Part shown: piece after piece, positions 1 through 64,000 of the stretch | How positions within the stretch are numbered: position 1 is the stretch's first letter | How the letters are laid out: each line of letters starts with the position of its first letter | Assembly (NCBI GenBank): GCA_002790095.1 | Contig: PFUL01000007.1 | Coordinates: 1-64,000 of the forward strand | Direction of reading: 5' to 3' | Origin: Elusimicrobia bacterium CG_4_9_14_3_um_filter_62_55 | GTDB lineage: Bacteria; Elusimicrobiota; Elusimicrobia; UBA1565 | Length of the DNA: 64,000 bases | Position numbers and translations under genes: made by a program | The notes under the pieces: model-generated | What the model was told of the DNA's origin: nothing | Databases searched by the model: none | What the model saw: only the letters and a program-made list of their open reading frames with translations

Positions 1-88
1 GCATCCCTACTCGGGTCTGCTACGGGGCGTCTCGGCACTTACCCCGGCGGGACTTTCACCCGCTGGCCAGGCACAGCTTTCAGGGCAC
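1..88 (-). mobile_element. 5' end of a probable group II intron (partial, runs off window)
   Basis: Read on the minus strand, this stretch begins GTGCCCTGAAAG and continues into a GCGGG/CCCGC stem closed by TGAAAGT, followed by GGGGTAAGTGCCGA. A GGGTGAAAGTCCC hairpin near the 5' end followed by a GTAAGTGCC-like segment resembles domain I of bacterial group II introns. The first base of GTGCC at position 88 would be the 5' splice site. No reverse transcriptase is visible because the window ends. The element points away from the kinase gene that starts at 127. Alternatives are another structured RNA or a riboswitch, but no known riboswitch core was recognised. Confidence 0.5.
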
Positions 89-126
89 GACATAGCGGCA
101 GTATAGAAAAGTAGACTCTTGGGATC

Positions 127-1302
127 ATGGCGGATTCCAAGCACAAAGGCCGCGTATTGATCGCCGATGACGACGAGGCGTGGGCCGGCGTCTGCCAAAC
201 CGCGCTCCGTCGTCTCGGCTACGAAAGCGTCGTCGCGTTCAGCCGCAAGCAGGCCCTCGAACACGTCGACCGCAACGGTTTTTTCGACTTCGCCCTCGTC
301 GATCTTAATTTCCCGAGTGAAGAGGACGGCGCCGCGGTGATTTACGGAATCTCGCAGGCGAGCCCGGAAACCGACCCGATTCTCATGACGGCGACGCCCA
401 CGTTGGGGTCGGCGATCGATATCCTGCGCGAAGGCGCGAGCGACTACATCATCAAACCCTTCACCGAGGATTATCTCGGAACCATCCTCGAACGCTGCCG
501 TACGGCGCGAGCCGCCCGAAAGGACCTCGACGTGGCCAACCGGCTGCGCGAAGAACTGAAGGCGGCGTACGGGGAACTCCAGGAAACCGAGCGCCTCAAA
601 GACGCGTTTCTCTCCCGGGTCAGCCACGAACTCAACACGCCGCTCACCTACGTTTCGATGGCGGTCGGCCTGCTCGAAGAACAGATGGAGGATCGCGACG
701 ATCCCGATCTCTCCCGCAATATTTCGAGAGCCCGGGAAGGCGTCGAAGGGCTGCACAAGACCATCAACGACCTGCTTGCCTTCGTTGATTTGCAGAAACC
801 CGACCTGGAATTCGTCAAACGTCCCTTCGATCTCGGAGCGCTTCTTGACGGGGTGATCGGCAAGCACCGCCGACTCGCGCAAGCCAAGAAGCTTCCTTTG
901 TCTTTAGTCGCCGCTCCCGGGATGACGATCGAGGGAGACGCGCTGCTGCTGGAACGGGCGTTCGGACAACTCGTCGTCAACGCGCTCAATTTCAACCGCG
1001 AGGGGGGATCCGTCGACGTCCTCGCCAATCCCAAGGCCGACTGGATCACGGTGCGCGTCGTGGACCGCGGCAAGGGGATCCCCGCGGACAAGATCGGACG
1101 GATTTTCGAATCCTTCTACCAGGCCGCCGATTACCTCACGCGGGAGGTCGGCGGCTTGGGACTCGGCCTCTCGATCACCAAGCGCATCATTGAAGCGCAC
1201 GGCGGGGTAATCGGGGTCGAAAGCGCGGAAGGCCAAGGGACGACCGTCAAGGTCGAACTTCCCGCGGCGGGAACGTCCCCGTCTCTCCTCGTCACGGACT
1301 AG
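127..1302 (+). CDS. Hybrid response regulator / histidine kinase, cytoplasmic
   Basis: The protein (391 aa) starts with a CheY-like receiver domain, residues about 8-125: acidic pocket D14-D16, phospho-acceptor D59 in ALVDLNF, and the conserved lysine K110 in YIIKPF. A coiled linker (about 125-155) leads to a HisKA dimerisation domain with the phosphorylatable H167 in SRVSHELNTPLT. The C-terminal ATPase domain has an N-box (VVNALNFN), a G1 motif (DRGKGIP) and a G2 motif (GGLGLGLSI). No membrane segment is seen, so input presumably comes from an upstream kinase phosphorylating the receiver. The partner regulator is not adjacent. The ATG is preceded by TAGACT nine bases upstream and no clear ribosome binding site. 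The thioredoxin gene converges on it from the other strand. Confidence 0.9.
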   Translation: MADSKHKGRVLIADDDEAWAGVCQTALRRLGYESVVAFSRKQALEHVDRNGFFDFALVDLNFPSEEDGAAVIYGISQASPETDPILMTATPTLGSAIDILREGASDYIIKPFTEDYLGTILERCRTARAARKDLDVANRLREELKAAYGELQETERLKDAFLSRVSHELNTPLTYVSMAVGLLEEQMEDRDDPDLSRNISRAREGVEGLHKTINDLLAFVDLQKPDLEFVKRPFDLGALLDGVIGKHRRLAQAKKLPLSLVAAPGMTIEGDALLLERAFGQLVVNALNFNREGGSVDVLANPKADWITVRVVDRGKGIPADKIGRIFESFYQAADYLTREVGGLGLGLSITKRIIEAHGGVIGVESAEGQGTTVKVELPAAGTSPSLLVTD

Positions 1303-1303
1303 A

Positions 1304-1834
1304 TCAGATCAGGCCGAGCGCCCTGGAAAGGGCCTCGAGTTCGCTCTCAGGAATCGGCGGGGAGACGATGCGCAGCACGCCCGGCTGACTTCTCAGGATC
1401 GCCCCTTCCCCATTCGACACGAGAAATTGCGGGACCCCGCCCTTTAACGGGACGGTCCCTTCGGGATCCATCAAAGTGTCCGGTCCGAAACTGCTCGCGT
1501 AATCGCGCACCTCCGCCGGACGGTCGCGGCCGATGACGATGCGGGTCGCGATCCCGCGCTCGGCGAGCCATGGGCGAAGCGCCTTAACCAGATCCGTCGA
1601 CGCCCGGCAGACCCCGCACCACGGCGCCAGATACACGGTCAAGCAGCGGGCGGTCGGACAGGAGCTTAACGAAGCGGCTTCCCCGCCCCCGACCGTCGGC
1701 AAAGACATTTCACCGAAACCGGAGCGGGCGGGAAGGAGATTCGCGCCGCGCTGACGGGCCGCGACGAACAGTCCTCCAAGAACGACTGCGGCTCCGATTA
1801 AAACCGCCCACTGCGACCGGTCGCTTTTCTTCAC
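1304..1834 (-). CDS. Membrane-anchored thioredoxin-like protein (TlpA/DsbE type)
   Basis: A 176-aa protein with one N-terminal membrane segment (about residues 9-26) followed by a thioredoxin-like domain carrying the redox pair in APWCGVCRAS. A cis-proline-like GGVPQF sits downstream at the usual place. This arrangement fits a membrane-tethered thiol oxidoreductase facing the periplasm, of the kind that reduces apocytochrome or disulfide substrates. The window also encodes multiheme cytochromes and System II maturation, so a role in cytochrome assembly is possible but not shown. The start is GTG at 1834, chosen because TATAAT lies exactly six bases upstream and no Shine-Dalgarno is present. 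The gene ends two bases from the end of the convergent kinase gene. Confidence 0.8.
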   Translation of the reverse strand: MKKSDRSQWAVLIGAAVVLGGLFVAARQRGANLLPARSGFGEMSLPTVGGGEAASLSSCPTARCLTVYLAPWCGVCRASTDLVKALRPWLAERGIATRIVIGRDRPAEVRDYASSFGPDTLMDPEGTVPLKGGVPQFLVSNGEGAILRSQPGVLRIVSPPIPESELEALSRALGLI

Positions 1835-1840
1835 TCCCGC

Positions 1841-1846
1841 ATTATA
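1841..1846 (-). promoter_or_regulatory. -10 box of a probable leaderless promoter
   Basis: A perfect TATAAT on the minus strand is separated by six bases (GCGGGA) from the GTG start at 1834. Transcription would begin at or next to the start codon. No convincing -35 box was found. Confidence 0.6.
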
Positions 1847-1855
1847 ACCGGAAAT

Positions 1856-2344
1856 TTAGAGGCCCGCCTTCTCCCGTTCCGCGACCTTCTCGATGTCCGG
1901 AACCTTCATCCCCCATTCGCCCACCGGGGTATCGTTCTCGCGAACCCTGCAGTTCTCATCGGCGGCGCACTCGGAAACACCTTCGTCGGCGACCCGCATT
2001 TGTTCGCCCCGCACCGTCATCCCTTCGGAAATCCCAGCCGGAGACACCCGCATTTGCTCGCCGCGCGCGTCGATGCCGGCGGTCGAGGAGTCTCCCACGC
2101 GCATTTGCTCGCCCCTCGCGGAAAGACCGCCCACGACGCTCGCGGGCGTGACGCGCATCTGCTCTCCCCGAACGGATGGAACGATCCGATCGACCACCTG
2201 CGCCGCGACCGCGCGGCGGACGGCTTTTCGGTCCTCGGGGGCCAGCGCCTTGTACGCTCCGATATAGATCGCGACCGCCAAGGCCACGCCGAATAAGCGC
2301 ACGGCCCAAGACGGAATCTCGATTCTGCCGTCGAGGAGTTTCAT
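1856..2344 (-). CDS. Small membrane protein with four RGEQMRV repeats
   Basis: A 162-aa protein of unknown function. An N-terminal membrane segment (about residues 14-32) is followed by four near-identical copies of (V/A)RGEQMRV spaced by 9-10 variable residues, covering about residues 58-120. The tail holds a CAADENC pair of cysteines. The heptad is constant while the spacers vary, which suggests a selected ligand-binding or surface motif, not recent slippage alone. The repeats are also visible in DNA as recurring CGCATTTGCTCGCC blocks. The protein resembles nothing I can name. The neighbours are other secreted orphans on the same strand (2377-2931) and the thioredoxin gene. Confidence 0.7.
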   Translation of the reverse strand: MKLLDGRIEIPSWAVRLFGVALAVAIYIGAYKALAPEDRKAVRRAVAAQVVDRIVPSVRGEQMRVTPASVVGGLSARGEQMRVGDSSTAGIDARGEQMRVSPAGISEGMTVRGEQMRVADEGVSECAADENCRVRENDTPVGEWGMKVPDIEKVAEREKAGL

Positions 2345-2376
2345 GTTCGTTCCTTAAGTATGTTCGTGATTCGCCG

Positions 2377-2931
2377 TTAATTCAATCCCAGTTCCGCGAA
2401 CCTCTCAAAACCCTGCTTCATAAATTCCTTCAAGTCCGGGCCCATCTGCTGCCCCTTCTTCTTCGCCTGCTTGGCGCCCGCAGGAGCATCACCGTCCGAC
2501 GGATCGCCTCCCATCTGCTGACCGGGAGAACAATTCTCGGGATGCTCCGCGGAGCATACGACTTTCCGACCCTCGCGGTCGGCGGCGGAAATGCCGCTCG
2601 GAGGACGCGCGTCACCCGCGTTCGGGTCAAGACTCGTCAGCAGCCTGCCCTTCGCGCCTTTCGTGAGATCGCAAAGCTCGGGATTCGCCTCGCAGGCCTC
2701 CTGTTCGGCGCTTTTCGCGACCTTCATTTGGCCGTTAAAATCGCATTTCATGCCCGGGGTCGGGACGCAGATGTCCCACACCCATTTCCCGTTTTTCTTG
2801 ACTCGGATCGGGGTTCCGACTTCCCGGCCCTCGAGCCCGTCGTCCTTGGTGTTGACCGCCGCGAAAGCGGGAGCCGCGAAGGCCGCGATCAAAACCGCGG
2901 CGAGCGCATTATAAAGGTACTTGTGATTCAT
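2377..2931 (-). CDS. Secreted protein of unknown function, cysteine-containing
   Basis: The open frame extends upstream to 2973, but the start is placed at the ATG at 2931 (MNHKYLYNALAAVLIAAF) because GGAGG lies eight bases before it. The protein (184 aa) has a cleavable signal peptide ending near AFA. The mature part carries six cysteines, including a pair in WDICVPTPGMKCDF, and a low-complexity middle rich in Gly, Asp, Lys and Gln with two GQQMG motifs. It resembles no named family. The divergent gene at 3191 also encodes a small secreted orphan, and the two share a 259-bp intergenic region. Confidence 0.65.
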   Translation of the reverse strand: MNHKYLYNALAAVLIAAFAAPAFAAVNTKDDGLEGREVGTPIRVKKNGKWVWDICVPTPGMKCDFNGQMKVAKSAEQEACEANPELCDLTKGAKGRLLTSLDPNAGDARPPSGISAADREGRKVVCSAEHPENCSPGQQMGGDPSDGDAPAGAKQAKKKGQQMGPDLKEFMKQGFERFAELGLN

Positions 2932-3190
2932 CTTCATTTCCTCCACCTGTACTTTCAGGATGCCGAAAAGCACGGCCCAAAGCCACCACCCTAGGGCCCC
3001 CCGAAACCTAGGCCTAAAGGGAAGTTTTTCTTGAGAATAAAGGCTTCCTACATCATGACGAATCCGCGCAGAGACGCTTCTGGAGCAAGGGACGCAGAGG
3101 GGACTAGGTCTTCCCGCACAGGCCCCCGGACTTAGCCCCGGCTACGATAAAAGCAAGGCGGATCTCACAATCGCCGCTTGGAGGTGGGAA

Positions 3191-3688
3191 ATGTTCAATA
3201 GAAAACAAGTCATTTCGGCGATTGGAGCGTTCGTTCTAGCGACGGCGTCAGCGAGCGCCGAGGATTTCGGGTCTTTCAGCATCGGCCAAGGCGCCCTCGA
3301 CGCGATCGGGTCGATTAAGAAGGAGTCCAAGACGCTGCAAAAGAAGAAGAAAGGCGAATTCAAACAACGGGCGCAGCAGGCGAGAAAGGCGAAACTGAAA
3401 ACCCGACCCGGCGGCGGCGGCGGAATCGACGCCTGCGTCCCGCTCAAAAAATGGAAGGAAGGATCCTCGGAGCCCACCGCGCCTCGGGAAGAGCCGACCG
3501 AATCCCCGAGCAAAACCAGCCCGCGGCGCCCGGCGGACGGGAGCGAACACGGAGAACCGATGCAGGACGCGATCAGCGACGGCGCTTCAGGAGGGGGCGG
3601 TCGCTGCGCGGTACGTTCAGGGACCAAGTCCGGGGCCGTCAAACCCTCGAAGAATATGCCCTCCGCGCCGCTGCCTAACGGCGATTGA
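3191..3688 (+). CDS. Secreted basic low-complexity protein of unknown function
   Basis: A 165-aa protein with a signal peptide (residues 1-23, cut near ASASA), a lysine-rich stretch (QKKKKGEFKQRAQQARK), a run of glycines and a Pro/Ser/Glu-rich disordered tail. Two isolated cysteines remain in the mature part. The ATG at 3191 follows GGAGGTGGGAA, a good ribosome binding site. The gene ends just before a strong intrinsic terminator, so it is probably transcribed alone. No function can be assigned. Confidence 0.65.
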   Translation: MFNRKQVISAIGAFVLATASASAEDFGSFSIGQGALDAIGSIKKESKTLQKKKKGEFKQRAQQARKAKLKTRPGGGGGIDACVPLKKWKEGSSEPTAPREEPTESPSKTSPRRPADGSEHGEPMQDAISDGASGGGGRCAVRSGTKSGAVKPSKNMPSAPLPNGD

Positions 3689-3706
3689 CCTGAATCTACA
3701 GGAAAC

Positions 3707-3746
3707 GACCCCGCCGGGTATCCCCACCCGGCGGGGTCTTTCTTTT
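3707..3746 (+). terminator. Intrinsic terminator
   Basis: A perfect 12-bp stem, GACCCCGCCGGG with CCCGGCGGGGTC, is followed by TTTCTTTT. It closes the secreted-protein gene ending at 3688 and separates it from the regulator at 3763. Confidence 0.9.
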
Positions 3747-3750
3747 GTGG

Positions 3751-3756
3751 TAATAT
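3751..3756 (+). promoter_or_regulatory. -10 box of a probable leaderless promoter
   Basis: TAATAT lies six bases (TGAGCC) before the ATG at 3763, directly after the terminator of the upstream gene. No Shine-Dalgarno can fit between. Confidence 0.55.
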
Positions 3757-3762
3757 TGAGCC

Positions 3763-4617
3763 ATGGCTAAATTCGCGGACGTTCTGCGCCACGCTCGCGA
3801 GCAGGCGGGCTACACTTCCTCAAGGGGCTTCTACAACCGCAACGGCGGCACGAAGTTCTTCGGGTGTACCTACCGGCATTATTTGAACGTCGAAAGCGGC
3901 AAAACCATGCCCAGCGGCAAACTGATCGACCGCATCGCGGTCGCGCTGGGACTTTTGGTCGACCGCGACCGCGCACGCGCCTTCGTGCTCGGGTACCTGA
4001 ACTCGACCGCGGAATCCGAAGAACTCGTCAATCTGATCGTTCAGACTCTCGGACCGGCGCCGGACAAGTTCAAGACCGCGGAATCCCCGCTGGTGGATTC
4101 CATGGCCCGCGTGAACAAGGCCCATACCTTCGATCTCAGCCGCGAGCAGAGCGAGTGGCAGTGCAAATCTCCCGAGAATTATTGGACTTTCACGATCATT
4201 TCGCACGACAAGGGCGCCTGGGACGCCGGCACGATCGCGGACGCCACCGGCTTCGATAGAAAGAAGATCGAAAGCGCGCTGAAGGACCTGCTGAAATTTA
4301 AGCTCGTCAGGAAGCAGGGCAAGGACGCCTACGCCTGTCCGCACGCGGGGAAGGTGTTCCAGCACCCCGACAGCAAGATCTACTCGATGGGCTTGAGCGC
4401 GCTGCGCGATTACCGCAAGGACATGGCCGAGAAGAACGGCGAGACCTTGATGCGCTACCACTTCTTCTCCCGCGCTCCGGAGTCGGAACTGCGGCACTAC
4501 TTCCAGTACCTGATCAAGTCCGTTCAAGGCGCGGAGGTCTGCTCGACGATGGAGAAAGGTCCCGACACGACCTTCTTCGAGATCGAGACCAACGTCCGGA
4601 AAGTCCTGCCCTTCTAG
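3763..4617 (+). CDS. DUF4423/TIGR02147-like transcriptional regulator
   Basis: A 284-aa protein. Residues 1-70 look like a helix-turn-helix module (FADVLRHAREQAG ... YRHYLNVESGKTMPSGKLIDRI), a variant of the XRE fold. Residues about 130-210 look like a winged helix (AGTIADATGFDRKKIESALKDLL). The overall plan resembles the TIGR02147/DUF4423 regulators that accompany secreted-protein gene sets in several deep-branching phyla. The target is unknown; the neighbours are a secreted orphan upstream and an isochorismatase-like gene convergent downstream. The start is the ATG six bases after TAATAT, and the gene ends with TAG abutting a copy of the 57-bp repeat. Confidence 0.6.
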   Translation: MAKFADVLRHAREQAGYTSSRGFYNRNGGTKFFGCTYRHYLNVESGKTMPSGKLIDRIAVALGLLVDRDRARAFVLGYLNSTAESEELVNLIVQTLGPAPDKFKTAESPLVDSMARVNKAHTFDLSREQSEWQCKSPENYWTFTIISHDKGAWDAGTIADATGFDRKKIESALKDLLKFKLVRKQGKDAYACPHAGKVFQHPDSKIYSMGLSALRDYRKDMAEKNGETLMRYHFFSRAPESELRHYFQYLIKSVQGAEVCSTMEKGPDTTFFEIETNVRKVLPF

Positions 4618-4672
4618 CGGGGCGGAAGCCCCGCTGTGCCGGCTTTCACCGGGGCTACAAGGACAGCCGGCG
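4618..4672 (+). repeat. 57-bp palindromic element, diverged intergenic copy
   Basis: The copy begins at the base after the regulator's TAG stop. It opens with the hairpin GCGGGGCGGAAGCCCCGC and then follows the element consensus (GTGCCGG ... GGGGCTA ... GCCGG) with more substitutions than the other five copies. It may also act as a transcription stop between the two convergent genes. Confidence 0.7.
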
Positions 4673-4675
4673 AAG

Positions 4676-5230
4676 CTACTTAATCAGGGCCTGAACTTCT
4701 TTAAAGCGCGGGTGCTTCGCGTCGCCCATCCATTCAAACAACGCCGTCTCGACGCAGGAGGGGATCGCCCCGGACGAGCGCATCTTCGCCAAGCCCGCCT
4801 CGCGGTTCGACGCCGCGCGCGAAGCGATCGCCTCTTCGATCAAGTGCACTTGATGGCCGGACGCGAGCAGTTGGTGAACGGTTTGATTGACGCAGACATG
4901 CGTTTCGATGCCGCAGACGACGACCTGCCGTCGGGCGAGCGCGTCGACGCGCGCGCGGATCGCCTCGTCGCCGAGACAGCCGAACGCGGTTTTTTCGAGG
5001 ACCTCGACTCCCTCGGGATACGCGGCGACGAGTTCCGCCGTCGTGCGCCCGAGCCCTTTTGGGTACTGCTCGCTGACGATCACGGGAACGCCCAACAGCC
5101 CCGCGGCCTTGAGCAGGATCTTCGATTTCGCGATCACGCGGCCGCAGCCGTCAATGATCGGGACGAACTTCTCCTGAATGTCGACGACAAGCAGAAGGCT
5201 GGTCTCGGGGCGCAGCATGCGGTTTTCCAT
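4676..5230 (-). CDS. Isochorismatase-family cysteine hydrolase
   Basis: A 184-aa protein of the usual length for the family. The catalytic triad is visible: D17 in LLVVDIQ, K80 in LEKTAFG and nucleophile C113 in GIETHVCVNQT, with the non-proline cis-peptide region just before the cysteine. It is cytoplasmic and probably hydrolyses an amide or ester such as a nicotinamide-like substrate; the substrate cannot be read from sequence. Close relatives are often annotated YcaC-like or as mitochondrial isochorismatase-domain proteins. The ATG is preceded by TATAAT with a six-base gap. The gene stands alone, convergent with the regulator and downstream of the large secreted orphan. Confidence 0.9.
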   Translation of the reverse strand: MENRMLRPETSLLLVVDIQEKFVPIIDGCGRVIAKSKILLKAAGLLGVPVIVSEQYPKGLGRTTAELVAAYPEGVEVLEKTAFGCLGDEAIRARVDALARRQVVVCGIETHVCVNQTVHQLLASGHQVHLIEEAIASRAASNREAGLAKMRSSGAIPSCVETALFEWMGDAKHPRFKEVQALIK

Positions 5231-5236
5231 GCCCCG

Positions 5237-5242
5237 ATTATA
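5237..5242 (-). promoter_or_regulatory. -10 box of a probable leaderless promoter
   Basis: TATAAT on the minus strand, then CGGGGC, then the ATG at 5230. It lies in the 20-bp gap after the upstream gene. Confidence 0.55.
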
Positions 5243-5250
5243 GCGCTTCC

Positions 5251-7593
5251 TTAGTCGTTCAGTTCCGGCGGCGGCTCGAAGCGGCGGCGCGTGCGGCTCA
5301 TGCCGGCGACGAGTTCGGCGTCGTCCATCTCGCGGTTGTAGGCGAAGCGGCGGTCGACGTCCTTCTCGCCTTTCTGTTTTTTGTCGACGCGGACGTAGAA
5401 CTCGGCGGAGAGATCCATCGGATCGACGAGTTGGACGAACACCTTGAGAATCGAATCGTAGGCGAGATCCGACTTCGCCTCCCCGCCCAGCACTTTCGCG
5501 AAAAGTCTCGCCCGCTCGTCGGGATCGTTCGCCGCACGCACCTTCGCGAGATCGCGCAGGATGTCCGAAGCCTTCTGGGCGACCCAGTACACGTCCTGGC
5601 GGTCGTTCTGGCCGCCCTTGCCGAAAACCGACCCGCCGACCGCGCGCACGACCTTGTTGGTGTTGTAGCGCAGTTTGCTGTCCGGGCCGATCTGACCCTG
5701 ACGGATCAATTCCATCATGATCCGCTGATCCTGGCCGCTCAACGTGTTGGCGTAGGCCTTGAGCACCGTGTCGGCCGGGGCGAACACGACGTCGCGCACG
5801 GCCTTCGCGCCGAAGGCGAGGCTGAAGGTCATCACGCCGCGCTTGTAGCCCTTCGCGGTCCTGGTATTCTCGAAGCCCTTGCCGTTGCTCCGAGGCCCCC
5901 GGCGCTCGTTGTAAAGAGAGCCCTTCGGGAACAGGTCCTCCACCGGGAGGCGCGTGCGCGCGTTCGTCCCGGCCCCGGCGACGCCGGCATACTTCATCAC
6001 CTCGTCGGCCTTCTCGACCATGCCGCGCGCGGTCGGAGCGCCTTTGCGCAAAAAGCCCTCCTGATGCACATACACCGCGACCGGCTCGGACTGCGCGCCG
6101 GTGGCGTCTTTAAAGGTGAAGACCTGCGCGGTCTTCTGCTCGTTGTGCTTGACCCACTGGCCCAAGAAGGGGATATCGAACCAGGCGGTTTCCCCGCCAT
6201 CGTTGACGCGGTGGACGCGGACCTCGGTCCCTTCGTCGTCGGCGATCACGTAGCGGTCCTTCTCGACCCCGTCATGCGAGCGGTGGTCCACGAGAAACGG
6301 AAGCACGAAGCGGAAGTTCCCGGTGTCGCGCTCGTACTCATCGAGACCGGCGAAACTCGGATCGCGGCCGACGGTCTCCCCGTATTTACGGGATATATCG
6401 TCGAGCTTCTCGCGCGCATTGCGGTCGTCGCGCAGAATCTTGACGCTGTTGCTGACCATGCGGCGCAGCACGCTGAGCGTGTGCAGGTCGCCGCGCAGCA
6501 CCTGCATCAGCTGCTCCATCTGCCGGTCGTCGCGGGGATCGAGGATAAACTCCAGAAGGAGACGATTGCCGTCGCGGTTCTCGTGAGTAAGCCCGAGCTG
6601 CACCGCGGTGTATTGGTTAAGCTCCCGGGCGATCTGTCTGTCAATGAGCCCGACGAGCTGTTTGACCAGGAATATCTCGACGCTGGGGAGCCCGAACGCC
6701 ACGGCCGGCACATAGTGGACGACGCTGCCTCCCTTCGTAAGGATCTTGGCTTGCTCCAGCCGGATGCGAAAGCGAAGCTTGTCTTCGGACATGCGGTAGA
6801 GAGAGACCGTAGCCGAACCTTCCTTATCGCGGCCGAACTCGATGGATACCGGCATGTCCTCGTTGGCGTAGCCGACGCCCGCTCCGAAGCCCATGCGCAG
6901 GTAGATCGGCATCTTCCACACTTCGCCGACCGCCATCTGCTGCACGCGCTCGGTCTTCGCGGGGAGTATCGTCTTAAAGTCCCAAACCTTCAGAAGCGTC
7001 CCGAGCTCATCGCAGGACTTCTTGCCCGCCAGCGGCCGAACGACGATGGACTCCCCCCACCACCGGGCGCCCAGGCGCAGGGAGACCGGCACATGGTCGA
7101 CGATATCGAGCAGTTTTTCGGAATGCGTCAGAGACAATTCGATCTTCGCCCGATCGACGATCGCGAAGGTACCGGTCGGGTAGCGGCGCAGGCGCCGGTT
7201 GACCTCGATGCCGGTCTCGCCGTATTCGGCGATGTCGACCTTCTGTTTCAGCTTGAGCTTGAGGGATTTGCAAACCTGATCGAAGGCCCGGTCGTTGAGC
7301 CGGTCCCAGAACCGGTCGTCGTCTCCCGCCGCCGGGTCCGAATCTCCCAAATCGTCATCGGGCTCGAGCGACACCCAGTCGGATCCCGGAACCGGCACGC
7401 CGCGCAGATTGCCGTTCTCGCCGACCGCGAAGCCCCGCACCGGGGAGGCGCCCGCGGCTTCTGACAACGCCTCCTCCAAAGACGCCCCCTGCCCATCGAA
7501 GGCGGAGCCCATCGCGTCCTTCTCGATCGCGGCCCGCAGCGGCGCGGCAAAAGTGAGGGAGACGGCTAGAAGGGAGGAGAAAATCTTCAACAT
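5251..7593 (-). CDS. Large secreted protein of unknown function (780 aa)
   Basis: A signal peptide (residues 1-21, cut near PLRAA) heads a long, mostly polar protein with alternating charged and hydrophobic stretches and no membrane segment after the signal. I recognise no domain or catalytic motif. The central part (about 200-420) has beta-rich amphipathic segments such as VGYANEDMPVSIEFG, and the C-terminal third is helical and highly charged. A periplasmic or outer-membrane-associated structural role would fit but is only a guess. It is transcribed away from the frameshifted gene at 7663-9235 on the same strand, after a hairpin that probably terminates that transcript. Confidence 0.7.
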   Translation of the reverse strand: MLKIFSSLLAVSLTFAAPLRAAIEKDAMGSAFDGQGASLEEALSEAAGASPVRGFAVGENGNLRGVPVPGSDWVSLEPDDDLGDSDPAAGDDDRFWDRLNDRAFDQVCKSLKLKLKQKVDIAEYGETGIEVNRRLRRYPTGTFAIVDRAKIELSLTHSEKLLDIVDHVPVSLRLGARWWGESIVVRPLAGKKSCDELGTLLKVWDFKTILPAKTERVQQMAVGEVWKMPIYLRMGFGAGVGYANEDMPVSIEFGRDKEGSATVSLYRMSEDKLRFRIRLEQAKILTKGGSVVHYVPAVAFGLPSVEIFLVKQLVGLIDRQIARELNQYTAVQLGLTHENRDGNRLLLEFILDPRDDRQMEQLMQVLRGDLHTLSVLRRMVSNSVKILRDDRNAREKLDDISRKYGETVGRDPSFAGLDEYERDTGNFRFVLPFLVDHRSHDGVEKDRYVIADDEGTEVRVHRVNDGGETAWFDIPFLGQWVKHNEQKTAQVFTFKDATGAQSEPVAVYVHQEGFLRKGAPTARGMVEKADEVMKYAGVAGAGTNARTRLPVEDLFPKGSLYNERRGPRSNGKGFENTRTAKGYKRGVMTFSLAFGAKAVRDVVFAPADTVLKAYANTLSGQDQRIMMELIRQGQIGPDSKLRYNTNKVVRAVGGSVFGKGGQNDRQDVYWVAQKASDILRDLAKVRAANDPDERARLFAKVLGGEAKSDLAYDSILKVFVQLVDPMDLSAEFYVRVDKKQKGEKDVDRRFAYNREMDDAELVAGMSRTRRRFEPPPELND

Positions 7594-7645
7594 CGGGGGA
7601 TAGGCCTCGGCCGAGGTGTCGGCGTTTAGAGGTTAATAGTAGCAC

Positions 7646-7672
7646 AAGGGCCTAGGTTAAGTCTAGGCCCTT
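7646..7672 (-). terminator. Inverted repeat, probable terminator overlapping a stop codon
   Basis: AAGGGCCTAG, a seven-base loop and CTAGGCCCTT form a perfect 10-bp stem. The TAG stop of the minus-strand gene ending at 7663 lies inside one arm. The downstream T-run is short, so termination may be partial. Confidence 0.5.
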
Positions 7673-9235
7673 CCTGGGCGAAACGGATTGCGGCGCCCAC
7701 GCAGGCGCAGGAGCGTCCAGCCGACGAGAAAGAAAAACAGCAGCAGCCACACCAGCGCGCAGGCGGGCGCGAGCACCATCGCCGCGTCGGGGCCCAACGC
7801 CGCCGCCGCGGAAAACACGGCGAACGCGCCCACGGCCCCCGCCGCCGCCGCCCACAACCCTTCCTTCGTGTAAGCAAGAGTCCCGCGCGGGAAGATCCAG
7901 TCCCCGAACCCCAACCCCTCGTTGGGAAGAACCTTCGCAACCGCCTTCTTGATCGCGCCGGCCGCCCCCTTATGCTCCCGTCCCTCGCTCAACCCGGACA
8001 GGAAACCGTTGAGCTTCATGCCCTCGTAGCGCACGCAGGCGAGATACGGGCGTCGGCTCCAACCCCCGTTTTCCTCCGCGGCCAGCGCGCCGTGGTAGTA
8101 GAAGCGCACGCGGCATTCCGTGTCCTGCTCCGTGCGCGCATACACGAAGCCGCGAATCGTCTTGGTGGAAAAGGGCAGCGGATCGGAACGCTCGCCGGGG
8201 AGACGATTCGCGTCCAGCATCTCCCCGTCGATCACGAGCGCGGTGTCGGTCAGGCCGTAGCCCTCGCGCAGCCGCCCAAGCGCCTCGGCGACCCGCCGCG
8301 AACCGCCCCAGCCGTCAAAGCGCAGCGCGAAGGTCGTCCACGCCTCGGGAACCGGCGCGAGCGTCCGTTCCCCCCCCGCCTTTGGCGGCCAAGTGGGCGC
8401 GCCCGCCGCCAGAAACGACCAAGGCTTCGGCCGGCAAAAGCCGCAGCGCCGCGAGCAGACCGTAAGCCATGTGCTTGTGCCGCTCCGAATCCGGGCCCCC
8501 GTCGAAAAGCGCGGCATAGGGATCGTCGACCCACTCGCGCCGGAGCGGATTGCCGTCGAAGCTGAACAGCAACACCCCGCCGTCGGATTTGAGTTCGATC
8601 CGGGCCGCCTTCGAAAGCACCGCGGCCCGCACCCAACTCAGAAGAAAGGACTCCGGCGAGCCGCTCTGGAAGAGCTTGAGCTTTTCCAGCATGCGGGCGC
8701 GGTCCACCTGAAAGGAACCTGAGGAAATCAGCAGTTCCTCGACGCCCTCGGGCAAATCCGGAGCGCCGCGGTAATTCTCGCGGGCGGCGTAGCGTTCGTG
8801 CTCGAAGGCCTCGGCATCGAGGTCGGGGATGCGCCGCGCGCCCAACGCGGCCAAGCGCCGCCAGGGCCAATCGAGCCACAGCAAAAACGCCGCCGGTGGA
8901 CCGCCCAACGCCAGCCACAGGTTCGCCTCAGCGGAAGCCGCCGCGGGATTGAAGAAGACCCCCGCGTACAGGAGTACCCCCATCCCCAACGCCCAATCCC
9001 GGGCCCACGCCGCGCGGTCCCGGGCTTGGCGCGCGTTGGGCGCGTCGAACACCCACACCGGCCCGCACAGCGCGCAGCCCAAAAAGACGACGGCGCAAAC
9101 GACATAGAGCCAAAATGACTTCGGCCCGAGAGCCTCGTAGTCCGTGCGCGCGGCATAGGCCGCGAAGAAAAGCGCGGCGCCTGAAATCGCCCGCGCTCCC
9201 TCGATGGCGGAAGCGCCGGGCGCCTTGTTTTCCAT
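7663..9235 (-). pseudogene. Membrane protein of an orphan paralogous family, split by a frameshift at a G8 run
   Basis: Two overlapping frames together make one protein. The N-terminal part (from ATG 9235) has several hydrophobic segments, then a block with GSFQVDRARMLEKLKLFQ and LLFSFDG. The frame is lost in a run of eight G (plus-strand C at 8370-8377). The C-terminal part continues in the other frame (TLAPVPEAWTTFALRFDGWGG) and ends with two membrane segments near GAFAVFSAAAALG and ALVWLLLFFFLVGW. Removing one G joins the two frames. The middle block is clearly related to the start of the 846-aa protein at 34793-37333. It may be a real pseudogene, a sequencing or assembly error, or slippage-dependent expression. 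A TTG start at 9247 is also possible. Confidence 0.65.
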
Positions 9236-9243
9236 CCCGTATC

Positions 9244-9804
9244 TCAACGCCGCTCCCGCGCCCGCCGCGCCAGCGGCGAGTCGTCGCAGTCCTTCAAACG
9301 GGTCCGGGCCGCGGCCGACAAAGTCTTCTCGATCTCCGGAAAAGCCCCCAGCACCGCGCGATCGGCCAAAGAATCGCCGCGGCAGGCGCGAGCCGCGAGC
9401 GCCTCGACCGCCCAGTCCGGCAGGCCGCCGCGCGCGAGCCGTACCCCCGAACGAAACCCGCCCGAGAGCGCCTCCCCGTCGAGCGCGGCCGCAAAGCCCG
9501 CGCGGTCCCCCGCGCGGGCCGCCTCGGCGGCCCGGTCCAAATCCCGGCGCAGCGCCTCGAAGCTCAGCGCCGCAACGCGCACTGAGACCGCCGCGAGCTT
9601 CTCGCGCCTGGCGGCGGCCTCGGCGGCCGGGATCGGCGGCGGCGCGAAAGACGCCGGCCCGGCATTAAAGCCCTCCTCGATCGCCTTCAGCCGCGGCTCC
9701 TCCTCGACGACATGCTGCGCGCGGCAGAAGGCCAAGGCCTCGCGTTCAAATCCCGACACGCCCAAAAGAGTCCGGCAAAAGGGTTTTAAGTCCGCGCGCT
9801 CCAC
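9244..9804 (-). CDS. Alanine-rich helical protein of unknown function
   Basis: A 186-aa protein starting at GTG 9804, mostly charged Ala/Arg/Glu-rich helices with no signal peptide in this frame. Its stop overlaps the possible TTG start of the downstream membrane protein, so the two are probably cotranscribed. The first 60 bases overlap the end of the short lipoprotein frame at 9746-9925. One possibility is that the lipoprotein start and this body were once a single gene. No family is recognised. Confidence 0.5.
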   Translation of the reverse strand: MERADLKPFCRTLLGVSGFEREALAFCRAQHVVEEEPRLKAIEEGFNAGPASFAPPPIPAAEAAARREKLAAVSVRVAALSFEALRRDLDRAAEAARAGDRAGFAAALDGEALSGGFRSGVRLARGGLPDWAVEALAARACRGDSLADRAVLGAFPEIEKTLSAAARTRLKDCDDSPLARRARERR

Positions 9805-9925
9805 CCGCGCGCCGCGCGTAGATATGTCCGCTCTCCAGCACGACTCGATGCTCGGAGACCGACGGGACCGGTCCCCGGGCGCAGCCGGCCAAGAGAAGCA
9901 GCGCCGTGCTCAGTACGCGAACCAT
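9746..9925 (-). CDS. Possible 59-aa lipoprotein overlapping its neighbours
   Basis: The ATG at 9925 lies 16 bases inside the end of the pilin-like gene. The product begins with a lipoprotein signal and lipobox (STALLLLAGC), followed by about 40 residues with no known domain. It overlaps the next gene by 59 bases. The signal looks real, the remainder less so; it may be a truncated or frameshifted N-terminus of the downstream gene. Confidence 0.4.
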   Translation of the reverse strand: MVRVLSTALLLLAGCARGPVPSVSEHRVVLESGHIYARRAGGARGLKTLLPDSFGRVGI

Positions 9926-10356
9926 CGTACCCCCTTGGAATCGGTATGCGTGCAGTTCACGAACATCGTTCCGTAATCTTCGTCCGCAGGATCGGCGATG
10001 AACAGCCAGCCCCCTTGATCGTTGAGGTCGCTTTTGCCCAAACCCAAAACCACCGCGTTCGAGTCCGGGTGATATTGGGGGGTTTTCGCCTTCGGCAGTT
10101 CCGCGAGGTACCGGCCCTCGAGCGTCAACAGGGCCGGATGCGCCGGGTAGACTCCCCGCGTATCGCCGTAGAAGATAGACAGCGCCGAGCGGACGGCCCC
10201 GAGATTTCCCTTCGTGGCGCCCTCGTTGGACTTGCGGATCAGTTCGGCGAATTTCGGCATCGCGATCGCGGCGAGGATGCCGATGATGGCGACGACGATC
10301 ATGCCCTCGTGCTGTCGGCCCCGGCGATCTTTCCAGACGCGCAGTAATTCCCGCAT
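9910..10356 (-). CDS. Type IV pilin-like protein with an altered prepilin motif
   Basis: A 148-aa protein. After a short basic leader, the hydrophobic helix MIVVAIIGILAAIAMPKFAE is the classical pilin/pseudopilin N-terminal helix. The following IRKSNEGATKGNLGAVRSAL, the YGDTRGVYP segment and a C-terminal NCTHTDSKG loop match small pilin-like proteins common in Elusimicrobiota. The usual G|FTLIE cleavage site is replaced by GRQHEG: no Phe at +1, and Glu at +4 where +5 is normal. Either prepilin peptidase tolerates this or the protein stays uncleaved. No assembly genes are adjacent, as is usual for scattered pilin-like genes in that group. Confidence 0.8.
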   Translation of the reverse strand: MRELLRVWKDRRGRQHEGMIVVAIIGILAAIAMPKFAELIRKSNEGATKGNLGAVRSALSIFYGDTRGVYPAHPALLTLEGRYLAELPKAKTPQYHPDSNAVVLGLGKSDLNDQGGWLFIADPADEDYGTMFVNCTHTDSKGVRWFAY

Positions 10357-10397
10357 GCGGGCTTAGCATAAGGAAGAGACGACCGCTTTGCCAGCGC

Positions 10398-11060
10398 TCA
10401 GCGGCAGTAGCTCTGCTCGCGGAACATCCTTCCGCAGACGCTCGTCGAACCGGCGCGGCAGTCGTTGGCGTTGTGCGAGGTGTAATGCGGCCGGTAGCGG
10501 CACTCGCGGCGCGGGGCCTTTCGCACGGTCGCGGTGAAATCCCCCTCCGCAACCCGAGACCCGCCCTTCTTCATGACGAAATGCACCGCGTTCGCGCCGT
10601 AATCGAGCAGCGGGCGCTGCAGAAGCGTCGCGATCCAGAGATTGAAATGCCCGGAACTGCGGCCTAAGTCCGCGTCGTAGCCGCCCTTCTTGCTGCGGGT
10701 CTTGCCGTTTTCCCAGCGCGCGCTCAGTTCCACCGCGTCGGCATCGACCCCCGCGGGTCCCGTGAAGCGGACATGATCAAAGGGCTCTAGGATCTCGTCT
10801 CGGCAGCGGAAGGAAGCGAACTCGCTGCGGCCGTTGTCGAAGCAGGTCACCGAGACCTCTCCGTACAGCGGCGTCGCGTCGAATTCGTTGCCGGCGTCGA
10901 AGCCGACCCCGGCCGAGTCGAACACCGGTCCCGAGGGCGGGGCCGGGCTGCGGTCCTCGGCGACGGCCGTGCGGGCGGTTTTCAGCGCCGCGGAGGCGTC
11001 GAACGCCCGGGCGGACGGGACCGAAAGGAAAAGGGATGCGGCGAGAATGCGAAGGACCAT
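10398..11060 (-). CDS. Secreted protein of unknown function
   Basis: The frame is open to 11183, but the start is placed at ATG 11060 (MVLRILAASLFLSVPSARAF) because GGAGGTGC lies eight bases before it and a signal peptide follows at once. The mature protein, about 200 aa, looks beta-rich (YGEVSVTCFDNGRSEF; HFNLWIATLLQRP) and ends in a cysteine-rich tail with about five cysteines, so disulfides in the periplasm or outside are likely. No family is recognised. It is divergent from the peptide transporter operon across a 121-bp gap. Confidence 0.65.
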   Translation of the reverse strand: MVLRILAASLFLSVPSARAFDASAALKTARTAVAEDRSPAPPSGPVFDSAGVGFDAGNEFDATPLYGEVSVTCFDNGRSEFASFRCRDEILEPFDHVRFTGPAGVDADAVELSARWENGKTRSKKGGYDADLGRSSGHFNLWIATLLQRPLLDYGANAVHFVMKKGGSRVAEGDFTATVRKAPRRECRYRPHYTSHNANDCRAGSTSVCGRMFREQSYCR

Positions 11061-11181
11061 AAAAGCACCTCCAAGGCGGATTAGGTCTAAAGACCCGCGT
11101 TTAGTGTAGGAAATTTGGACTAGAGTACAGCCCACCCCCGGGACCCGAACGGACGTCAATCTGTTAGAATGGGGGCGCCGC

Positions 11182-12201
11182 ATGAGCGCTTATTTCGCCA
11201 GACGCTTTCTTTTAATCCTCCCCACCTTCCTTGGGGTGACGATGATGGTCTTCGCGGTGACCCGCTTCGTCCCCGGGGGACCGGTCGAGCGGATGATCGC
11301 CGAGGCCCAGTCGATGCAGGGCGACCAGGTCCGAGACAGCGGAAAGGTCGGACAGGCCGCGCTTTCCGAAGAACAGATCCAGGATCTTAAGGAGTACTAC
11401 GGCCTCGACAAGCCGGTGCTCGTGGGCTACGTCCTCTGGCTCAAGAAGATTCTCGTCCTCGATCTCGGCATTTCGACGCGCTACAACGAGCCTGTCTGGG
11501 ACCTGATCAAGGGCCGCTTCCCCATCTCGATCTTCTACGGCACCGTGACGATGGTGCTCACCTACATGATCTGCATCCCGCTGGGGATTCTCAAGGCGAT
11601 CAAGCACAAGACCGTGATCGACAACATTTCTTCGATCTTCGTTTTCGTCGGCTACGCGATCCCGAACTACGTCGTGGGCATCCTCATGCTGGTGCTGTTT
11701 GCGTCCTATTGGGAGATTTTCCCGATGGGCGGCTTCACCAGCGAGAATTTCGACGAACTGAGCCGCTTCGGACAGATGCTCGACATCCTGCACCACGCGG
11801 TGCTGCCGCTGACCGCCTACATGGCGGGCAGTTTCGCGGTGATGACCTTCTTGATGAAGAATTCGCTGATGGACAACCTCGCGGCCGACTACGTCCGCAC
11901 CGCGATCGCCAAGGGCAACGACTTCCGCGGCGCGGTGCTCAAGCACGCCCTGCGCAACAGCCTCATTCCGATCGCCACCCATTTCGGCAACAACGTCTCC
12001 ATGATCCTGATGGGCTCCTTTCTCGTTGAGACGATCTTCAACATCAACGGCTTCGGCCTGCTCGGCTTTGACTCCATCGTCGAGCGCGACTACCCCGTCG
12101 TGATGGGCATCCTCGTGATCTCCTCGCTGCTCTTTTTAGTCGGGAACATCCTCTCCGACATCTGCGTGGCGGTCGTCGACCCGCGGGTGCAGTTCAAATG
12201 A
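11182..12201 (+). CDS. yejB: Peptide ABC transporter permease, YejB type
   Basis: A 339-aa inner-membrane permease of the DppB/OppB/YejB family with about six membrane segments. The N-terminal FARRFLLILPTFLGVTMMVF and the GGPVE motif are typical, and the cytoplasmic EAA loop is seen in YVRTAIAKGNDFRGAVLKHA, which couples to the ATPases. Length and the insert after GGPVE fit YejB better than OppB. It is the first of five genes (B-E-A-ATPase-ATPase). The start has TAGAAT eleven bases upstream and no Shine-Dalgarno. The product pairs with the downstream permease to form the channel for oligopeptides. Confidence 0.92.
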   Translation: MSAYFARRFLLILPTFLGVTMMVFAVTRFVPGGPVERMIAEAQSMQGDQVRDSGKVGQAALSEEQIQDLKEYYGLDKPVLVGYVLWLKKILVLDLGISTRYNEPVWDLIKGRFPISIFYGTVTMVLTYMICIPLGILKAIKHKTVIDNISSIFVFVGYAIPNYVVGILMLVLFASYWEIFPMGGFTSENFDELSRFGQMLDILHHAVLPLTAYMAGSFAVMTFLMKNSLMDNLAADYVRTAIAKGNDFRGAVLKHALRNSLIPIATHFGNNVSMILMGSFLVETIFNINGFGLLGFDSIVERDYPVVMGILVISSLLFLVGNILSDICVAVVDPRVQFK

Positions 12202-13250
12202 CGACCCTCCCGCTCGATCCGCTTACCCGCAAGAAGATCCACCGGTTTCGCTCGATCAAGCGCGGTTACTACTCCGCGATTTTTCTGGCCGCGGCGATTT
12301 TGCTCAGTTTCGGCGCCGAATTGTTCGTCAACAGCCGCGCCCTAATCGTGCGCTACGAGGGACGGTTTCATTTCCCCACCTACGGTTCGATCCTCCCCGG
12401 AACGACCTTCGGCCTGGACTACCGCTACGAGACGAAGTACCGCGAACTTAAAAGGAAATTCAAGGCGGAGGGTCGCGGCAACTGGGTGCTGCTGCCGCCG
12501 GCGCCCTACAACGCCTACGAGAACGACCTGACCGAAGGCATCTACCCGCCGACGGCCCCGGACGCCGGGTCCGGACATTGGCTCGGCACCGACTCGACCG
12601 GCCGGGACGTGCTCGCGCGCCTCGTCTATGGTTTTCGCACCGCGATCGTCTTCTCGATCCTGCTGCTTTTGTGCAACTACACCATCGGGGTCACGATCGG
12701 CTGCGCGATGGGCTATTTCGGCGGGAAATTCGACCTGTTCTTCCAGCGCATCATCGAGATCTGGGCGAACGTGCCGTTTCTCTACATCATCATCATCGTC
12801 GCGTCGATCATGATCCCGAATTTCTTCACGTTGATGATGATCATGCTCTTCTTCGGCTGGATTCAGATGACCTGGTACATGCGCACGGCCACCTATAAGC
12901 AGAAAAGCCGGGAATACGTGCTCGCGGCCCGCGCCATGGGCGCCTCGGACCCCTACATCATCTTCCAGCACATCATCCCGAACACGATTTCAATCATCGT
13001 CACCTTCATGCCGTTCTCGATTTCCTCCGGCGTGGTCGTCTTGACCTCGCTGGACTACCTCGGTTTCGGCCTGCCGGCGCCGACGCCGAGCTGGGGGGAA
13101 CTGCTGCGGCAGGGAACCTCGAATCTCGACGCCTTGTGGATCGTCTCCTCGGTCGTCGTCTCGATGATCCTGCTCTTGACGATGGTGACCTTCGTCGGCG
13201 AAGCCGTTCGCGAGGCGTTTGATCCCAAGAAGCACACCGTTTATGAATAG
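12198..13250 (+). CDS. yejE: Peptide ABC transporter permease, YejE type
   Basis: A 350-aa DppC-family permease. The long periplasmic insert after the first membrane segment, including YEGRFHFPTYG and TTFGLDYRYE, is the signature of YejE as against DppC/OppC. LGTDSTGRDVLARLVYG is the canonical DppC-family motif, and the EAA loop is YVLAARAMGASDPYIIFQHI. The ATG overlaps the stop of yejB by four bases (ATGA), so the two subunits are translationally coupled. Confidence 0.92.
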   Translation: MTTLPLDPLTRKKIHRFRSIKRGYYSAIFLAAAILLSFGAELFVNSRALIVRYEGRFHFPTYGSILPGTTFGLDYRYETKYRELKRKFKAEGRGNWVLLPPAPYNAYENDLTEGIYPPTAPDAGSGHWLGTDSTGRDVLARLVYGFRTAIVFSILLLLCNYTIGVTIGCAMGYFGGKFDLFFQRIIEIWANVPFLYIIIIVASIMIPNFFTLMMIMLFFGWIQMTWYMRTATYKQKSREYVLAARAMGASDPYIIFQHIIPNTISIIVTFMPFSISSGVVVLTSLDYLGFGLPAPTPSWGELLRQGTSNLDALWIVSSVVVSMILLLTMVTFVGEAVREAFDPKKHTVYE

Positions 13251-13259
13251 AGAGGTTCT

Positions 13260-15173
13260 ATGAAGCGCATTCTATCTTTGATCGTCGCGGCGGCCCTGAC
13301 GGGCATCGCCTGCTCCAAAAAGGCCGAAGAAGCCCCTAAGGCGGAGCCCGGGAGCGAGAGAACGGCCGCCGCCGGGATCTACAAAGACGGTCTCGACGAA
13401 CTCTTCAAGCACCCGAAGCTCGCCCGCGCCGACGCGCTCCCCAAGGGGATCCAGTGGCTCACCAACGACTCGGACCCGGTGTTCGCGTCGCCGAACGCGA
13501 AGAAGGGCGGCACCTACTACACCTACATGGATTCGTTTCCGCTCACGCTGCGCACCGTCGGTCCGGATTCCAACGGGTCCTTCCGCTCCTTCCTGTTCGA
13601 CAATCAGATGGACCTGCTGCACATCCATCCCGAGACCGGCAACCTCACTCCGGGCCTCGCCACCCATTGGGCGACCAACAAGGAGCAGAACACGCTCTAC
13701 CTGAAGCTCGACGAGCGCGCGCGCTGGTCCGACGGCGTTCCCGTCTCGGCCTATGACGTGGCGTTCAGCCTGAAGTTCTACCTCTCGAAGGAGATCGTCG
13801 CGCCGTGGTACAACACGCAGTACGGCGAGGAGTACGACACGATCACCGTCTTCGACGACCACACCGTCGCGATCAAGTCCGTCAACAAACGCAACCTTCA
13901 GGACCTCGTCTACTACGCGACGATGGAGATCCGGCCCCGGCACTTTCATGAAAAACTGCTCGACAAGGACTGGGTCAAGAACACGAACTGGATGATCGAG
14001 CCGAACACCGGCCCCTACCAGATCTCGAAGATCGAGAAGGGCAAGTTCGTCACCTTCGCGCGCAAGAAGGACTGGTGGGCGAAGGACCTGAAGTACTTCA
14101 AGAACCGCTTCAACACGGACTTCACGAAGGTCACGGTGATCCGAGACCCGAACGTGGTCTTCGAGCATTTCAAGAAGGGCATGATCGACGCGCTCCCGCT
14201 GGTCATCCCCGAGTATTGGCACAATAAGGCGACCGGCGAGCCGTTCGACAAGGGCTACATCGAGAAGGTCTGGTTCTACCACCAGCGCCCGCAGCCCATC
14301 TACGGCGTTTACTTCAACCAGGATGTCGAGATCCTCAAGGACAAGGACGTCCGCATCGGCATCTCCCACGCGCTCAACATCGACAAGGTGCTCAAGACCG
14401 TGCTGCGCGGAGACTATGTGCGCATGGAGACCAATACCCTCGGTCACGGGGCGATGGACAACAAGACGATCAAGGGCCGCCGCTTCGACCTCGCGAAGGC
14501 CGACGCGCACTTCAAGAAGGCCGGCTGGGCCGAACGCGGTCCGGACGGCATCCGCGTCAAGAACGGCAAGCGTCTCTCGCTGCGGGTGACCTACGGCTAC
14601 GCGACCCACGCCGACCGGCTCGTGATCCTTAAGGAAGAGGCGAAGAAGGCCGGTCTCGAACTGACGCTGCAGAAGCTCGACGGGGCGGCGTCGTTTAAGG
14701 CCATGCTGGAGAAGCAGCACGAGATCGCCTACACCGGCTGGGGCGCCCAGGACCGCATGCAGTACTGGGGGCAGTACCACTCGGACAACGCGCACAAGAC
14801 GCAGACGAACAACTTCGGAAACGTCGACGACAAGGTGCTCGACCCGTGGCTGGTCGCCTACAAAGACGAGTTCGACCTGAAGAAGAAGGCCGAACTCGCC
14901 CACAAGATCCAGCAGCGCATTCACGACGAGGCCTACACCGTAACGCTGTGGGCCGCGCCGTACATCCGCTTCGGCCATTGGCGCTGGATGCGCTTCCCCG
15001 ACCCCGTCGCCAGTATGCGCTCCAAGGACGCCACCACCTATCCGTTCGACGGCGACTGGGGCGGCGTGTTCTGGATCGACGAGGACATTAAGAAGGAAAC
15101 GCAGGCCGCGATGAAGGCCGGCAAGGGCTTTCCGCCGGTGACTTTGATCGATACGCGGCACAAGCGGGGTTAA
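13260..15173 (+). CDS. yejA: Oligopeptide-binding lipoprotein, YejA-like
   Basis: A 637-aa substrate-binding protein of the SBP_bac_5 family. A lipoprotein signal (IVAAALTGIAC, lipid on Cys20) anchors it to the outer face of the inner membrane. The family hallmarks are visible: KKGGTYYTYM, LATHWATNKEQNTLYLKLDERARWSDGVPVSAYDVAFS and the domain-closing YHQRPQPIYGVYFNQD region (quoted in pieces; the middle one spans about residues 135-173). Length and the WFYHQRPQP segment match YejA-type proteins. It lies nine bases after yejE and three codons' distance from no other promoter, so it belongs to the same transcript. Confidence 0.88.
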   Translation: MKRILSLIVAAALTGIACSKKAEEAPKAEPGSERTAAAGIYKDGLDELFKHPKLARADALPKGIQWLTNDSDPVFASPNAKKGGTYYTYMDSFPLTLRTVGPDSNGSFRSFLFDNQMDLLHIHPETGNLTPGLATHWATNKEQNTLYLKLDERARWSDGVPVSAYDVAFSLKFYLSKEIVAPWYNTQYGEEYDTITVFDDHTVAIKSVNKRNLQDLVYYATMEIRPRHFHEKLLDKDWVKNTNWMIEPNTGPYQISKIEKGKFVTFARKKDWWAKDLKYFKNRFNTDFTKVTVIRDPNVVFEHFKKGMIDALPLVIPEYWHNKATGEPFDKGYIEKVWFYHQRPQPIYGVYFNQDVEILKDKDVRIGISHALNIDKVLKTVLRGDYVRMETNTLGHGAMDNKTIKGRRFDLAKADAHFKKAGWAERGPDGIRVKNGKRLSLRVTYGYATHADRLVILKEEAKKAGLELTLQKLDGAASFKAMLEKQHEIAYTGWGAQDRMQYWGQYHSDNAHKTQTNNFGNVDDKVLDPWLVAYKDEFDLKKKAELAHKIQQRIHDEAYTVTLWAAPYIRFGHWRWMRFPDPVASMRSKDATTYPFDGDWGGVFWIDEDIKKETQAAMKAGKGFPPVTLIDTRHKRG

Positions 15174-16166
15174 ATGGCGCCGATTCTCGAAGTCAAAGAT
15201 CTCCGCGTCCGCTTCGACACCGAAGCGGGGCCCGTGCGCGTCGTGCGCGGAGTGGACTTCGAGTTGGAAAAGGGGAAAACGCTCGGCATCGTGGGAGAAT
15301 CCGGATCGGGGAAAAGCGTGACCTCGCTGGCGATCATGCGCCTGCTCCCCCGGCCTTCCGGCGTCATCGAGGGGGGTTCCGTGAGTCTCGACGGCACGGA
15401 CCTCACGAAGCTGGCGCCGAGCGAGATGCGGCGTTTCCGCGGCAACCGGGTCTCGATGGTCTTTCAAGAGCCGATGACGGCGCTCAATCCGGTGCAGACG
15501 ATCCGACGCCAACTCGGCGAGAGCTACGTGCTGCACCATCCGTCGATGACGCCCGGAGACATCGAGACCGCGTCGATCAACCTTCTCGAAGAGGTCGGCA
15601 TCCCGGCGCCGGAGAAGCGCCTCGACGAGTATCCGCACCAACTCTCCGGCGGCATGCGCCAACGGGTGATGATCGCGATCGCCCTCGCCTGCCGCCCGGA
15701 CATCCTGATCGCCGACGAACCGACGACGGCGCTCGACGTGACCATTCAGGCCCAGATTCTGAGTCTCATCAAGCGCCTGCAGAAGGAGCACGGGATGGCC
15801 GTCATCTTCATCACGCACGATCTCGGCGTCATCGCCGAGGTCTGCGACGAGGTGATCGTGATGTACGCCGGCCGCGTCGTCGAGCGCCGCCCGGTGAACG
15901 ATCTATTTAAAAAGCCGAGACACCCCTACACCAAGGGCCTGCTCGAATCCATCCCGCGGCTGGACACCGAACCGAAAACGATGCTCCCGACGATCGAAGG
16001 GATGGTTCCCGATTTCTCGTCCTTGCCGGAAGGCTGCAGCTTCCAAAACCGCTGCCCCCACTGCGTCGAGGACTGCAAGGCCGCGATGCCCGAACTCGAC
16101 CGGCTCGACGAGATCGGCTTCAGCCGCTGCATCCGCACCGAGGAACTTCACGAGGAAATCCGGTGA
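15174..16166 (+). CDS. Peptide ABC transporter ATPase 1 (DppD/OppD type)
   Basis: A 330-aa cytoplasmic ATPase. Walker [11 protein letters not shown]-loop [11 protein letters not shown], signature LSGGMRQRV, Walker [12 protein letters not shown] and switch histidine FITHDLG are all intact. The C-terminal oligopeptide-transporter extension carries four cysteines ([14 protein letters not shown]) typical of DppD-family proteins, which in some members bind an iron-sulfur cluster. The ATG directly follows the stop of the binding protein. Together with the next gene it corresponds to the two halves of E. coli YejF. Confidence 0.92.
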
Positions 16167-17179
16167 GCGGGAATCTTCTGGAAGTCAAAGCCGTCCGGAT
16201 GCATTTCCCGATCCACGGGGGAGTGCTGTTTAGGCGGATCGCGACGGTCTACGCGGTCGACGGGGTCTCCTTCAACGTAAAACCCGGCGAAACCGTCGGC
16301 GTCGTCGGCGAGTCCGGCTGCGGAAAGAGCACGCTCGGCAAGACGATCCTGCGCCTCTACGATCCGACCGGAGGCGAGGTGCTCTTCGAGGGCAAGGATC
16401 TCGCGAAGATGGGACGCCGGGAACTCCGGGAAGTCCGCAAGGACATTCAGATCATTTTCCAAGATCCCTATGAATCCTTGAATCAGACCCACACCGTCGG
16501 GCGCATCATCCAGGAACCCTTCGTGATTCACGGCGTCGGAACAAAGGAGTGGCGGCGTGAGGAAGCCAAGAAGCTGCTCAAGCGCGTCGGCCTTCCCGAA
16601 AGCGCGTTCGACCGCTTCCCGCACGAGTTTTCCGGAGGCCAGCGCCAGCGCATCGGCATCGCCCGTTCGATCGCGCTCAAGCCCAAGCTCGTGATCTGCG
16701 ACGAGCCCGTCTCCGCCCTCGACGTGTCGATTCAGTCGCAGGTGCTCAATCTGCTTTTGGACCTGCAGCGCGAGATGGGCATGGCCTACATCTTCATCGC
16801 GCACGACCTCGCGGTCGTCAAGCACGTCTCGGACCGGATCGCCGTCATGTACTTGGGGAAGATCGTCGAGTTCGCCGCCGCGGAAGACCTCTACAAAGCC
16901 CCCCGCCACCCCTACACGCAGGCGCTGATCTCCGCGATCCCCGTCCCGGACCCGACTCGCGATTTATCGACCAAGCAGGTGCTCGAGGGCGACGTCCCGA
17001 GCCCGCGCAACCCCCCGTCGGGCTGCAGCTTCCGCACGCGCTGTCGGTTCGCGACGGAGCGATGCGCGAAGGAAGAGCCGACGCTCGCCGACGCGCCGAA
17101 CGCCTCCAAAGGACATCTCGTCGCCTGCCATTACGCCGACCGCTTGGACGAAGCGCTCAAGGAACGCGCGAAGACCTAA
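16163..17179 (+). CDS. Peptide ABC transporter ATPase 2 (DppF/OppF type)
   Basis: A 338-aa ATPase with Walker A GESGCGKST, Q-loop IFQDPYESLN, signature FSGGQRQRI, Walker B VICDEPVSALD and switch histidine FIAHDLA. The C-terminal CSFRTRCRFATERC block is the usual oligopeptide extension. The GTG start overlaps the previous stop by four bases (GTGA). It is the last gene of the transporter operon and converges on the cytochrome gene at 17196-17690. Confidence 0.92.
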   Translation: MSGNLLEVKAVRMHFPIHGGVLFRRIATVYAVDGVSFNVKPGETVGVVGESGCGKSTLGKTILRLYDPTGGEVLFEGKDLAKMGRRELREVRKDIQIIFQDPYESLNQTHTVGRIIQEPFVIHGVGTKEWRREEAKKLLKRVGLPESAFDRFPHEFSGGQRQRIGIARSIALKPKLVICDEPVSALDVSIQSQVLNLLLDLQREMGMAYIFIAHDLAVVKHVSDRIAVMYLGKIVEFAAAEDLYKAPRHPYTQALISAIPVPDPTRDLSTKQVLEGDVPSPRNPPSGCSFRTRCRFATERCAKEEPTLADAPNASKGHLVACHYADRLDEALKERAKT

Positions 17180-17195
17180 GCCCGGCGGGTCCGCG

Positions 17196-17690
17196 TCATC
17201 GCCGGTAGAGCGCACCCAGTTCGCGCAACTGCGCTTCGAAACGGTCCCAGTCGCGCACCTTGCGCTGCTCCGAGTCGTACGCCAAAAAATCCACGACTCG
17301 GTTCCCCTCCTCGGTCGTGAAGCGCCGCTTCGGTTCGAACTGTCCCTGCATGCGCATACGTTCCACGTAGTACGCCCAGGACCCGCGCAGCGTGCGCTGC
17401 GAGTACAGCGCGCGCGCCGGCGTGTGGCACGAGGAACAGATCTCGTGAAAGAGCCGGTAGTTTTCCTGCTGCGTCACGGGATAGGCGGCGACGTCCAAAT
17501 CCGGCGGGCCGAGATCGGCGTAGAAGATCGAGCCGTTCTGTTTGGGCAGCGAGTTCAGCACATTGATAGCGAAGCCTTCGGTTTCCCCGTGATATTCCGG
17601 TCCCGGCCGGCCGGACAGGCTGAGCGCCGAGCAACCCGCCGCGGCCGGCAAAAGGATTCGGAGGAAGCGTTCCCAAAAGGGACGTCGCAT
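17196..17690 (-). CDS. Mono-heme c-type cytochrome, probable lipoprotein
   Basis: A 164-aa protein with an N-terminal export signal (FLRILLPAAAGCSAL; Cys20 is a possible lipobox cysteine) and a single heme c site CSSCH at about residue 86. The distal methionine may be M111 or M113 in VERMRMQGQF. It would sit in the periplasm, perhaps membrane-attached, and shuttle or sense electrons. It depends on the ResB/CcsA maturation system encoded at 23804-26001. The ATG follows GGAAGG. It is not in an operon with other cytochrome genes here. Confidence 0.8.
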   Translation of the reverse strand: MRRPFWERFLRILLPAAAGCSALSLSGRPGPEYHGETEGFAINVLNSLPKQNGSIFYADLGPPDLDVAAYPVTQQENYRLFHEICSSCHTPARALYSQRTLRGSWAYYVERMRMQGQFEPKRRFTTEEGNRVVDFLAYDSEQRKVRDWDRFEAQLRELGALYRR

Positions 17691-17732
17691 GCCTTCCGGA
17701 ACGCAACGGTTGTGCCGGGCTATATTTTACGA

Positions 17733-17744
17733 GGGTCTGACCCC
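17733..17744. repeat. GGGTCTGACCCC palindrome
   Basis: A short perfect inverted repeat (GGGTC-T-GACCC) in the 186-bp gap between the cytochrome gene and the broken ORF6N gene. Such GGGTCTGACCC palindromes are often seen beside mobile or REP-like genes; here nothing else supports a mobile element. Confidence 0.35.
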
Positions 17745-17892
17745 AGTAAAGGGCGGAGGGAGAGCAACAGTTCTCAAACCGCTCCCGGCCTCACCCTCCT
17801 GGACCGATTCCGCTTTAAAATCCTCAAGAAACCGAATCGGCCTACCCAGATCATACCGGATTTCTGGAGGTCAAGGCGATGAACCGACGCGC

Positions 17893-18435
17893 CTATTTCG
17901 GCTTCTGCTTGAATCCGATGCGGGGGCGCGGACGCTCCGGCGGAAGGATGAGGCCCTCAATAACCTCAAACAGAGTACGGATGTTCTTCCCGTGTTCGAA
18001 GCTCTCCTTCTCCAACCGACTCAACCGGCCCGCCAAGTTCCCATGCGCGGAGATCACCTGCCGTAAGTGGACGAATGCGCGAACGACATGCAGGCTACCG
18101 GCGACAGCAACGCGGGAATTCAGCACGCTCGCCAGCATGACCACTCCGTGTTCTGTAAAGGCATGCGGACGATATTTTACGTTATGCCCCTTCTTCTAGG
18201 TCGCAGATTGCGACCTTGAAGCGGCTAGGTCTCGGGCTTCCGCGAAGGTGAGCAGGAACATGAAATCATCGGGGAACCTCCGCCGGTTTCGCTTGACTTG
18301 CTCGTTAAGGCGCCTGGTGGACACTCCGTATATTTCAGCCAGATCTCTATCCAGCATGACCCGCCGCCCGCGAATCAAAAAAATTCGCCTTTCGATTCCG
18401 TCGACAGGGACAAAAGGGGCCTCCGCCATGCCCAT
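17893..18435 (-). pseudogene. ORF6N-domain DNA-binding protein, interrupted by one in-frame amber codon
   Basis: The N-terminal part (from ATG 18435) is a clear ORF6N domain: IERRIFLIRGRRVMLDRDLA, YGVSTRRLNEQVKRN, FPDDFMFLLTFAEA. At 18196-18198 the reading frame meets TAG where the family normally has a Leu-like residue in the ATLKKG segment. The same frame then continues with KKGHNVKYRPHAFTEHGVVM, the conserved middle of the family, to a natural end at 17893 (RPRPRIGFK). No base is missing, so this is a single nonsense mutation and the decay is recent. Several other genes in the window end in TAG, which argues against recoding. Such proteins are common solitary, horizontally moving genes, here inserted next to tRNA-Ser. 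Confidence 0.85.
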
Positions 18436-18465
18436 ATATACGATTGACCCCTCGAATTGGTTCCC

Positions 18466-18508
18466 TAAAAGACGCGGCACTTCCCAAAAAAGCTTGAGAA
18501 GTGCCGCG
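18466..18508 (-). terminator. Terminator of tRNA-Ser
   Basis: On the minus strand, seven bases after the tRNA end, CGCGGCACTTC pairs with GAAGTGCCGCG (11 bp) around a 14-base loop, followed by TCTTTTA. Confidence 0.75.
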
Positions 18509-18514
18509 AAAGAG

Positions 18515-18601
18515 CGGAGGGAGAGGGATTCGAACCCCCGAGGCGGTTTCCCGCCTACGCGATTTCAAGTCGCGCGCATTCGACCACTCTGCCATCCCTC
18601 C
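18515..18601 (-). tRNA. tRNA-Ser (TGA)
   Basis: An 87-base cloverleaf on the minus strand. Acceptor GGAGGGA pairs with TCCCTCC and the discriminator is G. The anticodon arm is CGCGA-CTTGAAA-TCGCG with anticodon TGA, there is a long variable arm (GGCGGGAAACCGCC), and the T-arm contains GGTTCGAATCC. The 3' CCA is not encoded. The size and long variable arm are diagnostic of tRNA-Ser. Confidence 0.95.
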
Positions 18602-18610
18602 GGCACGGAT

Positions 18611-18616
18611 AGTGTA
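18611..18616 (-). promoter_or_regulatory. -10 box of tRNA-Ser
   Basis: TACACT on the minus strand, nine bases before the first base of the mature tRNA. No clear -35 box. Confidence 0.5.
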
Positions 18617-18621
18617 GCGCG

Positions 18622-18915
18622 CTAGACGACGCCGCGCCACGATTTCGGCGCGGACCACGGCGGCTGCGCATCGCGAAGCGCGATCAACTCCTTCTCGGTG
18701 ACCGTCTCCCCCGCCTTAATCCGCCGCATCACCTTCACGAACCAGAACAGCCCGAAACGCTTGAACACGTCGGTCCAGGTCAGCGATTGGTCGATATCGA
18801 GATTGTGCCCCCCGCCCTCCTGCGCGCGAGGCCGGAACTGAAAGGCCTCCATCCGAAACGGCGGCCCCAAGGACACGACCACCCCGATCCAGTCGTCGCG
18901 CCGGATTTCGATCAC
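18622..18915 (-). CDS. Small protein of unknown function
   Basis: A 97-aa protein from GTG 18915, which overlaps the stop of the protease gene (GTGA). It has no signal peptide or membrane segment and contains an aromatic-rich centre (FKRFGLFWFVKVMRRI). It is translationally coupled to the membrane protease, so it may act with it. No family is recognised. Confidence 0.65.
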   Translation of the reverse strand: MIEIRRDDWIGVVVSLGPPFRMEAFQFRPRAQEGGGHNLDIDQSLTWTDVFKRFGLFWFVKVMRRIKAGETVTEKELIALRDAQPPWSAPKSWRGVV

Positions 18916-20060
18916 GGCTTTAAACGTCCCGCCCGCAATCGCCGCTCCTGCAAAGCCTCCAGCACATGATCGGCGTAATGCGCGAAACTGAAGTTCTTGT
19001 TCTTATGCGCCTTCGTCATCACGCCGCACAAGCGTCCGCTCGCATCGACCAGCGGCCCGCCGCTGGAGCCGTGATCGGCGGTCGCGTCGGTCTGCAGGTA
19101 GTCGTCGCGCATCGCGGAAATGAGCCCGCCCGTAAACGAATGCTTCAGGTCGTGCGGACTGCCGATCGCGTACACGCGCTGACCCACCCCCAACGCCGCG
19201 CGCGGACGCAGCGGGAGCGCCGGACGAGCGGGATCTAAGGCCGGTAAATAGAGCAGGGCCAAATCGAATTTCTTGGACATAAAATCCAACCGCGCCCCGT
19301 ACTTCGCGTTCTTCCAAAACAAGACGAGGTACTCGATCGTCTCCCCCGGCTTGATCTTCTGCGCGACGACATGCCGATTCGTCAGCAGATACGCCCCCCC
19401 GGAGCGGTCGTAGCCGATCAAGGACGCCGAACCGCGAACCTTCGGCACCCCGTCGATCATCACTTCGACGGTCGCGAAACTGTCCCGGGTGAAGCGGTAA
19501 ACCCACTCCGGCTCCAAACCCTTTCCCGCGGGTTCGTCCTGCAGCGCCACTTCGGGCAGCAGCACCTCGCGCCCGCTGAGCTGTTCGCGCGGGTCGCCGC
19601 GCTTGGTCGCCATCAAAGACGCCCCGGCGATCAGGGCGAAAATCGCCAACGCCGCCTTCCGCTTGCGGCTCCCGAGCCGCACGCCCTCACGGCGCAGCCG
19701 CCACAGCCGGGCGTGAAACGAAAAGAATCCGATGCCGCAGGACTTGCGCAAACGCGCGAGAAATTTAAGGTCGGCGCCGTTCAGGTGCTTGTCCGAGCCG
19801 AGCACGGCGAGGCAGGATTCGAAGACGGCCCGCTTCTCGCGCTCGCCGAGTTCCGCCACTTGATCAAGTACGAACTCGCCGCTGATTTCCGCCAGAGAGT
19901 GGCGCCGGAACACGCCGCGCTCCTCCTCGCTCTCGGCGAGTTGTTCGATCAAGGAGCCCAGATGCCGGCGCTCCGCGCCCGACATCGAGTCGTCGGACCA
20001 TACGGCCGCGAGGCAGGCCTTGTAGACGAGCAGGCGTAGGGAAATGTCTTCTTCCGCCAC
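18912..20060 (-). CDS. TerB-like / trypsin-like membrane serine protease
   Basis: The open frame reaches 20126, but the start is placed at GTG 20060 because TATACT lies six bases upstream and the TerB-like fold begins there. Residues about 1-125 form a helical TerB-like domain with acidic pairs (WSDDSMSGAERRHL; LGSDKHLNGAD). A membrane segment follows (about 138-153, AALAIFALIAGASLMA), then a periplasmic trypsin-like domain with His in LLTNRHVV, Asp in KFDLALLYL and Ser in DHGSSGGPL. The triad is complete. The layout couples a cytoplasmic sensing domain to an external protease. The substrate is unknown. The downstream small gene is coupled to it. Confidence 0.8.
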   Translation of the reverse strand: MAEEDISLRLLVYKACLAAVWSDDSMSGAERRHLGSLIEQLAESEEERGVFRRHSLAEISGEFVLDQVAELGEREKRAVFESCLAVLGSDKHLNGADLKFLARLRKSCGIGFFSFHARLWRLRREGVRLGSRKRKAALAIFALIAGASLMATKRGDPREQLSGREVLLPEVALQDEPAGKGLEPEWVYRFTRDSFATVEVMIDGVPKVRGSASLIGYDRSGGAYLLTNRHVVAQKIKPGETIEYLVLFWKNAKYGARLDFMSKKFDLALLYLPALDPARPALPLRPRAALGVGQRVYAIGSPHDLKHSFTGGLISAMRDDYLQTDATADHGSSGGPLVDASGRLCGVMTKAHKNKNFSFAHYADHVLEALQERRLRAGRLKP

Positions 20061-20066
20061 GCCGCT

Positions 20067-20072
20067 AGTATA
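20067..20072 (-). promoter_or_regulatory. -10 box of a probable leaderless promoter
   Basis: TATACT on the minus strand, then AGCGGC, then GTG at 20060. The box decides the start of the protease gene. Confidence 0.55.
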
Positions 20073-20109
20073 GCGGCGCTTCGTTAATCGAAGTAGGCCC
20101 GGCCGGGGG

Positions 20110-20125
20110 CGGCAGTTTCGTTGCA
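20110..20125 (+). promoter_or_regulatory. Sigma-54-like -24/-12 promoter (CGGCAG-N5-TTGCA)
   Basis: CGGCAG, five bases (TTTCG) and TTGCA give the GG-N10-GC spacing of sigma-54 promoters. Transcription would start near 20136, next to the GTG at 20138. TACCTT, six bases before that GTG, could instead serve as a sigma-70 -10 box. The TTTCGTTGC core recurs upstream of resB and the multiheme cytochrome. Confidence 0.45.
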
Positions 20126-20137
20126 TACCTTAATTGG

Positions 20138-21052
20138 GTGAATCGCGCGCTCCATATTTCCGTTCTCTTCGCGCTGCTTGCCGCCGCCGCAGCCTGCCGG
20201 GAGCCGCTTCCTCAGGTGACGCTGGCGGACACCGAGACGCCCCCGTCCTCCTCGGCGGAAAAACGGCTGCTGCGCATCGCCATCGCGCCGATGGAGTCGG
20301 CGGAACGGAGCTCCCGCCACTACGCCGAAATATTCGAGGCGGTCGGCGAAAGGATGGGGATGAAGGTGCAGTTTCTCCACCGCCAGACCTACGGCGACAT
20401 ACTCGCGCTGGTGCAGCACGGGGTCGCGGACGCCGCCTTGGTCTGCAGCGGACCTTTCGTCCGGGCCGAACACGAGTTCGGGGCGAAGATCATCGCGGTG
20501 CCGCTGCGGGCCGGAACGACCTCCTACCACGCTCTGCTTATCGTTTCCGCAGCCGGCCCCATCCGGCGGCTCGACGAACTGCGCGGCCGCAGCTTCGCCG
20601 TTTCCGATCCGCTCTCCACCTCCGGGCTGCTCTACCCCGCCGATCTGCTCCGCGGGAGCGGGGAATCCATCGGCTCGTACTTCAGCCGCGTGATCTATAC
20701 TCGCAGCCACGACAAATCGATCCGCGCGGTGGCGGACCGCGTCGTCGACGCGGCATCGGTCTCGGACATCGTCTTCGACCGCATGGTCCAACAGGAGCCC
20801 GCGATAGCGTCGAAACTCCGCGTCATCCTGCGTTCGCCCCCCTACGGCCCGCCTCCTCTTATCGTTCACCCGCACGCCGACCCCGCGTTGACGGCAAGGC
20901 TGCAGCAGGCGCTGCTGCATCTGCACGAAGACGCGCAGGGACGCGCCCAACTCGCGAAAATCGGCCTCGAACGATTCTCCCCCGCCGAAGCGGTTAACTA
21001 CGACGCGGTCCGGCGGCTCGATCGGGGGGCATGGGGGGACCAAAAGCGATGA
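20138..21052 (+). CDS. PhnD-like periplasmic binding lipoprotein
   Basis: A 304-aa protein starting at GTG 20138, with a lipobox (ALLAAAAACR, lipid on about Cys20) and a phosphate/phosphonate-binding-like fold. The family pattern shows as RIAIAPMESAE, YAEIFEAVGERMGMKVQF, YGDILALVQHGVADAALV, and GRSFAVSDPLSTSGLLYP. No permease or ATPase is nearby. The next two genes are a histidine kinase and a response regulator, with a four-base overlap to the kinase, so this is probably the ligand sensor of that system and not a transporter subunit. The ligand is unknown; oxyanions are typical for the family. Confidence 0.85.
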   Translation: MNRALHISVLFALLAAAAACREPLPQVTLADTETPPSSSAEKRLLRIAIAPMESAERSSRHYAEIFEAVGERMGMKVQFLHRQTYGDILALVQHGVADAALVCSGPFVRAEHEFGAKIIAVPLRAGTTSYHALLIVSAAGPIRRLDELRGRSFAVSDPLSTSGLLYPADLLRGSGESIGSYFSRVIYTRSHDKSIRAVADRVVDAASVSDIVFDRMVQQEPAIASKLRVILRSPPYGPPPLIVHPHADPALTARLQQALLHLHEDAQGRAQLAKIGLERFSPAEAVNYDAVRRLDRGAWGDQKR

Positions 21053-22494
21053 GGACCCGGCGCTGGCCCTTCGCCCGCAGCATCAAGGGGGACCTGCTCG
21101 CGGGAACCGCGTTTTTCGTCGTCGCGCTGGGAACGGTTCTCGTCGGCGGCACCCACAGCGCCTTGGGGACTCTACTGCGCGAAGAGATGCAAAAGCGCGG
21201 CACGGCGATCGGCGCGCTCGCCGCGAACGCAAGCCGGGAAATGCTGCTCAACGCGGACACCTACGCGCTGCACCAAATCCTCGTCGATCTGCAAGCGCAA
21301 AACGAGGACGTGGCGTACATCTACCTGCTCTCGGCCAACGGCAAGGTGGCGGCCCATTCCTTTCTCAACGGCTTCCCCCGCGGCCTGGCTGCGCTGCGCG
21401 CCGGACTCGAGCCGCGCGCGACTCTGCACATCCGAACGCCGGAGCGCGGCGCTATCCGGGAAATCTCGGTGCCCGTGCTCGACGGAGAACTGGGCAGCCT
21501 TCAGGTCGGCATGAGTGAGGAACGGTTGCGCGAGCGTTTGTCCCGGCTGGTTTTCATTTGGGTGCTGGCCGCCGCGGCGCTTTTGATCGTGAAGCTCATC
21601 GCGGGATTTTGGCTTACGCTCCGATTTTCCAACCGCGTCGACGGCCTGATCGGGAAGGTTGAGCGGATCGGCCGCGGCGACGACGGCCCCCCCGCCGACG
21701 AGAGCGGCTCCGATGAAATCTCCAGCCTCGCGAAGGCCTTCAACCGAACGAGCACGCAGCTTCGGGAAACCCGGCGGGATCTGATCCACGCCGGGAAGCT
21801 CGCGGCGGTCGGCGAACTGGCAAGCGGCGTCGCGCACGAGATCAACAATACGCTCAACACCATCGGCGTGTGCGCCCAAGCGCTGCAGGAACGAGCGGAA
21901 AATCCCGCCTTGCGTGCGGCAGCGGGCTTTGAGGATTTTCCGGAATATTTGGGCGCGATCCGCGAGGAGATCGAACGCTGCCGGAAGATTACGGCAAATC
22001 TGCTCGATTTCGCGCGCCAAGACGCACCCGAACGCCGCCGCGTCGACTTAAACGATCTGGCCCGCGGCGCGGTGCCGCTTTCGGCGCTTCACCTCGGCAC
22101 TAAGGAGGAAGCGATCGCACTTAAGCTCGCGCGCGATCCGCTCCCGGTGCGGGGGGATCCGTCGCAGCTGCATCAGGCCATCGTGAACCTTTACCTGAAC
22201 GCGCTCGATTCGTCGCCTCCCGGAGAGCGGGTCGTCGTCTCAAGCCGACGAGTAAACGGGAACGCGGTGATCTCGGTGCAAGACCGCGGCCCCGGCGTGG
22301 CGCCGGAGCACGCCGAGCGCATCTTCGACCCGTTTTTTACGACCAAGCCCGCAGGCAAGGGGACCGGACTCGGGCTCTCGATCTGCCGTCGCATCGCGCA
22401 ATCCCACGGCGGGACGATTTCCATGGCAAACCACCCCGCCGGGGGAGCCGTTTTCGAGATGACCCTTCCCGTTGATGTTGAACCCGGAGGTTAA
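21049..22494 (+). CDS. Membrane histidine kinase, partner of the PhnD-like protein
   Basis: The start is placed at ATG 21049, overlapping the previous stop (ATGA). Two membrane segments (about residues 18-36 and 175-195) enclose a periplasmic sensor. A HAMP-like linker (NRVDGLIGKVERIGRG) precedes HisKA with H263 in SGVAHEINNTLN, then a HATPase domain with N-box (HQAIVNLYLNALDS), G1 (DRGPGVA) and G2 (GKGTGLGLSICRRI). The NtrB-like HEINN variant usually partners with NtrC-type regulators, as it does here. The periplasmic domain presumably reads the state of the lipoprotein encoded just upstream. Confidence 0.88.
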   Translation: MRTRRWPFARSIKGDLLAGTAFFVVALGTVLVGGTHSALGTLLREEMQKRGTAIGALAANASREMLLNADTYALHQILVDLQAQNEDVAYIYLLSANGKVAAHSFLNGFPRGLAALRAGLEPRATLHIRTPERGAIREISVPVLDGELGSLQVGMSEERLRERLSRLVFIWVLAAAALLIVKLIAGFWLTLRFSNRVDGLIGKVERIGRGDDGPPADESGSDEISSLAKAFNRTSTQLRETRRDLIHAGKLAAVGELASGVAHEINNTLNTIGVCAQALQERAENPALRAAAGFEDFPEYLGAIREEIERCRKITANLLDFARQDAPERRRVDLNDLARGAVPLSALHLGTKEEAIALKLARDPLPVRGDPSQLHQAIVNLYLNALDSSPPGERVVVSSRRVNGNAVISVQDRGPGVAPEHAERIFDPFFTTKPAGKGTGLGLSICRRIAQSHGGTISMANHPAGGAVFEMTLPVDVEPGG

Positions 22495-22498
22495 GACC

Positions 22499-23791
22499 GT
22501 GCCCGAGCGAATCCCAAGCGTACTGATCGTCGACGACGAGCCGCGCCTCTGCGCGCTGCTCCAGAAGGAGTTCGAACGTAAGGGCTTTCCCGTCCACGCG
22601 GCCGGCGAAGCCTGGCGGGCGTTCGACATCCTCGGAAAGCAGCGCATCGACGTGGCGCTGCTCGACATCGTCCTTCCGGGCGAGGACGGAATCTCCATCC
22701 TGCGGCGAATTCGTGCCGCGCATCCGGCGACCCAAGTGATCATGCTGACGGGAAACGCCTCGGTGGGCACCGCGGTCCAGGCGATGAAGTTCGGCGCCTA
22801 CGACTACCTTTCCAAGCCCTATGACCTGTCGAAATTGATCCGCCTCATCGAACACGCGCACGAGGAAGCCCGAGTCCGCCGTCAAAACCGCTCGCTGCGC
22901 CTCGAATTGGCGAGCCGGATGGGTCCGACCGAACTGATCGGCCCCAGTCCGGCGCTCGCGCGGACTCGCGATTCGCTTCGCCGCGCGGCCGAATCGGACT
23001 CGCCGATGCTCATCGAAGGGGAACTGGGAACGGGAAAGGAACTGGCGGCGCGCTTCGTCCACCGCGAGAGCCTGCGCGCTGACGGGCCGTTTCTGGCCGC
23101 CGATTGCGATCTTGAGACCGAGGCCGCGCTGGAACGCCTGCTGTTCGGCTCCCCGGAACAGCCGGGCATGCTCCTTGCTCGCGAAGACGGCGTCGTGATG
23201 CTCTCGTCCGTCGAGCGCATCCCGCTCACGCTGCAGCAGCGCCTCTTGAGCCATCTGCAGGAAACCGCGACGAGCCTCGCGCCGATGCGGGTAATCGGTG
23301 TCTCGCGCGGCGATTTGTCCGATCCGGTTCGCGAAGGCCGCTTCCTCGAGGAACTCCGGGACGTGTTCACGGTGCTGCGCGTGCGCATGCCGGCGCTGCG
23401 CGAACGCGCCGAGGATATTTTACCGCTGGCCGAGCTGTTCTTCGAGAAGCACCGGCAATTGCGCGAGAATCCCCCGGCGGGGCTTGCGGCATGCGCGAAG
23501 CGGCGCCTGCAGTCCTATCCGTGGCCCGGGAACGCCCGCCAGTTGAGCGCCGCCTTGGAACGCGCGGTGCTGCTGTGCGAGGAGCGTCTCGTGCGGGCGA
23601 GCGATCTCTCCTTGCCCCGAGTCGGCACCGGCGTCGAGGCGGGGGCTCATTCGCTTGAAAGCGTCGAGCGCACCCACATCCTCGCGACGCTCGCGAAAGC
23701 CGGAGGGCGCAAGAGCAAGGCCGCGGCGATGCTTGGAATCGATTCGAAAACACTTTACAATCGGCTCGCGCAATACGACGGCGAACACTGA
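22499..23791 (+). CDS. NtrC-type response regulator with a degenerate AAA+ domain
   Basis: The start is GTG 22499 after GGAGG. The receiver domain (residues about 7-120) has D56 in LLDIVLPGEDG and lysine in YLSKPYD. The AAA+ region keeps the Walker A (GELGTGKE, near residue 175). However, the sigma-54-contacting GAFTGA loop is absent: after RLLFG the sequence goes straight to SPEQPGMLLAREDG. The Walker B Asp-Glu is also lost (GVVMLSSVERIP, where GGTLFLDEI is usual). The arginine-finger region and the Fis-type helix-turn-helix (RKSKAAAMLGIDSKTLYNRL) are intact. It therefore binds DNA but should not remodel sigma-54 polymerase as classical NtrC does. Confidence 0.85.
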   Translation: MPERIPSVLIVDDEPRLCALLQKEFERKGFPVHAAGEAWRAFDILGKQRIDVALLDIVLPGEDGISILRRIRAAHPATQVIMLTGNASVGTAVQAMKFGAYDYLSKPYDLSKLIRLIEHAHEEARVRRQNRSLRLELASRMGPTELIGPSPALARTRDSLRRAAESDSPMLIEGELGTGKELAARFVHRESLRADGPFLAADCDLETEAALERLLFGSPEQPGMLLAREDGVVMLSSVERIPLTLQQRLLSHLQETATSLAPMRVIGVSRGDLSDPVREGRFLEELRDVFTVLRVRMPALRERAEDILPLAELFFEKHRQLRENPPAGLAACAKRRLQSYPWPGNARQLSAALERAVLLCEERLVRASDLSLPRVGTGVEAGAHSLESVERTHILATLAKAGGRKSKAAAMLGIDSKTLYNRLAQYDGEH

Positions 23792-23803
23792 GCGCTTGGC
23801 TCC

Positions 23804-24622
23804 TTAGGCGTAGGCGTGCAGGGAGGAGAAAAAGTAGTTGACGCCCCAGTATGTGCACAGGACGCAGACGAAGCCGACGACGCAGGCCGCCGCGGCCCAG
23901 CGCCCCCGCCACGAGTGAACATGGCGCATGTGAAGGCAGATCGCGTACACCAACCAGGTTACCAAAGACCAGGTCTCCTTCGGATCCCAACTCCAATAGG
24001 TCCCCCAGCACAGATCCGCCCACACGGCGCCGGTGGCGATCCCGATGGTCAAAAACGGAAAACCGAAATCGACCATCTGCAAACCGACCGCATCGAGCCA
24101 GGCCAGCAGCGACGCCCGGTCGCCGAAGAACGGAACACGCTCCCCTCGTCCGCGTTCGAAAATCAGATAAAATGCGCCGCACGCGAAGGCCACTGCGAAC
24201 GCCGCGTAGGCGATGGAGCAGGCCAGGACGTGGATCAACAGCCAGTTGCTGCGCAAAGAGGGCATCAACGGCAGCGCTTCTTTCACGTTAAAGGACGCCA
24301 ATCCGAGAAGGCAGACCGCAAGGGGAAGCGTGAACACCGCGAGAATCGGGGTCTTGTGCCTGCGCTCCAGGAGGAGGCTCGCGGCCACGACGAACCAGGC
24401 TAAAAGCAAATCCGTCTCGTACATGTTTGAGAGCGGCGGCCTTCCGGAAATCCAGATCTGATGTCCCATAAGCCCGGTGTGCGCGGCGAACCCGGCCCAA
24501 ACGGCCAGCACCGTAGCCAGACGCAGCCGCCGGACGCCGAAAACGGCCGAGGCCAGCGCCCCTAAAGCCGCCAGGAAATAGAGCAGAATCGCCGACTTGA
24601 ACGCCGCCGCGAAGAGTTCCAT
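23804..24622 (-). CDS. ccsA: Cytochrome c maturation protein CcsA (System II)
   Basis: A 272-aa inner-membrane protein with about eight membrane segments. The heme-handling tryptophan-rich motif is WGTYWSWDPKETWSLVTW, flanked by histidines (HVHSW upstream of the last helix; LLIHVLAC earlier) that serve as axial ligands in the family. With ResB it exports heme and attaches it to CXXCH motifs of apocytochromes outside the membrane. It starts five bases after the resB stop. The substrates in this window are the cytochromes at 17196-17690 and 28238-29029. Confidence 0.93.
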   Translation of the reverse strand: MELFAAAFKSAILLYFLAALGALASAVFGVRRLRLATVLAVWAGFAAHTGLMGHQIWISGRPPLSNMYETDLLLAWFVVAASLLLERRHKTPILAVFTLPLAVCLLGLASFNVKEALPLMPSLRSNWLLIHVLACSIAYAAFAVAFACGAFYLIFERGRGERVPFFGDRASLLAWLDAVGLQMVDFGFPFLTIGIATGAVWADLCWGTYWSWDPKETWSLVTWLVYAICLHMRHVHSWRGRWAAAACVVGFVCVLCTYWGVNYFFSSLHAYA

Positions 24623-24627
24623 TCCCG

Positions 24628-26001
24628 CTACCCGCCCCTCTCAAGAAACGAACGCAGCCGCCGAAGTTCGTCCTCAAACCCGATCCGGTTGCGTCGGCTC
24701 ATTCCGGCGATCGCGACTTGGGCGCCGCCCTCGATGCTCGCGACGCGCAGGAACACGCGGCGATGGAATAGCGCGCAGCTCATGAAGGTCCCCGCGATCA
24801 GAATGATCAAGCCGGCATAGAGTACCGGCCGACCGGGATCGCGCACGGTCTTCAACCCGATCGCGTAGCGCGGCGCAACCGGAAGCAGTCTCGCCCGCAG
24901 CGAGCCCGCTCCGCGGTGAAACGCCCCTTCGGCGTCCGGGAAAATCCATTGAGAAGCCGAACTTCCGTCCGCCCCGGTCGTCTCGACGAGCAGCGCAGGA
25001 TTCTTAAATTCCTCAGAACGCGTCCCCCCCTTTCCCTCGTGAAACACGAAATCCGGAACAAATTCGAGCGCGCGCATCCGCATTCCCCCGGAGGTTTCGA
25101 CTGCGGGGCCGCCCACCCTCAGCGCCAGATCCTGCGGGGGGACACCGGTCGAAGCCAAGCGCAGCGTCACCTCGGGCACCGCAGCGCGGTAGTCCATCTG
25201 GTAGAACCGGAATCCGTCGTACACGAACGGCTCGTTGATGCGGATCTCGCCGTGGGAGACCGGGCGCTCCCCATCAAGGAGAGTGATGCGGCTGCGGTAG
25301 CCCTTGTGGAGATCCTTAAATCTTTCGGTTTCCGTATATTTGTCGATCGAGAACGAATCCAAACGGACGCGGTATCGGGATTCGAGTACGGGGATTGATT
25401 CCCCCTCCACCGCCGTCCGCTTGCCGCTTTCTCCCAGCAAGGCGCTGATCCCGCCTCCCAGCAAAACGACGATACAGCCCCAATGGATCGTGAAGGCCCC
25501 GAAGCGCGCGAAGGCGGCCCGTTCCGCCTCGAAACGGATCTCCCCGTCCGCGTTCTCCGCCGGGCTCACGCGGTAGAACCGCCGCCGCAGCCATGCCGCC
25601 GCGCGCGCGGCGATCCCCTCGAGCGTCTCCTCAAGCGGCGGGCGCGCCGCCTCCCGGATGATTTCGAAGGCGCGGGGGTTGGCGTCCTCCAAGCGCCGCG
25701 GAGGCGGCGCCAAGAGCACCTGGCGCAGATGCGCCGTAGAGCAGACGATCATGCTCGTCAGCAGCCAAAGCAGCAAGCCAAGAAAGGCGGGCCCGTGGTA
25801 GAGATCGTCGAGTCCCAACGCCGCGATCCACGCGGCATACCCCGCACCGTAGCGCTCGGCGTAGAAGGCGATAGGATTTCCCTGCGGGATCAAGGTCCCC
25901 GCCGCGGAGAACGCGGCGAGCGCGGCCAGCACCGCGACGGCGACGCGGATGGAGCGAAGCCACGCATACAAAACGTCGAAAACAGCGGTGAGAAATTTCA
26001 T
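24628..26001 (-). CDS. resB: Cytochrome c maturation protein ResB/Ccs1 (System II)
   Basis: A 457-aa protein. Three N-terminal membrane segments include the family motif GTLIPQGNP, a large periplasmic domain follows (about 190-395), and a last membrane segment (GLIILIAGTFMSCALF) lies near the C-terminus. ResB chaperones apocytochrome thiols and forms the heme lyase with CcsA. The ATG follows GGAGCGAG. A TTTTCGTTGC motif lies 18-30 bases upstream, shared with the multiheme cytochrome gene. It converges on nothing and is divided from the porin gene by a terminator. Confidence 0.93.
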   Translation of the reverse strand: MKFLTAVFDVLYAWLRSIRVAVAVLAALAAFSAAGTLIPQGNPIAFYAERYGAGYAAWIAALGLDDLYHGPAFLGLLLWLLTSMIVCSTAHLRQVLLAPPPRRLEDANPRAFEIIREAARPPLEETLEGIAARAAAWLRRRFYRVSPAENADGEIRFEAERAAFARFGAFTIHWGCIVVLLGGGISALLGESGKRTAVEGESIPVLESRYRVRLDSFSIDKYTETERFKDLHKGYRSRITLLDGERPVSHGEIRINEPFVYDGFRFYQMDYRAAVPEVTLRLASTGVPPQDLALRVGGPAVETSGGMRMRALEFVPDFVFHEGKGGTRSEEFKNPALLVETTGADGSSASQWIFPDAEGAFHRGAGSLRARLLPVAPRYAIGLKTVRDPGRPVLYAGLIILIAGTFMSCALFHRRVFLRVASIEGGAQVAIAGMSRRNRIGFEDELRRLRSFLERGG

Positions 26002-26015
26002 CTCGCTCCGTATCT

Positions 26016-26033
26016 TATAGCAACGAAAATTCC
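26016..26033 (-). promoter_or_regulatory. Shared AATTTTCGTTGC motif upstream of resB
   Basis: On the minus strand GGGAATTTTCGTTGCTATAA. The 12 bases AATTTTCGTTGC are identical to those upstream of the multiheme cytochrome gene. GG-N10-GC spacing fits a sigma-54 promoter; TATAAG directly after it could alternatively be a -10 box. Confidence 0.45.
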
Positions 26034-26045
26034 CTTCTTGGAGAC

Positions 26046-26077
26046 GGAAAAGGCGTGGGGGCCGTCACCCCCACGCC
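26046..26077 (-). terminator. Intrinsic terminator of the porin-cytochrome operon
   Basis: GGCGTGGGGG and CCCCCACGCC form a perfect 10-bp stem with a six-base loop, followed on the minus strand by TTTTCC. It lies 34 bases after the stop of the barrel gene. Confidence 0.85.
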
Positions 26078-26110
26078 TGTGTCCGTAGATTCGAGCGAAA
26101 CGGGGGAAGC

Positions 26111-28213
26111 TCAGAATCTGTACGAATAGGAGGTCTTGATTCCGTATCCCCGATAGTCGTCGAACCCGCCATAACCGCCGTGAATCGCCTGGCCGCCGCT
26201 GCCGCCGTGATCCTCGAAGCTGAACAACTCCGCGCCGAGACCGAGCGTCGTTGCCTTGCTGAGCATGTAGGACACGCCGACCCCGCCGCGCTGGAACAAG
26301 TAGCCGTTGGGTCCCAGCGTGTCGGTGAGCTGATAATCCGCGCTGCCCTTCAACGAGCCGGTAAAGTCGTACTCGGCGTTGAGCAGTCCGGTGGTGAAGT
26401 CGCCCTGGTAGTCGTAGGCGGCCGTTCCCTGCGCCCAATCGGAGGCCGGCGTCGTGATGTTCACCGGCGTGTTCAACTGGTATTTCTCATAGATAAGAGT
26501 CGCCATCAAATACGCCTTCGCCGACGGAGAGCCGCCCCAGTTTCCCGCCACCCGATGGATGCTCCAGTCTGAAACACGACCGTCGTTGGCGGCCCCCGAG
26601 GTCACGTCCTCAAGACGGAACGAATAGTCCAGAGCCGCAGTGCCGCGCGTGCCGAACATTCGGCTCATCCCCAGCGCCAATTCCTTCGTCTTCGACGCCA
26701 GGTTTCCGATGCGTCCCGGATAGAAGCGCGGATCCGCGTCCTGCGTGACGTTGTAATTGCGGTCCTTCTGCTTGTATTTGAACCCGCCGGTAAGTTTGAC
26801 CGGCAAGGACCGGTTCACGAGCTTCAGGCCGTATTCCTCGTTGCGGTGCGTGATTCCCGCTTTGTAGTCGTGGAACTGGATGCCGCTGTTGTAGTGCGCG
26901 GGATCGAACATCTCGTGGTTGCCGAGGTCCGCCCATTCCACCTGATCGATGTTTCGCTGCTCAAGCCGCACCCGCAGCGTCGCCTCGGTTTTTTCCCAAC
27001 CCCGGAATCGTACTTCGAGATCCTCAAGGAAGCGGTTCTCGTCGAAGCTGCTGAGCGACTGCCGAGGCGTTACCCCTTTTGCCAGCAGATTCGTTGATGA
27101 GTCCGTGTCGATCCGTTCGACGCGGGCGCCGGCGATGACGGAGAGATCCTTGATGCCCGCGACTCGGTTCTTGCGCACCCCTAAAGAACCCGCGTAGTTC
27201 TTGCGCAGATTCTTCGTGACGGTCGCGATCGAGTGGTTTCTCCCCCCGAAGGTCGCCTGATCCGGACGAATCACCTCGCGCGAGCTCTCGTTCTTGAGAT
27301 ATCCCGCCATCGCCCCGCCGGAAACCAAGGTGTCCTCGCTAATCTGGCTGTCGATGCTGACCAAGCTCACGTGACTCTTGAACTTCGGGTCGTCCTGAAA
27401 GGTCCGGTACTGATTGATCGCCCCCGCGCCGCCGACCTGCTTGTAGCGCGGAAAGTCGCTGGTCTGGCTGTCACGGTAGTATTCAGCCTCGTGGCGCGCC
27501 CGCAGCGTATGCCGCTCGTCGATCGTCCCCGAAACGTCGAAGTAGAACAGATCGCTCACTCCGTCGACCTTCGACAGCGCCGCAACCGCCCGGAGTTCCG
27601 GCATCACGCCGGGATTGCGGACCCGATCGCCGCGAAGCAACAGCTCCTTGCCGAAGCGGCTCCAGCGATGCCACCCGATCGCCGCGTCCGGCAGCCCCGG
27701 CTTTCTCAGCCCGAGCTCCAAGGTCATGTCCATCCGGTCGGCATACAGATTCTTGTCGCCCCGGTCCGCAAAGTCCTCCGAACTATAAAAGCCGTCGTCG
27801 ATGGTGCCCGGCGGCGTCGTGGTGTTGTCCGGAATGGCCTCTGCGCCGGTCAGGTTGTAGAGCTTGGGATCCCACGACTCGTTGGATCCGTCGAAGTACC
27901 GGCGCGCCCATTGCCCTTCAAGCAGGACGTAGCCGAGGTCCTCTTTCTTGAAGCGCGACTTGATCTTGTACTCGTCGTGTCCGAGCGCCTTCAGGTTCAT
28001 ATCGAAGCGCTCGGAATCGAAATGGAGCGACTCGATTCCGCCGCGGAACTTGTCCGCCTGGAACCAGTCCTCTCGGAACCGCCCTTCGTCCTTCATAATC
28101 CCGTAGTACTGCGCGCCGACCGTCACTTCGTGGTCGATCTCCTCGCCGCGCGCATTCGGCGCGCCAAACGCCAATCCGATCGCGAGGGCCGTGAGTGTCG
28201 TAATCTTTTTCAT
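26111..28213 (-). CDS. MtrB/PioB-like outer-membrane beta-barrel
   Basis: A 700-aa protein with a signal peptide (residues 1-23, NARGEE) and a long series of alternating-hydrophobicity strands separated by polar turns, ending in a terminal aromatic (SYSYRF) as outer-membrane barrels do. Size, strand content and the adjacent multiheme cytochrome match the MtrB/PioB family, where the barrel sheathes the cytochrome so electrons can cross the outer membrane. Unlike Shewanella MtrB no CXXC pair is seen near the N-terminus. The ATG follows GGAG. It lies 24 bases after the cytochrome gene on the same transcript. No outer-surface cytochrome is encoded nearby. Confidence 0.8.
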   Translation of the reverse strand: MKKITTLTALAIGLAFGAPNARGEEIDHEVTVGAQYYGIMKDEGRFREDWFQADKFRGGIESLHFDSERFDMNLKALGHDEYKIKSRFKKEDLGYVLLEGQWARRYFDGSNESWDPKLYNLTGAEAIPDNTTTPPGTIDDGFYSSEDFADRGDKNLYADRMDMTLELGLRKPGLPDAAIGWHRWSRFGKELLLRGDRVRNPGVMPELRAVAALSKVDGVSDLFYFDVSGTIDERHTLRARHEAEYYRDSQTSDFPRYKQVGGAGAINQYRTFQDDPKFKSHVSLVSIDSQISEDTLVSGGAMAGYLKNESSREVIRPDQATFGGRNHSIATVTKNLRKNYAGSLGVRKNRVAGIKDLSVIAGARVERIDTDSSTNLLAKGVTPRQSLSSFDENRFLEDLEVRFRGWEKTEATLRVRLEQRNIDQVEWADLGNHEMFDPAHYNSGIQFHDYKAGITHRNEEYGLKLVNRSLPVKLTGGFKYKQKDRNYNVTQDADPRFYPGRIGNLASKTKELALGMSRMFGTRGTAALDYSFRLEDVTSGAANDGRVSDWSIHRVAGNWGGSPSAKAYLMATLIYEKYQLNTPVNITTPASDWAQGTAAYDYQGDFTTGLLNAEYDFTGSLKGSADYQLTDTLGPNGYLFQRGGVGVSYMLSKATTLGLGAELFSFEDHGGSGGQAIHGGYGGFDDYRGYGIKTSYSYRF

Positions 28214-28237
28214 GGGGTCTCTCCTTGCTCCTCGCGA

Positions 28238-29029
28238 TTACCGATTAAGGGTTCGCCAGATATTGGAACCGTGAGGCGCGCGATGGTGGTCCACGCATTC
28301 CTCGCCGCTGCCGATGTCGTAATCGCCGCCGGCCGCGCCGGTCGTCGAGGCGGTCGATCCGTGCGCGACGCCGCCGCTCAGGTTGCCCGCGGGGTTTGTC
28401 GTGACGTCATAGTGACAGCGCAGGCAGGTGGTCGTCTGACCCGCCGTCAGCATCTTGTCCTGCACGGAGCCGTGCACGTTGTGGCAGGACTGGCAGCCGT
28501 CGCGCATCGCGTCGTGCTCGAAGACGAACGGACCCTTCACTTCCTTATGGCACTTGAAGCAGGCGGTGTACCGTTCTCCCTGAAGCTGCGCGATCGTGTT
28601 CGTCTTCGTGCCCGATCCGTGGAAGCCGTGGCAGTCGCTGCAGCTCATGCGTCCCTCCGGAACCGGATGGTGGTGCTGAAGCTTAAACTGCGCCTGGATC
28701 GCCGTGTGACAAACCAGGCAGTTCTTCGGTTCGTTGCGCTGAATGAACTTGCGCTTTCCGCCGGAATCCGCGTGAAGACTTCCCGGTCCGTGACAGGATT
28801 CGCAGGCTTTCGACGAGATCGTCTCGCCCTTCTCGCGGTTGACCGTCGCGTGGACGTCGTTTTTGACGTGTTTCTCGATCTCGGAGTGGCAGCTCAAACA
28901 GGTTTCGGCGCCGATGCGCGTCGCCGTTTCCGACGCCCCTCCGGAAACGCTCCAGAACAGAAGGGCGAGCAGCCCGAACGCCAGCGCCGATCCCTTTCCT
29001 TCCGGGTGTTTAAAAATTCCTTTCTTCAT
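28238..29029 (-). CDS. Seven-heme c-type cytochrome (MtrA/DmsE-like) with a broken eighth site
   Basis: A 263-aa protein with a signal peptide or anchor (about residues 14-32) and seven CXXCH motifs in order: CLSCH, CESCH, CLVCH, CSDCH, CFKCH, CQSCH, CLRCH. Extra histidines (HHHPVPEG, NVHGSV) supply distal ligands. Near the end, where MtrA/DmsE relatives have another CXXCH before HGSN, this protein has CVDHHRAPHGSN, with the second cysteine replaced by histidine. It would form a heme wire through the barrel encoded next. The family usually carries ten hemes, so this is a shortened member. A good ribosome binding site (GGAGGA) precedes the ATG. Confidence 0.9.
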   Translation of the reverse strand: MKKGIFKHPEGKGSALAFGLLALLFWSVSGGASETATRIGAETCLSCHSEIEKHVKNDVHATVNREKGETISSKACESCHGPGSLHADSGGKRKFIQRNEPKNCLVCHTAIQAQFKLQHHHPVPEGRMSCSDCHGFHGSGTKTNTIAQLQGERYTACFKCHKEVKGPFVFEHDAMRDGCQSCHNVHGSVQDKMLTAGQTTTCLRCHYDVTTNPAGNLSGGVAHGSTASTTGAAGGDYDIGSGEECVDHHRAPHGSNIWRTLNR

Positions 29030-29068
29030 CTTTCCTCCTGCTGAACGATAAACCTCGCCCTCCTATGT

Positions 29069-29086
29069 GCAACGAAAATTCTCATC
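29069..29086 (-). promoter_or_regulatory. Shared AATTTTCGTTGC motif upstream of the cytochrome operon
   Basis: On the minus strand GAGAATTTTCGTTGCAC, identical over 12 bases to the resB upstream motif. If it is a sigma-54 -12 element, the leader would be about 28 bases and contain the ribosome binding site. The remaining gap to 29268 holds only a GCGCGTTCAAACGCGC palindrome and no gene I can support. Confidence 0.45.
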
Positions 29087-29268
29087 GCGCGGCGACATAA
29101 TTTTTGGGGATCGAGCTCACTGGGACGGGATTTTTTCCTTGCCGCGACGCCCCCGCGCAGCCAGGAATTTCCAAAACGCGATAGCGCGCGGAGTTTTTCC
29201 CGACACCGCAATGCGCGCGTTCAAACGCGCTGTTCCATACTAGCCGTTCTCCGTCGGAGCCGGGGTTC

Positions 29269-30288
29269 TTAAGGAAGGGCCGTCGAGTCGAGATAGGCCC
29301 CGGTCAAGAGATACGCCGCGAAGCTCCCGAGCCAATGTCCGCCCATGTAGTGCGGGTTCTCCAGCGCCGCGAGGCCCGCCTTGCGGTGCCGCGTCGACGC
29401 CGCGGCCAACGAGTCCCGGCGCGCGTCCCCCTCGGGCAAGGCGCGCGCGATCGCGTCGAGCATCCAGGCCCGGCTCAAGTTCAGGCCGTCCCAATGCGCC
29501 AATTGCCCGTCGCTTTTGTCGGTGACGACGCCCGGCTCCAGCGTCGCCGCGGCGTCCCCCGGAAGAAACGCGTCGAACCAGGCGGCGAACTCCCCCGCGG
29601 GGAGAACGCGCCGCATCAGGTCGGCCTCGGCGAGGCACGGCGAGAGAAAATCGTGTCCCGAGGGCTCGTAGCCGATCGGTCCGTCCCGGTCCGCGCCGAA
29701 GAGCCGGCGCGACGCGTCCTCGAGAGTTCGCGCGAACGCCGAGTCCAGGGCGGCGCGCGCGTAGTCGAGAGACAAACCGAAGGCGAAGGCGGTCTGCCCG
29801 TGCGTTCCCGTCCGGACCGGAAGCGGGAGCTTATCGGCCCAGTCCGACAGACTCTTCACGCAGCGCGTTTCCAGAGGCTCGAGCGCGTCGGCCCACGCGG
29901 GCTGCCAACCGCGCAGCTCCTGCGCGAGGCGTAAAAGCCATGCGGTTCCATACGGGCGTTCGAACGAAGACCGCCCCGCGGCGTCCCTATAGGCGGCCTC
30001 GGCCGCAATGTTCTCGACCGTCAGGCTTTTCGCGAGCGCCGCGCGGGCCTCGGCCGCGAGCGGGCGCTTGGGGGCCAGGCGCGCCAGCCGCGCGAGCAGC
30101 CAATGCCCGTGCACCGCGCTGTGCCAATCGAAGCAGCCGTAAAACGCCGGATGAAATTCGCGCGGCGTTTTCGCGTCGGCGTCGCCGTTCATCCAATGCC
30201 CGATGTGGTTGGGATACTCCCGGTGCACGGAGTCGAGCGCGAGCCGCGCGGCGCGCTCCAACGCCTCCCAATCAACCGACGCGTTCAT
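29269..30288 (-). CDS. DUF2891 family protein
   Basis: A 339-aa cytoplasmic protein. The start is ATG 30288, overlapping the upstream stop (ATGA). The conserved signatures of DUF2891 are visible: FHPAFYGCFDWHSAVHGHW near the N-terminus, TGTHGQTAFAFGLSLDYAR in the middle and HYMGGHWLGSFAAYLLTG at the end. The repeated His-containing motifs inside a helical, toroid-like pattern suggest a metal or sugar-like substrate pocket, but the family has no established reaction that I know. It is the last of a three-gene operon with a GCS2-like ligase and an AstE/AspA-like hydrolase. Confidence 0.88.
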   Translation of the reverse strand: MNASVDWEALERAARLALDSVHREYPNHIGHWMNGDADAKTPREFHPAFYGCFDWHSAVHGHWLLARLARLAPKRPLAAEARAALAKSLTVENIAAEAAYRDAAGRSSFERPYGTAWLLRLAQELRGWQPAWADALEPLETRCVKSLSDWADKLPLPVRTGTHGQTAFAFGLSLDYARAALDSAFARTLEDASRRLFGADRDGPIGYEPSGHDFLSPCLAEADLMRRVLPAGEFAAWFDAFLPGDAAATLEPGVVTDKSDGQLAHWDGLNLSRAWMLDAIARALPEGDARRDSLAAASTRHRKAGLAALENPHYMGGHWLGSFAAYLLTGAYLDSTALP

Positions 30289-31298
30289 AGGGAAGCAATG
30301 AGGTAGAACAGGCAGTCCGAGACACCGATATCCGCGCGCGTCGTCGCCAACAAAAACCGCAGCGGCCGCGCGGTCTCCAACGTTCCGTCGCGCACGCGCA
30401 GCATCCCCGACAGCGGCGGGGAACCCTCGGGAATCAGCGCGTCGAGAAAATCGAGCGACTCGCGGTCGATCCAACCGATCTCCGTGCCGGCGGCGGTGAC
30501 CCCGTAATTGAGACGGTCGATATCCTCCCGCAGCGTCAGATCGATGCCTTCGGCGGACCGGTCCCCGTAGATCAGGCTCAATCCCGGCTTGAGCTTCACC
30601 TGGATCGGACTCTCCAACAGCTCCACGGGTCCGGTGTCCTCGGGGCGCAGGGGAGCGGGAGCTTCGGCGAAGGCTTTGAAGCCGCGAAAAGCCGTCTCTT
30701 CGGACTCAGCGTCTGGCACGCCGCCGCATTCGACGGTCAGCGTCGGGAAGGAAGCGACCGTCGCCTCCATGATCGTTCCGAGCTCAGTCCGCAAGCGAAC
30801 CATCCGGAGCGTAAAAAAAGACGACAGCCGTTCGTGAGCGGCGTCCACGCGCGAGGCCAAAGAAAACGCCGGCCCTGAACCGGAGGTATTGTGCAGATCG
30901 ATCAAGGCCTCGGGTTTGAGATCGTTCAGGCGCTCGAGGATGCTTCCAGCCAGTTCCCCTTCGTACCCCTCGAAGGGTTCCTTGAAGCAGCGGTTCAGGT
31001 CGCGTCCTCCTCGGCGAGCGCGCCAGGTGAAGAAGGGGGCCGTTCGCGCGGCCTCGACGGAGGCCAAGCAGACATGCAAATCCACGGCCGGGCGACCTCC
31101 GTTCTTCAGCCAACGGTGCACCGCGCGAAAACCGGAAGGTTCGTTCCCGTGGAGCAAGGTGGTCAACGCGCGCGGCCGACCGGGACCGGATCCGGGGATC
31201 ACCAGCCAGGCGGAGCCGGGAAGATTCTCAAGAAACTCCTCTGGAGACTCCCCGAGCAGGCGGTCGAAAGGCGCCTCGATTGTCGTGAGGGCGCTCAC
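30285..31298 (-). CDS. Succinylglutamate desuccinylase/aspartoacylase-like zinc hydrolase
   Basis: A 337-aa M14-like metallohydrolase starting at GTG 31298 (overlaps the upstream stop by three bases). The zinc site is seen as LLHGNEPSG (His and Glu) and the later LIDLHNTSGSG (His), with RDLNRCF between. TVECGG near residue 190 fits the catalytic Glu region. Relatives remove an acyl or aminoacyl group from glutamate- or aspartate-like compounds. Placed between a gamma-glutamyl ligase homologue and DUF2891, it may hydrolyse or tailor the product of that ligase. Confidence 0.85.
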   Translation of the reverse strand: MSALTTIEAPFDRLLGESPEEFLENLPGSAWLVIPGSGPGRPRALTTLLHGNEPSGFRAVHRWLKNGGRPAVDLHVCLASVEAARTAPFFTWRARRGGRDLNRCFKEPFEGYEGELAGSILERLNDLKPEALIDLHNTSGSGPAFSLASRVDAAHERLSSFFTLRMVRLRTELGTIMEATVASFPTLTVECGGVPDAESEETAFRGFKAFAEAPAPLRPEDTGPVELLESPIQVKLKPGLSLIYGDRSAEGIDLTLREDIDRLNYGVTAAGTEIGWIDRESLDFLDALIPEGSPPLSGMLRVRDGTLETARPLRFLLATTRADIGVSDCLFYLIASL

Positions 31299-32782
31299 GC
31301 GGCATCGCCCCATTCGTGAACCGGTTTTCCCGTGCGCGCTTCCTTGACGTAGGCTTCGACCAGCCGCGCGAGCGCCTTGTCGTGCCGTGAGACCCGCTCG
31401 AAACGGTCGAGCACGCGCCGTTGCCAGCGCGCGCCGGTCGTCTTCGACTCGAGCCGGCCGCGGATGACGTCCAGCACGCGGTCGATCTCCTCCTCCTCGA
31501 CGCCGAGAGAGGCGAGGCCGCGTTCGGCGGTCGGGAGCAGTTCATGGATCAGGTCGCGCGCCCCGCGCTCCCGCGGCGAAGGCGGAACCGTGGACGGCCA
31601 CAGCAAATCGGCGTCAAGACCGAGCTTCGCGGCGCGGTAGAAGTTGTACTGCGCATACCAAAACGGAAAGGACGGAATGATCCAGTCCATCTGCCGCCGC
31701 AGTCCCTCAGCGAGCCCCAGCATAAACGCCGCGCTCGCCATCATGTCCCGCGGCGTCGGACCCGCCGGCAGCGCGCGCATCTCGATGCGCACGTGTCCCC
31801 CGCCGCCCGGATCGTAGACGGCCCGGTTCCATTGCCACACCGTACTCTGGTGCAGGCGCAGTTCGTGCAGCGCCGGAACCCCGCCGGAGCGCAGAACCTC
31901 CAGCGGGTCGTCGTCGCCGGTCACCGGCATCAGCGGCGGGAACAACGCGACGGCGCTTTGGAAGAGCTCAAGCACCCCCTCGCGCACCCAGCCGTGACCG
32001 AAAGGAACCCGGGCAAGACGCTTCCATTCGGAATAATTCAAGGAGCGGTCATCGACCGACTGTTTAAACAACGCCACGCGCGTCTCATCCCACAAACGCC
32101 GTCCCAAAAAAGTGGGGGAATTGGCCCCGATCGCGAGCGTGATCCCCGCGGCGAGCTGCGCGGCGTTGAAAGCCGACGCGAACTGTTTCGGGGGCACGCG
32201 CCAGTGGATTTGCAGAGAGGTGTTCGCCCCCTCGAGCGTGCAGTCGTCGCAGGTAAGCTTAACCTCCTCGTCGCCCTTGATGCTGATCTCAAACGGACGC
32301 TGCCGCGCCGCGCGCAGGCTCGCCGAGAGCGCGTGGTAGCGGGGAAGATCGGTCAACGAGGAGGATTGCAGGTCCGCCTCGGTTAAAGTCGGGAGAATGC
32401 CGATGGGGACGACCCGTCCGCCGTGGCGCGCCGCGGCCTCTCCCACGCCGACCAACGCGATGCCCATCTCCGCTTCGATTCGGCGAAAGGGCTTCCCCTT
32501 CACCGGCTGCGGAGTCAGGTTGTATTCGAGATTGAAGCGGTTTAATTCGAGTTGAAGACCGTCATCAAGCGAGCGTCCAAGCACCTCGCGGTTCATGTGC
32601 AGCGCGCGGGAGTCCGCCCCGACCAGCGCCAATTCCATCTCCGCGCCGAGCGTCGCCTCGCCCTCCCCGAACCCGGGGCGCTGCAGCAGTTCCTCGAGCG
32701 CGAGAAGGTCGCGGCGCAGGCGCTCGATGAAGCGGCCGCGATCCTCGTCGGTAAAATCCTTGCGGGGGATCGGAAGTCCCAT
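31295..32782 (-). CDS. GCS2-like glutamate-cysteine ligase family protein
   Basis: A 495-aa ATP-grasp-like carboxylate-amine ligase of the GCS2/gamma-glutamyl ligase group. Motifs include LGAEMELALV and FNLEYNLTPQP near the N-terminus (Glu residues for Mg-ATP), TSLQIHWRV, AIGANSPTFLGR and VRIEMRALPAGPTPRDM. It probably joins the gamma-carboxyl of glutamate to an amine; cysteine is not certain. It is the first gene of the trio and TATCAT lies eight bases upstream of its ATG, in the 16-base gap after the Nudix gene. Confidence 0.85.
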   Translation of the reverse strand: MGLPIPRKDFTDEDRGRFIERLRRDLLALEELLQRPGFGEGEATLGAEMELALVGADSRALHMNREVLGRSLDDGLQLELNRFNLEYNLTPQPVKGKPFRRIEAEMGIALVGVGEAAARHGGRVVPIGILPTLTEADLQSSSLTDLPRYHALSASLRAARQRPFEISIKGDEEVKLTCDDCTLEGANTSLQIHWRVPPKQFASAFNAAQLAAGITLAIGANSPTFLGRRLWDETRVALFKQSVDDRSLNYSEWKRLARVPFGHGWVREGVLELFQSAVALFPPLMPVTGDDDPLEVLRSGGVPALHELRLHQSTVWQWNRAVYDPGGGGHVRIEMRALPAGPTPRDMMASAAFMLGLAEGLRRQMDWIIPSFPFWYAQYNFYRAAKLGLDADLLWPSTVPPSPRERGARDLIHELLPTAERGLASLGVEEEEIDRVLDVIRGRLESKTTGARWQRRVLDRFERVSRHDKALARLVEAYVKEARTGKPVHEWGDAA

Positions 32783-32790
32783 CGACGCCT

Positions 32791-32796
32791 ATGATA
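32791..32796 (-). promoter_or_regulatory. -10 box, probable leaderless promoter
   Basis: TATCAT on the minus strand, eight bases before the ATG at 32782. Confidence 0.45.
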
Positions 32797-32798
32797 GC

Positions 32799-33341
32799 TT
32801 AGTCGCGCGTCCCGAGGGGGGCCAGCCAAGAACGCGCCAACGCTCCTTTCTCGTACCAAAAAGTTCCGACGAACGGTTCGCGCCGGAGCACCCACGGCAG
32901 AAACTCGCGGTCGCCTTCCCACAGCGGCAAGGAAGCGATCTCTCCCTCGGCGACCCAATGCAGATCCCCCTCCGGGGAACTCCGCAAGAGCCCCGAACGG
33001 GCCTCGTTCCCCGCAACCGCGGCCTCGAAAACGAAAACGATCCAATCCTCGGCGCGCGCGGGGTTGAAATTCGGAAACTGCAGCACGCCCAACGGTCGAA
33101 ACGCCGATTCGGGCAACGCGATCGACGCTTCCTCCTCGAATTCGCGGCGGGAGGCTTCGAGCGGCGACTCGCCGAGTTCGAATTTTCCCCCGAGCCCGTT
33201 CCATTTTCCTTGATGAATATCGCTGGCCCGTCCGGCGCCGTCCGCGTTGCGGTGCAGCATCAGGACCAAGCCGTTGGAACGGGCGTAAATCAAGGACGCC
33301 GGTACGACTTTTCGGTTTCCGTTTTGAAAGGGGTTGGCCAC
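32799..33341 (-). CDS. Nudix hydrolase
   Basis: A 180-aa protein. The frame is open further upstream, but the start is GTG 33341 (VANPFQNGNR) because TAAAAT lies eight bases before it and homology begins near RKVVPASLIY. The Nudix box is GKFELGESPLEASRREFEEE followed by ASI, complete for the catalytic REXXEE and with the late Gly replaced by Ser. The pattern resembles MutT/MTH1-type 8-oxo-dGTP or nucleoside diphosphate hydrolases. It is cytoplasmic. Confidence 0.88.
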   Translation of the reverse strand: MANPFQNGNRKVVPASLIYARSNGLVLMLHRNADGAGRASDIHQGKWNGLGGKFELGESPLEASRREFEEEASIALPESAFRPLGVLQFPNFNPARAEDWIVFVFEAAVAGNEARSGLLRSSPEGDLHWVAEGEIASLPLWEGDREFLPWVLRREPFVGTFWYEKGALARSWLAPLGTRD

Positions 33342-33349
33342 GAACGGGG

Positions 33350-33355
33350 ATTTTA
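33350..33355 (-). promoter_or_regulatory. -10 box, probable leaderless promoter
   Basis: TAAAAT on the minus strand with eight bases to the GTG at 33341; it decides that start. Confidence 0.45.
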
Positions 33356-33393
33356 CCGCTTTCGCGCGGGCATCACACGCTGCCCCCGCGCGG

Positions 33394-33579
33394 TTAGTTT
33401 CTCCCCTTCCATTCCCGGCACCAGTCCTGGTAGCGACAGGTCGGGGCCTCAGGACGCGACGGCGCCGGTCCGCTGCCGCCGTTAGGCGGACCGTACACGG
33501 GCGGAGGCGCATTTCGGTATGCCCTTGCCGCCCGGCGCAAGGACTCCACATCGAGGGCGGCTGCGATCAGAAGCCCCAC
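33394..33579 (-). CDS. Possible 61-aa protein
   Basis: A short frame from GTG 33579 that overlaps the end of the upstream gene by 13 bases. It begins with a mildly hydrophobic stretch, has a Pro/Gly-rich middle (PPPVYGPPNGG) and ends with CRYQDWCREWKGRN. The paired cysteines and overlap make it plausible, but no homologue is recognised. Confidence 0.35.
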   Translation of the reverse strand: MGLLIAAALDVESLRRAARAYRNAPPPVYGPPNGGSGPAPSRPEAPTCRYQDWCREWKGRN

Positions 33580-34493
33580 GGCTCGACCTCGAATTCCAGA
33601 ATTTTAGATTCCGCCCGCAGCTGGACGTAATTGGGGAACTGGTTCCGGCGATTAATAAAATCCTCGATGATGTCGGCGGTCACATCCAAAGGGAAGGAAA
33701 GATTATGGGGCCAGCGATCGGATGGCATGATATATGCGTAGCCTTCATAAACGGCTTGGATCTTGTATCGCCCCGGCTTGTCGAAGGCGTAGTGCCGTAA
33801 AACGCGGTAGCCGGGAAATCCTTCGTTCAACGGCTGAATGCGTTTAAGTTCTTTCGCGAAATTCTCCTCCTGCATCTTCTGGAGCGACTCGCGCAGTTCT
33901 CGGAATTTCCCGCCGGGAAATTCTTTCTCCAGTGTCGGCTCCGGGCCATGCTCCCCAGTCGCGACACTGCGCGGATTCAAAATGGAGGAATTCGTGAATG
34001 CCGTTTCCCCCGGCAACAAATAGGGTTCGCCTTCTTGGACGACAGGCGAATCGGTTTCGTAAACGAGAACACCGAAAGCGACCGGCGCCTTTCCTTTCCC
34101 GCGCCGAACGAGTTTCCCGTCGGGACCCCAGATTCGAAAGCTGTACCCGGGGTTCGACTCCGATCTTAGGTCCTCCCTGATTAGGGGAATACTCCCGCAA
34201 CAGACATTCTTGATTCCGATCCGATACCAGAGCGTGTACCAGGTCCCGGTCCGGGTCCTGGGCTCTGCAAGTTCCAACGAAAGCTCGATGGGGCCGCATT
34301 TCGGTCGGATCTTTTTGAAACCCCGGGCAAGTTCCACGGGATCGAGTTCATTCCCGACATCCTGGCATGGCTGCGTGCAAGGCGGTTCCGTGTGCCGAAG
34401 CACATAAACATAGAAGCCCGCGAAACCCGCCATCCCCGTAGCGAGGAGTAGCGCCGCAATGCGAAGTAGAATCCGTTTGTTCCCTTGCGCCAT
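33567..34493 (-). CDS. Membrane-anchored extracytoplasmic protein of unknown function
   Basis: A 308-aa protein. The start is ATG 34493 (MAQGNKRILLRIAALLLATG), after AGAAAGAAG. One membrane segment (about residues 8-30) is followed by a beta-rich domain with two cysteine pairs (CTQPCQD; NVCCGS). The C-terminal half contains YAFDKPGRYKIQAVYEG, a pattern seen in Ig-like or DUF-type extracellular domains. Function unknown. Confidence 0.65.
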   Translation of the reverse strand: MAQGNKRILLRIAALLLATGMAGFAGFYVYVLRHTEPPCTQPCQDVGNELDPVELARGFKKIRPKCGPIELSLELAEPRTRTGTWYTLWYRIGIKNVCCGSIPLIREDLRSESNPGYSFRIWGPDGKLVRRGKGKAPVAFGVLVYETDSPVVQEGEPYLLPGETAFTNSSILNPRSVATGEHGPEPTLEKEFPGGKFRELRESLQKMQEENFAKELKRIQPLNEGFPGYRVLRHYAFDKPGRYKIQAVYEGYAYIMPSDRWPHNLSFPLDVTADIIEDFINRRNQFPNYVQLRAESKILEFEVEPWGF

Positions 34494-34792
34494 ACTTCTT
34501 TCTTCTTTGAAAACGCGACGAGGAAGCTCGGCTCGCAACGACGAAGAGCCGCGCTTCCCCTGGTCTCACCCGGTTCCGGCCGGATCGTGGATGCCCCGAG
34601 GCCAATTCCCCAGGCTACAGAGTCGCATCGCTACTGTACCCCGACGCTTCGCCCCCGGCCAGGGTCCATGGGCCCAACGACATGCGCCGAAAGGCCTTGA
34701 CGCGAAGGAGGACCTTCAGAACGCCGCGTCGGCTCGGCCCCGTTCCCGACAGGCATCCGGCGTATTTCCCGCCGTTGAGCGGATTGAAAAAC
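34494..34792. other. Intergenic region without a supported gene
   Basis: About 300 bases between two minus-strand genes. Frames here are short and lack codon-like bias or start signals. A TACAGT on the minus strand near 34630 could be a -10 box for the gene at 33567-34493. Nothing else was recognised. Confidence 0.4.
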
Positions 34793-37333
34793 TCACTCGC
34801 CGGTCTCTGCGGCCAGCAGGACCTCCAAAAAGGCCGCCTCGTCGGAGTCGGTCAACTGCCCGCCCGCCCTGCGGCGCATCGCCGTGAAGGCGGTCGCCAG
34901 CAAGTACCCCTGGAGTTCCCCGGGACGGCGCATGCCTTCCAGCAGCGCCAAAAGCCGCGACGCCTCCAACGCGTCCGCGCACTCGCGCCGCTCCAAGACG
35001 CGAACCGCAAGCAGCAGCATCCGCGAGAACGGCTTTCCGGCGGGGGATCGGGACCATTCCATTAGCGCGCTCCGCAACGCAAGGGCAGGGGACGGGGACG
35101 CCTGTTTTTCCGCCAATCCGGGCGGACCGCGACGGAGCGCGGAATCGATCCCTTCCGGGCGCGGCGCCGGCGCCGGTTCCGGCACGGGCTTTGCCGGCGC
35201 GGCGGCAACGCGTACCGGACGGACCGGCACGATGTCGACGACGGGGGCCGGTGCGACCGGGGCTTCAAATCCGCGGACCGGGAGCAGTTCCTTGATCTGC
35301 GTGGAGCCCGCAAAAATTTTAGGGACGTGGCGGGGATATCCCTGGGTCATTTCGAGCTGCCCGTCCGGATGCGAGGAAACGAAGATCGACAACGGGGCCC
35401 CCTTGGCGGCCGCCGCGCGGACGGCGCGCATGGAAACCATGCCCCCGCCCCGCTCGCGAAACAGGGCGACGCCGTCCAGCCAATCGCGGCTTTTCCAGCG
35501 CTCGGCCTGCGCGTCCCACGCGTCGCAAACGAGATCGAGAAGATGCTCGCGAATGATCGCGTCCCGAGGTCCCGGGTCCTCGGGGTCGTACTCTTCGCCG
35601 AGGCGCCGATACGCCTCACCGGCCGATTCCAAGAGATCCGCGAGAACGCGCATCACGGGACCGTCCAGACGCTGCGGGTTCGGGGCTGCGGCCAACCCGG
35701 GATCGTCGATCGCGGCCTCCAAGCGAAGCCCGCCCAGCGGCCACGGAACCGCCGGGAACGCATGCCCGGAACGCATCCAGCGGATGCGCGAATAACGGGG
35801 ATGCGGGCTCAGCGAGAGTCCGAACTCGCCTCGAACTTTTCCCCGTTCGAACGGAATCCGGATCAACAGATTTGAATCGGTCAACTGCGCCCGGAGGGGT
35901 CCCGAGGGAAGCTCCGGAGCCCGAACCGACGCCGCCGGCCGCACGTTCCCCGAGAAGTAATCTTCAAGGTAGCGGCGATCGGTCTCCCGCGGGGTCCACG
36001 CCGCGGCAAATCCTTCCGCGGCATCGGGAGTCGTCGCGTCCATGAAGGGGACGCAGCCCAGCCAGCGGCGCTGATCATCGAGCGTCCTCAAAGACAACGG
36101 GCGCCCTTGCCCGTCCAACGCCACGGCCGCCCCCCAAAGCGCCTGATTTGCCGGAGCGGCATCCCCTTCCATCTCGGCCCGATGCAGCAAAGAAGCGGCG
36201 CGCGCCGCCCCTATCGCGAGCGAAAAACGCCGAACCAGACCTCGCAGGCGCCGGTCCTCGGAGACGCTTTCCCCCGAGCGACCCGGCAGGATGTCCCCCG
36301 CAAGATCCTTCCATTCCAACAACCCGGAGAGTACCGATTCCCCGGTCGTTTGCTCCTCCCACGGCATCCACTCCCGGCGGTATTCGGCGCTTCTCAAGGC
36401 GCGGAACAAGGCGGCTCCGTGAAACTCAAGATCCGCCTGCGCGCGCGCAAGCAGGCTCGTCGCGTGACGGGTCAAAGCGTCAAGGCATCGCCGATAGAGC
36501 GCGTCGTGCGCGACTCCCGTTTGCGACGCCGTCATCGCGAGGCCGTCGTGCATGAGCGTCGCCGAAACCTGAACGCCCGGCAGAACGAGTTGTTCGACGG
36601 CGACCGTCGTTCCCAAAACGATCCATTCCACGCGGCTTTGCGAGAAGGACCGCGGCGACAGCCAACAACGGCCCCGGAAGTCCGGCTCCGAAAAGGAGGC
36701 CTCGAATTCCTTGCCCGCGAGGGCCTCTTCCTTGTCCCACACCCGGCTGTCGGCCGAAATACGCACCGGCGCCCAGCGGGATCCCTTTTCCAAATGCCCC
36801 AACGCCGCGTCGCAGCGTCCGGGCCGCAGCAGACGGATGCGCATGCGGATTCCGCGCGAGTCCGCCAGATCCTCCGGAATAGCCCCCGGCGGGATTTCGG
36901 AAAGCGTTTCGCCGTGCAGTCCCTCAATGCGGAGCACGCGGACCGCGTCCGCGTCCTGGAACTGCAGCGCGATCGCGTGAAGGCGGGGGGTCAGGCGCAA
37001 AGCCGTCAGGATGCCGACCGCGAGTTCCCGGTTGCGAACGAGGCCGGGGGCCTCGTCTTCCTCGGCGAACAGGCACCGATAGGGGTCGCGCAATTCGGCG
37101 GCGGTCCACGAGAGCCCGTCGAAGCTGAATTCAAGCCCCTGCGCGTCGTGAGAAATCCAAACGCCTTTCGCCTCGGACGCCACGGCGGCGCGCAGCCACG
37201 GGAGCAGAAACAGATCCGGATCGGGCATCTGGAAGCGGACCAGTTTTTCGAGCGCGCGCTCCCGGTCGACCCGGAAAGCTCCCGAGCCGACATGGACGTC
37301 TCGCGGCGATTGCCCAAGCTCTTCGTGTTCCAA
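34793..37333 (-). CDS. Large orphan protein, paralogue of the frameshifted gene at 7663-9235
   Basis: An 846-aa protein, apparently starting at TTG 37333 (TATCCT lies ten bases upstream). The N-terminal 120 residues carry GSGAFRVDRERALEKLVRFQ, LFLLPWLRAAVASEAK, LEFSFDGLSW, DPYRCLF and AVGILTALRLTP, each of which has a counterpart in the 7663-9235 gene. The RAAVASEA helix followed by a FSFDG turn is reminiscent of the N-box and G1 region of GHKL/Hsp90-type ATPase folds, but key Asn and Gly residues are not clear, so this is only a suggestion. A Pro/Ala-rich linker (about 700-760) precedes a helical tail. No membrane segment is seen. Confidence 0.7.
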   Translation of the reverse strand: MEHEELGQSPRDVHVGSGAFRVDRERALEKLVRFQMPDPDLFLLPWLRAAVASEAKGVWISHDAQGLEFSFDGLSWTAAELRDPYRCLFAEEDEAPGLVRNRELAVGILTALRLTPRLHAIALQFQDADAVRVLRIEGLHGETLSEIPPGAIPEDLADSRGIRMRIRLLRPGRCDAALGHLEKGSRWAPVRISADSRVWDKEEALAGKEFEASFSEPDFRGRCWLSPRSFSQSRVEWIVLGTTVAVEQLVLPGVQVSATLMHDGLAMTASQTGVAHDALYRRCLDALTRHATSLLARAQADLEFHGAALFRALRSAEYRREWMPWEEQTTGESVLSGLLEWKDLAGDILPGRSGESVSEDRRLRGLVRRFSLAIGAARAASLLHRAEMEGDAAPANQALWGAAVALDGQGRPLSLRTLDDQRRWLGCVPFMDATTPDAAEGFAAAWTPRETDRRYLEDYFSGNVRPAASVRAPELPSGPLRAQLTDSNLLIRIPFERGKVRGEFGLSLSPHPRYSRIRWMRSGHAFPAVPWPLGGLRLEAAIDDPGLAAAPNPQRLDGPVMRVLADLLESAGEAYRRLGEEYDPEDPGPRDAIIREHLLDLVCDAWDAQAERWKSRDWLDGVALFRERGGGMVSMRAVRAAAAKGAPLSIFVSSHPDGQLEMTQGYPRHVPKIFAGSTQIKELLPVRGFEAPVAPAPVVDIVPVRPVRVAAAPAKPVPEPAPAPRPEGIDSALRRGPPGLAEKQASPSPALALRSALMEWSRSPAGKPFSRMLLLAVRVLERRECADALEASRLLALLEGMRRPGELQGYLLATAFTAMRRRAGGQLTDSDEAAFLEVLLAAETGE

Positions 37334-37440
37334 GTCCGCTCCGAGGATAGGCGTTCGGCCCCGACGGCGCCAGGGCCCCCTTTACCATGGCGCGCCGATG
37401 TTTCATCCCTATTTCGGCGCGATTTGCTTTACTCCCCTCC

Positions 37441-38235
37441 ATGACGCCGCTGACCATCGCCCACCGCGGGGCCCGGAGCCTGGCCCCTGAAAACACCGTG
37501 GTCGCCGCCCGAAAAGCGCACGCGCTGGGCGCCGATCTATGGGAGCTCGACGTCGCCTTCACGGCTGACGGGGAATTGATCGTGTTCCACGACGACTCTC
37601 TCGAACGTACCACCGGGGCCAAGGGCCTCTTTTGGGAAACGACGCTCGAGGAATTCTCGCGACTTGAACCCGGCCGGCGCTTTCTCGAGACGGATCCGTT
37701 CGGACAACTCGCCGCCGGCGCGATCGACGAGGCCGACCGGGACGCCATCGAAAGCGCCCGCGTCCCGACCTTGCTCGAAGCCCTGTCCTTGACGCGGGAG
37801 CTCGATTGGCGCGTGAACGTGGAACTCAAGCGCCTCCCCGCGGCGCGCCCCGACTTCCCGCTGCTGGATCGCGTGCTCGCGGTCGTCGAAGCCTCAGGCG
37901 CCGGACCGGAGCATGTTCTCTTCTCCTCCGGAGAGCACTTCTGGCTCGACGAACTCGCGAAGCGCCGTCCGGAATTCGAACTTCAAGCCCTGATCGGTCT
38001 TCTCCCGCACGAACCGATCGACTATTTGGAATATCGATTCAAAACCTACAACGTCCGCCGCACCCGCGTGCTTCCCGACGCGGTCCGGGAACTCGTCTCG
38101 CGCGGATGCGCGGTGAACGTCTACGTCGTGAACGACGAAGACGAGATGCGCCGCTTCGCCGACGCCGGCGCCGCCGGATTGATCACCGATTTTCCGCAGC
38201 GCCAACTCAACATGATCCGGGAGGGCCGCCTGTGA
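37441..38235 (+). CDS. Glycerophosphodiester phosphodiesterase
   Basis: The frame is open from 37387, but homology starts at ATG 37441 (MTPLTIAHRGARSLAPENT). This 264-aa TIM-barrel enzyme shows the family residues HRG and PENT at the N-terminus, WELDVAFTADGELIVFHDDS (metal Glu/Asp and catalytic His) and VNVELK. The C-terminal VVNDEDEMRRFADAGAAGLITDFP is typical. It hydrolyses glycerophosphodiesters from phospholipid turnover to glycerol-3-phosphate and an alcohol. No signal peptide, so cytoplasmic. It overlaps the next gene by four bases. Confidence 0.93.
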   Translation: MTPLTIAHRGARSLAPENTVVAARKAHALGADLWELDVAFTADGELIVFHDDSLERTTGAKGLFWETTLEEFSRLEPGRRFLETDPFGQLAAGAIDEADRDAIESARVPTLLEALSLTRELDWRVNVELKRLPAARPDFPLLDRVLAVVEASGAGPEHVLFSSGEHFWLDELAKRRPEFELQALIGLLPHEPIDYLEYRFKTYNVRRTRVLPDAVRELVSRGCAVNVYVVNDEDEMRRFADAGAAGLITDFPQRQLNMIREGRL

Positions 38236-39062
38236 GCGCCTCGTATTTGATTCTAAACTGCTACCCCGCCGCCAGCCGAAGAAATTTCGACGCCTCCGAC
38301 ATCGGCCATCCGCACGACTTCTTCACGAAGATCCTCCGAAGGGTTCGCCCGGGCGCGGCCGTCGACGTCCTCTTCGCCGCGGATCCAGGGGCGGCCCTGC
38401 CGACGGGCGCCGCGCTCGCCGACTACGACGGCGTCCTCTGGACCGGATCGGATCTGACCGCCTATCACGCCGACGACGAACGCGTGATCCGCATGATCGA
38501 ACTCGCCCGCGCCGGCTTCGACTCGGGCGCACGGCAATGGGGCAGTTGCTGGGGCGCCCAGATCGCCGCCGTCGCGGCGGGCGGAGAGGTCGCAAAGAAT
38601 CCCAAGGGCCGGGAATGGGCGTTCGCGCGAAACGTTTCCGTGACCCCGGCGGGACGCGCCTCCATGCTCTTTGACGCAAAGGCGGACCGCTTCGACGGCT
38701 ACATCATGCATTTAGACGAAATCGTAAAGCTGCCGGACGGCTGCGAACTCCTGGCGACCAACGACCACACCAAAGTGCAGGCGATCTCGGTTCTGCGCGG
38801 CGCGGGCTCCTTTTGGGCGACGCAATACCACCCCGAGTACGATCTTTTCGAGATGGCGCGACTCATCGCCGGTCGGGCCGGACCGCTCGTGCGGGAAGGC
38901 TTCTTCGAAAACGAAGCGGCGGTGCTCTCGCAGGCCGACGCGATGAAGCGGCTTTACGCAAGCCCCGACAACGCCTCGCTGCGCGCGGCGCTGTCGATCG
39001 GCGACGACCTGCTCGACGCGGCCGTCGTCAACCGCGAACTCGTCAACTGGCTCAACGCCTAA
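38232..39062 (+). CDS. Class I glutamine amidotransferase-like protein
   Basis: A 276-aa protein from GTG 38232 (overlap GTGA with the GDPD gene). The nucleophile elbow is GSCWGAQI and the His-Glu pair lies in ATQYHPEYD, so the catalytic triad is complete. The stand-alone GATase domain is followed by a helical extension of about 80 residues. Stand-alone members often act on gamma-glutamyl compounds or as GMP-synthase-like amidotransferases. Co-translation with a phosphodiesterase gives no further clue. Confidence 0.88.
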   Translation: MSASYLILNCYPAASRRNFDASDIGHPHDFFTKILRRVRPGAAVDVLFAADPGAALPTGAALADYDGVLWTGSDLTAYHADDERVIRMIELARAGFDSGARQWGSCWGAQIAAVAAGGEVAKNPKGREWAFARNVSVTPAGRASMLFDAKADRFDGYIMHLDEIVKLPDGCELLATNDHTKVQAISVLRGAGSFWATQYHPEYDLFEMARLIAGRAGPLVREGFFENEAAVLSQADAMKRLYASPDNASLRAALSIGDDLLDAAVVNRELVNWLNA

Positions 39063-39085
39063 GCCCCGGTCAATCCGGAGCGGAT

Positions 39086-40852
39086 TCAGCCGCCGGTTCC
39101 GAGGAAAATCCGCATTCCGGACCGCATGCTTTTGTGGAAGGCGCGCTGCGCGCCCGGTGTTCCGATGCGTCCGAGCGCCTGGGCGGCGCAATAACGGACA
39201 TCGGGATTGCGGGCGTCGAGCAGCCGCTTAAGATCCTCGACCGCGGCGTCCGATCCCCGCGTTAAATTCCCCAAGGCGATCGCCGCGTTCGCGCTCACGC
39301 GCGGGTCGCGATCACGCAGGGCCGCCCGCAGCGGGTCGACCGCGGGCGCCCCTTTCGCGCCGAGCGCGCCCAAGGCCTCGGCGGCTCGGGCCCGCGTCCT
39401 GGCGTCCTTGGATTTGAGCCGGCCCAACAAGGCGGGCAGCGCGTCGTATTGCGCCTCCGGCCGTCCGTGATCGTCCACCGCCGCGGGAGTCGCGCGCACC
39501 GCGCGTTCTTCGCGCGCACCGGGAACCCGCGGCGCGGCGAGGGACCCCTCCGACTCGCCGAGTTCCCGCCGCAATCGTTCGATGAGCTCGGAGGGAAGTT
39601 CCCCCTCCGGCTCGAATCGCTCGGCGCCGGCGAGCACGCGCGACTCCTCCCGGGGAGCGGGCCCGCGCGGCGGTAGAAGCGTCTCCCCAATCCCCTGCGC
39701 GGCCGCGAGTTCCTCGTTGAGCGAGGCGATCAGGGCGTCGAGTTCCGAAGCGCGCTCGCCGTTGCTGACGGGCTCTCCCGCCGCGGGCTCCGCCGGGCCG
39801 GAAATGTCCACAACGGCGTCCGCGCCGGGCCCCAACAGACGACGCGCGATTTCACGTTCGTCGGGACCCTCGATCGGATAGGCCTGTTCGACCTCCTCGC
39901 GTTCGGCGGCGAGGCGCTCCTCCCGCTGAAACGCCGCTTCTTCTTCGAGGTAGTTCCGCCTGCGTGCCGGAGCCGTCGGTGCCGCGACGGCGACCGCCTT
40001 GGGAAGCGCCTTAGGATCGACCGGATGCGGCCGACAGCACTGTACCCAATTCAAATCCCCTTGCCGGTGACGGTCCGTCCGGCGGTACTTGAAATCCCGG
40101 TTCTCCCACGGGCGAGCCGCCGTCGGTTCCAGCAAGGACCATTCCGCCGGGCATTCTTCGGGCACCAAGCGGCATTCCACCTGAATCGGCCGCCCGGTCG
40201 CCGCGGTGACCGGTCCCGTTTCCGGATTTCCGGGACAGCACAGCGCGACCCCGGCGTCCCCCCCGCGCCCCTTTAGAATCTTCGCGTTGTAGGGCGGCAT
40301 TCCGATCCCGCGCAGGAAGGTCCGCTTCGGACAGATCTCGCCTCGTTTTTTACGGTAGTGGATGTACTGGCATCCTTTATCATCTACCGCCGTCGCCCCC
40401 GTCGTCTCCGAGCGCGAAGCGATGCGTCCCCCCTTTTTCTCGGCCGCGGACCAAGACCAGGTTCGGCAGGCCCCGCTGTCCTCCCGAATGCGTCCCGCGC
40501 TGCTCGGCGGACTCTCACCTCCCGCCCGGCCCAACCAATGGAGCGCCGCGAGGCGAACCCAGGGACAGGCTTCCTTTCGGGCGATGCGTTCGAAAATAAC
40601 GCGGTCGCCGAAGCCTGTTCTCCCGAGCCAATGAACCGCGGTCAAGCGCACCTGCCAATCGGGATCCTGCGCCGCCTTTTTAATGCCTTCTTGACCGTAG
40701 ACTCCTTTTTGGCCGAGCTGATGGATCGCGTAAATCCGCTCGTTCCACTGCCCCTTTTCCACCAAGGATTCGTAGAAGGCGACCTCTTGCGCATACGGCG
40801 CGGCCCCCGCCCCGGGCGCCCATGCTAACAGCAGCGATAAGAGAACCGCCAT
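39086..40852 (-). CDS. Secreted HEAT-repeat protein
   Basis: A 588-aa protein with a signal peptide (residues 1-17). Short HEAT/PBS-lyase-type repeats occur at both ends: WQVRLTAVHWLGRTG and WVRLAALHWLGRAG near the N-terminus, and RTRARAAEALGALGAKG, RVSANAAIALGNLTRG and DVRYCAAQALGRIGTPG near the C-terminus. The middle is a cysteine-containing segment (including CCPGNPETG and QCCRPHP) and an acidic disordered linker. Such repeats form protein-binding solenoids. TATCCT lies seven bases before the ATG. Confidence 0.8.
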   Translation of the reverse strand: MAVLLSLLLAWAPGAGAAPYAQEVAFYESLVEKGQWNERIYAIHQLGQKGVYGQEGIKKAAQDPDWQVRLTAVHWLGRTGFGDRVIFERIARKEACPWVRLAALHWLGRAGGESPPSSAGRIREDSGACRTWSWSAAEKKGGRIASRSETTGATAVDDKGCQYIHYRKKRGEICPKRTFLRGIGMPPYNAKILKGRGGDAGVALCCPGNPETGPVTAATGRPIQVECRLVPEECPAEWSLLEPTAARPWENRDFKYRRTDRHRQGDLNWVQCCRPHPVDPKALPKAVAVAAPTAPARRRNYLEEEAAFQREERLAAEREEVEQAYPIEGPDEREIARRLLGPGADAVVDISGPAEPAAGEPVSNGERASELDALIASLNEELAAAQGIGETLLPPRGPAPREESRVLAGAERFEPEGELPSELIERLRRELGESEGSLAAPRVPGAREERAVRATPAAVDDHGRPEAQYDALPALLGRLKSKDARTRARAAEALGALGAKGAPAVDPLRAALRDRDPRVSANAAIALGNLTRGSDAAVEDLKRLLDARNPDVRYCAAQALGRIGTPGAQRAFHKSMRSGMRIFLGTGG

Positions 40853-40859
40853 ACTGCCG

Positions 40860-40865
40860 AGGATA
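40860..40865 (-). promoter_or_regulatory. -10 box, probable leaderless promoter
   Basis: TATCCT on the minus strand, seven bases before the ATG at 40852. Confidence 0.45.
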
Positions 40866-40902
40866 ACACCTTAAAGTCCGGCACGCCAGCCGACGAATTA
40901 GG

Positions 40903-40908
40903 TATAAT
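40903..40908 (+). promoter_or_regulatory. -10 box of the cyclase gene
   Basis: TATAAT on the plus strand, giving a leader of about 65 bases with a strong GGAGG ribosome binding site before ATG 40980. No clear -35 box. Confidence 0.5.
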
Positions 40909-40979
40909 GCCTCACGAACGCTCGGGTTTATTAGTGGAAGGAAGTAAAAACCCCGGGCTTTTGCCGAGAAGGAGGCCGT

Positions 40980-42254
40980 ATGGGGTACTGGATAAGAAAA
41001 ATCATTCTGCGGACGCTGGATATCGCCTCGATGCTTTTGTCCAAGGTCCTCATCGCGGGCATCGGCCTGTTTTTCGCCGGGGTCGGCATTTCTCTGATCC
41101 CCCATTTCGAGACCTACTCGGCCCTCAAGAAGGTAGTTTTATTCGATGCGAAACTGCGCGCCCCCTTGATGAAGTGGATGCACGCGAACCTCCCCTTTAA
41201 GTTCGAAGGATTCGACGCCGCCCCATGGATTTACATCACAACGCTGTTTCTCACACTCGTCGTCATCGAGTTCTATCGCGACCGCAACTTCGAGCAGCGC
41301 GAAGTTCTCTCGATGAAGCGCAAAACCGAAATCGAGAAAAAGAACGCGGTCAAACAAAAACTCGACAAACAAAAGAAGCTTAAGGCGGAGCTCGCGATGC
41401 TCGAGGCCCAAGCCGCCGCGCGCGACGCCGAGCGCGAGAAGATCCGCAAAGAGCAGGAGGCTCTCTATAAGGTCCAGCGAGACGCCATCGCCGCCGCGCA
41501 GCGCGCCTCCCAAGAGCGGAGCGCGAGAGAACGCGCCGAACGCGGGGCCGAAGCCCTTGTCCGGGACGCCTCCCCCGATAAACAGGCCCTCGAAGCCGCC
41601 AAGCGCGAGGCCGCCGAAGCCGAGAAAGCCGCTACGGACGAAAGCGCCGCAAGCAAGCGCGAGGAACTGATGGAGCTCCTCGCCCAAACCAAGAAATCAC
41701 TCGACGAGCAAAAACGCAATCTCGCCTTTTTGGCGATGGACGTCGTCAACTCCACAGGCATGAAGCAGGGAGAAGATCCGGCCATCGCCGCCCGCGACTT
41801 CCGCCAATACAAAAAGCACGTCATGAGCGCGCTTCAAAAGCACGGCTACCTGAAGCTCGCCTGGACGCCCGACGGTCAGATGATCTGCTTTTCGACCGTC
41901 GAGGCCGCGATCAAGGCCGGCCAGGACGTTCTCTCCGGGCTCGAGACCTTCAACCGCGAGATCAAGGCGATGAAAATGGATTTCCGCCTGCGCGCCGGCA
42001 TCAACGCCGGGCGCGTGCTCTATGACGAGGACATCCCGATGGAGGAGATGTCCGACCGCGTGATCGACATCACGGGCCACATGCAGAAGTACGCGCCCGC
42101 CGACTCGATCTTCATCAGCGCGGAGGCCCTTGGGGACCGCGCCGTCGAGTTCAAGTTCGCTCCGGTGGAGAAGGTCGTGGACGGCTGCAAGGTGTTCTGC
42201 TGGAAAGCCCCCTCGGCCGAGGACGATCCGAAACCCGACGCGGTCGCCGCCTGA
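40980..42254 (+). CDS. Membrane adenylate/guanylate cyclase-like protein with a coiled coil
   Basis: A 424-aa protein. Two membrane segments (about 18-40 and 80-97) enclose a short periplasmic loop. A long charged coiled coil (about 100-235, Lys/Glu/Ala-rich) leads to a class III cyclase domain (about 240-410). The first metal Asp is in FLAMDVVNSTG, and the second position is the Asp of WTPDGQMICF. RLRAGINAGRV is the conserved strand-helix of the fold. The substrate-specifying residues are not obvious, so cAMP production is likely but not certain. The coiled coil suggests signal transmission by dimer twisting. Confidence 0.85.
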   Translation: MGYWIRKIILRTLDIASMLLSKVLIAGIGLFFAGVGISLIPHFETYSALKKVVLFDAKLRAPLMKWMHANLPFKFEGFDAAPWIYITTLFLTLVVIEFYRDRNFEQREVLSMKRKTEIEKKNAVKQKLDKQKKLKAELAMLEAQAAARDAEREKIRKEQEALYKVQRDAIAAAQRASQERSARERAERGAEALVRDASPDKQALEAAKREAAEAEKAATDESAASKREELMELLAQTKKSLDEQKRNLAFLAMDVVNSTGMKQGEDPAIAARDFRQYKKHVMSALQKHGYLKLAWTPDGQMICFSTVEAAIKAGQDVLSGLETFNREIKAMKMDFRLRAGINAGRVLYDEDIPMEEMSDRVIDITGHMQKYAPADSIFISAEALGDRAVEFKFAPVEKVVDGCKVFCWKAPSAEDDPKPDAVAA

Positions 42255-42256
42255 TC

Positions 42257-42262
42257 TATAAT
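42257..42262 (+). promoter_or_regulatory. -10 box of a probable leaderless promoter
   Basis: TATAAT, then AGGGGC, then GTG 42269; it sits in the 14-base gap after the cyclase gene. Confidence 0.55.
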
Positions 42263-42268
42263 AGGGGC

Positions 42269-43576
42269 GTGACGCCCCTCGCGCTCATTTTCGCGCTCGC
42301 GCTAGGTCCGCGCGCCGCCTTCGCGGCCGACGCGTCGGGGATGCTGCTCGATTATGCCGCGGCCCGCGAAAAGCGGGACGCCCTGCATACGGAAATCGAG
42401 CGGCGTATCGCGCTGTTTAACCGCGAGCGCGGCGGCCTCGAAGATGAACTCGACGCGCTCGAAATCCGCGGCGGCGTCCTGTGCCGGGAAAAGACCGCGG
42501 CGGCCGAAGCGGTCGACCGGGCGGCGGCGGCCTTGCGCTCGCTTCAATCCGATGCGGCCGCCCGCCTCAAAAGCGCGCACTCCGTCTCGGCCGGCGCCTG
42601 CGGCGCCTACGCCGCGCGCGCCGCCCACCGGGAACTTGAATTCGGACGCGCCTATTCGACCGAAGCGATCAAGCAATTGAAGGACGCTGGAATCCTCTTC
42701 GCCCGGGTCGACGAACTCGAACTTGCGCTTAAGGAGGAACTCGCCCCTTGGTCCGCGGAGAAAACCGCCTACCTGCGCGAGCAAGCCGCTTCGATCGGGA
42801 TGCTGTTCACGGAAGCGCTTCAGCGGCGCGACGCCGAGCGCGTCAGCCGAGATGAAATCGCGCGGCTCACAGGCGCCGCGGTTCCCGAACCGGGACCCGA
42901 ACGGGACCTCGACGCGTGGCGCCGGCAGGCGGTCGACTCCCCGATCGCCCGCATCGACGCGAGGCTCGAAGCCGCGCGCTGCCCCCGGCGGCCGGAGAAC
43001 ACCCTGGAAGAGATCGTCGGGCTCGGCGCGGCGTTCGACTCCCGTATCGACGAACTGGTCTTTGTCGCGGGGACCTGCGAACGGACGGCCGGGGACGCGC
43101 TCGCGCGGGATCTCGCCGACGCCCCGCGCGTCGCCGGGGAAATTGCGGCCGAGGAACTCGCTTATGAGGCCGAACGAAAACGCCATCTCGCGCGCGATCT
43201 CGAGGACTGGAAGCGCCGCCGCGCCCGGGAAGCGCGCCGCATAGCCCAGCAGCGGCGATTCGCCGAAACCATGCGCCCCCCGCGGCGCGGGATTTTTCCG
43301 AAAGGGGACGGCCTCAAGGGGCCGTGGCTCGTTTGGGGAGCGCAAAGCGACGCCGACGCTCCGATCCGGCTGCGACTCACCGACGTCGAAGCCTTCGACG
43401 CCGACGGCGCGCCTTACAAGCGCCTGCTCCGGCCGCGGCCGTTTCGCGACTTAAAATCGGCGGCCGCGTGGGTATGCGAACGGCTCGCGGATGTTCGCGA
43501 GCGCCCCGTACTGGGACACTCCGCTCAATACGCAGAGGAGATCGTTTCGGTCTCCGAGGAAATCCGATGCGAGTAG
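42269..43576 (+). CDS. Secreted coiled-coil protein of unknown function
   Basis: A 435-aa protein from GTG 42269, with a signal peptide (ALIFALALGPRAAFAAD) and long Ala/Glu/Arg-rich helices over most of its length, so probably an extended periplasmic coiled coil. A few cysteines are spread along it. The C-terminal 80 residues (KGPWLVWGAQSDADAPIRLR) look globular. It overlaps the lipoprotein gene by ten bases, so the two are likely partners in the envelope. Confidence 0.65.
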   Translation: MTPLALIFALALGPRAAFAADASGMLLDYAAAREKRDALHTEIERRIALFNRERGGLEDELDALEIRGGVLCREKTAAAEAVDRAAAALRSLQSDAAARLKSAHSVSAGACGAYAARAAHRELEFGRAYSTEAIKQLKDAGILFARVDELELALKEELAPWSAEKTAYLREQAASIGMLFTEALQRRDAERVSRDEIARLTGAAVPEPGPERDLDAWRRQAVDSPIARIDARLEAARCPRRPENTLEEIVGLGAAFDSRIDELVFVAGTCERTAGDALARDLADAPRVAGEIAAEELAYEAERKRHLARDLEDWKRRRAREARRIAQQRRFAETMRPPRRGIFPKGDGLKGPWLVWGAQSDADAPIRLRLTDVEAFDADGAPYKRLLRPRPFRDLKSAAAWVCERLADVRERPVLGHSAQYAEEIVSVSEEIRCE

Positions 43577-44250
43577 GAGTCGTTCTCGGCGTCCTCCTTC
43601 TTTGCGCCTGCCAATCGCCGCTGGGAAGCAGCGTTGCGGTCGCAACGCCCAAACCGTTCACGACTCCCCAACTGGGAACCTACGAAATCCGCCCCGAGAG
43701 CGACCCGTTGGAACTCGCGCGTCCTCTTAAGATCGCGGTGCTTCCATTCTCCGACCGGCGCAAAATCAAGCACCCGGGCGTGGACCGGATCTGGTCTAAG
43801 GACGCCGAAACCCCAAAAGGCCGACTCGCGCAGCCGCGTGAAATCCGCGGGCTGATCCTGCGCGGGTTGGAGAATGGGCTGAAGCGCTGGCCCTCCGTCC
43901 GGCTCATCCGCGCGGAGGAGTTGGGACAGCGACGCGATGCCGAGGTGATCGTATCGGGGGAAATCGAGCGCTGCCGGGTGAGCGCCTCGTTCGTGAACTA
44001 CCGCGCCGAATGCGCGCTGCGCGTTCATCTGCGCGACGCGGCGGGACGAGCCCTGACGGATGCACCGATTTCCGTGGAGGGGAGCTTTTCGAAGCGGATC
44101 TATGAGCGTCCCGGCGATTGGCGCTCGGTGGAACCCGTGCCGCCCAACCCGCTGGCCCCCTCGGTCGAGCGCGCCCTACAGGACGCTTTGGAAAAACTGC
44201 TCAACGACGAGCGCTTTCGCGGCGCCCTAAGACAAATCCGCACGCCCTGA
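43567..44250 (+). CDS. Lipoprotein of unknown function
   Basis: A 227-aa lipoprotein: signal and lipobox VVLGVLLLCACQ, lipid on Cys15. The mature domain has KIAVLPFSDRR and GLILRGLENGLKRWPSVRLI, then DAEVIVSGEIERC. This resembles the beta-alpha pattern of envelope lipoproteins that open with an AVLPF strand (LpoB/CsgG-like or DUF799-like), but the match is loose. It starts inside the end of the previous gene. Confidence 0.65.
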   Translation: MRVGVVLGVLLLCACQSPLGSSVAVATPKPFTTPQLGTYEIRPESDPLELARPLKIAVLPFSDRRKIKHPGVDRIWSKDAETPKGRLAQPREIRGLILRGLENGLKRWPSVRLIRAEELGQRRDAEVIVSGEIERCRVSASFVNYRAECALRVHLRDAAGRALTDAPISVEGSFSKRIYERPGDWRSVEPVPPNPLAPSVERALQDALEKLLNDERFRGALRQIRTP

Positions 44251-44310
44251 CCGATTTACCGAACATTTACCGCCCGGTCCCTTGCCAAACCCACCCTGCG
44301 GACCTATCCC

Positions 44311-44781
44311 ATGACCATGCGACGCCTCCGCACCCGCTCCTTTCCGGACGAACAGGACTTCCTGCTGATCCTCGCCGTACTCGCCCTCTCCTTCTTCGTG
44401 TTGCGCCAGCGCGGCTGGCATGCCGATCGCAATCCGGTAGTCGCGGCGGTGGGAAGTTCCGCGGCGATGGACGGACTTTGGCGGGATTCGGTGCGTCCGC
44501 TTAAGGACGGCGAGGACAACCGCCCGCCGGCCGACCCGGATATCGTCTGGGACGAACGCGATCTCTACCGACGCGCGGTCGCGCCCGCGCCGGCGCCCCG
44601 TCCGCTGGAGAAACAACCCGAAGCTGAGCCCGAATCCTATTTTTTCCCGGAGCCGCGGCCCGCGGCCCGGCCCGCCGCCGAAAGGCCGCGGCTCTCTCCG
44701 ACGCGCATCTCGTTCGCCGAACGCGAAAGCGCCCACCGCAGCAAAGCCTTTCTGAGAAAACCGGAAGACGAAAAGCGCTAG
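44311..44781 (+). CDS. Small single-pass membrane protein with a Pro-rich tail
   Basis: A 156-aa protein with one membrane segment (about residues 17-32, FLLILAVLALSFFVL) and a long Pro/Ala/Glu-rich disordered tail. Its last four bases overlap the convergent gene at 44778. Function unknown. Confidence 0.5.
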   Translation: MTMRRLRTRSFPDEQDFLLILAVLALSFFVLRQRGWHADRNPVVAAVGSSAAMDGLWRDSVRPLKDGEDNRPPADPDIVWDERDLYRRAVAPAPAPRPLEKQPEAEPESYFFPEPRPAARPAAERPRLSPTRISFAERESAHRSKAFLRKPEDEKR

Positions 44782-47177
44782 CGCAGCCGCTCGAACCAGC
44801 GCCGCAGGCGGTCCTTGTTTAAGTCGTAGAGAATGCCGCCGAGGCCCAGCGCTACCAAACACACTGCGACGGCGAAGGCGAGGTAGTACGATTCCCGCCC
44901 CTCTTTGACGAAGGTGAAAAAGGCGGACCTCGCCCCCTGGGCCGCCTGCACCGCTCCCTTCTCCCCCTCGAACAAGGCCAGCATGCCTCCGCGCTCGCGC
45001 AGCGCCTTCATCGCCTCCAGCATCGGCTGGTAGTTCGAGTCGAAAAACGACGCGCGCTCCATCATCGCCAGCGACCGCGCGTATTCGCGCATGCCCGCGA
45101 ATCCCCACGAGGCCTGTGCGTAGCCGTGCGCATCTTCTTTCTCGGCGCGGATCGCCGCCTGCGCGGCCTTCACGGCCTCTTCATAGCGCCCCAGTCTGTT
45201 CAGGATTTCCGCCTTCGTGCGCAGCAAGAGAGCCGAGCGTCCCCCATCGGCCGTTATCGCCGCTTCGACCGCTCCCAACGCTTCTTCAAAACGCCGCAAC
45301 TGCAAGTAGGCCTTCGCCTGAACGAAGTGCGCGTACGGGTTGACGGCCATCTGTGCGAGCGATTCGCCGGCCATGCGCAGCGCGCGCTCCGGCTCGAGCT
45401 CGACGAGAGCCTCGGCATTCTTCGCGGTCACCAGAGCGGGCCGAATCGCGGCGAGCCGTTCCGGAGGCGGCGCCCCGGGCACGGCGCCGGGGCTGCGCTC
45501 ACCGCCGGCGAGAGTCTGCTTTCCCGTCGTCCACGCGTGCTGCCAACTCCCGGCCGCGACCCGGGCGATGCCGCGGGCGGAGGCGACAAGCCCCTCGCCG
45601 GGGCGCTCGCTCTCGACGGAGACGTCCGCCGCGGCCGTCGGCGCTCTCCCGGGCGCGCGGGCGCCGGCAAACTCTCCGGTCAACCCGGAGCGGTCCTCGG
45701 CGGTTCGGCCGATCGTGCTGCCTCCGGGATCCCGGCAGTCCCGCTCGCCGTAGTTGTCGCAGATCACGTCCGCGACGTTGCGGCTTAAGTCCCGGGGATA
45801 GGTGAGTTTTTTCGAGCGCGTATTCTGATTGGACCGATAGCGCCCCCCCGTCGGCTCGACCGCCTTAGGCTGTTCGACTCGAATCGGCATCGGCGGAAGA
45901 TTGGAGAGCTGATCGGCGTCATCCGGGTTGCCGAACTTCTCGCGCAGCTTCGCGAGCTTGTCCGCGGTTTTTTTCGAGGCCTTCTTCAAATCGGCGGACG
46001 CCTTCTTCGCTTTTTGGGCGGCCTTCTCACCGCTCTCTGCGGATTTCTCGGCCTTATCCTTCTCTTCCTGCGCCTTGGCTACCTGCTTTTGCTTCTCCGA
46101 CTCCTCCTGCGCGGCTTCCCAGGCGGCGTGAATCGGTCCGTCCACCTGCTTCATCGATTGGTTGATCGCCTGCTCGCTCTGCTCCAGCGCCTCCTTCGCC
46201 CCCATCGCCGCCGCCGAAGCCGCTTCCGCCGCCCCGAGCGCCTTCGGGAGACCCTCCTTCGGCTCGGCGAGTTCTTCGAGCTCCTTATGGACCTTCTTCG
46301 CCTTCTCCACCGCCTTTTTCATCCACTTCGCCGCGTTTTCGATCACCTTCTTGGAAGTCATCTGACGGCCGACGTCCCGCGTTCCGCCGCTGGTCCGGCT
46401 GTCGGCGAGACTGTTTTGCGACTTGTTTTCCAAATCGCCGGCTTTCTGACCGTACTGCTCGAGAACCGGCACCAGCGCTTCGACGGCGGCGATCCGCTGC
46501 TTGGCGTCCTTGAGCTTTTCCTTCGCCTGCTCCGAAAGCGGCTTGAGCGGCTTCAAATCGCGGCTTTGGTCTTGAATTTTCTTCACCGCGGACGCGTCGG
46601 CCGGGGCGCCCTGCGCCGAAGGCGGGTCGGTCTGAATCGCCTGCGCCGCGGGCTTCAGGGTCTGAGACGCTTCCTCGATCGCGGGGGCGTCCTCGGCGGT
46701 ATTTTTTTGGACGACCGGCTTGAGTCCCTTGTCGATCGTCTTGAGTTTTTCGTACGCGACGATCATGGGAACCAGGCCGAAGCGCAGTTCGTCGTAGCCG
46801 GCGGCCATGACGCCGCGCGCGCTGTCCGCGTTCATCAAGATCTCGTAACGCGGAAGATCGGTGCCGTCCTTCATTTCCTCCTGCAGGTTGTCCATGAACA
46901 GGTCCATGCCGGGCAGGGAATCCTGCGGAAGGTTGCGGTCGGCGATCAGGTCCGCGACATGCTTCACCAACGAGATTAAATCGTCGCGGTCGGGATCCCG
47001 CGTGAAATCGGGATCGTCCTCCTCGCGCTTGTCGGTGTAGACTCCGGGGACATAGTTGAGCCGCTGCGTTCCCTCGTAGCCGATCCCGGAAGTATTCGTC
47101 GTGTCCCCGACCTGGCGATCCGCGGACCCCGCCGGGGACGCCAACAGAAACGCAAGGGAAAGCGCTTTAAATCGCAT
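44778..47177 (-). CDS. Envelope protein with coiled coil, TPR repeats and C-terminal anchor
   Basis: A 799-aa protein. A signal peptide (1-19) is followed by an N-terminal helical domain and a long Lys/Glu/Ala-rich coiled coil (about 215-420). A Gly/Arg-rich linker leads to TPR-like repeats (about 600-710, for example YAHFVQAKAYLQLRRFEEAL and KAEILNRLGRYEEAVKAAQA), and a final membrane segment (SYYLAFAVAVCLVALGLGGI) anchors the C-terminus. It begins 30 bases after oleD on the same strand and could lie on the same transcript, though its domain content does not suggest lipid chemistry. Confidence 0.65.
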   Translation of the reverse strand: MRFKALSLAFLLASPAGSADRQVGDTTNTSGIGYEGTQRLNYVPGVYTDKREEDDPDFTRDPDRDDLISLVKHVADLIADRNLPQDSLPGMDLFMDNLQEEMKDGTDLPRYEILMNADSARGVMAAGYDELRFGLVPMIVAYEKLKTIDKGLKPVVQKNTAEDAPAIEEASQTLKPAAQAIQTDPPSAQGAPADASAVKKIQDQSRDLKPLKPLSEQAKEKLKDAKQRIAAVEALVPVLEQYGQKAGDLENKSQNSLADSRTSGGTRDVGRQMTSKKVIENAAKWMKKAVEKAKKVHKELEELAEPKEGLPKALGAAEAASAAAMGAKEALEQSEQAINQSMKQVDGPIHAAWEAAQEESEKQKQVAKAQEEKDKAEKSAESGEKAAQKAKKASADLKKASKKTADKLAKLREKFGNPDDADQLSNLPPMPIRVEQPKAVEPTGGRYRSNQNTRSKKLTYPRDLSRNVADVICDNYGERDCRDPGGSTIGRTAEDRSGLTGEFAGARAPGRAPTAAADVSVESERPGEGLVASARGIARVAAGSWQHAWTTGKQTLAGGERSPGAVPGAPPPERLAAIRPALVTAKNAEALVELEPERALRMAGESLAQMAVNPYAHFVQAKAYLQLRRFEEALGAVEAAITADGGRSALLLRTKAEILNRLGRYEEAVKAAQAAIRAEKEDAHGYAQASWGFAGMREYARSLAMMERASFFDSNYQPMLEAMKALRERGGMLALFEGEKGAVQAAQGARSAFFTFVKEGRESYYLAFAVAVCLVALGLGGILYDLNKDRLRRWFERLR

Positions 47178-47207
47178 GAGCTTTTAAGTTTTATCTATCT
47201 GGGAGCT

Positions 47208-48200
47208 TCAATCAAGGACCCGCGTCCTTCCCTGTAGGCTCTCGGCCAGCAGCCGCAGACCCTGCGCGATCGACACCTTCGGCGCGTAGCCGAGATCCCG
47301 CTTCGCCGCCCCGATGTCGAACCAATGCGGCGTCGAAAGTTCCTTGGCGAGAAAGCGCGTCATCGGCGGCTCGGATCGAATTCCGAACAGGCCGTACACC
47401 GCCTCCAGCGCCGCTCCGAGCCCGTACGCCAACGGCGCGGGAATCGTCCCCTCCACGGGAGGAAGGCCTGCGGCGTCAAGAATCCCGTCGATCAGATCCC
47501 ACAACGGCATCGGCTCTCCGTTGGAGAGGAAGTAGACCTTTCCCCCGAGCGCCGGCAGGCGGTCGCAGGCGAGCAGATGCGCGTCGGCCGCGTTGTCGAC
47601 GAAGACGGAATCCACAAGCGGATTTCCCCGACCGACCCGCCGCAGCCTTCCGGCGCGACGACGGGCGACCAGCCGCGGGAGGATGTGATTGTCGCCGGGA
47701 CCCCAGATCAGATGCGGGCGCAGCGCGACCACCGCGAGACGCTCGGAGTTCGCCGCCAGCGCGAGTTGTTCCGCCTCGGCCTTCGTCTCGGGGTAAGAGG
47801 CCAAGAAGGACTCCGGATAGCCGAGGCTTTCATCGACGCCCTCCTGCCCCGAGGCTCCGAACACGACCGACGGGGAACTCGTGTAAATCAATTTCGGGAC
47901 GCCTTCGACCAGACACGCGTCGATCACGCTCGCGGTCCCGCTTACGTTCGCCCGAAAGAATTCCGCGTGCGGACCCCACAGGCCCGCCTTCGCCGCAGCG
48001 TGATAAACCGCGTCGCAGCCCCGCACGGCCTCGAGCAGTTTCGGGTCGGAGAGATCCGCCCGGAAGGTTTCCACGCCCATCTCCCGCAGTTCCGGGTAGT
48101 CCGCGCGCGACAGACTGCGCACGCGGTCGCCCCGCTCAACGAGTTTGCGGCAGAGGGCTTTCCCTAAAAACCCGCCGCCGCCGGTGACGAGGACGTTCAA
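47208..48200 (-). CDS. oleD: OleD, NADPH-dependent beta-keto acid reductase
   Basis: A 330-aa short-chain dehydrogenase of the 3-beta-HSD/epimerase group. The N-terminal nucleotide-binding motif is TGGGGFLG, and the catalytic Tyr and Lys are in YPETKAEAE. In the Ole pathway it reduces the 2-alkyl-3-keto acid made by OleA to the 2-alkyl-3-hydroxy acid, the substrate of OleC. The start is TTG 48200, overlapping the oleC stop (TTGA), so the two are coupled. It is the last of the pfa-ole genes. Confidence 0.92.
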   Translation of the reverse strand: MNVLVTGGGGFLGKALCRKLVERGDRVRSLSRADYPELREMGVETFRADLSDPKLLEAVRGCDAVYHAAAKAGLWGPHAEFFRANVSGTASVIDACLVEGVPKLIYTSSPSVVFGASGQEGVDESLGYPESFLASYPETKAEAEQLALAANSERLAVVALRPHLIWGPGDNHILPRLVARRRAGRLRRVGRGNPLVDSVFVDNAADAHLLACDRLPALGGKVYFLSNGEPMPLWDLIDGILDAAGLPPVEGTIPAPLAYGLGAALEAVYGLFGIRSEPPMTRFLAKELSTPHWFDIGAAKRDLGYAPKVSIAQGLRLLAESLQGRTRVLD

Positions 48201-49846
48201 AGCCGCCGCTCGGCCCAGCGGGCTAGCTTTTCCCGGAATATCTTCGCGTTGTGCCGAATGTCTACCGGGAAGGAGTCATGGAAGAGGAAGGTCTCGATGC
48301 CTTTCGTGTGCGCGTATTTGGCTCCCCGCTCCCGGAGTTCCTGAATCAGACGCGGCTTCGGCCACCCCTTGGCCTGCGGCTCCAACTCGACGCACAGCAC
48401 GGGCTTCTTGACGCCGTTGCCGACCCCGACCAGCGCGGTGCGGGCGACCCCCTTAATCGTGTTGAACACCCCTTCGCACGGAACGGTGAACAGGGTACCC
48501 GCGCCGGTGTCGACGCGATGCGCCTTGCGCCCGCAAAACCACAATCGCCCGCTTTGATCGAAATACCCGAGATCCCCCATGCGGTGATAAAACAATCCGG
48601 TCTGCGGTTCCTCGATTTTCGCGAGCGCGGTCGATCGATCTCGGTTGAAATAGCGCCGCGTCGCGACCGGTCCCTGGACGACGATTTCTCCGACGACGCC
48701 CGCCGGCGCTTCGAGGGAGTCGTCCCAATCCGCGATCGGGCCGTCCGTGATCGTGATGATCTTGACCGTCATCTCCGCGACCGGGCGGCCGACGCAGACG
48801 CCGAGACCCTCTTCGGTGCCGACCCGCGTCTCGCGCAGGATTTCGCGGCTGCCGATCGTCGCCACCGGAAGGCACTCGGTCGCTCCGTAGGGCGTGTGAA
48901 TTTCTGCGCCGGACGCCAGGCGGCCTTCAAATCGTGCGAGCACGGCCGGCGACACCGGCGCCCCCGCCGAGATCATGCGACGCATCGTCGGGATGCTCTC
49001 GCCCTGTTCATGCAGCCAGCGGCCGACTTGGTCGAGCAGCGCGGGGGAGCCGAACATCTGGGTCGCGCTGAATTCCCGGATCGCGTCGACGATGTTGCGG
49101 GGATCGACCGAACCGGGCCGGGTGAAATCCATCTCCGGAACGACCGCCGAAGTCCCCAACGCGGGACCAAACAACGCGAACAACGGGAAGGTCGGCACGT
49201 CGATTTCGCCGGGGCGGATGCCGTACATTTGCTTGAGCATGCGCACCTGGGAGTCGAAAATCGAGTGACTGTACACGACGCCCTTGGGCGTTCCCGTGGA
49301 CCCGCTCGTGAAGAGAATCGCCGCAGTCTCTTCCGGACGAGTCTTGACCAGGTACTCGGAACCGTCTGAGGAGCGCAGGTCCGCCAGGGATCGCCCCCCC
49401 CAGAACCAGCGCCGACCGACGGTCACCGTCGTCCGCAAGGTTCGCTTGGCCCAGCCCAGCGCGATCCGCGCGGCGTGAGCTTTCGAAACGCCGATAAACG
49501 CCTCAGGCTCGGCTTCATCCAGGCAAGACTTCAAATTCGAGATCCCCATTCCGGGGTCGACAAGAACCGGGACCGAGCCCGCCTTAAACAACGCGAAGGT
49601 CAGAGAGAAAAACTCGGGCGAAGGAGGCACCATCAACACGGTTCGCACCCCTCGGCCGATGCCGGCTTCGGCGAGTCCGCGCGCGAGACGGCTGCTTTCT
49701 TCATCCAGCGCTCGGAAGCTTAAGCGGATCCACCGGTAGCGTCCGGACGCGTCGCGGCCGGCGGGGCAGGCGACGGCGAGCGCGTCGGGCTGCTCCCGCG
49801 CCATCCGGGGAAGGTGCGACGCGATATTGACGAACGTGTCGAGCAT
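48197..49846 (-). CDS. oleC: OleC, beta-lactone synthetase
   Basis: A 549-aa member of the acyl-CoA synthetase/AMP-ligase superfamily. The P-loop-like motif is LFTSGSTGTPKGVVYSH. Further motifs include FPLFALFGPALG and TPYGATECLPVA, the latter close to the OleC consensus, and the C-terminal domain carries RVDTGAGTLFTVPCEG. OleC activates the 2-alkyl-3-hydroxy acid with ATP and closes it to a beta-lactone. An upstream in-frame extension to 49924 is ignored because ATG 49846 lies four bases after the oleB stop, where homology begins. Confidence 0.93.
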   Translation of the reverse strand: MLDTFVNIASHLPRMAREQPDALAVACPAGRDASGRYRWIRLSFRALDEESSRLARGLAEAGIGRGVRTVLMVPPSPEFFSLTFALFKAGSVPVLVDPGMGISNLKSCLDEAEPEAFIGVSKAHAARIALGWAKRTLRTTVTVGRRWFWGGRSLADLRSSDGSEYLVKTRPEETAAILFTSGSTGTPKGVVYSHSIFDSQVRMLKQMYGIRPGEIDVPTFPLFALFGPALGTSAVVPEMDFTRPGSVDPRNIVDAIREFSATQMFGSPALLDQVGRWLHEQGESIPTMRRMISAGAPVSPAVLARFEGRLASGAEIHTPYGATECLPVATIGSREILRETRVGTEEGLGVCVGRPVAEMTVKIITITDGPIADWDDSLEAPAGVVGEIVVQGPVATRRYFNRDRSTALAKIEEPQTGLFYHRMGDLGYFDQSGRLWFCGRKAHRVDTGAGTLFTVPCEGVFNTIKGVARTALVGVGNGVKKPVLCVELEPQAKGWPKPRLIQELRERGAKYAHTKGIETFLFHDSFPVDIRHNAKIFREKLARWAERRL

Positions 49847-49850
49847 CGGA

Positions 49851-50810
49851 TTAATCAAGCGGGTTCGCCGCGAAAAATCCGCGGACCAGTTCGAGAATTT
49901 CTTCGGAGGCGTCTTCCAATACATAGTGTCCGCAATCGGGAAATCGGTGAACGGCGGCTTTCGGCAGCCGGCGCTCCCATTCGACGAGATAGTCGACGTC
50001 GAAGACGAAGTCCCGCATGCCCCAGCAAATCATCGCCGGAGTCTCCCGAAAGCGACCCAGTCCCTCGGCCGTCTTTGAAATCAGATCGTATCCGGGGTCC
50101 TCCGGCCGCAACGGGATGTCCTGGACGAATCGCAGAACCGCCGCCCGATTGCTCCAACTGTCATACGGCGCCAAATAGGCGTCTCTTACATCCGGCGCCA
50201 GCGGCCTGCGGGTCACGCAATCCGACGCGGCTCCCCGGCAGAAGGCGTTGAATCCTCGCACGAGCACGGTTCCAAGCGGCGTCCGTGCTAATTTCAGCTG
50301 CCACGGCACCGCCTTCCCTTCGGGCGGATGAAACGCCGCAGTATTAAGGATCACCAAGCGCTTGACCTTCTCGGGATGCCGCCGCGCCCACGCCATGGCG
50401 ATCATTCCGCCCCAATCGTGAACGACCAAAGAAACGTCGTCGCCGACTCCCGCGTGTTTGAGCAGACGGTCCAAATCGTCGACGCGGCGCTCCAGGGTAT
50501 ACGGATAGTCGCCGACCGCAGGCTTCTCGGAAAGACCGCAGCCGATGTGGTCGGGAACGATCACCCGATGATCCCGCCGAAGTTCCGCGGCGAGCTTTCG
50601 GTAGTAAAACGACCACGTCGGGTTTCCGTGGACCATCACCACGGGCCGGCCGGAACCTTCGTCGAGGTAGTGCTGACGAAATCCCCGCTGGTCGAGATAA
50701 TTCGACGCGAACGGATACTGCGCCTTTACGGCAGGGCGTCCCATAACCCCCATGAGGCCCTGCACGGCGGGGCTTCCGCCCCGCCAGGCCCGCTGTTTCA
50801 AAATCACCAT
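49851..50810 (-). CDS. oleB: OleB, beta-lactone decarboxylase, with a repeat-encoded N-terminus
   Basis: A 319-aa alpha/beta hydrolase of the haloalkane-dehalogenase-like group. HGNPTWSFYYR forms the oxyanion region, VHDWGGMIA holds the nucleophile Asp, and DCGHYVLED the catalytic His. OleB removes CO2 from the beta-lactone to give the cis-alkene. The likely ATG at 50810 overlaps the oleA stop (ATGGTGA). Residues about 8-27 (WRGGSPAVQGLMGVMGRPA) are encoded by a copy of the 57-bp repeat; the normal OleB sequence begins at YPFASNYLDQ. Two ATG codons inside the repeat are alternative starts. A further open frame upstream to 51062 overlaps oleA and is not supported. Confidence 0.9.
   Translation of the reverse strand: MVILKQRAWRGGSPAVQGLMGVMGRPAVKAQYPFASNYLDQRGFRQHYLDEGSGRPVVMVHGNPTWSFYYRKLAAELRRDHRVIVPDHIGCGLSEKPAVGDYPYTLERRVDDLDRLLKHAGVGDDVSLVVHDWGGMIAMAWARRHPEKVKRLVILNTAAFHPPEGKAVPWQLKLARTPLGTVLVRGFNAFCRGAASDCVTRRPLAPDVRDAYLAPYDSWSNRAAVLRFVQDIPLRPEDPGYDLISKTAEGLGRFRETPAMICWGMRDFVFDVDYLVEWERRLPKAAVHRFPDCGHYVLEDASEEILELVRGFFAANPLD
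50732..50788 (-). repeat. 57-bp palindromic element in oleB
   Basis: The copy lies on the minus strand, in the same orientation as oleB, and contains CCTGGCGGGGCGGAAGCCCC followed by CATGGGGGTTATG. It keeps the reading frame and has about six differences from the pfaA tandem copies. Confidence 0.9.
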
Positions 50811-51850
50811 TCCCACCCCAGCATCATGCAGTTTAGACCGCTTCCGATTCCAAGAAACCCGACGCGGTCGCCTTCCCTTAGAAACCCGCGCTCCTCGGCG
50901 AGCGCCGCGGTCATCGGAAGGCTGACGGTCCCGATGTTTCCCAAAAACGAGTAGGTCGAAAAATCCTTCTCCTCGGAGACCCCCAAGGTCTTCAGGATCG
51001 CGTCCTTGTGTCCGGAACCGACCTGATGACAGATCACCCGGTCCACCGCCGAAGCGCTCCACTCCAATTTATTCAAGAACGCGTCCCAGGTTCTAATCCC
51101 CAGCGACACGCCGTGTTCGAGCACGGAGACCGAATCGGTCGCCATGAATTCCCGGTGCATGTCCCGTCCGCCCGCTCCCTTGGAAAGGCCCCAGGTACAC
51201 AACCGATGATGCTCCGGCGCGGCAAGCGACACGCCCCCGCGAAGCGAACGCCCGCGCGCCCCGAAGGACCCGTCGCTCAGCACGACGGCGACCGCGCCGG
51301 AGCCGCCGGTGAAGGTGGCCAGCGAGGTTTTGAACAGGTCCATGTTTCTAGAGGAGAGCAGCTTCTCGATGGCGATCTCGTTGATCTCCCTGGACGATTC
51401 GCAGGAGACGACGAGTCCCGCGCGGATTTGTCCCAGCTCGATGCGGTTGGCGGTCTCCAAAATCCCGTTGAGCACGCCGAGACAGGCGTTGCTTAAATCG
51501 TAGATGAGCGCGTTGTCGCGCACGCCGATCTCGGAGGCGACGGCGCAGGCCGTGGCGGGTTCGAACTGTTCGCGGCAAACGCCCGCGTAGATCAGGCTCC
51601 CGATCGCTTCCGGTTCGACGCCCGCGCGGGCAAGCGCCTTCTTGGCCGCCGCCGCCGCGCCCTTCGAAAGCGGGGCCCCTTCCTCCCACCAGCGCCGCTC
51701 GACGATGCCCGTCAGGCTCTCCAGTTGGCCGGAGGGGATATGCAAAGACGCGTACGCCGGCGCGAGACGCTCCTCAATCTCCGCGGAACTCACGACCACC
51801 GGCCCGAGTTCGTAGCCGATCGCGTCGAGCCTCACCTTTCTGTATCTCAC
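50804..51850 (-). CDS. oleA: OleA, thiolase-like head-to-head condensing enzyme
   Basis: A 348-aa KAS III/thiolase-fold enzyme. Catalytic C123 sits in LSNACLGVLNG, the His in VICHQVGSGH and the Asn in FLGNIGTVS. The OleA-specific glutamate is E97 in CREQFEPATA, the residue that in OleA deprotonates the alpha-carbon. OleA joins two fatty acyl thioesters by a non-decarboxylative Claisen condensation to a 2-alkyl-3-keto acid. GTG 51850 overlaps the stop of the Pfa subunit (GTGA), so condensation of Pfa products may be directly coupled to their synthesis. The open frame further upstream lies inside pfaC and is not used. Confidence 0.93.
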   Translation of the reverse strand: MRYRKVRLDAIGYELGPVVVSSAEIEERLAPAYASLHIPSGQLESLTGIVERRWWEEGAPLSKGAAAAAKKALARAGVEPEAIGSLIYAGVCREQFEPATACAVASEIGVRDNALIYDLSNACLGVLNGILETANRIELGQIRAGLVVSCESSREINEIAIEKLLSSRNMDLFKTSLATFTGGSGAVAVVLSDGSFGARGRSLRGGVSLAAPEHHRLCTWGLSKGAGGRDMHREFMATDSVSVLEHGVSLGIRTWDAFLNKLEWSASAVDRVICHQVGSGHKDAILKTLGVSEEKDFSTYSFLGNIGTVSLPMTAALAEERGFLREGDRVGFLGIGSGLNCMMLGWEW

Positions 51851-54800
51851 GCGTCCGCCCCCGCGGCCCGAATCGTGAAATCCACCATTTGGTAAATCAC
51901 GCGGCCGTCGACGCTGAGGAAGCCGTCGGCCCGGATTCGCCGAAGTTCCTCGTCGATTTCCGTGACGACCGCCTGCACCGTCACTTGCGAGTCGGCCGGA
52001 AGAATCTGGCCGCGATAGATCCACCGGTGCTTCTCACCGAGCGCGAGACTTTCGAAGCGGGCGCAGGCCGCCGCTCCCCAACGCTCGAGCGCGACGGTTT
52101 TGAGCAGCTGCAAAAAGGACTCCAACCCGAGCGAACCCGGCCACACGGGATCCTGATGGAAATGCGCCTTGAAGAACCAGGCCTCGGGATTCACGGCGGC
52201 GGTGCCCTCGATAAAACCCAGCCCCTTCGGCCCGCCGTCGGGGACGAAGCAGGTGACGCGCTCGACCATGCGCCAACGATCATCGGGCATCGGCGCCTCG
52301 CGAGGAACGTCGAACGACCGGGCGCGCGCGGTTTCGGCCGCATCGGGTTCGTAGAGCGCGGCGTCGCGGATTCCGATTTGGTCGGCGAGCGCGCCCTTCG
52401 AGAAAAAGCCGAAGTAGGTCGTTCCTTCATAGACCGTCTCTTGGCGGCACAGCATCTTATAGGAATAGTGCTGGATGATCATCCCGCCCGAATTGGAAAC
52501 GCCGGTCAGCGTCACCGTCGTCCTCAGCGTCCCCATCCCCGGCGTCACCGCTTGAAGCTGAACCGCCTCGCCGCCGAGGTTTCTAAAGGAAAGATCCTCG
52601 CCGGAAGTCAGCGCGGAGCCCAGATACGCCGCGAGCCAGCCGCAAGGCTGCAAGGCGGCCTCCAGCAGCACCGCGAAAGGCATCACAGGCTGGCGGTCCG
52701 CGTCGAAGTACCATTCGGAGGAAGGCACATCGTATTCCGCGTCGATCACCGCTCCGGCCTCCAGCACCCACGGACGAGCCTTCTCGATGCGCGTGATCCG
52801 GTTGAGGAACTTGTAAGGCGCACCCGGCAAACGCGCGATCACGCGCTCGGAATCAAAAATCTTATACCGCTCGCCGAACGCCTCCGACGGCTTGCCGATC
52901 GCGAAGGCGGTGATCGACGCGTCATCGAACAGCGCCGCCGGCTCCGAACGGTCCCATAGCCGCTCCAGATCCGTCTTATGGGTTCCCGAGAGCCGCACCG
53001 ACATATTGAGCATCTCCACGACGGGGCGCCCGTCGGCGAACATCAGTGCGTCCGCGATCGCGTACGGCGTTCCGTCGTCCTGATAGCCGATTTCCTTAAG
53101 CGAAATCTCGTAGGCGGCGGTCTTCGTCGACGCGATCACCTGGCCCCGGCACTTGAGCACGCTCGCCGCGCCGGGGATCGGCTCGTAAACGACCGAGTCC
53201 TTCTCGGCGACCCAACCGAAGCGCAGCAGCATCGTGCGAAAAGCGTGCAGACAGCACTCGTACATCAACGTACCGGGCATCACCTGATCGTCGACGAAGT
53301 GACAGGTCAAGAACCAATCGTCCGGATGAATGTCGGCTTCGGCGCGCAGCTGTCCCAGCCCGAAGCGGCCGCCCGTCGGGTCGAAGCGCGTCACCCGGTC
53401 GATCAATTTCATGCGCCCATCCGGAAGTCCGACCGGGTCGCGCAGAGGGAGCTCCGGAAACATCCGGCCGCGCCGAATCTCGTCGACCCGCGCGTCGTCG
53501 TAAATCTCGACGCCGTCGAGCGGCGCGAGCGGCGCGAAACCGCCGGTCACCTTTCCCGGCATCTCCCGAAGGTCCAATCGGGTGTGAACGATTCCTTTTC
53601 CGCCGTCGAGTTCCTCCTGCGTGAAGAAACCCGCGACGCCCTTTCGCATCGTCAGCAGCAATTCCCCGTCGACCGTCGCGTCGAACTCGAAGCGGAACAA
53701 ATGCGTCTCCCCCTGACGGAAGAAGCGAAGGATGCGGATGTCGTAGACGATCGTGGAGCCGGGTCCCGGCAGGGGACGGTGAAAGCTCACTTCGGCGTCG
53801 AGGAGCCGGTAAACGGCTTTCCCTTTCGTGACGGCGTCGACTCCCAAAAAACCCGATAAAAACAGATCCGCCTGTCCCGCTTCCACCGCGATGCAGACGG
53901 GAATCCGACCTCCGTCCAAATACCAGGCGCCGCTCTCGATGTCGTGCTCGGTGACGACGCGGCCCGAGCCCATGGAATGCGGTTCGCCTTCAATCAAGGT
54001 GATCCGGTCCACCAACTGCAGCGGGGCGTCCGGAAGGCGGACGCGGGTCGGATACGAGTCGGCGTGCGCGAAGGACGGTCCCAAAACCGCGCCGATCTTT
54101 CCCATCGCGATCTCAAAGCATTGCTCCTTGGTAAGTGCCCGGGGCACCGCGTTCGGATCGCGTTCGACGCCCGGGACGGCAACGGCAACCAAGGCCGTCC
54201 GCGCCGCATCCGCAAATTTCATGTACGCCGCGTGCGCGTCCGCCGTCTTGCGCCGCGCCTCCACGAACCAGTTCACCGGCGCCGGCGCGACGGAAGCGGG
54301 CGAAGCGACGGGAACCGGCCTCGGCGCGCGCCCCGAAACGACTGGCGCCGGAGACGGATCGGGGTCCGGGCGGTACTCCACCGGAATGCGCATCGCCGGC
54401 CGCTCGGGCCTGGGCTGTTCGAAAGGTCCGTTCACCGCCGCGAAATCCAATTCCTTTCCGGAAACGAACGCCGCGGCCAACGCGCGCAGCGTCGCCGACA
54501 CCGCGGACTCGCCGCGCGGACAGACGGCGGCCGCTTCGTGGACCCGGTCCCCGAGAATGCCCCCGATCATCCGCGTACAGGACGCCCCCGGTCCCATCTC
54601 GATGAACAATCGCGCGCCGTCGCGATAGGCTGACTCGACGGTTTTAGGAAAATCGACGGGGCCGAGCGCCTGAGCGAGGATCGCGTCGGCCGCGGATTCC
54701 CGGTTCGGAGCGTACGCCTCCCCGGTCGCGCCGCTGTAAAACGAGACCCCCTCGGGCGCTTCGACCGGGAACAGATGGAGTTCCCGGTACGCGTCCTTGA

Positions 54801-57800
54801 CCGGCTCCGCCGCTTCGCAATGCAACGTGGTTGCACCGTCGACCGGCATGGAGCGGGCCCCCATCTCGCGTACGAGCGCCTCCACTGCCCCGCGCTCCCC
54901 GCCGATTACCGTCTCGTGCGGCGTGTTCACGATCAACCGGTAGACCCGCTCCCGGTTTTTCAGCGCCGCGTCGACCGAATCCTTGGACGCGTCCACCACG
55001 GCCGCGACCCATTCAAGCGGCTCGCCTTTGGGAAGCTTCCAGCGCGTCCGCGCCGAGCGGCATTCTCCGGTCAGCTCCCGCGTGAACAAGGTCGACTTTT
55101 CCAGACGCCGGAGCATCTCGTCGCGGTCCTTCCACGCGCCGAGCGCGAACAACGCCGCCGACTCCCCGAGGCTTAAGCCCACGGCTTGATCGCAGGGAAG
55201 CCCGAACCCGCGCATCAAATCGGCGGTGAAGGCGCCCAGACATACCTGGCCGTATATCGCGTCGCGGGGGGAGAAGGCTTCCGGACGCTCCCCCCAAAAA
55301 ATTCCGGCGCGGTACTGCGAAGCCAAAAATTCATTCTCGGCGTCCTGGCGGCGCAGAGGCTCGGGCCAAGCCAGCGCTAGGTCCCGCCCCATCCCGTGAA
55401 ACGCGTTTCCCAACCCCGGAAACACGAACGCCGTCTTGAAGCCGGATTCCAGAGGCGCGGGGCGGTACAGCGCTCGCTCGCCTGCGCGTCCGTGCGCGCG
55501 TTCCGGTTCGCGCCCGGCGCGCTCCAACAGCGCCGCCGCCGATCGGCGCGCCTCCACCGCGTCGATGGCGACGACAGCCAAAGAACGCGGCCCTCGTCCG
55601 ACGGCGCGCTCGGGGGAGAGACTCTCCAACTGCGCGCGAAGCCCTTCGACCGACTCGGCGCGCGCCGCGAACAATCGCGCGCGAGGGGTCCGCAACCCGG
55701 CGCCGGAAGGTTTCGTCGGCGCCTCCTCGAGCACCGCGTGTACGCAGCCCCCGTCGATGCCGAACGCGGAGACCGCCGCTCGCCGCGGTCCCGACTGGCG
55801 GTCTCTCATCCAATAACTCGCCGACTCTCCCGGGAGCACCTCTTTATGCAAAGCCAGCGCGGCCTTCACGAACGACGCCAATCCGGAGGCGGCGCCCGCG
55901 TGGCCGATGCGATCCTTCGTCGTCGAAATCCGCCACGCCGGAACGCGCCCATCGAGAAAGCGTTCGATCCCGGCCCGCTCCGCGGCGTCTTCGGCCGGAG
56001 CGCCGCTGCCGTGCGCTTCGAAAAGTCCCACCGTCCTCGGGTCGATCGCCGCATCCGAGTAGGCGCGCCGCATCGCTTCGGCCACGGTCTCCGACGCGGG
56101 CACGGGGGCCTCGCCCGCGGGAGTCGAGGCCGATCCGACTCCTCGCACCACCGCGTAGACCCTGTCCCCGTCGCGCAGCGCGTCGTCGAGGCGCTTCAGT
56201 GCGAGCGCGGCCGCCCCTTCCCCGGGGATCGTTCCATCCGCGTCTTCGCGAAACGGTCGGGCCATGCCGGATTTGGAGTACGGGCGCGCGGCGTCGCTGC
56301 CGAGCACCGCGCGCGCGTCGCAGGCCAAATCCACGGCCCCGACCAACGCCTGGTCGAGCGCTCCGCTCTGCAAGGCGCGAACCGCCGCCTCCAACGCCGT
56401 CAGACCCGAACTTTCCTCGCTTTGCACGGTGAAGCTCGCTCCGCCCGCGCGGAATTCCCGCGCGACGCGGCTGGCGACGATCCCGCCGAGCGCCCCGAGC
56501 GTCCGGTCGGCGTTGAGCGCCGGCCCGAAGGCGTCGCGCTTTTCCTCCGGCAGCCGCCAGCGGCAGTGGAAATTCGTCGCGTTGAGGTCCAGGGCCAAAC
56601 CGATGAAGACTCCGGTCGAGAGCTTCGGACCGTCCTCCCAGGCCGCGTCATCGACCGCGGCGGCGGCGGTCTTCAGCATCAACAGCTGCTGCGGCAACGC
56701 CTGTTCCAATTCCTTCGGCGGCACGCGGAAGCGGCCGAGAGGCAGATCGAACGCGTCGATGGGATAAGCCCTGAAGGACTCCCCGGAGCGTCCGCGCCAG
56801 CGCGGCGCGCGCGGTTTCTCACCGTCCGAACCGAAAAAACGTTCCTCGAGTGCGTCGCGCGAATCCCACGGACCGAACTGCGCTCCGATTCCGACGACGG
56901 CGACCGGAACGCCGCCGCTTTTCGGCGGCCTCGCAGTGCGCTTCACGCGGCGTTTGCCGCGCCTCGGCGGTTCGTACTCCTCGACCAGCACATGCGCGTT
57001 GATCCCCCCGAAACCGAAGCCCGACACAGCGGCCTTGCGGGTTCCGCGCGACTTCCACGGCTCCGCCTCGGCGAGAACGCGGAAAGGACCGCTCTCCAAA
57101 TCCACGCCCGGCGCCGGTTTCTCGAAATGCGCGGTCGGCGGCAGCGACTTGTGCTTGAACGCGAGCAGCACCTTCATCAGTCCCGCCGCGCCGGCGGCGG
57201 TCAAAAGGTGCCCGACGTTCGACTTCACCCCGCCGATCACCGCCTGTCCAGGTTTCCATCCGGCTTCACCCCACAGCGCGCGCAGGCTCGACGCCTCCAC
57301 CGCGTCGCCCAAAGGCGTCCCGGTCGCATGACACTCGATGAGCTCCACCTGCTCCGGCCGCCACTCGGCGGCTTCGTACGCCGCCCGCATCGCCCGCAGC
57401 TGTCCCTCGGCGCTCGGCGCGAGCAGACTCCCTTCGATGTCGTTGGAAAGTCCGATCCCGCGAATCACGCCGTGCACCCGGTCGCCGTTTTTGAAGGCGT
57501 CATCGAGGCGCTTCAAGACGAAGAGTCCCGCGCCTTCCCCGACCACCAATCCGTTTCCCTTCGCATCGAACGGGGAACAGATTCCGTTCGGTGAGAGCGC
57601 GCGCAATTGAGAAAATCCCATCTGGGTGTACAGCGAATCCGGCCGCGAAACTCCGCCCGCGAGCATCGCGTCGGCGCGGTGCGCATTGAGCTCGTCGCAA
57701 GCGAGTTTAAGGGCGTAAAGGGAAGAGGCGCAGGCGGCGTCGAGCGTGTAGGCCCCGCCGCCCAGGCCGAGCGCGCGCGCGACGAGACCGGCGGGCAGCC

Positions 57801-58266
57801 CCGTAACGAAGCGATTGAGCGGCGTCTTAAGCGGCCGGTGTTCGAAGGTTTCAGCGGCGAGCGCCGAAGAACCGTCCGTCGGCAGCGCGATGTTTCCGAA
57901 GACGACGCCGATGCGTCCCGGATCGGTACCGCGCAGATCCGCAGACCGGACCGCGTCTCGCGCGGCGTGCAGAGCAAAGTGACACACCGGATCCAGATTC
58001 TTTAGGAATTCCTCTCCGAGGCCGATCCCCGCGCGGTCCAATTCGAAATGCTGAACGAAACAGGCTTTCTTCGAGACGATCTTATCCGCCGTCGCGGGGC
58101 GCGGGTCGTAGAGCTCGTCGACCGGACGGAGCCAGCGTCCCTTCGGCGGCTCCGAGGCGCAGTCGCGGCCGGAGGCGATCAACTCCCAGAACGCGTCGAG
58201 CGTTGCGGCGCCGGGAAAGACGCCTCCAAGTCCGACGATCGCGATAGGTTCCTGCCTGTGGGGCAT
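51847..58266 (-). CDS. pfaC: PfaC-type PUFA synthase subunit: KS-CLF-AT-DH-DH
   Basis: A 2139-aa megasynthase. KS (1-430) has Cys176 in DAACASSLYAL and the two His motifs CHATGTPLGD and SNVGHLL. The second KS-like domain (455-890) lacks the active Cys (QSEESSGLTAL), as in a chain-length factor. An acyltransferase follows (about 945-1260: VFPGLGNAFHGMG, serine in GLSLGESAAL). Four hot-dog units (about 1375-2130) form two FabA-like dehydratase/isomerase pairs; HFVDDQVMPGTLMYE and HFHQDPVWPGSLGLE mark two catalytic halves, and the first unit carries CIAVEAGQADLF. The internal AT between CLF and DH resembles the myxobacterial Pfa3 plan more than the separate PfaB of Shewanella. It starts six bases after pfaA. 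Confidence 0.93.
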   Translation of the reverse strand: MPHRQEPIAIVGLGGVFPGAATLDAFWELIASGRDCASEPPKGRWLRPVDELYDPRPATADKIVSKKACFVQHFELDRAGIGLGEEFLKNLDPVCHFALHAARDAVRSADLRGTDPGRIGVVFGNIALPTDGSSALAAETFEHRPLKTPLNRFVTGLPAGLVARALGLGGGAYTLDAACASSLYALKLACDELNAHRADAMLAGGVSRPDSLYTQMGFSQLRALSPNGICSPFDAKGNGLVVGEGAGLFVLKRLDDAFKNGDRVHGVIRGIGLSNDIEGSLLAPSAEGQLRAMRAAYEAAEWRPEQVELIECHATGTPLGDAVEASSLRALWGEAGWKPGQAVIGGVKSNVGHLLTAAGAAGLMKVLLAFKHKSLPPTAHFEKPAPGVDLESGPFRVLAEAEPWKSRGTRKAAVSGFGFGGINAHVLVEEYEPPRRGKRRVKRTARPPKSGGVPVAVVGIGAQFGPWDSRDALEERFFGSDGEKPRAPRWRGRSGESFRAYPIDAFDLPLGRFRVPPKELEQALPQQLLMLKTAAAAVDDAAWEDGPKLSTGVFIGLALDLNATNFHCRWRLPEEKRDAFGPALNADRTLGALGGIVASRVAREFRAGGASFTVQSEESSGLTALEAAVRALQSGALDQALVGAVDLACDARAVLGSDAARPYSKSGMARPFREDADGTIPGEGAAALALKRLDDALRDGDRVYAVVRGVGSASTPAGEAPVPASETVAEAMRRAYSDAAIDPRTVGLFEAHGSGAPAEDAAERAGIERFLDGRVPAWRISTTKDRIGHAGAASGLASFVKAALALHKEVLPGESASYWMRDRQSGPRRAAVSAFGIDGGCVHAVLEEAPTKPSGAGLRTPRARLFAARAESVEGLRAQLESLSPERAVGRGPRSLAVVAIDAVEARRSAAALLERAGREPERAHGRAGERALYRPAPLESGFKTAFVFPGLGNAFHGMGRDLALAWPEPLRRQDAENEFLASQYRAGIFWGERPEAFSPRDAIYGQVCLGAFTADLMRGFGLPCDQAVGLSLGESAALFALGAWKDRDEMLRRLEKSTLFTRELTGECRSARTRWKLPKGEPLEWVAAVVDASKDSVDAALKNRERVYRLIVNTPHETVIGGERGAVEALVREMGARSMPVDGATTLHCEAAEPVKDAYRELHLFPVEAPEGVSFYSGATGEAYAPNRESAADAILAQALGPVDFPKTVESAYRDGARLFIEMGPGASCTRMIGGILGDRVHEAAAVCPRGESAVSATLRALAAAFVSGKELDFAAVNGPFEQPRPERPAMRIPVEYRPDPDPSPAPVVSGRAPRPVPVASPASVAPAPVNWFVEARRKTADAHAAYMKFADAARTALVAVAVPGVERDPNAVPRALTKEQCFEIAMGKIGAVLGPSFAHADSYPTRVRLPDAPLQLVDRITLIEGEPHSMGSGRVVTEHDIESGAWYLDGGRIPVCIAVEAGQADLFLSGFLGVDAVTKGKAVYRLLDAEVSFHRPLPGPGSTIVYDIRILRFFRQGETHLFRFEFDATVDGELLLTMRKGVAGFFTQEELDGGKGIVHTRLDLREMPGKVTGGFAPLAPLDGVEIYDDARVDEIRRGRMFPELPLRDPVGLPDGRMKLIDRVTRFDPTGGRFGLGQLRAEADIHPDDWFLTCHFVDDQVMPGTLMYECCLHAFRTMLLRFGWVAEKDSVVYEPIPGAASVLKCRGQVIASTKTAAYEISLKEIGYQDDGTPYAIADALMFADGRPVVEMLNMSVRLSGTHKTDLERLWDRSEPAALFDDASITAFAIGKPSEAFGERYKIFDSERVIARLPGAPYKFLNRITRIEKARPWVLEAGAVIDAEYDVPSSEWYFDADRQPVMPFAVLLEAALQPCGWLAAYLGSALTSGEDLSFRNLGGEAVQLQAVTPGMGTLRTTVTLTGVSNSGGMIIQHYSYKMLCRQETVYEGTTYFGFFSKGALADQIGIRDAALYEPDAAETARARSFDVPREAPMPDDRWRMVERVTCFVPDGGPKGLGFIEGTAAVNPEAWFFKAHFHQDPVWPGSLGLESFLQLLKTVALERWGAAACARFESLALGEKHRWIYRGQILPADSQVTVQAVVTEIDEELRRIRADGFLSVDGRVIYQMVDFTIRAAGADA

Positions 58267-58272
58267 CGGATT

Positions 58273-61200
58273 CTAGACCGCCGCCCCGTTTTTAAACGCC
58301 GCATCCAAACCGGCGTCGAGCACGCAGTCGTAGCCGCTCATCCGCGCGACCACCGCGCCCGCATCATCGATAAAATCCACATCGGCGCGCGCGCGCCGGG
58401 CCGCAGCCTCGATCACCTTGGCCCTTAAAATCACCCCACCCTTCGGGAAGCCCGCCCGAAACTGCTTGTAGGACGCGAACCCCGTCGGCAAGCACGGCAT
58501 CCCTTTGCGCTCTCGCGACCAGACGATCAGCGCCTGAAACGCGGCATCGATCGCCGCCGGATCTGTGATCCAGCGCGAACGCAGCGGCTTCTTCATCCAT
58601 TCCGACGGAACCGGCGCGGTTCGCGCTCGGCAAACGATTCCCGCGTCGGACAAACCATCGACTGATTCGATGAAGCGCATCGGTTCGCCGTGGAACAGAT
58701 GCTCGTTGTAAATGCGTTCCGCGGATAGAGAGGAACGATCCAAATCCAGAGCGACCCCTTCCGGCGCTTCGCCTGCATGACCGAGCAGCACTCGCGCCCG
58801 CGCCCGCGGAGCCCCGTCGGAAGAGCGCATTTCCACCGGGCAAACCCCATCGCGAATCCTACCCGCGTAAAAGCGCAGCCGCGCCGGTTTATCCAAAACC
58901 ACGCCCTTAAGCACCCGAAAATCCTCAATCGCGGAAAAACCCAATCCCGGATTCGCGTGCAGGGCGGCGTGCGCGAGCCATTCGGCCATCAGCGCCGCAG
59001 GCAGCACCGGCTTTCCCGCCAACCGGTGGGAATTGAGGACCGGATGATCCTCCAGCGCCACAGTTCGTTCAAACGCAAACGGCATCGGCGCCTCTCCCAA
59101 CACCACCAACTCCGAAGGGCACGCGGGGTCCGCGAGCGCGTCGACCAGCAATTTCGCCCCGGAAGACACATCGATCAGCCCCACTCCCTCGGCCTCGAAG
59201 ACCTTCTCCAGCGCCGGCGTCACCATTCCGCCGCGCCACGGTCCCCAGTTAAACGATACGGCGCGAATGCCGCAGCTTCGGGCGAGCTTATTAAGCGCCT
59301 CGTTGGCCATCGCGTAATCGACCTGGCCCTTTCGTCCGAAGCGCGCGGTCGTCGAAGAGAAAAAGACGGCGAATTTCGCCTCACCCGGATCGAGAGCCCC
59401 CAACAGCGCCGCGGCCCCGTCAAGCTTCGTGCCGAACACCTGATCGAACTGCTCGGCGGTCTTGTCGGCGATCAAGCGGTCGGCCAGAACTCCCGCGCCG
59501 TGCACGAGACCCCGCACCGGGCCGTAGACGGACCTCAGTTCCTGAAACAGGGCTTTCATCGCGGACGCGTCCCGCGCGTCGAGACTGCGGTAAACCGCGG
59601 TCGCGCCGGAGTTTTCGATCTTCTTGAGGCTCGCCTCGATCTCGCGGCGCGCGAGCACCGCGTGTACGCGTCCCTGCAGCGCCTTCGGAGACATCACGCC
59701 TTCGGCAGCCAGGATCGCTTTCTTCAGCGCGGCGTCGTCGTTCGCCGAAGCGTACGGATCGACGCCCGCCGGAATCTCGCTGCGGCCCAGCAAAACCATG
59801 GTCGGCTTCCACGCCGCGGCGAGGGCGGCGGCGCAGGCGGCGGTGACGCCGCGGGCGCCGCCCGTCACGACGACCAACTCTCCAGGGGAGACGGGGGCCG
59901 CCCTGGGGGCGGGCGCGAACGATCGTTCGACCAGAGCGAAGCGCCGCGCGCCGTCGAGGCCCGTCTCGAGCGGACCGCGCGCCAAACATTCGTCGACTAC
60001 GGCGGCCGCGTCGAACGCGCCGCAGTCGATCGCCTTGCAAAGGACAGCATCCCATTCGCGGGCGGCGGTTTTCGCGAGTCCCGCGAGCGCGCCCGAGAGC
60101 GGGTCGCCGCGGAAGTTCTCGAATCCGAAGCGGCCGCCGAGCGCGGTCAGCGTGCAGAAAAACCGGAGCCGCGCCGCAGCACAGCGTTTGGAAAAGAGAA
60201 GCGCGTTCCGGAGAAAGGCGGCGTCGACGATTTCGGCCGCGATCACGACCCCTGCGACGCCGTCCAAGGATTCGTCGAAGGACGGCGGAACGACTTTCGC
60301 CTTTCCTCCTTCGGCTGCAAAAGCCTTCGCGAGCGCGTCGGCTCGCGTGTCGCCCTCAGCGACGATCAGGACGGTTTCGCCCGCGAGGCGAACCGCCCGT
60401 TCAGTTTTTTTTCCGGTCTCGACAGCCTCCACCCGGCTCGTATTGAGCGGGGCTCCGGCCGCTTCGGCGGACGCCTTCTGGTGGGGCGGAAGCCCCTCGG
60501 TGCCGGGCTTCATGGGGGCTATGGGACGCTCGGCGCCGTTTCCGTTCGACATATGCGCGATCACCTGGCCGAGCGTCTTGATCGTCCCGAGTTGATCCGG
60601 CCTCACGGTCGGCGCGCTCGGATACTTCTCCTGAAGCGCCGAAAGAATCTCAACGCGCTTGATCGAATCGATGCCTAAATCCGAATCGAGGCCCATGTCG
60701 AGATTGAGCATCTCGGCCGGGTAGCCCGTTTTTTCAGAGACGATCGCGATCAGCGCCCCCTCCATGCCCCGGCTTCCGTTCCCATTGGCGGAGACGGCGG
60801 CGCCCGCGCTGCCGTTCGCCATATGGGCGATGACCTGACCCAGCGTCTTGATCGTCCCGAGCTGATCCGGCTTTACGGCCGGGGCGTTCGGAAACTTTTC
60901 CTGCATCGCCGAAAGAATCTCGACGCGCTTGATCGAATCTATCCCCAGATCCGAATCGAGACCCATGTCGAGATTCAGCATCTCGGCGGGGTAGCCCGTT
61001 TTGTCGGCGACGATCGCGAGCAGAGAGGTTTCCATCCCGTGATTCCCGTTTCCGTTGGCGGCGACGGGGATCGGAGCGGAAACGGAAAGCCTCGGAGCGG
61101 CGAAAGCCGCCGGGGCGGGAGCGGGCGCCGCCGCGGCAACGATCGGCGCGGGCGCCGATAGAACGGGCAACGTCGTCACCGGCATCGCCGGAAGCGGCTG

Positions 61201-64000
61201 TCCGGCGACGAGCGCCTGCATCGCGAACAGCGCGCGTTCCTGGCCTTCAAGGAACTTGGCGTGCAGCTCGGCGGTCTGCTGCTGAATCTGGCGCAGCGCC
61301 TCGATCGCCTGATTCGGCGCGGCGAACGCGGGTACGGATTGAGGATTGGTTTCCTGTTTCACGACAAGTTTCTCCTGGCGGGGCGGAAGCCCCGCCGTGC
61401 CGGGCATCATGGGGGCTATGAGACGCTCGGCCTGGCGGGGCGGAAGCCCCGCCGTGCCGGGCCTCATGGGGGCTATGAGACGCTCGGCCTGGCGGGGCGG
61501 AAGCCCCGCCGTGCCGGGCTTCATGGGGGCTATGAGACGCTCGGGCGGCTTCGCCTTCACGGGCGGTCGCGGCGTATGCGGAGCGCGGTAATTCGCGCCG
61601 CTGATCAAAACGGTAAATCGCTTCTTCCCCTCAGGCGGCTTCGGCGCCTCGGGGTCCCACGCATCGAGCGCCACCGCGTGACCGCGAGCGGCGGCCCAAG
61701 CTAGAGCGCGCGCGAGGTCCGCGGCGCCGGAGCGTTTGCCCTGGGACGCGTCGAGCGCGCAGGCGGAGTGGGGCTTCTCGTCGAGAATCGCGCCGACCAA
61801 GCCGGTCAACCGCGCCCCGGGACCCACTTCCAGGAAGTCGGTCGCGCCGGCGGCGTACATCGCCTCGATCTCCGCGACGAATTCGACCGGCGAGGCGAGC
61901 TGTCCGGCCAACAACGCGCGCGCTTTCGACGCGGCGTCGGGATAGGCCCCGGCGCTCGCGTTCGCGTAGACGGGAAGTTCGGACTTCTTGAACGGCGCCG
62001 CGCCGAGCGCCGTTTCGAACGGCTCGCGAGCGCCCGCAACCAATTTGCTGTGAAACGCGGCCGAGACCGGGAGCCGCTTGACCCGCACGCCTTTCTCGCG
62101 CAAGAACGCCTCGGCGCGCTCGATCTCTCCGGTGGCCCCGGAAAGCACGCCCTGCGCCGGCGCGTTCTTATTGGCGAGAACCAGGTCGAACCCGCCCTCC
62201 TTTATATAGGAAGAAACCTCGTCCAAAGGCGCCTGAACCGCGAGCATCGAGCCTTTGTCGCCCAAGCCGTCGGCCATCAACTTCCCGCGCAGCGCGGAAA
62301 GGCGGAAGAATTCCTCCGGGCTGAGGCGTCCTGCCGCGCAAAGCGCGGTGAGTTCGCCGTAGCTGTGCCCGGCCGCAAGAGCGGGCTTCACGCCGTAACG
62401 CTTGAGCACGCGCGCGGCACCAAGACTGACCGCGCCGATCGCCGGCTGGGCGCGGCGCGTGTCGCGCAGCGCGCGCTCGTCGGCTTCCGCCGCCTCTGCG
62501 GTGAAGGTCGGATGCGGGTAGACGCGGTCGCTTAGGCGGCCTTCCCCTTCCGGATCGGTCCAAACGGCGTCGGCCTCGGCGAGCGTATCGATCATTTCGG
62601 GATAACGACAGGCAAGATCGCGCAGCATGCCGACGGACTGCGACCCCTGTCCCGGGAACAGGAACGCCAGCTTGCCGGGCGCGCCCGACCCGTAGTAAGC
62701 CCCATCCGGACTGCTCGCGCGCTTCGCGGCGACGAGCTTCCCGGCGCTCTCGAGAACGCGCGCCGCGTCGCCTCCTTTCTCGATGACGACCACGACGCGC
62801 TGGGCCGCCTTCGCGTCGAACGCAGCGCGGGAAACGGCGGCCGCGGCGCGCAGGGAACTCCACGCGGCGTCTTTCGGGAACACCGCGATCGTGCGAAGCA
62901 GCGCCTCGGTCGAGCCGGCCGAGAACGCGGCGATCGTCGTCTCCGCGTTCTCGTCGGGCGTCGCCTTCGCGGCGCCATGCTCTTCGAGCACGCAGTGAAA
63001 GTTGCTCCCGCCGAAGCCGAGCGCGCTGACCGCCGCTCGGCGCGGATGCGCCTCGCGCGGCAGCCACGGCCGCGGAGCGGTGTTCACGTAGAACGGACTC
63101 GCCCCCGGCTGCAGCTGCGCGTTCGGGCGGCGCACCTTCAGCGTCGGAGGCAAGGTCTTTCGCTCGAGCGAGAGCGCGGCCTTAATCACCCCGGCGACGC
63201 CGGCGGCGGCCTTCGCGTGGCCGATCATCGACTTCAGCGAACCGAGGGCGCACCAGGTCCCTTCCTGGGAGGCCTCGCGGTAGACCTCGCCGAGAGCGGA
63301 GGCTTCGATCGCGTCGCCGACCTTCGTCCCGGTGCCGTGCGCCTCGACCAACTCGACGGTCGTCGGAGAGACGCCGGAGCGGGCGTACGCGTCGCGCAGC
63401 GCGCGAACCTGGCCCTCGGCGCTGGGTTCGTAAATCGCCGTTCCGCGGCCGTCGCAGGAGGAGCCGATGCCGCGAATCACCGCGCGGATCCGATCCCCGT
63501 CGCGCTCGGCGTCGGCGAGACGCTTAAGGACGAGCATGCCGACTCCTTCGCCGAGGGTCGTGCCGTCGCCGTCGGCGTCGAACGGCTTCGCGTCGCCGCT
63601 CGGAGAGAGCGCCGGGGTCTTGCTGAAGCACATGTACATGAAGATGTCGTTGAAGGTATCGACGCCCCCGGCGACAACCAGCTCGCTCTTGCCGGTCGCA
63701 AGCTCCATCGACGCGAGATGCAATGCGCCCAGCGAACTCGCGCAGGCCGCGTCGACGACGCAATTGGTTCCGCCGAGATCCAGCTTATTGGCGATGCGTC
63801 CGGCGACGACGTTTCCCAGCAGTCCGGGGAAGGAGTTCTCCTGCCATCCGACATAGCCTTCGGAGATCCGCTCGACCGCGTCGTCGGCGATGGACGGATC
63901 GACGCCGGCGGCAAGCATGGCTTTTTTCCAAAGCGGGTGGCCGAGCCGCGCCCCGAGCGGAATCACGAGTTCGAGAGCTCCGGTCACGCCGAGAATCACG
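58273..64000 (-). CDS. pfaA: PfaA-type PUFA synthase subunit: KS-MAT-ACP-ACP-KR-DH (N-terminus outside window)
   Basis: 1908 residues are visible; perhaps 130-150 N-terminal residues lie beyond 64000. KS: Cys in VVDAACASSLG (visible residue 87), EAHGTGTKVGD and MIGHAKAA. Malonyl transferase: LFPGQGSQSVGM (near 447) and AAGHSYGELTAL (near 546). Two ACPs each contain LGIDSIKRVEIL (serine near 1020 and 1112). KR: VVTGGARGVTAA (near 1378) and VDYAMANEALNKL. A polyketide-type DH closes the protein (LEDHPVLNSHRLAGKP). Two ACPs is few for PfaA, which commonly has four to nine. Four copies of the 57-bp repeat are translated in linkers: three in tandem before ACP1 and one after ACP2. No enoyl reductase (PfaD) is in view; it may lie upstream. 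Confidence 0.95.
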   Translation of the reverse strand, partial: VILGVTGALELVIPLGARLGHPLWKKAMLAAGVDPSIADDAVERISEGYVGWQENSFPGLLGNVVAGRIANKLDLGGTNCVVDAACASSLGALHLASMELATGKSELVVAGGVDTFNDIFMYMCFSKTPALSPSGDAKPFDADGDGTTLGEGVGMLVLKRLADAERDGDRIRAVIRGIGSSCDGRGTAIYEPSAEGQVRALRDAYARSGVSPTTVELVEAHGTGTKVGDAIEASALGEVYREASQEGTWCALGSLKSMIGHAKAAAGVAGVIKAALSLERKTLPPTLKVRRPNAQLQPGASPFYVNTAPRPWLPREAHPRRAAVSALGFGGSNFHCVLEEHGAAKATPDENAETTIAAFSAGSTEALLRTIAVFPKDAAWSSLRAAAAVSRAAFDAKAAQRVVVVIEKGGDAARVLESAGKLVAAKRASSPDGAYYGSGAPGKLAFLFPGQGSQSVGMLRDLACRYPEMIDTLAEADAVWTDPEGEGRLSDRVYPHPTFTAEAAEADERALRDTRRAQPAIGAVSLGAARVLKRYGVKPALAAGHSYGELTALCAAGRLSPEEFFRLSALRGKLMADGLGDKGSMLAVQAPLDEVSSYIKEGGFDLVLANKNAPAQGVLSGATGEIERAEAFLREKGVRVKRLPVSAAFHSKLVAGAREPFETALGAAPFKKSELPVYANASAGAYPDAASKARALLAGQLASPVEFVAEIEAMYAAGATDFLEVGPGARLTGLVGAILDEKPHSACALDASQGKRSGAADLARALAWAAARGHAVALDAWDPEAPKPPEGKKRFTVLISGANYRAPHTPRPPVKAKPPERLIAPMKPGTAGLPPRQAERLIAPMRPGTAGLPPRQAERLIAPMMPGTAGLPPRQEKLVVKQETNPQSVPAFAAPNQAIEALRQIQQQTAELHAKFLEGQERALFAMQALVAGQPLPAMPVTTLPVLSAPAPIVAAAAPAPAPAAFAAPRLSVSAPIPVAANGNGNHGMETSLLAIVADKTGYPAEMLNLDMGLDSDLGIDSIKRVEILSAMQEKFPNAPAVKPDQLGTIKTLGQVIAHMANGSAGAAVSANGNGSRGMEGALIAIVSEKTGYPAEMLNLDMGLDSDLGIDSIKRVEILSALQEKYPSAPTVRPDQLGTIKTLGQVIAHMSNGNGAERPIAPMKPGTEGLPPHQKASAEAAGAPLNTSRVEAVETGKKTERAVRLAGETVLIVAEGDTRADALAKAFAAEGGKAKVVPPSFDESLDGVAGVVIAAEIVDAAFLRNALLFSKRCAAARLRFFCTLTALGGRFGFENFRGDPLSGALAGLAKTAAREWDAVLCKAIDCGAFDAAAVVDECLARGPLETGLDGARRFALVERSFAPAPRAAPVSPGELVVVTGGARGVTAACAAALAAAWKPTMVLLGRSEIPAGVDPYASANDDAALKKAILAAEGVMSPKALQGRVHAVLARREIEASLKKIENSGATAVYRSLDARDASAMKALFQELRSVYGPVRGLVHGAGVLADRLIADKTAEQFDQVFGTKLDGAAALLGALDPGEAKFAVFFSSTTARFGRKGQVDYAMANEALNKLARSCGIRAVSFNWGPWRGGMVTPALEKVFEAEGVGLIDVSSGAKLLVDALADPACPSELVVLGEAPMPFAFERTVALEDHPVLNSHRLAGKPVLPAALMAEWLAHAALHANPGLGFSAIEDFRVLKGVVLDKPARLRFYAGRIRDGVCPVEMRSSDGAPRARARVLLGHAGEAPEGVALDLDRSSLSAERIYNEHLFHGEPMRFIESVDGLSDAGIVCRARTAPVPSEWMKKPLRSRWITDPAAIDAAFQALIVWSRERKGMPCLPTGFASYKQFRAGFPKGGVILRAKVIEAAARRARADVDFIDDAGAVVARMSGYDCVLDAGLDAAFKNGAAV
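60477..60533 (+). repeat. 57-bp palindromic element in the ACP2-KR linker of pfaA
   Basis: A single copy (TCTGGTGGGGCGGAAGCCCC ... GGGACGCTCGG on the plus strand) with a few differences from the tandem copies. pfaA reads the opposite strand as AERPIAPMKPGTEGLPPHQ. Confidence 0.92.
61374..61544 (+). repeat. Three tandem copies of the 57-bp palindromic element in the MAT-ACP linker of pfaA
   Basis: Three head-to-tail units at 61374-61430, 61431-61487 and 61488-61544 differ at only one or two positions (CAT, CTC or TTC context). Each begins with the hairpin GGCGGGGCGGAAGCCCCGCC. pfaA reads the opposite strand as 19-residue repeats of the form AERLIAPM(K/R/M)PGTAGLPPRQ. Fifty-seven is a multiple of three, so every unit keeps the frame. 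Confidence 0.95.

Follow-up and report, generated by a model that had tools for sequence, protein, structure and literature searches.

An Elusimicrobiota genome with a probable electron conduit of an octaheme type that occurs mainly in Verrucomicrobiota

He et al. (2017) described Verrucomicrobia that encode a novel porin adjacent to a periplasmic eight-heme cytochrome, found no homologues of the Geobacter and Shewanella systems in those organisms, and proposed reduction as the role of the system (PMC5615132). In the MtrAB, PioAB, MtoAB and DmsEF systems, a decaheme wire lies within an MtrB-type barrel (6R2Q), with heme 10 of MtrA towards the cell surface and heme 1 towards the periplasm (PMC12203936). 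The Geobacter Pcc complex (OmbB-OmaB-OmcB), whose outer cytochrome has 12 hemes, is described as unrelated to MtrABC by homology (PMC6344600, PMC4245776).

Here we analyzed a stretch of DNA of 64,000 nucleotides (the window), which corresponds to contig 121 of an Elusimicrobiota genome (4.3 Mb, 95% complete). We propose that a cytochrome and a beta-barrel encoded there (Table 1) probably form an electron conduit across the outer membrane, of the octaheme type that occurs chiefly in Verrucomicrobiota. The pair is a variant of a known device, as the eight-heme porin-cytochrome type of Verrucomicrobia has already been described (PMC5615132). Judging by the literature, it has not been noted before that this type is remotely homologous to MtrAB, which hemes it lacks, or that the exit site can have a single cysteine; its occurrence in Elusimicrobiota is likewise new, although conduits in this phylum may have been mentioned earlier.

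Table 1. Positions of the features in the window and of related loci elsewhere
Feature	Position	Strand	Evidence or remark
MtrA/DmsE-superfamily multiheme cytochrome c, 263 aa	28238..29029	-	7 CxxCH and an eighth site with one cysteine
Junction lacking about 55 residues with MtrA hemes 3-4, about residues 90-104	28715..28760	-	Alignments; same in octaheme family
Degenerate outermost heme site CVDHH, residues 245-249, equivalent of MtrA heme 10	28283..28297	-	Alignments
Outer-membrane beta-barrel, 700 aa, about 25-26 strands (model), distant MtrB/PioB relative	26111..28213	-	
ResB, cytochrome c maturation system II	24628..26001	-	PF05140 E 9.6e-65
CcsA/CcsB heme-handling protein, system II	23804..24622	-	TIGR03144 (CcsB) above cut-off; PF01578
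PhnD-kinase-regulator triad, whole	20138..23791	+	
NtrC-like response regulator without GAFTGA motif	22472..23791	+	
Sensor histidine kinase (sCache, HAMP, HisKA, HATPase)	21031..22494	+	
PhnD-like periplasmic binding protein	20138..21052	+	Homologues beside decaheme conduits in sister genera
Triad homologues beside porin-cytochrome genes, L048	2844..6542		
Triad homologues beside porin-cytochrome genes, L049	956..3917		
Triad homologues beside porin-cytochrome genes, L051	11548..15316		
PhnD-kinase pair after MtrAB pair, Nitrospirota, L130	9918..12767		
Multiheme cluster C119, L042	1852..9722	-	
PF11854 barrel and neighbors, C155, L041	7772..12411	+	
5-heme and 4-heme ORFs, C64, L044	9107..10581	-	
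Omnitrophota relative, L076	6884..7861		
Armatimonadota MtrA relative, L139	552..1592		
Armatimonadota MtrA relative, L151	6722..7936		

Cytochrome, heme sites and nearest relatives

Seven CxxCH motifs, starting at residues 44, 76, 104, 130, 157, 179 and 202, were confirmed in the cytochrome, which the initial annotation had called a seven-heme protein; at most two occurred in any of 20,000 shuffled versions of its sequence. The annotation had also called the final site, CVDHH, degenerate. Its codons are TGC GTG GAC CAC CAT, and it is indeed one cysteine short, with a histidine at position 248, but both of its axial ligands (proximal H249 and distal H253) are retained. The cytochrome has eight heme positions, seven with a complete CxxCH and an eighth with both histidines and a single cysteine. 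Eight hemes would call for 16 axial histidines, and the protein has all of them, eight proximal and eight distal; the seven complete sites also retain their 14 cysteines. We rejected a frameshift or a one-base error as the source of CVDHH, since the frame and the downstream HGSN are intact and a change from TGC or TGT to CAC takes at least two substitutions.

The best match of the cytochrome by sequence in the PDB was chain A of the Mtr complex (6r2q_A, E 1.7e-25), which is MtrA under another molecule label in that entry, and the homology spans the heme-binding region. A fold search returned the same chain as its single significant match (E 2.9e-7, probability 1.00), using an AF2 model that is weak overall (pLDDT 62) and falls below 50 in its C-terminal part. 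The protein scored under the curated NCBIfam cut-offs for decahemes (148.8 versus 192.2 bits for TIGR03508 and 149.7 versus 325 bits for NF041028), and it does not have the ten heme sites of the MtrA/DmsE type, as hemes 3 and 4 are absent and site 10 is degenerate. In an alignment with 29 decahemes of the phylum, about 55 residues, which carry hemes 3 and 4 in the decahemes, are missing, and heme 10 is without its second cysteine.

A scan of 84,980 named genomes placed the nearest relatives of the cytochrome in Omnitrophota, Ca. Scalindua and Verrucomicrobiota (Opitutaceae, Akkermansiaceae and Limisphaerales). These proteins are 34-46% identical to it and align without a gap at hemes 3-4. They have seven CxxCH motifs (nine in Omnitrophota) and a CX4CH, typically CWSAGCH, as the last site. 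In an alignment, both cysteines of this last site were present in 17 of 17 octaheme relatives, and the window cytochrome is unique among those sampled in having lost one. An ORF of about 570-850 aa, a barrel where checked, adjoins the cytochrome gene in nearly all of them. The shortened wire noted in the initial annotation is therefore not peculiar to this lineage, since hemes 3-4 are equally missing in a known, mainly Verrucomicrobiota family. Our own first reading, that hemes 3-4 had been deleted from a resident decaheme of this genome, was dropped once that family was found. Through this comparison the Verrucomicrobia eight-heme type can be joined to the MtrAB superfamily, with hemes 3-4 as the part that it lacks and an atypical CX4CH as its terminal site.

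The Omnitrophota relative carries nine CxxCH and two CX4CH motifs, with the extra ones inserted near the C-terminal, surface end, a gain opposite in direction to the change in the window protein. Two Armatimonadota MtrA relatives, with nine CxxCH and a terminal CX4CH, represent a ten-heme form that shares the atypical last site. Most of the Verrucomicrobiota octahemes (loci L078-L092) have a lipobox-like cysteine (LISC, LVSC) ahead of the heme domain, suggesting that they are lipoproteins; no such cysteine was found in the window cytochrome or in the Omnitrophota member.

Barrel homology and family placement

The barrel was modeled by AF2 with 25-26 strands (pLDDT 76) and ends in SYRF, retaining a C-terminal aromatic residue. 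As a single sequence it gave no match to PF11854 (MtrB_PioB) up to E 1, and a scan of the whole genome with this family matched a barrel on another contig (C155) only. Single-sequence searches of Pfam, NCBIfam, PDB sequences, 147 relative genomes and, by peptide patterns, 84,980 genomes likewise returned no MtrB relative. The non-homology to MtrB that these searches implied was, however, overturned by profile and fold comparison. An HMM of the partner barrels from Verrucomicrobiota matched the window barrel over nearly its full length (95.6 bits, E 1e-29). A joint profile of these barrels matched a set of proteobacterial MtrB/PioB barrels, one member of which was checked against PF11854 (E 2e-102), with 99.1% probability (E 1.4e-18, 619 columns), and matched the PF11854-type barrels of Elusimicrobiota with 99.6%. 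Controls for this profile stayed at or below 7% with reversed alignments and at or below 2.3% with LptD, an unrelated 26-strand barrel from the same phylum. The best fold match in the PDB was MtrB (6r2q_B, TM 0.60/0.64), the next ones, TonB-dependent receptors and other barrels, scoring mostly about 0.3-0.44. Profile and model comparisons thus support a distant homology of the barrel to MtrB/PioB, and the initial description of it as MtrB/PioB-like stands.

In a phylogenetic tree the window cytochrome fell within the octaheme clade (support 99/96) on a long branch, and its H223 is a histidine found only in octahemes. By clade, by the missing hemes 3-4 and by H223, its sequence makes it a member of the octaheme family. 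We also considered a separate origin, in which a resident decaheme MtrA of Elusimicrobiota would have lost hemes 3-4 and so given rise to a short cytochrome that does not descend from the Verrucomicrobiota family. Sister genera do have decaheme MtrAB beside the same regulatory genes as in the window, and a looser basal placement, with the window protein as sister to the decahemes, stands in the AU test (p-AU 0.20), so that the cytochrome tree alone is inconclusive. However, grouping with the Elusimicrobiota decahemes was rejected with p-AU 0.002 under a constraint that also forces those rows together, and with p-AU 0.04 once the group also takes in the rows of Pseudomonadota and Aquificota that nest with these decahemes. 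The barrel supplies support for the octaheme placement that is independent of the cytochrome tree, as at the single-sequence level it matches the barrels of Verrucomicrobiota and not the resident ones. Together with H223, these results make an origin within the phylum very improbable.

The recognizable NrfB-like pentaheme units in the cytochrome could suggest a soluble periplasmic multiheme enzyme or carrier for which the barrel is merely a neighbor. Yet nearly all octaheme loci, and also the decaheme loci examined, have cytochrome and barrel genes side by side, and the fold matches of the two proteins are the MtrAB pair, with MtrA rather than any soluble periplasmic enzyme as the sole strong match of the cytochrome. 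In addition, its eight His/His pairs leave no heme site open for catalysis. We regard a soluble role as extremely improbable.

Gene neighborhood and distribution in the phylum

The cytochrome and barrel ORFs lie on the same strand in a two-gene operon beside resB-ccsA, as initially annotated. The order of transcription is cytochrome, barrel, resB and ccsA, with gaps of 24, 109 and 5 bp, and a ribosome site of the GGAG type lies between the first two ORFs. Scans for promoters and terminators gave no signal above chance. The mean GC content of the cytochrome and barrel genes (60-62%, versus 64-66% in the flanks) differs too slightly for an argument.

Adjoining ccsA and convergent with it is a triad encoding a PhnD-like protein, a histidine kinase and a response regulator. 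Homologues of this triad adjoin decaheme conduits in three other genomes from the family of the host (G003, G005 and G007), convergently as in the window in two of the three loci (L048 and L049), and those of the PhnD-kinase pair reach E values down to 1e-87 and 1e-143. This association in sister genera suggests control of octaheme and decaheme conduits alike by the triad, which is possibly a dedicated electron-conduit regulator. The regulator of the window, although of the sigma54 type, lacks GAFTGA and may not work with sigma54; the motif is also missing from the L048 regulator and present in the L051 homologue. On a Nitrospirota contig, too, an MtrAB pair is followed by a PhnD-kinase pair.

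A model of the octaheme cytochrome scored 300 bits in this genome and at most 137 in the others among 341 Elusimicrobiota genomes, so that no other carrier of the type is known in the phylum to date (1/341); one sampled congener (78% complete) does not have it. The initial annotation had spoken of a lineage not generally known for extracellular electron transfer or iron/metal respiration, but conduits as such are not foreign to this phylum. Decaheme MtrA relatives occur in 48 of the 340 other Elusimicrobiota genomes at E <= 1e-10 and PF11854 barrels in 20 of 56 genomes of the order, indicating that outer-membrane electron conduits are common in Elusimicrobiota.

The rarity of the octaheme type, including its absence from that congener, would fit an acquired cluster that is decaying or non-functional, with the loss of the exit-heme cysteine as the first visible lesion. 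The change from cysteine to histidine at position 248, unique among the sampled octaheme relatives, and the long branch of the cytochrome point the same way. Against such decay, both ORFs are full length, every cysteine of the seven complete sites and every axial histidine is in place, and the ribosome site, the operon order and the aromatic terminus of the barrel have been kept. We therefore consider decay quite unlikely; judged from sequence, the pair is most likely a functioning conduit.

Apart from the cytochrome, the 64-kb window showed no ORF with CxxCH and no linked outer-surface decaheme cytochrome of the MtrCAB type, in agreement with the initial annotation. A search for multiheme cytochromes elsewhere in the genome, which that annotation had suggested, found several. 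The contig C119 encodes an 11-heme cytochrome of 329 aa, two NHL-repeat proteins, an 11-heme cytochrome of 627 aa and a probable barrel of 549 aa, making up a second conduit-like cluster. The PF11854 barrel on C155 lacks the first ~140 positions of the profile; its neighbors are a tetraheme cytochrome, an FeS protein (DsrO/QrcC-like) and NrfD, and an MtrA partner is absent. On C64, ORFs with five and four hemes overlap by 22 bases and are possibly one nonaheme gene split by a frameshift. With such clusters present, the lack of a linked surface cytochrome does not mean that the cell has none; one may be encoded elsewhere, with candidates on C119.

An MtrC-type gene is also not linked in PioAB and MtoAB, and such pairs work inward (PMC12203936, PMC6344600). 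The window pair could likewise carry electrons inward from Fe(II) or another extracellular donor, in which case a surface cytochrome would be unneeded. For the Verrucomicrobia system, on the other hand, He et al. favor reduction (PMC5615132), and the NrfD/FeS/tetraheme module and the separate cluster with two 11-heme cytochromes appear, by analogy, more typical of outward respiration. An inward direction thus seems unlikely.

Proposed working and comparison with known systems

We propose an outward conduit that would work as follows. The cytochrome would be exported, loaded with heme by ResB-CcsA and held as a wire within the 25-26-strand barrel, as in MtrAB, with its N-terminal hemes facing the periplasm and its C-terminal hemes facing the cell surface. 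This wire would have eight positions instead of ten, or a length of roughly 60 versus 80 angstrom if the spacing of MtrA holds. By homology, the two hemes fewer would fall in the periplasmic half, and it is the outermost heme that would be compromised. Seven hemes would be covalently bound; the eighth would be either held by two histidines only or missing, and in both cases the exit would be recessed by about one heme. In vitro, CcsBA, the type of system II synthase encoded next to the pair, attached no heme to Ser-substituted single-cysteine motifs (PMC8112865), which makes a covalent heme at CVDHH doubtful, and the exit heme may be absent. As for direction, partner and acceptor, we infer that electrons most likely leave the quinol pool, cross the periplasm on a carrier and reach an extracellular acceptor, for which a soluble shuttle, a humic quinone or a chelated metal are candidates, or a surface cytochrome encoded elsewhere. 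The adjacent triad may set expression.

It is conceivable, though doubtful, that the loss of the covalent outermost heme is itself functional. The last covalent heme would then sit one step inside the barrel, and this recessed exit would suit small soluble shuttles that enter the pore, but neither minerals nor a surface cytochrome docked to the conduit. On this reading, an Elusimicrobiota lineage would have acquired the conduit next to a triad through which sister genera control their decaheme conduits. The window cytochrome is in any case a natural mutant for the exit heme, and it poses the question of whether a conduit functions with its last heme not covalently bound.

Among the known systems, that of He et al. 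(2017) resembles the window pair in having a porin (of at least 20 strands, versus 25-26 in our model) that adjoins a periplasmic multiheme cytochrome; its cytochrome has eight heme sites, and that of the window seven complete ones and an eighth with both histidines and one cysteine. The Verrucomicrobiota relatives found here fit that system by taxon, heme number and porin size, a likeness drawn from the description given of the Trout Bog genes. The window pair differs in its Elusimicrobiota host, in an eighth site without one cysteine and without the CX4 spacing, and from most Verrucomicrobiota members in lacking the lipobox-like cysteine. The Geobacter Pcc complex, compared by description, also combines an octaheme periplasmic cytochrome with a porin. 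With MtrAB, PioAB, MtoAB and DmsEF the pair shares sequence and fold homology, heme order and the bis-His pattern, supporting a distant homology of the pair as a whole to MtrAB/PioAB, whereas it has eight heme positions without hemes 3-4 and a barrel below detection by PF11854. The decaheme MtrAB systems of Elusimicrobiota (L048, L049, L051 and others) share with it the PhnD-kinase-regulator triad beside the conduit, but unlike it they have ten hemes, barrels of 805-817 aa (PF11854-positive where scanned) and no resB-ccsA between conduit and regulator.

What the first reader, a model, noticed from the sequence alone, without database searches (positions are those of the whole stretch)
47208..64000. 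Six-gene pfa-ole operon: PUFA synthase fused in one transcript with head-to-head olefin synthesis
The sequence shows pfaA, pfaC(+AT), oleA, oleB, oleC, oleD in this order on one strand, joined by gaps of at most six bases or by stop/start overlaps. Known biology: in Shewanella, pfa and ole genes lie apart in the genome, yet their products combine to make hentriacontanonaene, a C31 nonaene. Here the physical fusion predicts a dedicated pathway that hands polyunsaturated acyl chains from the Pfa synthase to OleA. The chain length may differ because this synthase has only two ACPs. The product would be a highly unsaturated membrane hydrocarbon in a lineage where none is described to my knowledge. 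This is the strongest candidate for an undescribed system in the window.
Basis: partly seen in the sequence, partly recalled or inferred. Interest (0 to 1): 0.92.

Follow-up and report, generated by a model that had tools for sequence, protein, structure and literature searches.

The report
Known PUFA-to-hydrocarbon operon in Elusimicrobiota
A single seven-gene operon in an uncultured Elusimicrobiota bacterium very probably builds polyunsaturated acyl chains and joins two of them into a long polyunsaturated hydrocarbon; the same gene order is already published for Geobacter bemidjiensis, which makes such a hydrocarbon, so this is a new host rather than a new system.

Summary
pfaA, a pfaBC fusion, oleA, oleB, oleC and oleD lie on one strand with overlaps or gaps of at most 6 nt. 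The window cuts pfaA; on the same contig it runs to 64428, and the missing pfaD lies directly upstream (64410-66035). The operon therefore has seven genes, pfaD-pfaA-pfaBC-oleABCD, with a divergent tetR. Catalytic motifs are intact in every domain checked.

A dedicated line from PUFA synthase to olefin is the best reading, but it is not undescribed. A 2016 review reports the tandem order pfaD,A,B,C-oleA,B,C,D-pfaE in Geobacter bemidjiensis, which makes hentriacontanonaene (C31:9). Shulse and Allen (2011) classed this synthase as Type I. I found pfaC just upstream of oleA in 63 of 77 testable loci from Geobacterales, Planctomycetota and others, and in 22 of 29 Elusimicrobiota loci. pfaD and oleA co-occur in 54 of 341 Elusimicrobiota genomes. 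Two ACPs are ordinary for this type and give no reason to expect another chain length.

New here are the host phylum and, in passing, a genome search that found no stand-alone FabF, FabB or FabH; a Type R megasynthase may be the core fatty-acid synthase. Verdict: new member of a known kind.

The parts
58273..64000 (-). pfaA, 3' 5.7 kb of it inside the window (full gene C121:58273-64428, 2051 aa): KS (DAACASS, residues 226-232), MAT (GHSYGE, 687-692), two ACPs (LGIDSI, 1161 and 1251), KR, C-terminal PKS-type DH (HRLAGKPVLP at 1801, DAAFQ at 1961)
   Evidence: (TIGR02813, 1193 bits for the part in the window, cut-off 1010)
51847..58266 (-). pfaBC fusion, 2139 aa: KS (DAACASS), CLF (QSEES instead of the active-site Cys), AT (GLSLGES), FabA-type DH pair (CHFVDDQVMPG and AHFHQDPVWPG)
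50804..51850 (-). oleA, GTG start overlapping the pfaBC stop (GTGA), 348 aa; catalytic Cys, His, Asn and Glu align with Xanthomonas OleA (3ROW)
   Evidence: (NF006720, 473 bits, cut-off 285)
49851..50810 (-). oleB, alpha/beta hydrolase of the haloalkane-dehalogenase kind, 319 aa, nucleophile motif HDWGG
48197..49846 (-). oleC, AMP-binding enzyme of the olefin beta-lactone synthetase kind, 549 aa
47208..48200 (-). oleD, SDR-type 2-alkyl-3-oxoalkanoate reductase kind, 330 aa, TTG start overlapping the oleC stop (TTGA), YPETK motif
63999..64000 (-). Pointer only: the operon goes on beyond the window. pfaD at C121:64410-66035 (ER; ORF open from 66086), overlapping pfaA; divergent tetR at C121:66138-66827 (+)
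   Evidence: in a genome of the same genus (G188) tetR (81% identical), pfaD and pfaA lie in the same arrangement

Best explanation
A Type I (PfaBC-fusion) secondary-lipid synthase and a complete OleABCD pathway are co-transcribed as one operon, pfaD-pfaA-pfaBC-oleABCD. Shown: gene order, coupling, intact catalytic motifs, wide conservation of the joint cluster. Inferred: PfaA, PfaBC and PfaD build a polyunsaturated acyl chain (by precedent 16:4n-3) on the PfaA ACPs; OleA takes two such chains directly from the ACPs and condenses them; OleD reduces, OleC closes a beta-lactone and OleB decarboxylates it to a long polyunsaturated alkene, most likely C31:9 or a close relative. The ACPs must be activated by a PPTase encoded elsewhere, most likely the Sfp-like one on contig C182.
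For: Junctions overlap or are at most 6 nt apart. All activities needed are present. Promoter-like sites on the operon strand lie upstream of pfaD and near the oleC/oleD boundary, none at the pfa-ole junction (weak evidence). Same order in Geobacterales, Planctomycetota and Elusimicrobiota; pfaD and oleA co-occur in 54 genomes of 341 when 60 have oleA and 58 pfaD, Fisher p about 6e-51, not corrected for kinship. G. bemidjiensis has this tandem cluster and makes C31:9 (PMC4882568; PMC3098273). In Shewanella the product needs pfa, and OleA expressed with pfaABCDE in E. coli gives the 31:8 ketone, with OleA drawing on acyl-ACP (PMC6463001).
Against: No product is known from any Elusimicrobiota. 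P. profundum SS9 carries adjacent pfa and ole operons yet made no detectable hydrocarbon (PMC6463001). OleC and OleD score below the curated cut-offs of the NCBIfam olefin models (716 of 900; 413 of 580). No PPTase or PfaT gene lies in the cluster.
Confidence: 0.85

Rival explanations
1. The Ole proteins condense mainly saturated or mono-unsaturated chains from another source, and the linkage to pfa is incidental. Then the product is an ordinary long-chain mono-olefin, as in Xanthomonas.
For: OleA of Xanthomonas uses saturated acyl-CoA (general knowledge; the PDB relatives). The genome has a second megasynthase on C182 that could provide saturated chains.
Against: oleA follows pfaC directly in 63 of 77 named loci and 22 of 29 Elusimicrobiota loci, and pfaD and oleA co-occur. 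No stand-alone FabF, FabB or FabH was found in this genome, so a FAS II pool is doubtful. OleA in PUFA producers is reported to use only the Pfa-derived chain (PMC6463001).
Confidence: 0.07
2. The Pfa synthase mainly makes polyunsaturated fatty acids for phospholipids, and the ole genes drain off a minor by-product, as in marine EPA producers.
For: Shewanella makes both EPA and C31:9 from one synthase (PMC6463001).
Against: In the Type I cluster of G. bemidjiensis the reported product is C31:9, and the review suggests that the pfa genes there primarily make the hydrocarbon (PMC4882568). Co-transcription with ole fits a dedicated line.
Confidence: 0.07

Closest known systems
pfaDABC-oleABCD-pfaE cluster of Geobacter bemidjiensis (Type I secondary lipid synthase plus ole)
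   Same: Same gene order from pfaD to oleD, PfaB fused with PfaC in Type I, small number of ACPs in related Geobacterales loci; tandem ole genes; producer of C31:9 (PMC4882568; PMC3098273; synteny).
   Different: Host phylum; no pfaE (PPTase) next to the cluster here, the nearest candidate being on another contig; divergent TetR regulator; OleA 56-69% identical to relatives.
Shewanella pfaABCDE and oleABCD (C31:9)
   Same: Same enzyme set and the same predicted chemistry (PMC6463001).
   Different: In Shewanella the two operons are apart, and PfaB and PfaC are separate proteins.
Photobacterium profundum SS9 adjacent pfa and ole operons
   Same: pfa and ole neighbours on the chromosome (PMC6463001).
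   Different: Two operons with pfaT between them, no hydrocarbon detected; here one gene train without pfaT.

Membership tests
Type I secondary lipid synthase (Shulse and Allen 2011) | PfaBC fusion KS-CLF-AT-DH2 | tested here: met
   KS, CLF, AT and two FabA-type DH catalytic motifs in one 2139-aa protein
Type I secondary lipid synthase (Shulse and Allen 2011) | PfaA with KS-MAT-tandem ACP-KR | tested here: met
   TIGR02813 above cut-off
Type I secondary lipid synthase (Shulse and Allen 2011) | PfaD enoyl reductase in the cluster | tested here: met
   TIGR02814 at 641 bits, directly upstream of pfaA
Type I secondary lipid synthase (Shulse and Allen 2011) | KS falls in the Type I clade of the KS tree | not tested
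   No KS tree was built; only OleA was put on a tree
OleABCD head-to-head olefin pathway | OleA with Cys-His-Asn and the base Glu | tested here: met
   alignment with 3ROW
OleABCD head-to-head olefin pathway | OleB, OleC and OleD encoded beside OleA | tested here: met
   right families, order and motifs
OleABCD head-to-head olefin pathway | OleC and OleD pass the curated olefin equivalog cut-offs | tested here: inconclusive
   best specific hits but 716 of 900 and 413 of 580 bits; those models are drawn from Xanthomonas and Shewanella
OleABCD head-to-head olefin pathway | Long-chain olefin is made | not testable with these tools
   needs chemistry
Hentriacontanonaene (C31:9) pathway | 16:4 acyl chain feeds OleA | not testable with these tools
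   inferred from Geobacter and Shewanella precedents only

The most novel reading that the evidence does not exclude
In this Elusimicrobiota lineage, which appears to lack the type II condensing enzymes, type I megasynthases (Pfa and the Type R synthase) supply all acyl chains, and the pfa-ole operon is a dedicated hydrocarbon line whose product may be a major membrane lipid and may differ from C31:9.
Probability: 0.2. Interest if true: 0.55.

Novelty: new member of a known kind. Interest (0 to 1): 0.25.

Why it matters
It extends the joined PUFA-synthase and olefin pathway to about a sixth of sampled Elusimicrobiota species, a phylum where no such lipid is reported in the papers searched, and it supports the idea that pfa and ole evolved as one unit. 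It also points to polyunsaturated hydrocarbons as a possible biomarker for these uncultured bacteria. The side finding on missing FAS II condensing enzymes would matter more if confirmed.

Tried and rejected
Unusual product because of two ACPs: rejected, related loci have mostly two or three within the sequence held (some counts are cut by locus ends). C202 FabH-like protein as FabH: rejected, it is a type III PKS. TetR as a general partner: conserved in the same genus but not found in the other flanks examined. Operon as foreign DNA: composition is even across the operon (63-70% GC), no clear sign. One origin of OleA in the phylum: the quick tree puts the window and G187 apart from the other Elusimicrobiota, but the AU test does not reject one clade (p 0.126), so no transfer is claimed. 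The 2010 ole papers are not in the library. No structure prediction was made, since it could not decide chain length.

Full report
OBSERVATION. The window is C121:1-64000 of a 4.31-Mb, 202-contig genome, 95.4% complete. On the minus strand, ORFs for pfaA, a pfaBC fusion, oleA, oleB, oleC and oleD follow one another. Reading the junctions gives a 6-nt gap (pfaA/pfaBC), a GTGA overlap (pfaBC/oleA), a 7-nt overlap (oleA/oleB), a 4-nt gap (oleB/oleC) and a TTGA overlap (oleC/oleD). The window ends inside pfaA; on the contig it runs to 64428 and overlaps pfaD, whose likely start is 66035 (the relative G188 aligns from that Met). The ORF-finder starts for oleA, oleB and oleC are too far upstream; 51850, 50810 and 49846 are the better starts.

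ANATOMY. PfaA: KS-MAT-ACP-ACP-KR-DH. PfaBC: KS-CLF-AT-DH-DH; the CLF has QSEES in place of the active-site Cys. PfaD: ER. Catalytic motifs are intact in the domains checked. OleA aligns with Xanthomonas OleA 3ROW with Cys, His, Asn and the Glu base kept. OleB has HDWGG, OleC the adenylation motifs, OleD the Rossmann and YxxxK motifs. OleC and OleD are below the curated NCBIfam olefin cut-offs, which is expected of distant members but leaves a formal gap.

LINEAGE. G186, placed in the same family as the window's genome, has oleA on contig C132 of 63036 bases at 17140-18195. The record JACRDU010000154.1, titled 'Elusimicrobia bacterium', is also 63036 bases long and its oleA locus (L023) maps to the same start. 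The phylum is thus very probably Elusimicrobiota; this is an inference from matching contigs.

DISTRIBUTION. Of 77 named loci with at least 800 bases before oleA, 63 have the pfaC end directly upstream on the same strand; many continue to oleD. Hosts are Geobacterales/Desulfuromonadales, Planctomycetota and a few others. That search was seeded with close OleA relatives, so the fraction is not a survey of all OleA. In Elusimicrobiota 60 of 341 species genomes have OleA, 58 have PfaD, 54 both; some of the mismatches are broken contigs, as in G188. Full clusters were read in several families.

PRIOR ART. Shulse and Allen 2011 (PMC3098273) defined Type I with a PfaBC fusion in Geobacter and Gemmata, noted that ole genes are often linked to such clusters, and proposed that Type I supplies olefin precursors. 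A 2016 review (PMC4882568) gives the tandem order pfaD,A,B,C,oleA,B,C,D,pfaE in G. bemidjiensis and its C31:9. Allemann et al. 2019 (PMC6463001) showed that OleA with the Pfa synthase makes the 31:8 ketone in E. coli and proposed direct transfer from ACP.

MECHANISM. Shown: order, coupling, intact motifs, conserved linkage. Inferred: polyunsaturated chain on PfaA ACPs, direct hand-off to OleA, OleBCD processing to a polyene hydrocarbon. Exact chain length is unknown; C31:9 is the default. ACP number is reported to affect yield, and related loci have mostly two or three ACPs.

SIDE LEAD. In the same genome, the ketosynthase search found only the Pfa domains, a megasynthase on C182 and thiolase-like fragments; FabF was not found nor FabH, and the one other FabH-like hit is a type III PKS. 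The C182 gene (KS-AT-second KS-like-ACPs-KR-DH, 2786 aa) is followed by a PPTase and a carboxyltransferase gene, like Type R of Elusimicrobium minutum. Across 341 genomes Type R (136) and FabF above cut-off (118) overlap in only 2. The lists are from printed rows, search sensitivity is limited, and kinship is not corrected for. 28 of the 60 OleA genomes showed neither.

VERDICT. Real, correctly read, mechanistically sensible, and already known in kind. New host phylum.

Noticed in passing
G000 contigs C182, C202 and C121 (L187, L002): No stand-alone FabF/FabB or FabH was found in this 95%-complete genome; a Type R-like megasynthase with PPTase and carboxyltransferase genes may be the core fatty-acid synthase. 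In the phylum, Type R and FabF are nearly mutually exclusive (136 and 118 of 341 genomes, 2 with both).
   Followed up: partly
Elusimicrobiota genomes with OleA, e.g. G192-G210: 28 of 60 OleA genomes have neither FabF above cut-off nor the Type R region at the thresholds used; their main fatty-acid synthase is unexplained.
   Followed up: no
C121:66138-66827 (L003:6138-6827, +): TetR-type regulator divergent from pfaD; kept in a genome of the same genus (81% identity) but not seen beside pfaD in the other family members examined.
   Followed up: partly
window 44778-47177 (-): 799-aa protein with a signal-like N-terminus, TPR-like stretch and a C-terminal transmembrane-like segment, starting 30 nt after oleD; may be co-transcribed. 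No family hit above cut-off.
   Followed up: no
window about 61300-61600, in pfaA: Linker between MAT and ACPs holds three tandem copies of an 18-19-aa repeat (ERLIAPMxPGTAGLPPRQ), with a fourth variant copy after the second ACP.
   Followed up: no
OleA, about residues 215-235 (window about 51150-51210), and L016, L039, L055: Variable insertion relative to Xanthomonas OleA, about 11 residues here and about 65 in Phycisphaerae-type OleA.
   Followed up: partly
G000:C202:14606-17866 (L002): Type III PKS (DpgA/chalcone synthase-like) next to a methyltransferase gene.
   Followed up: no
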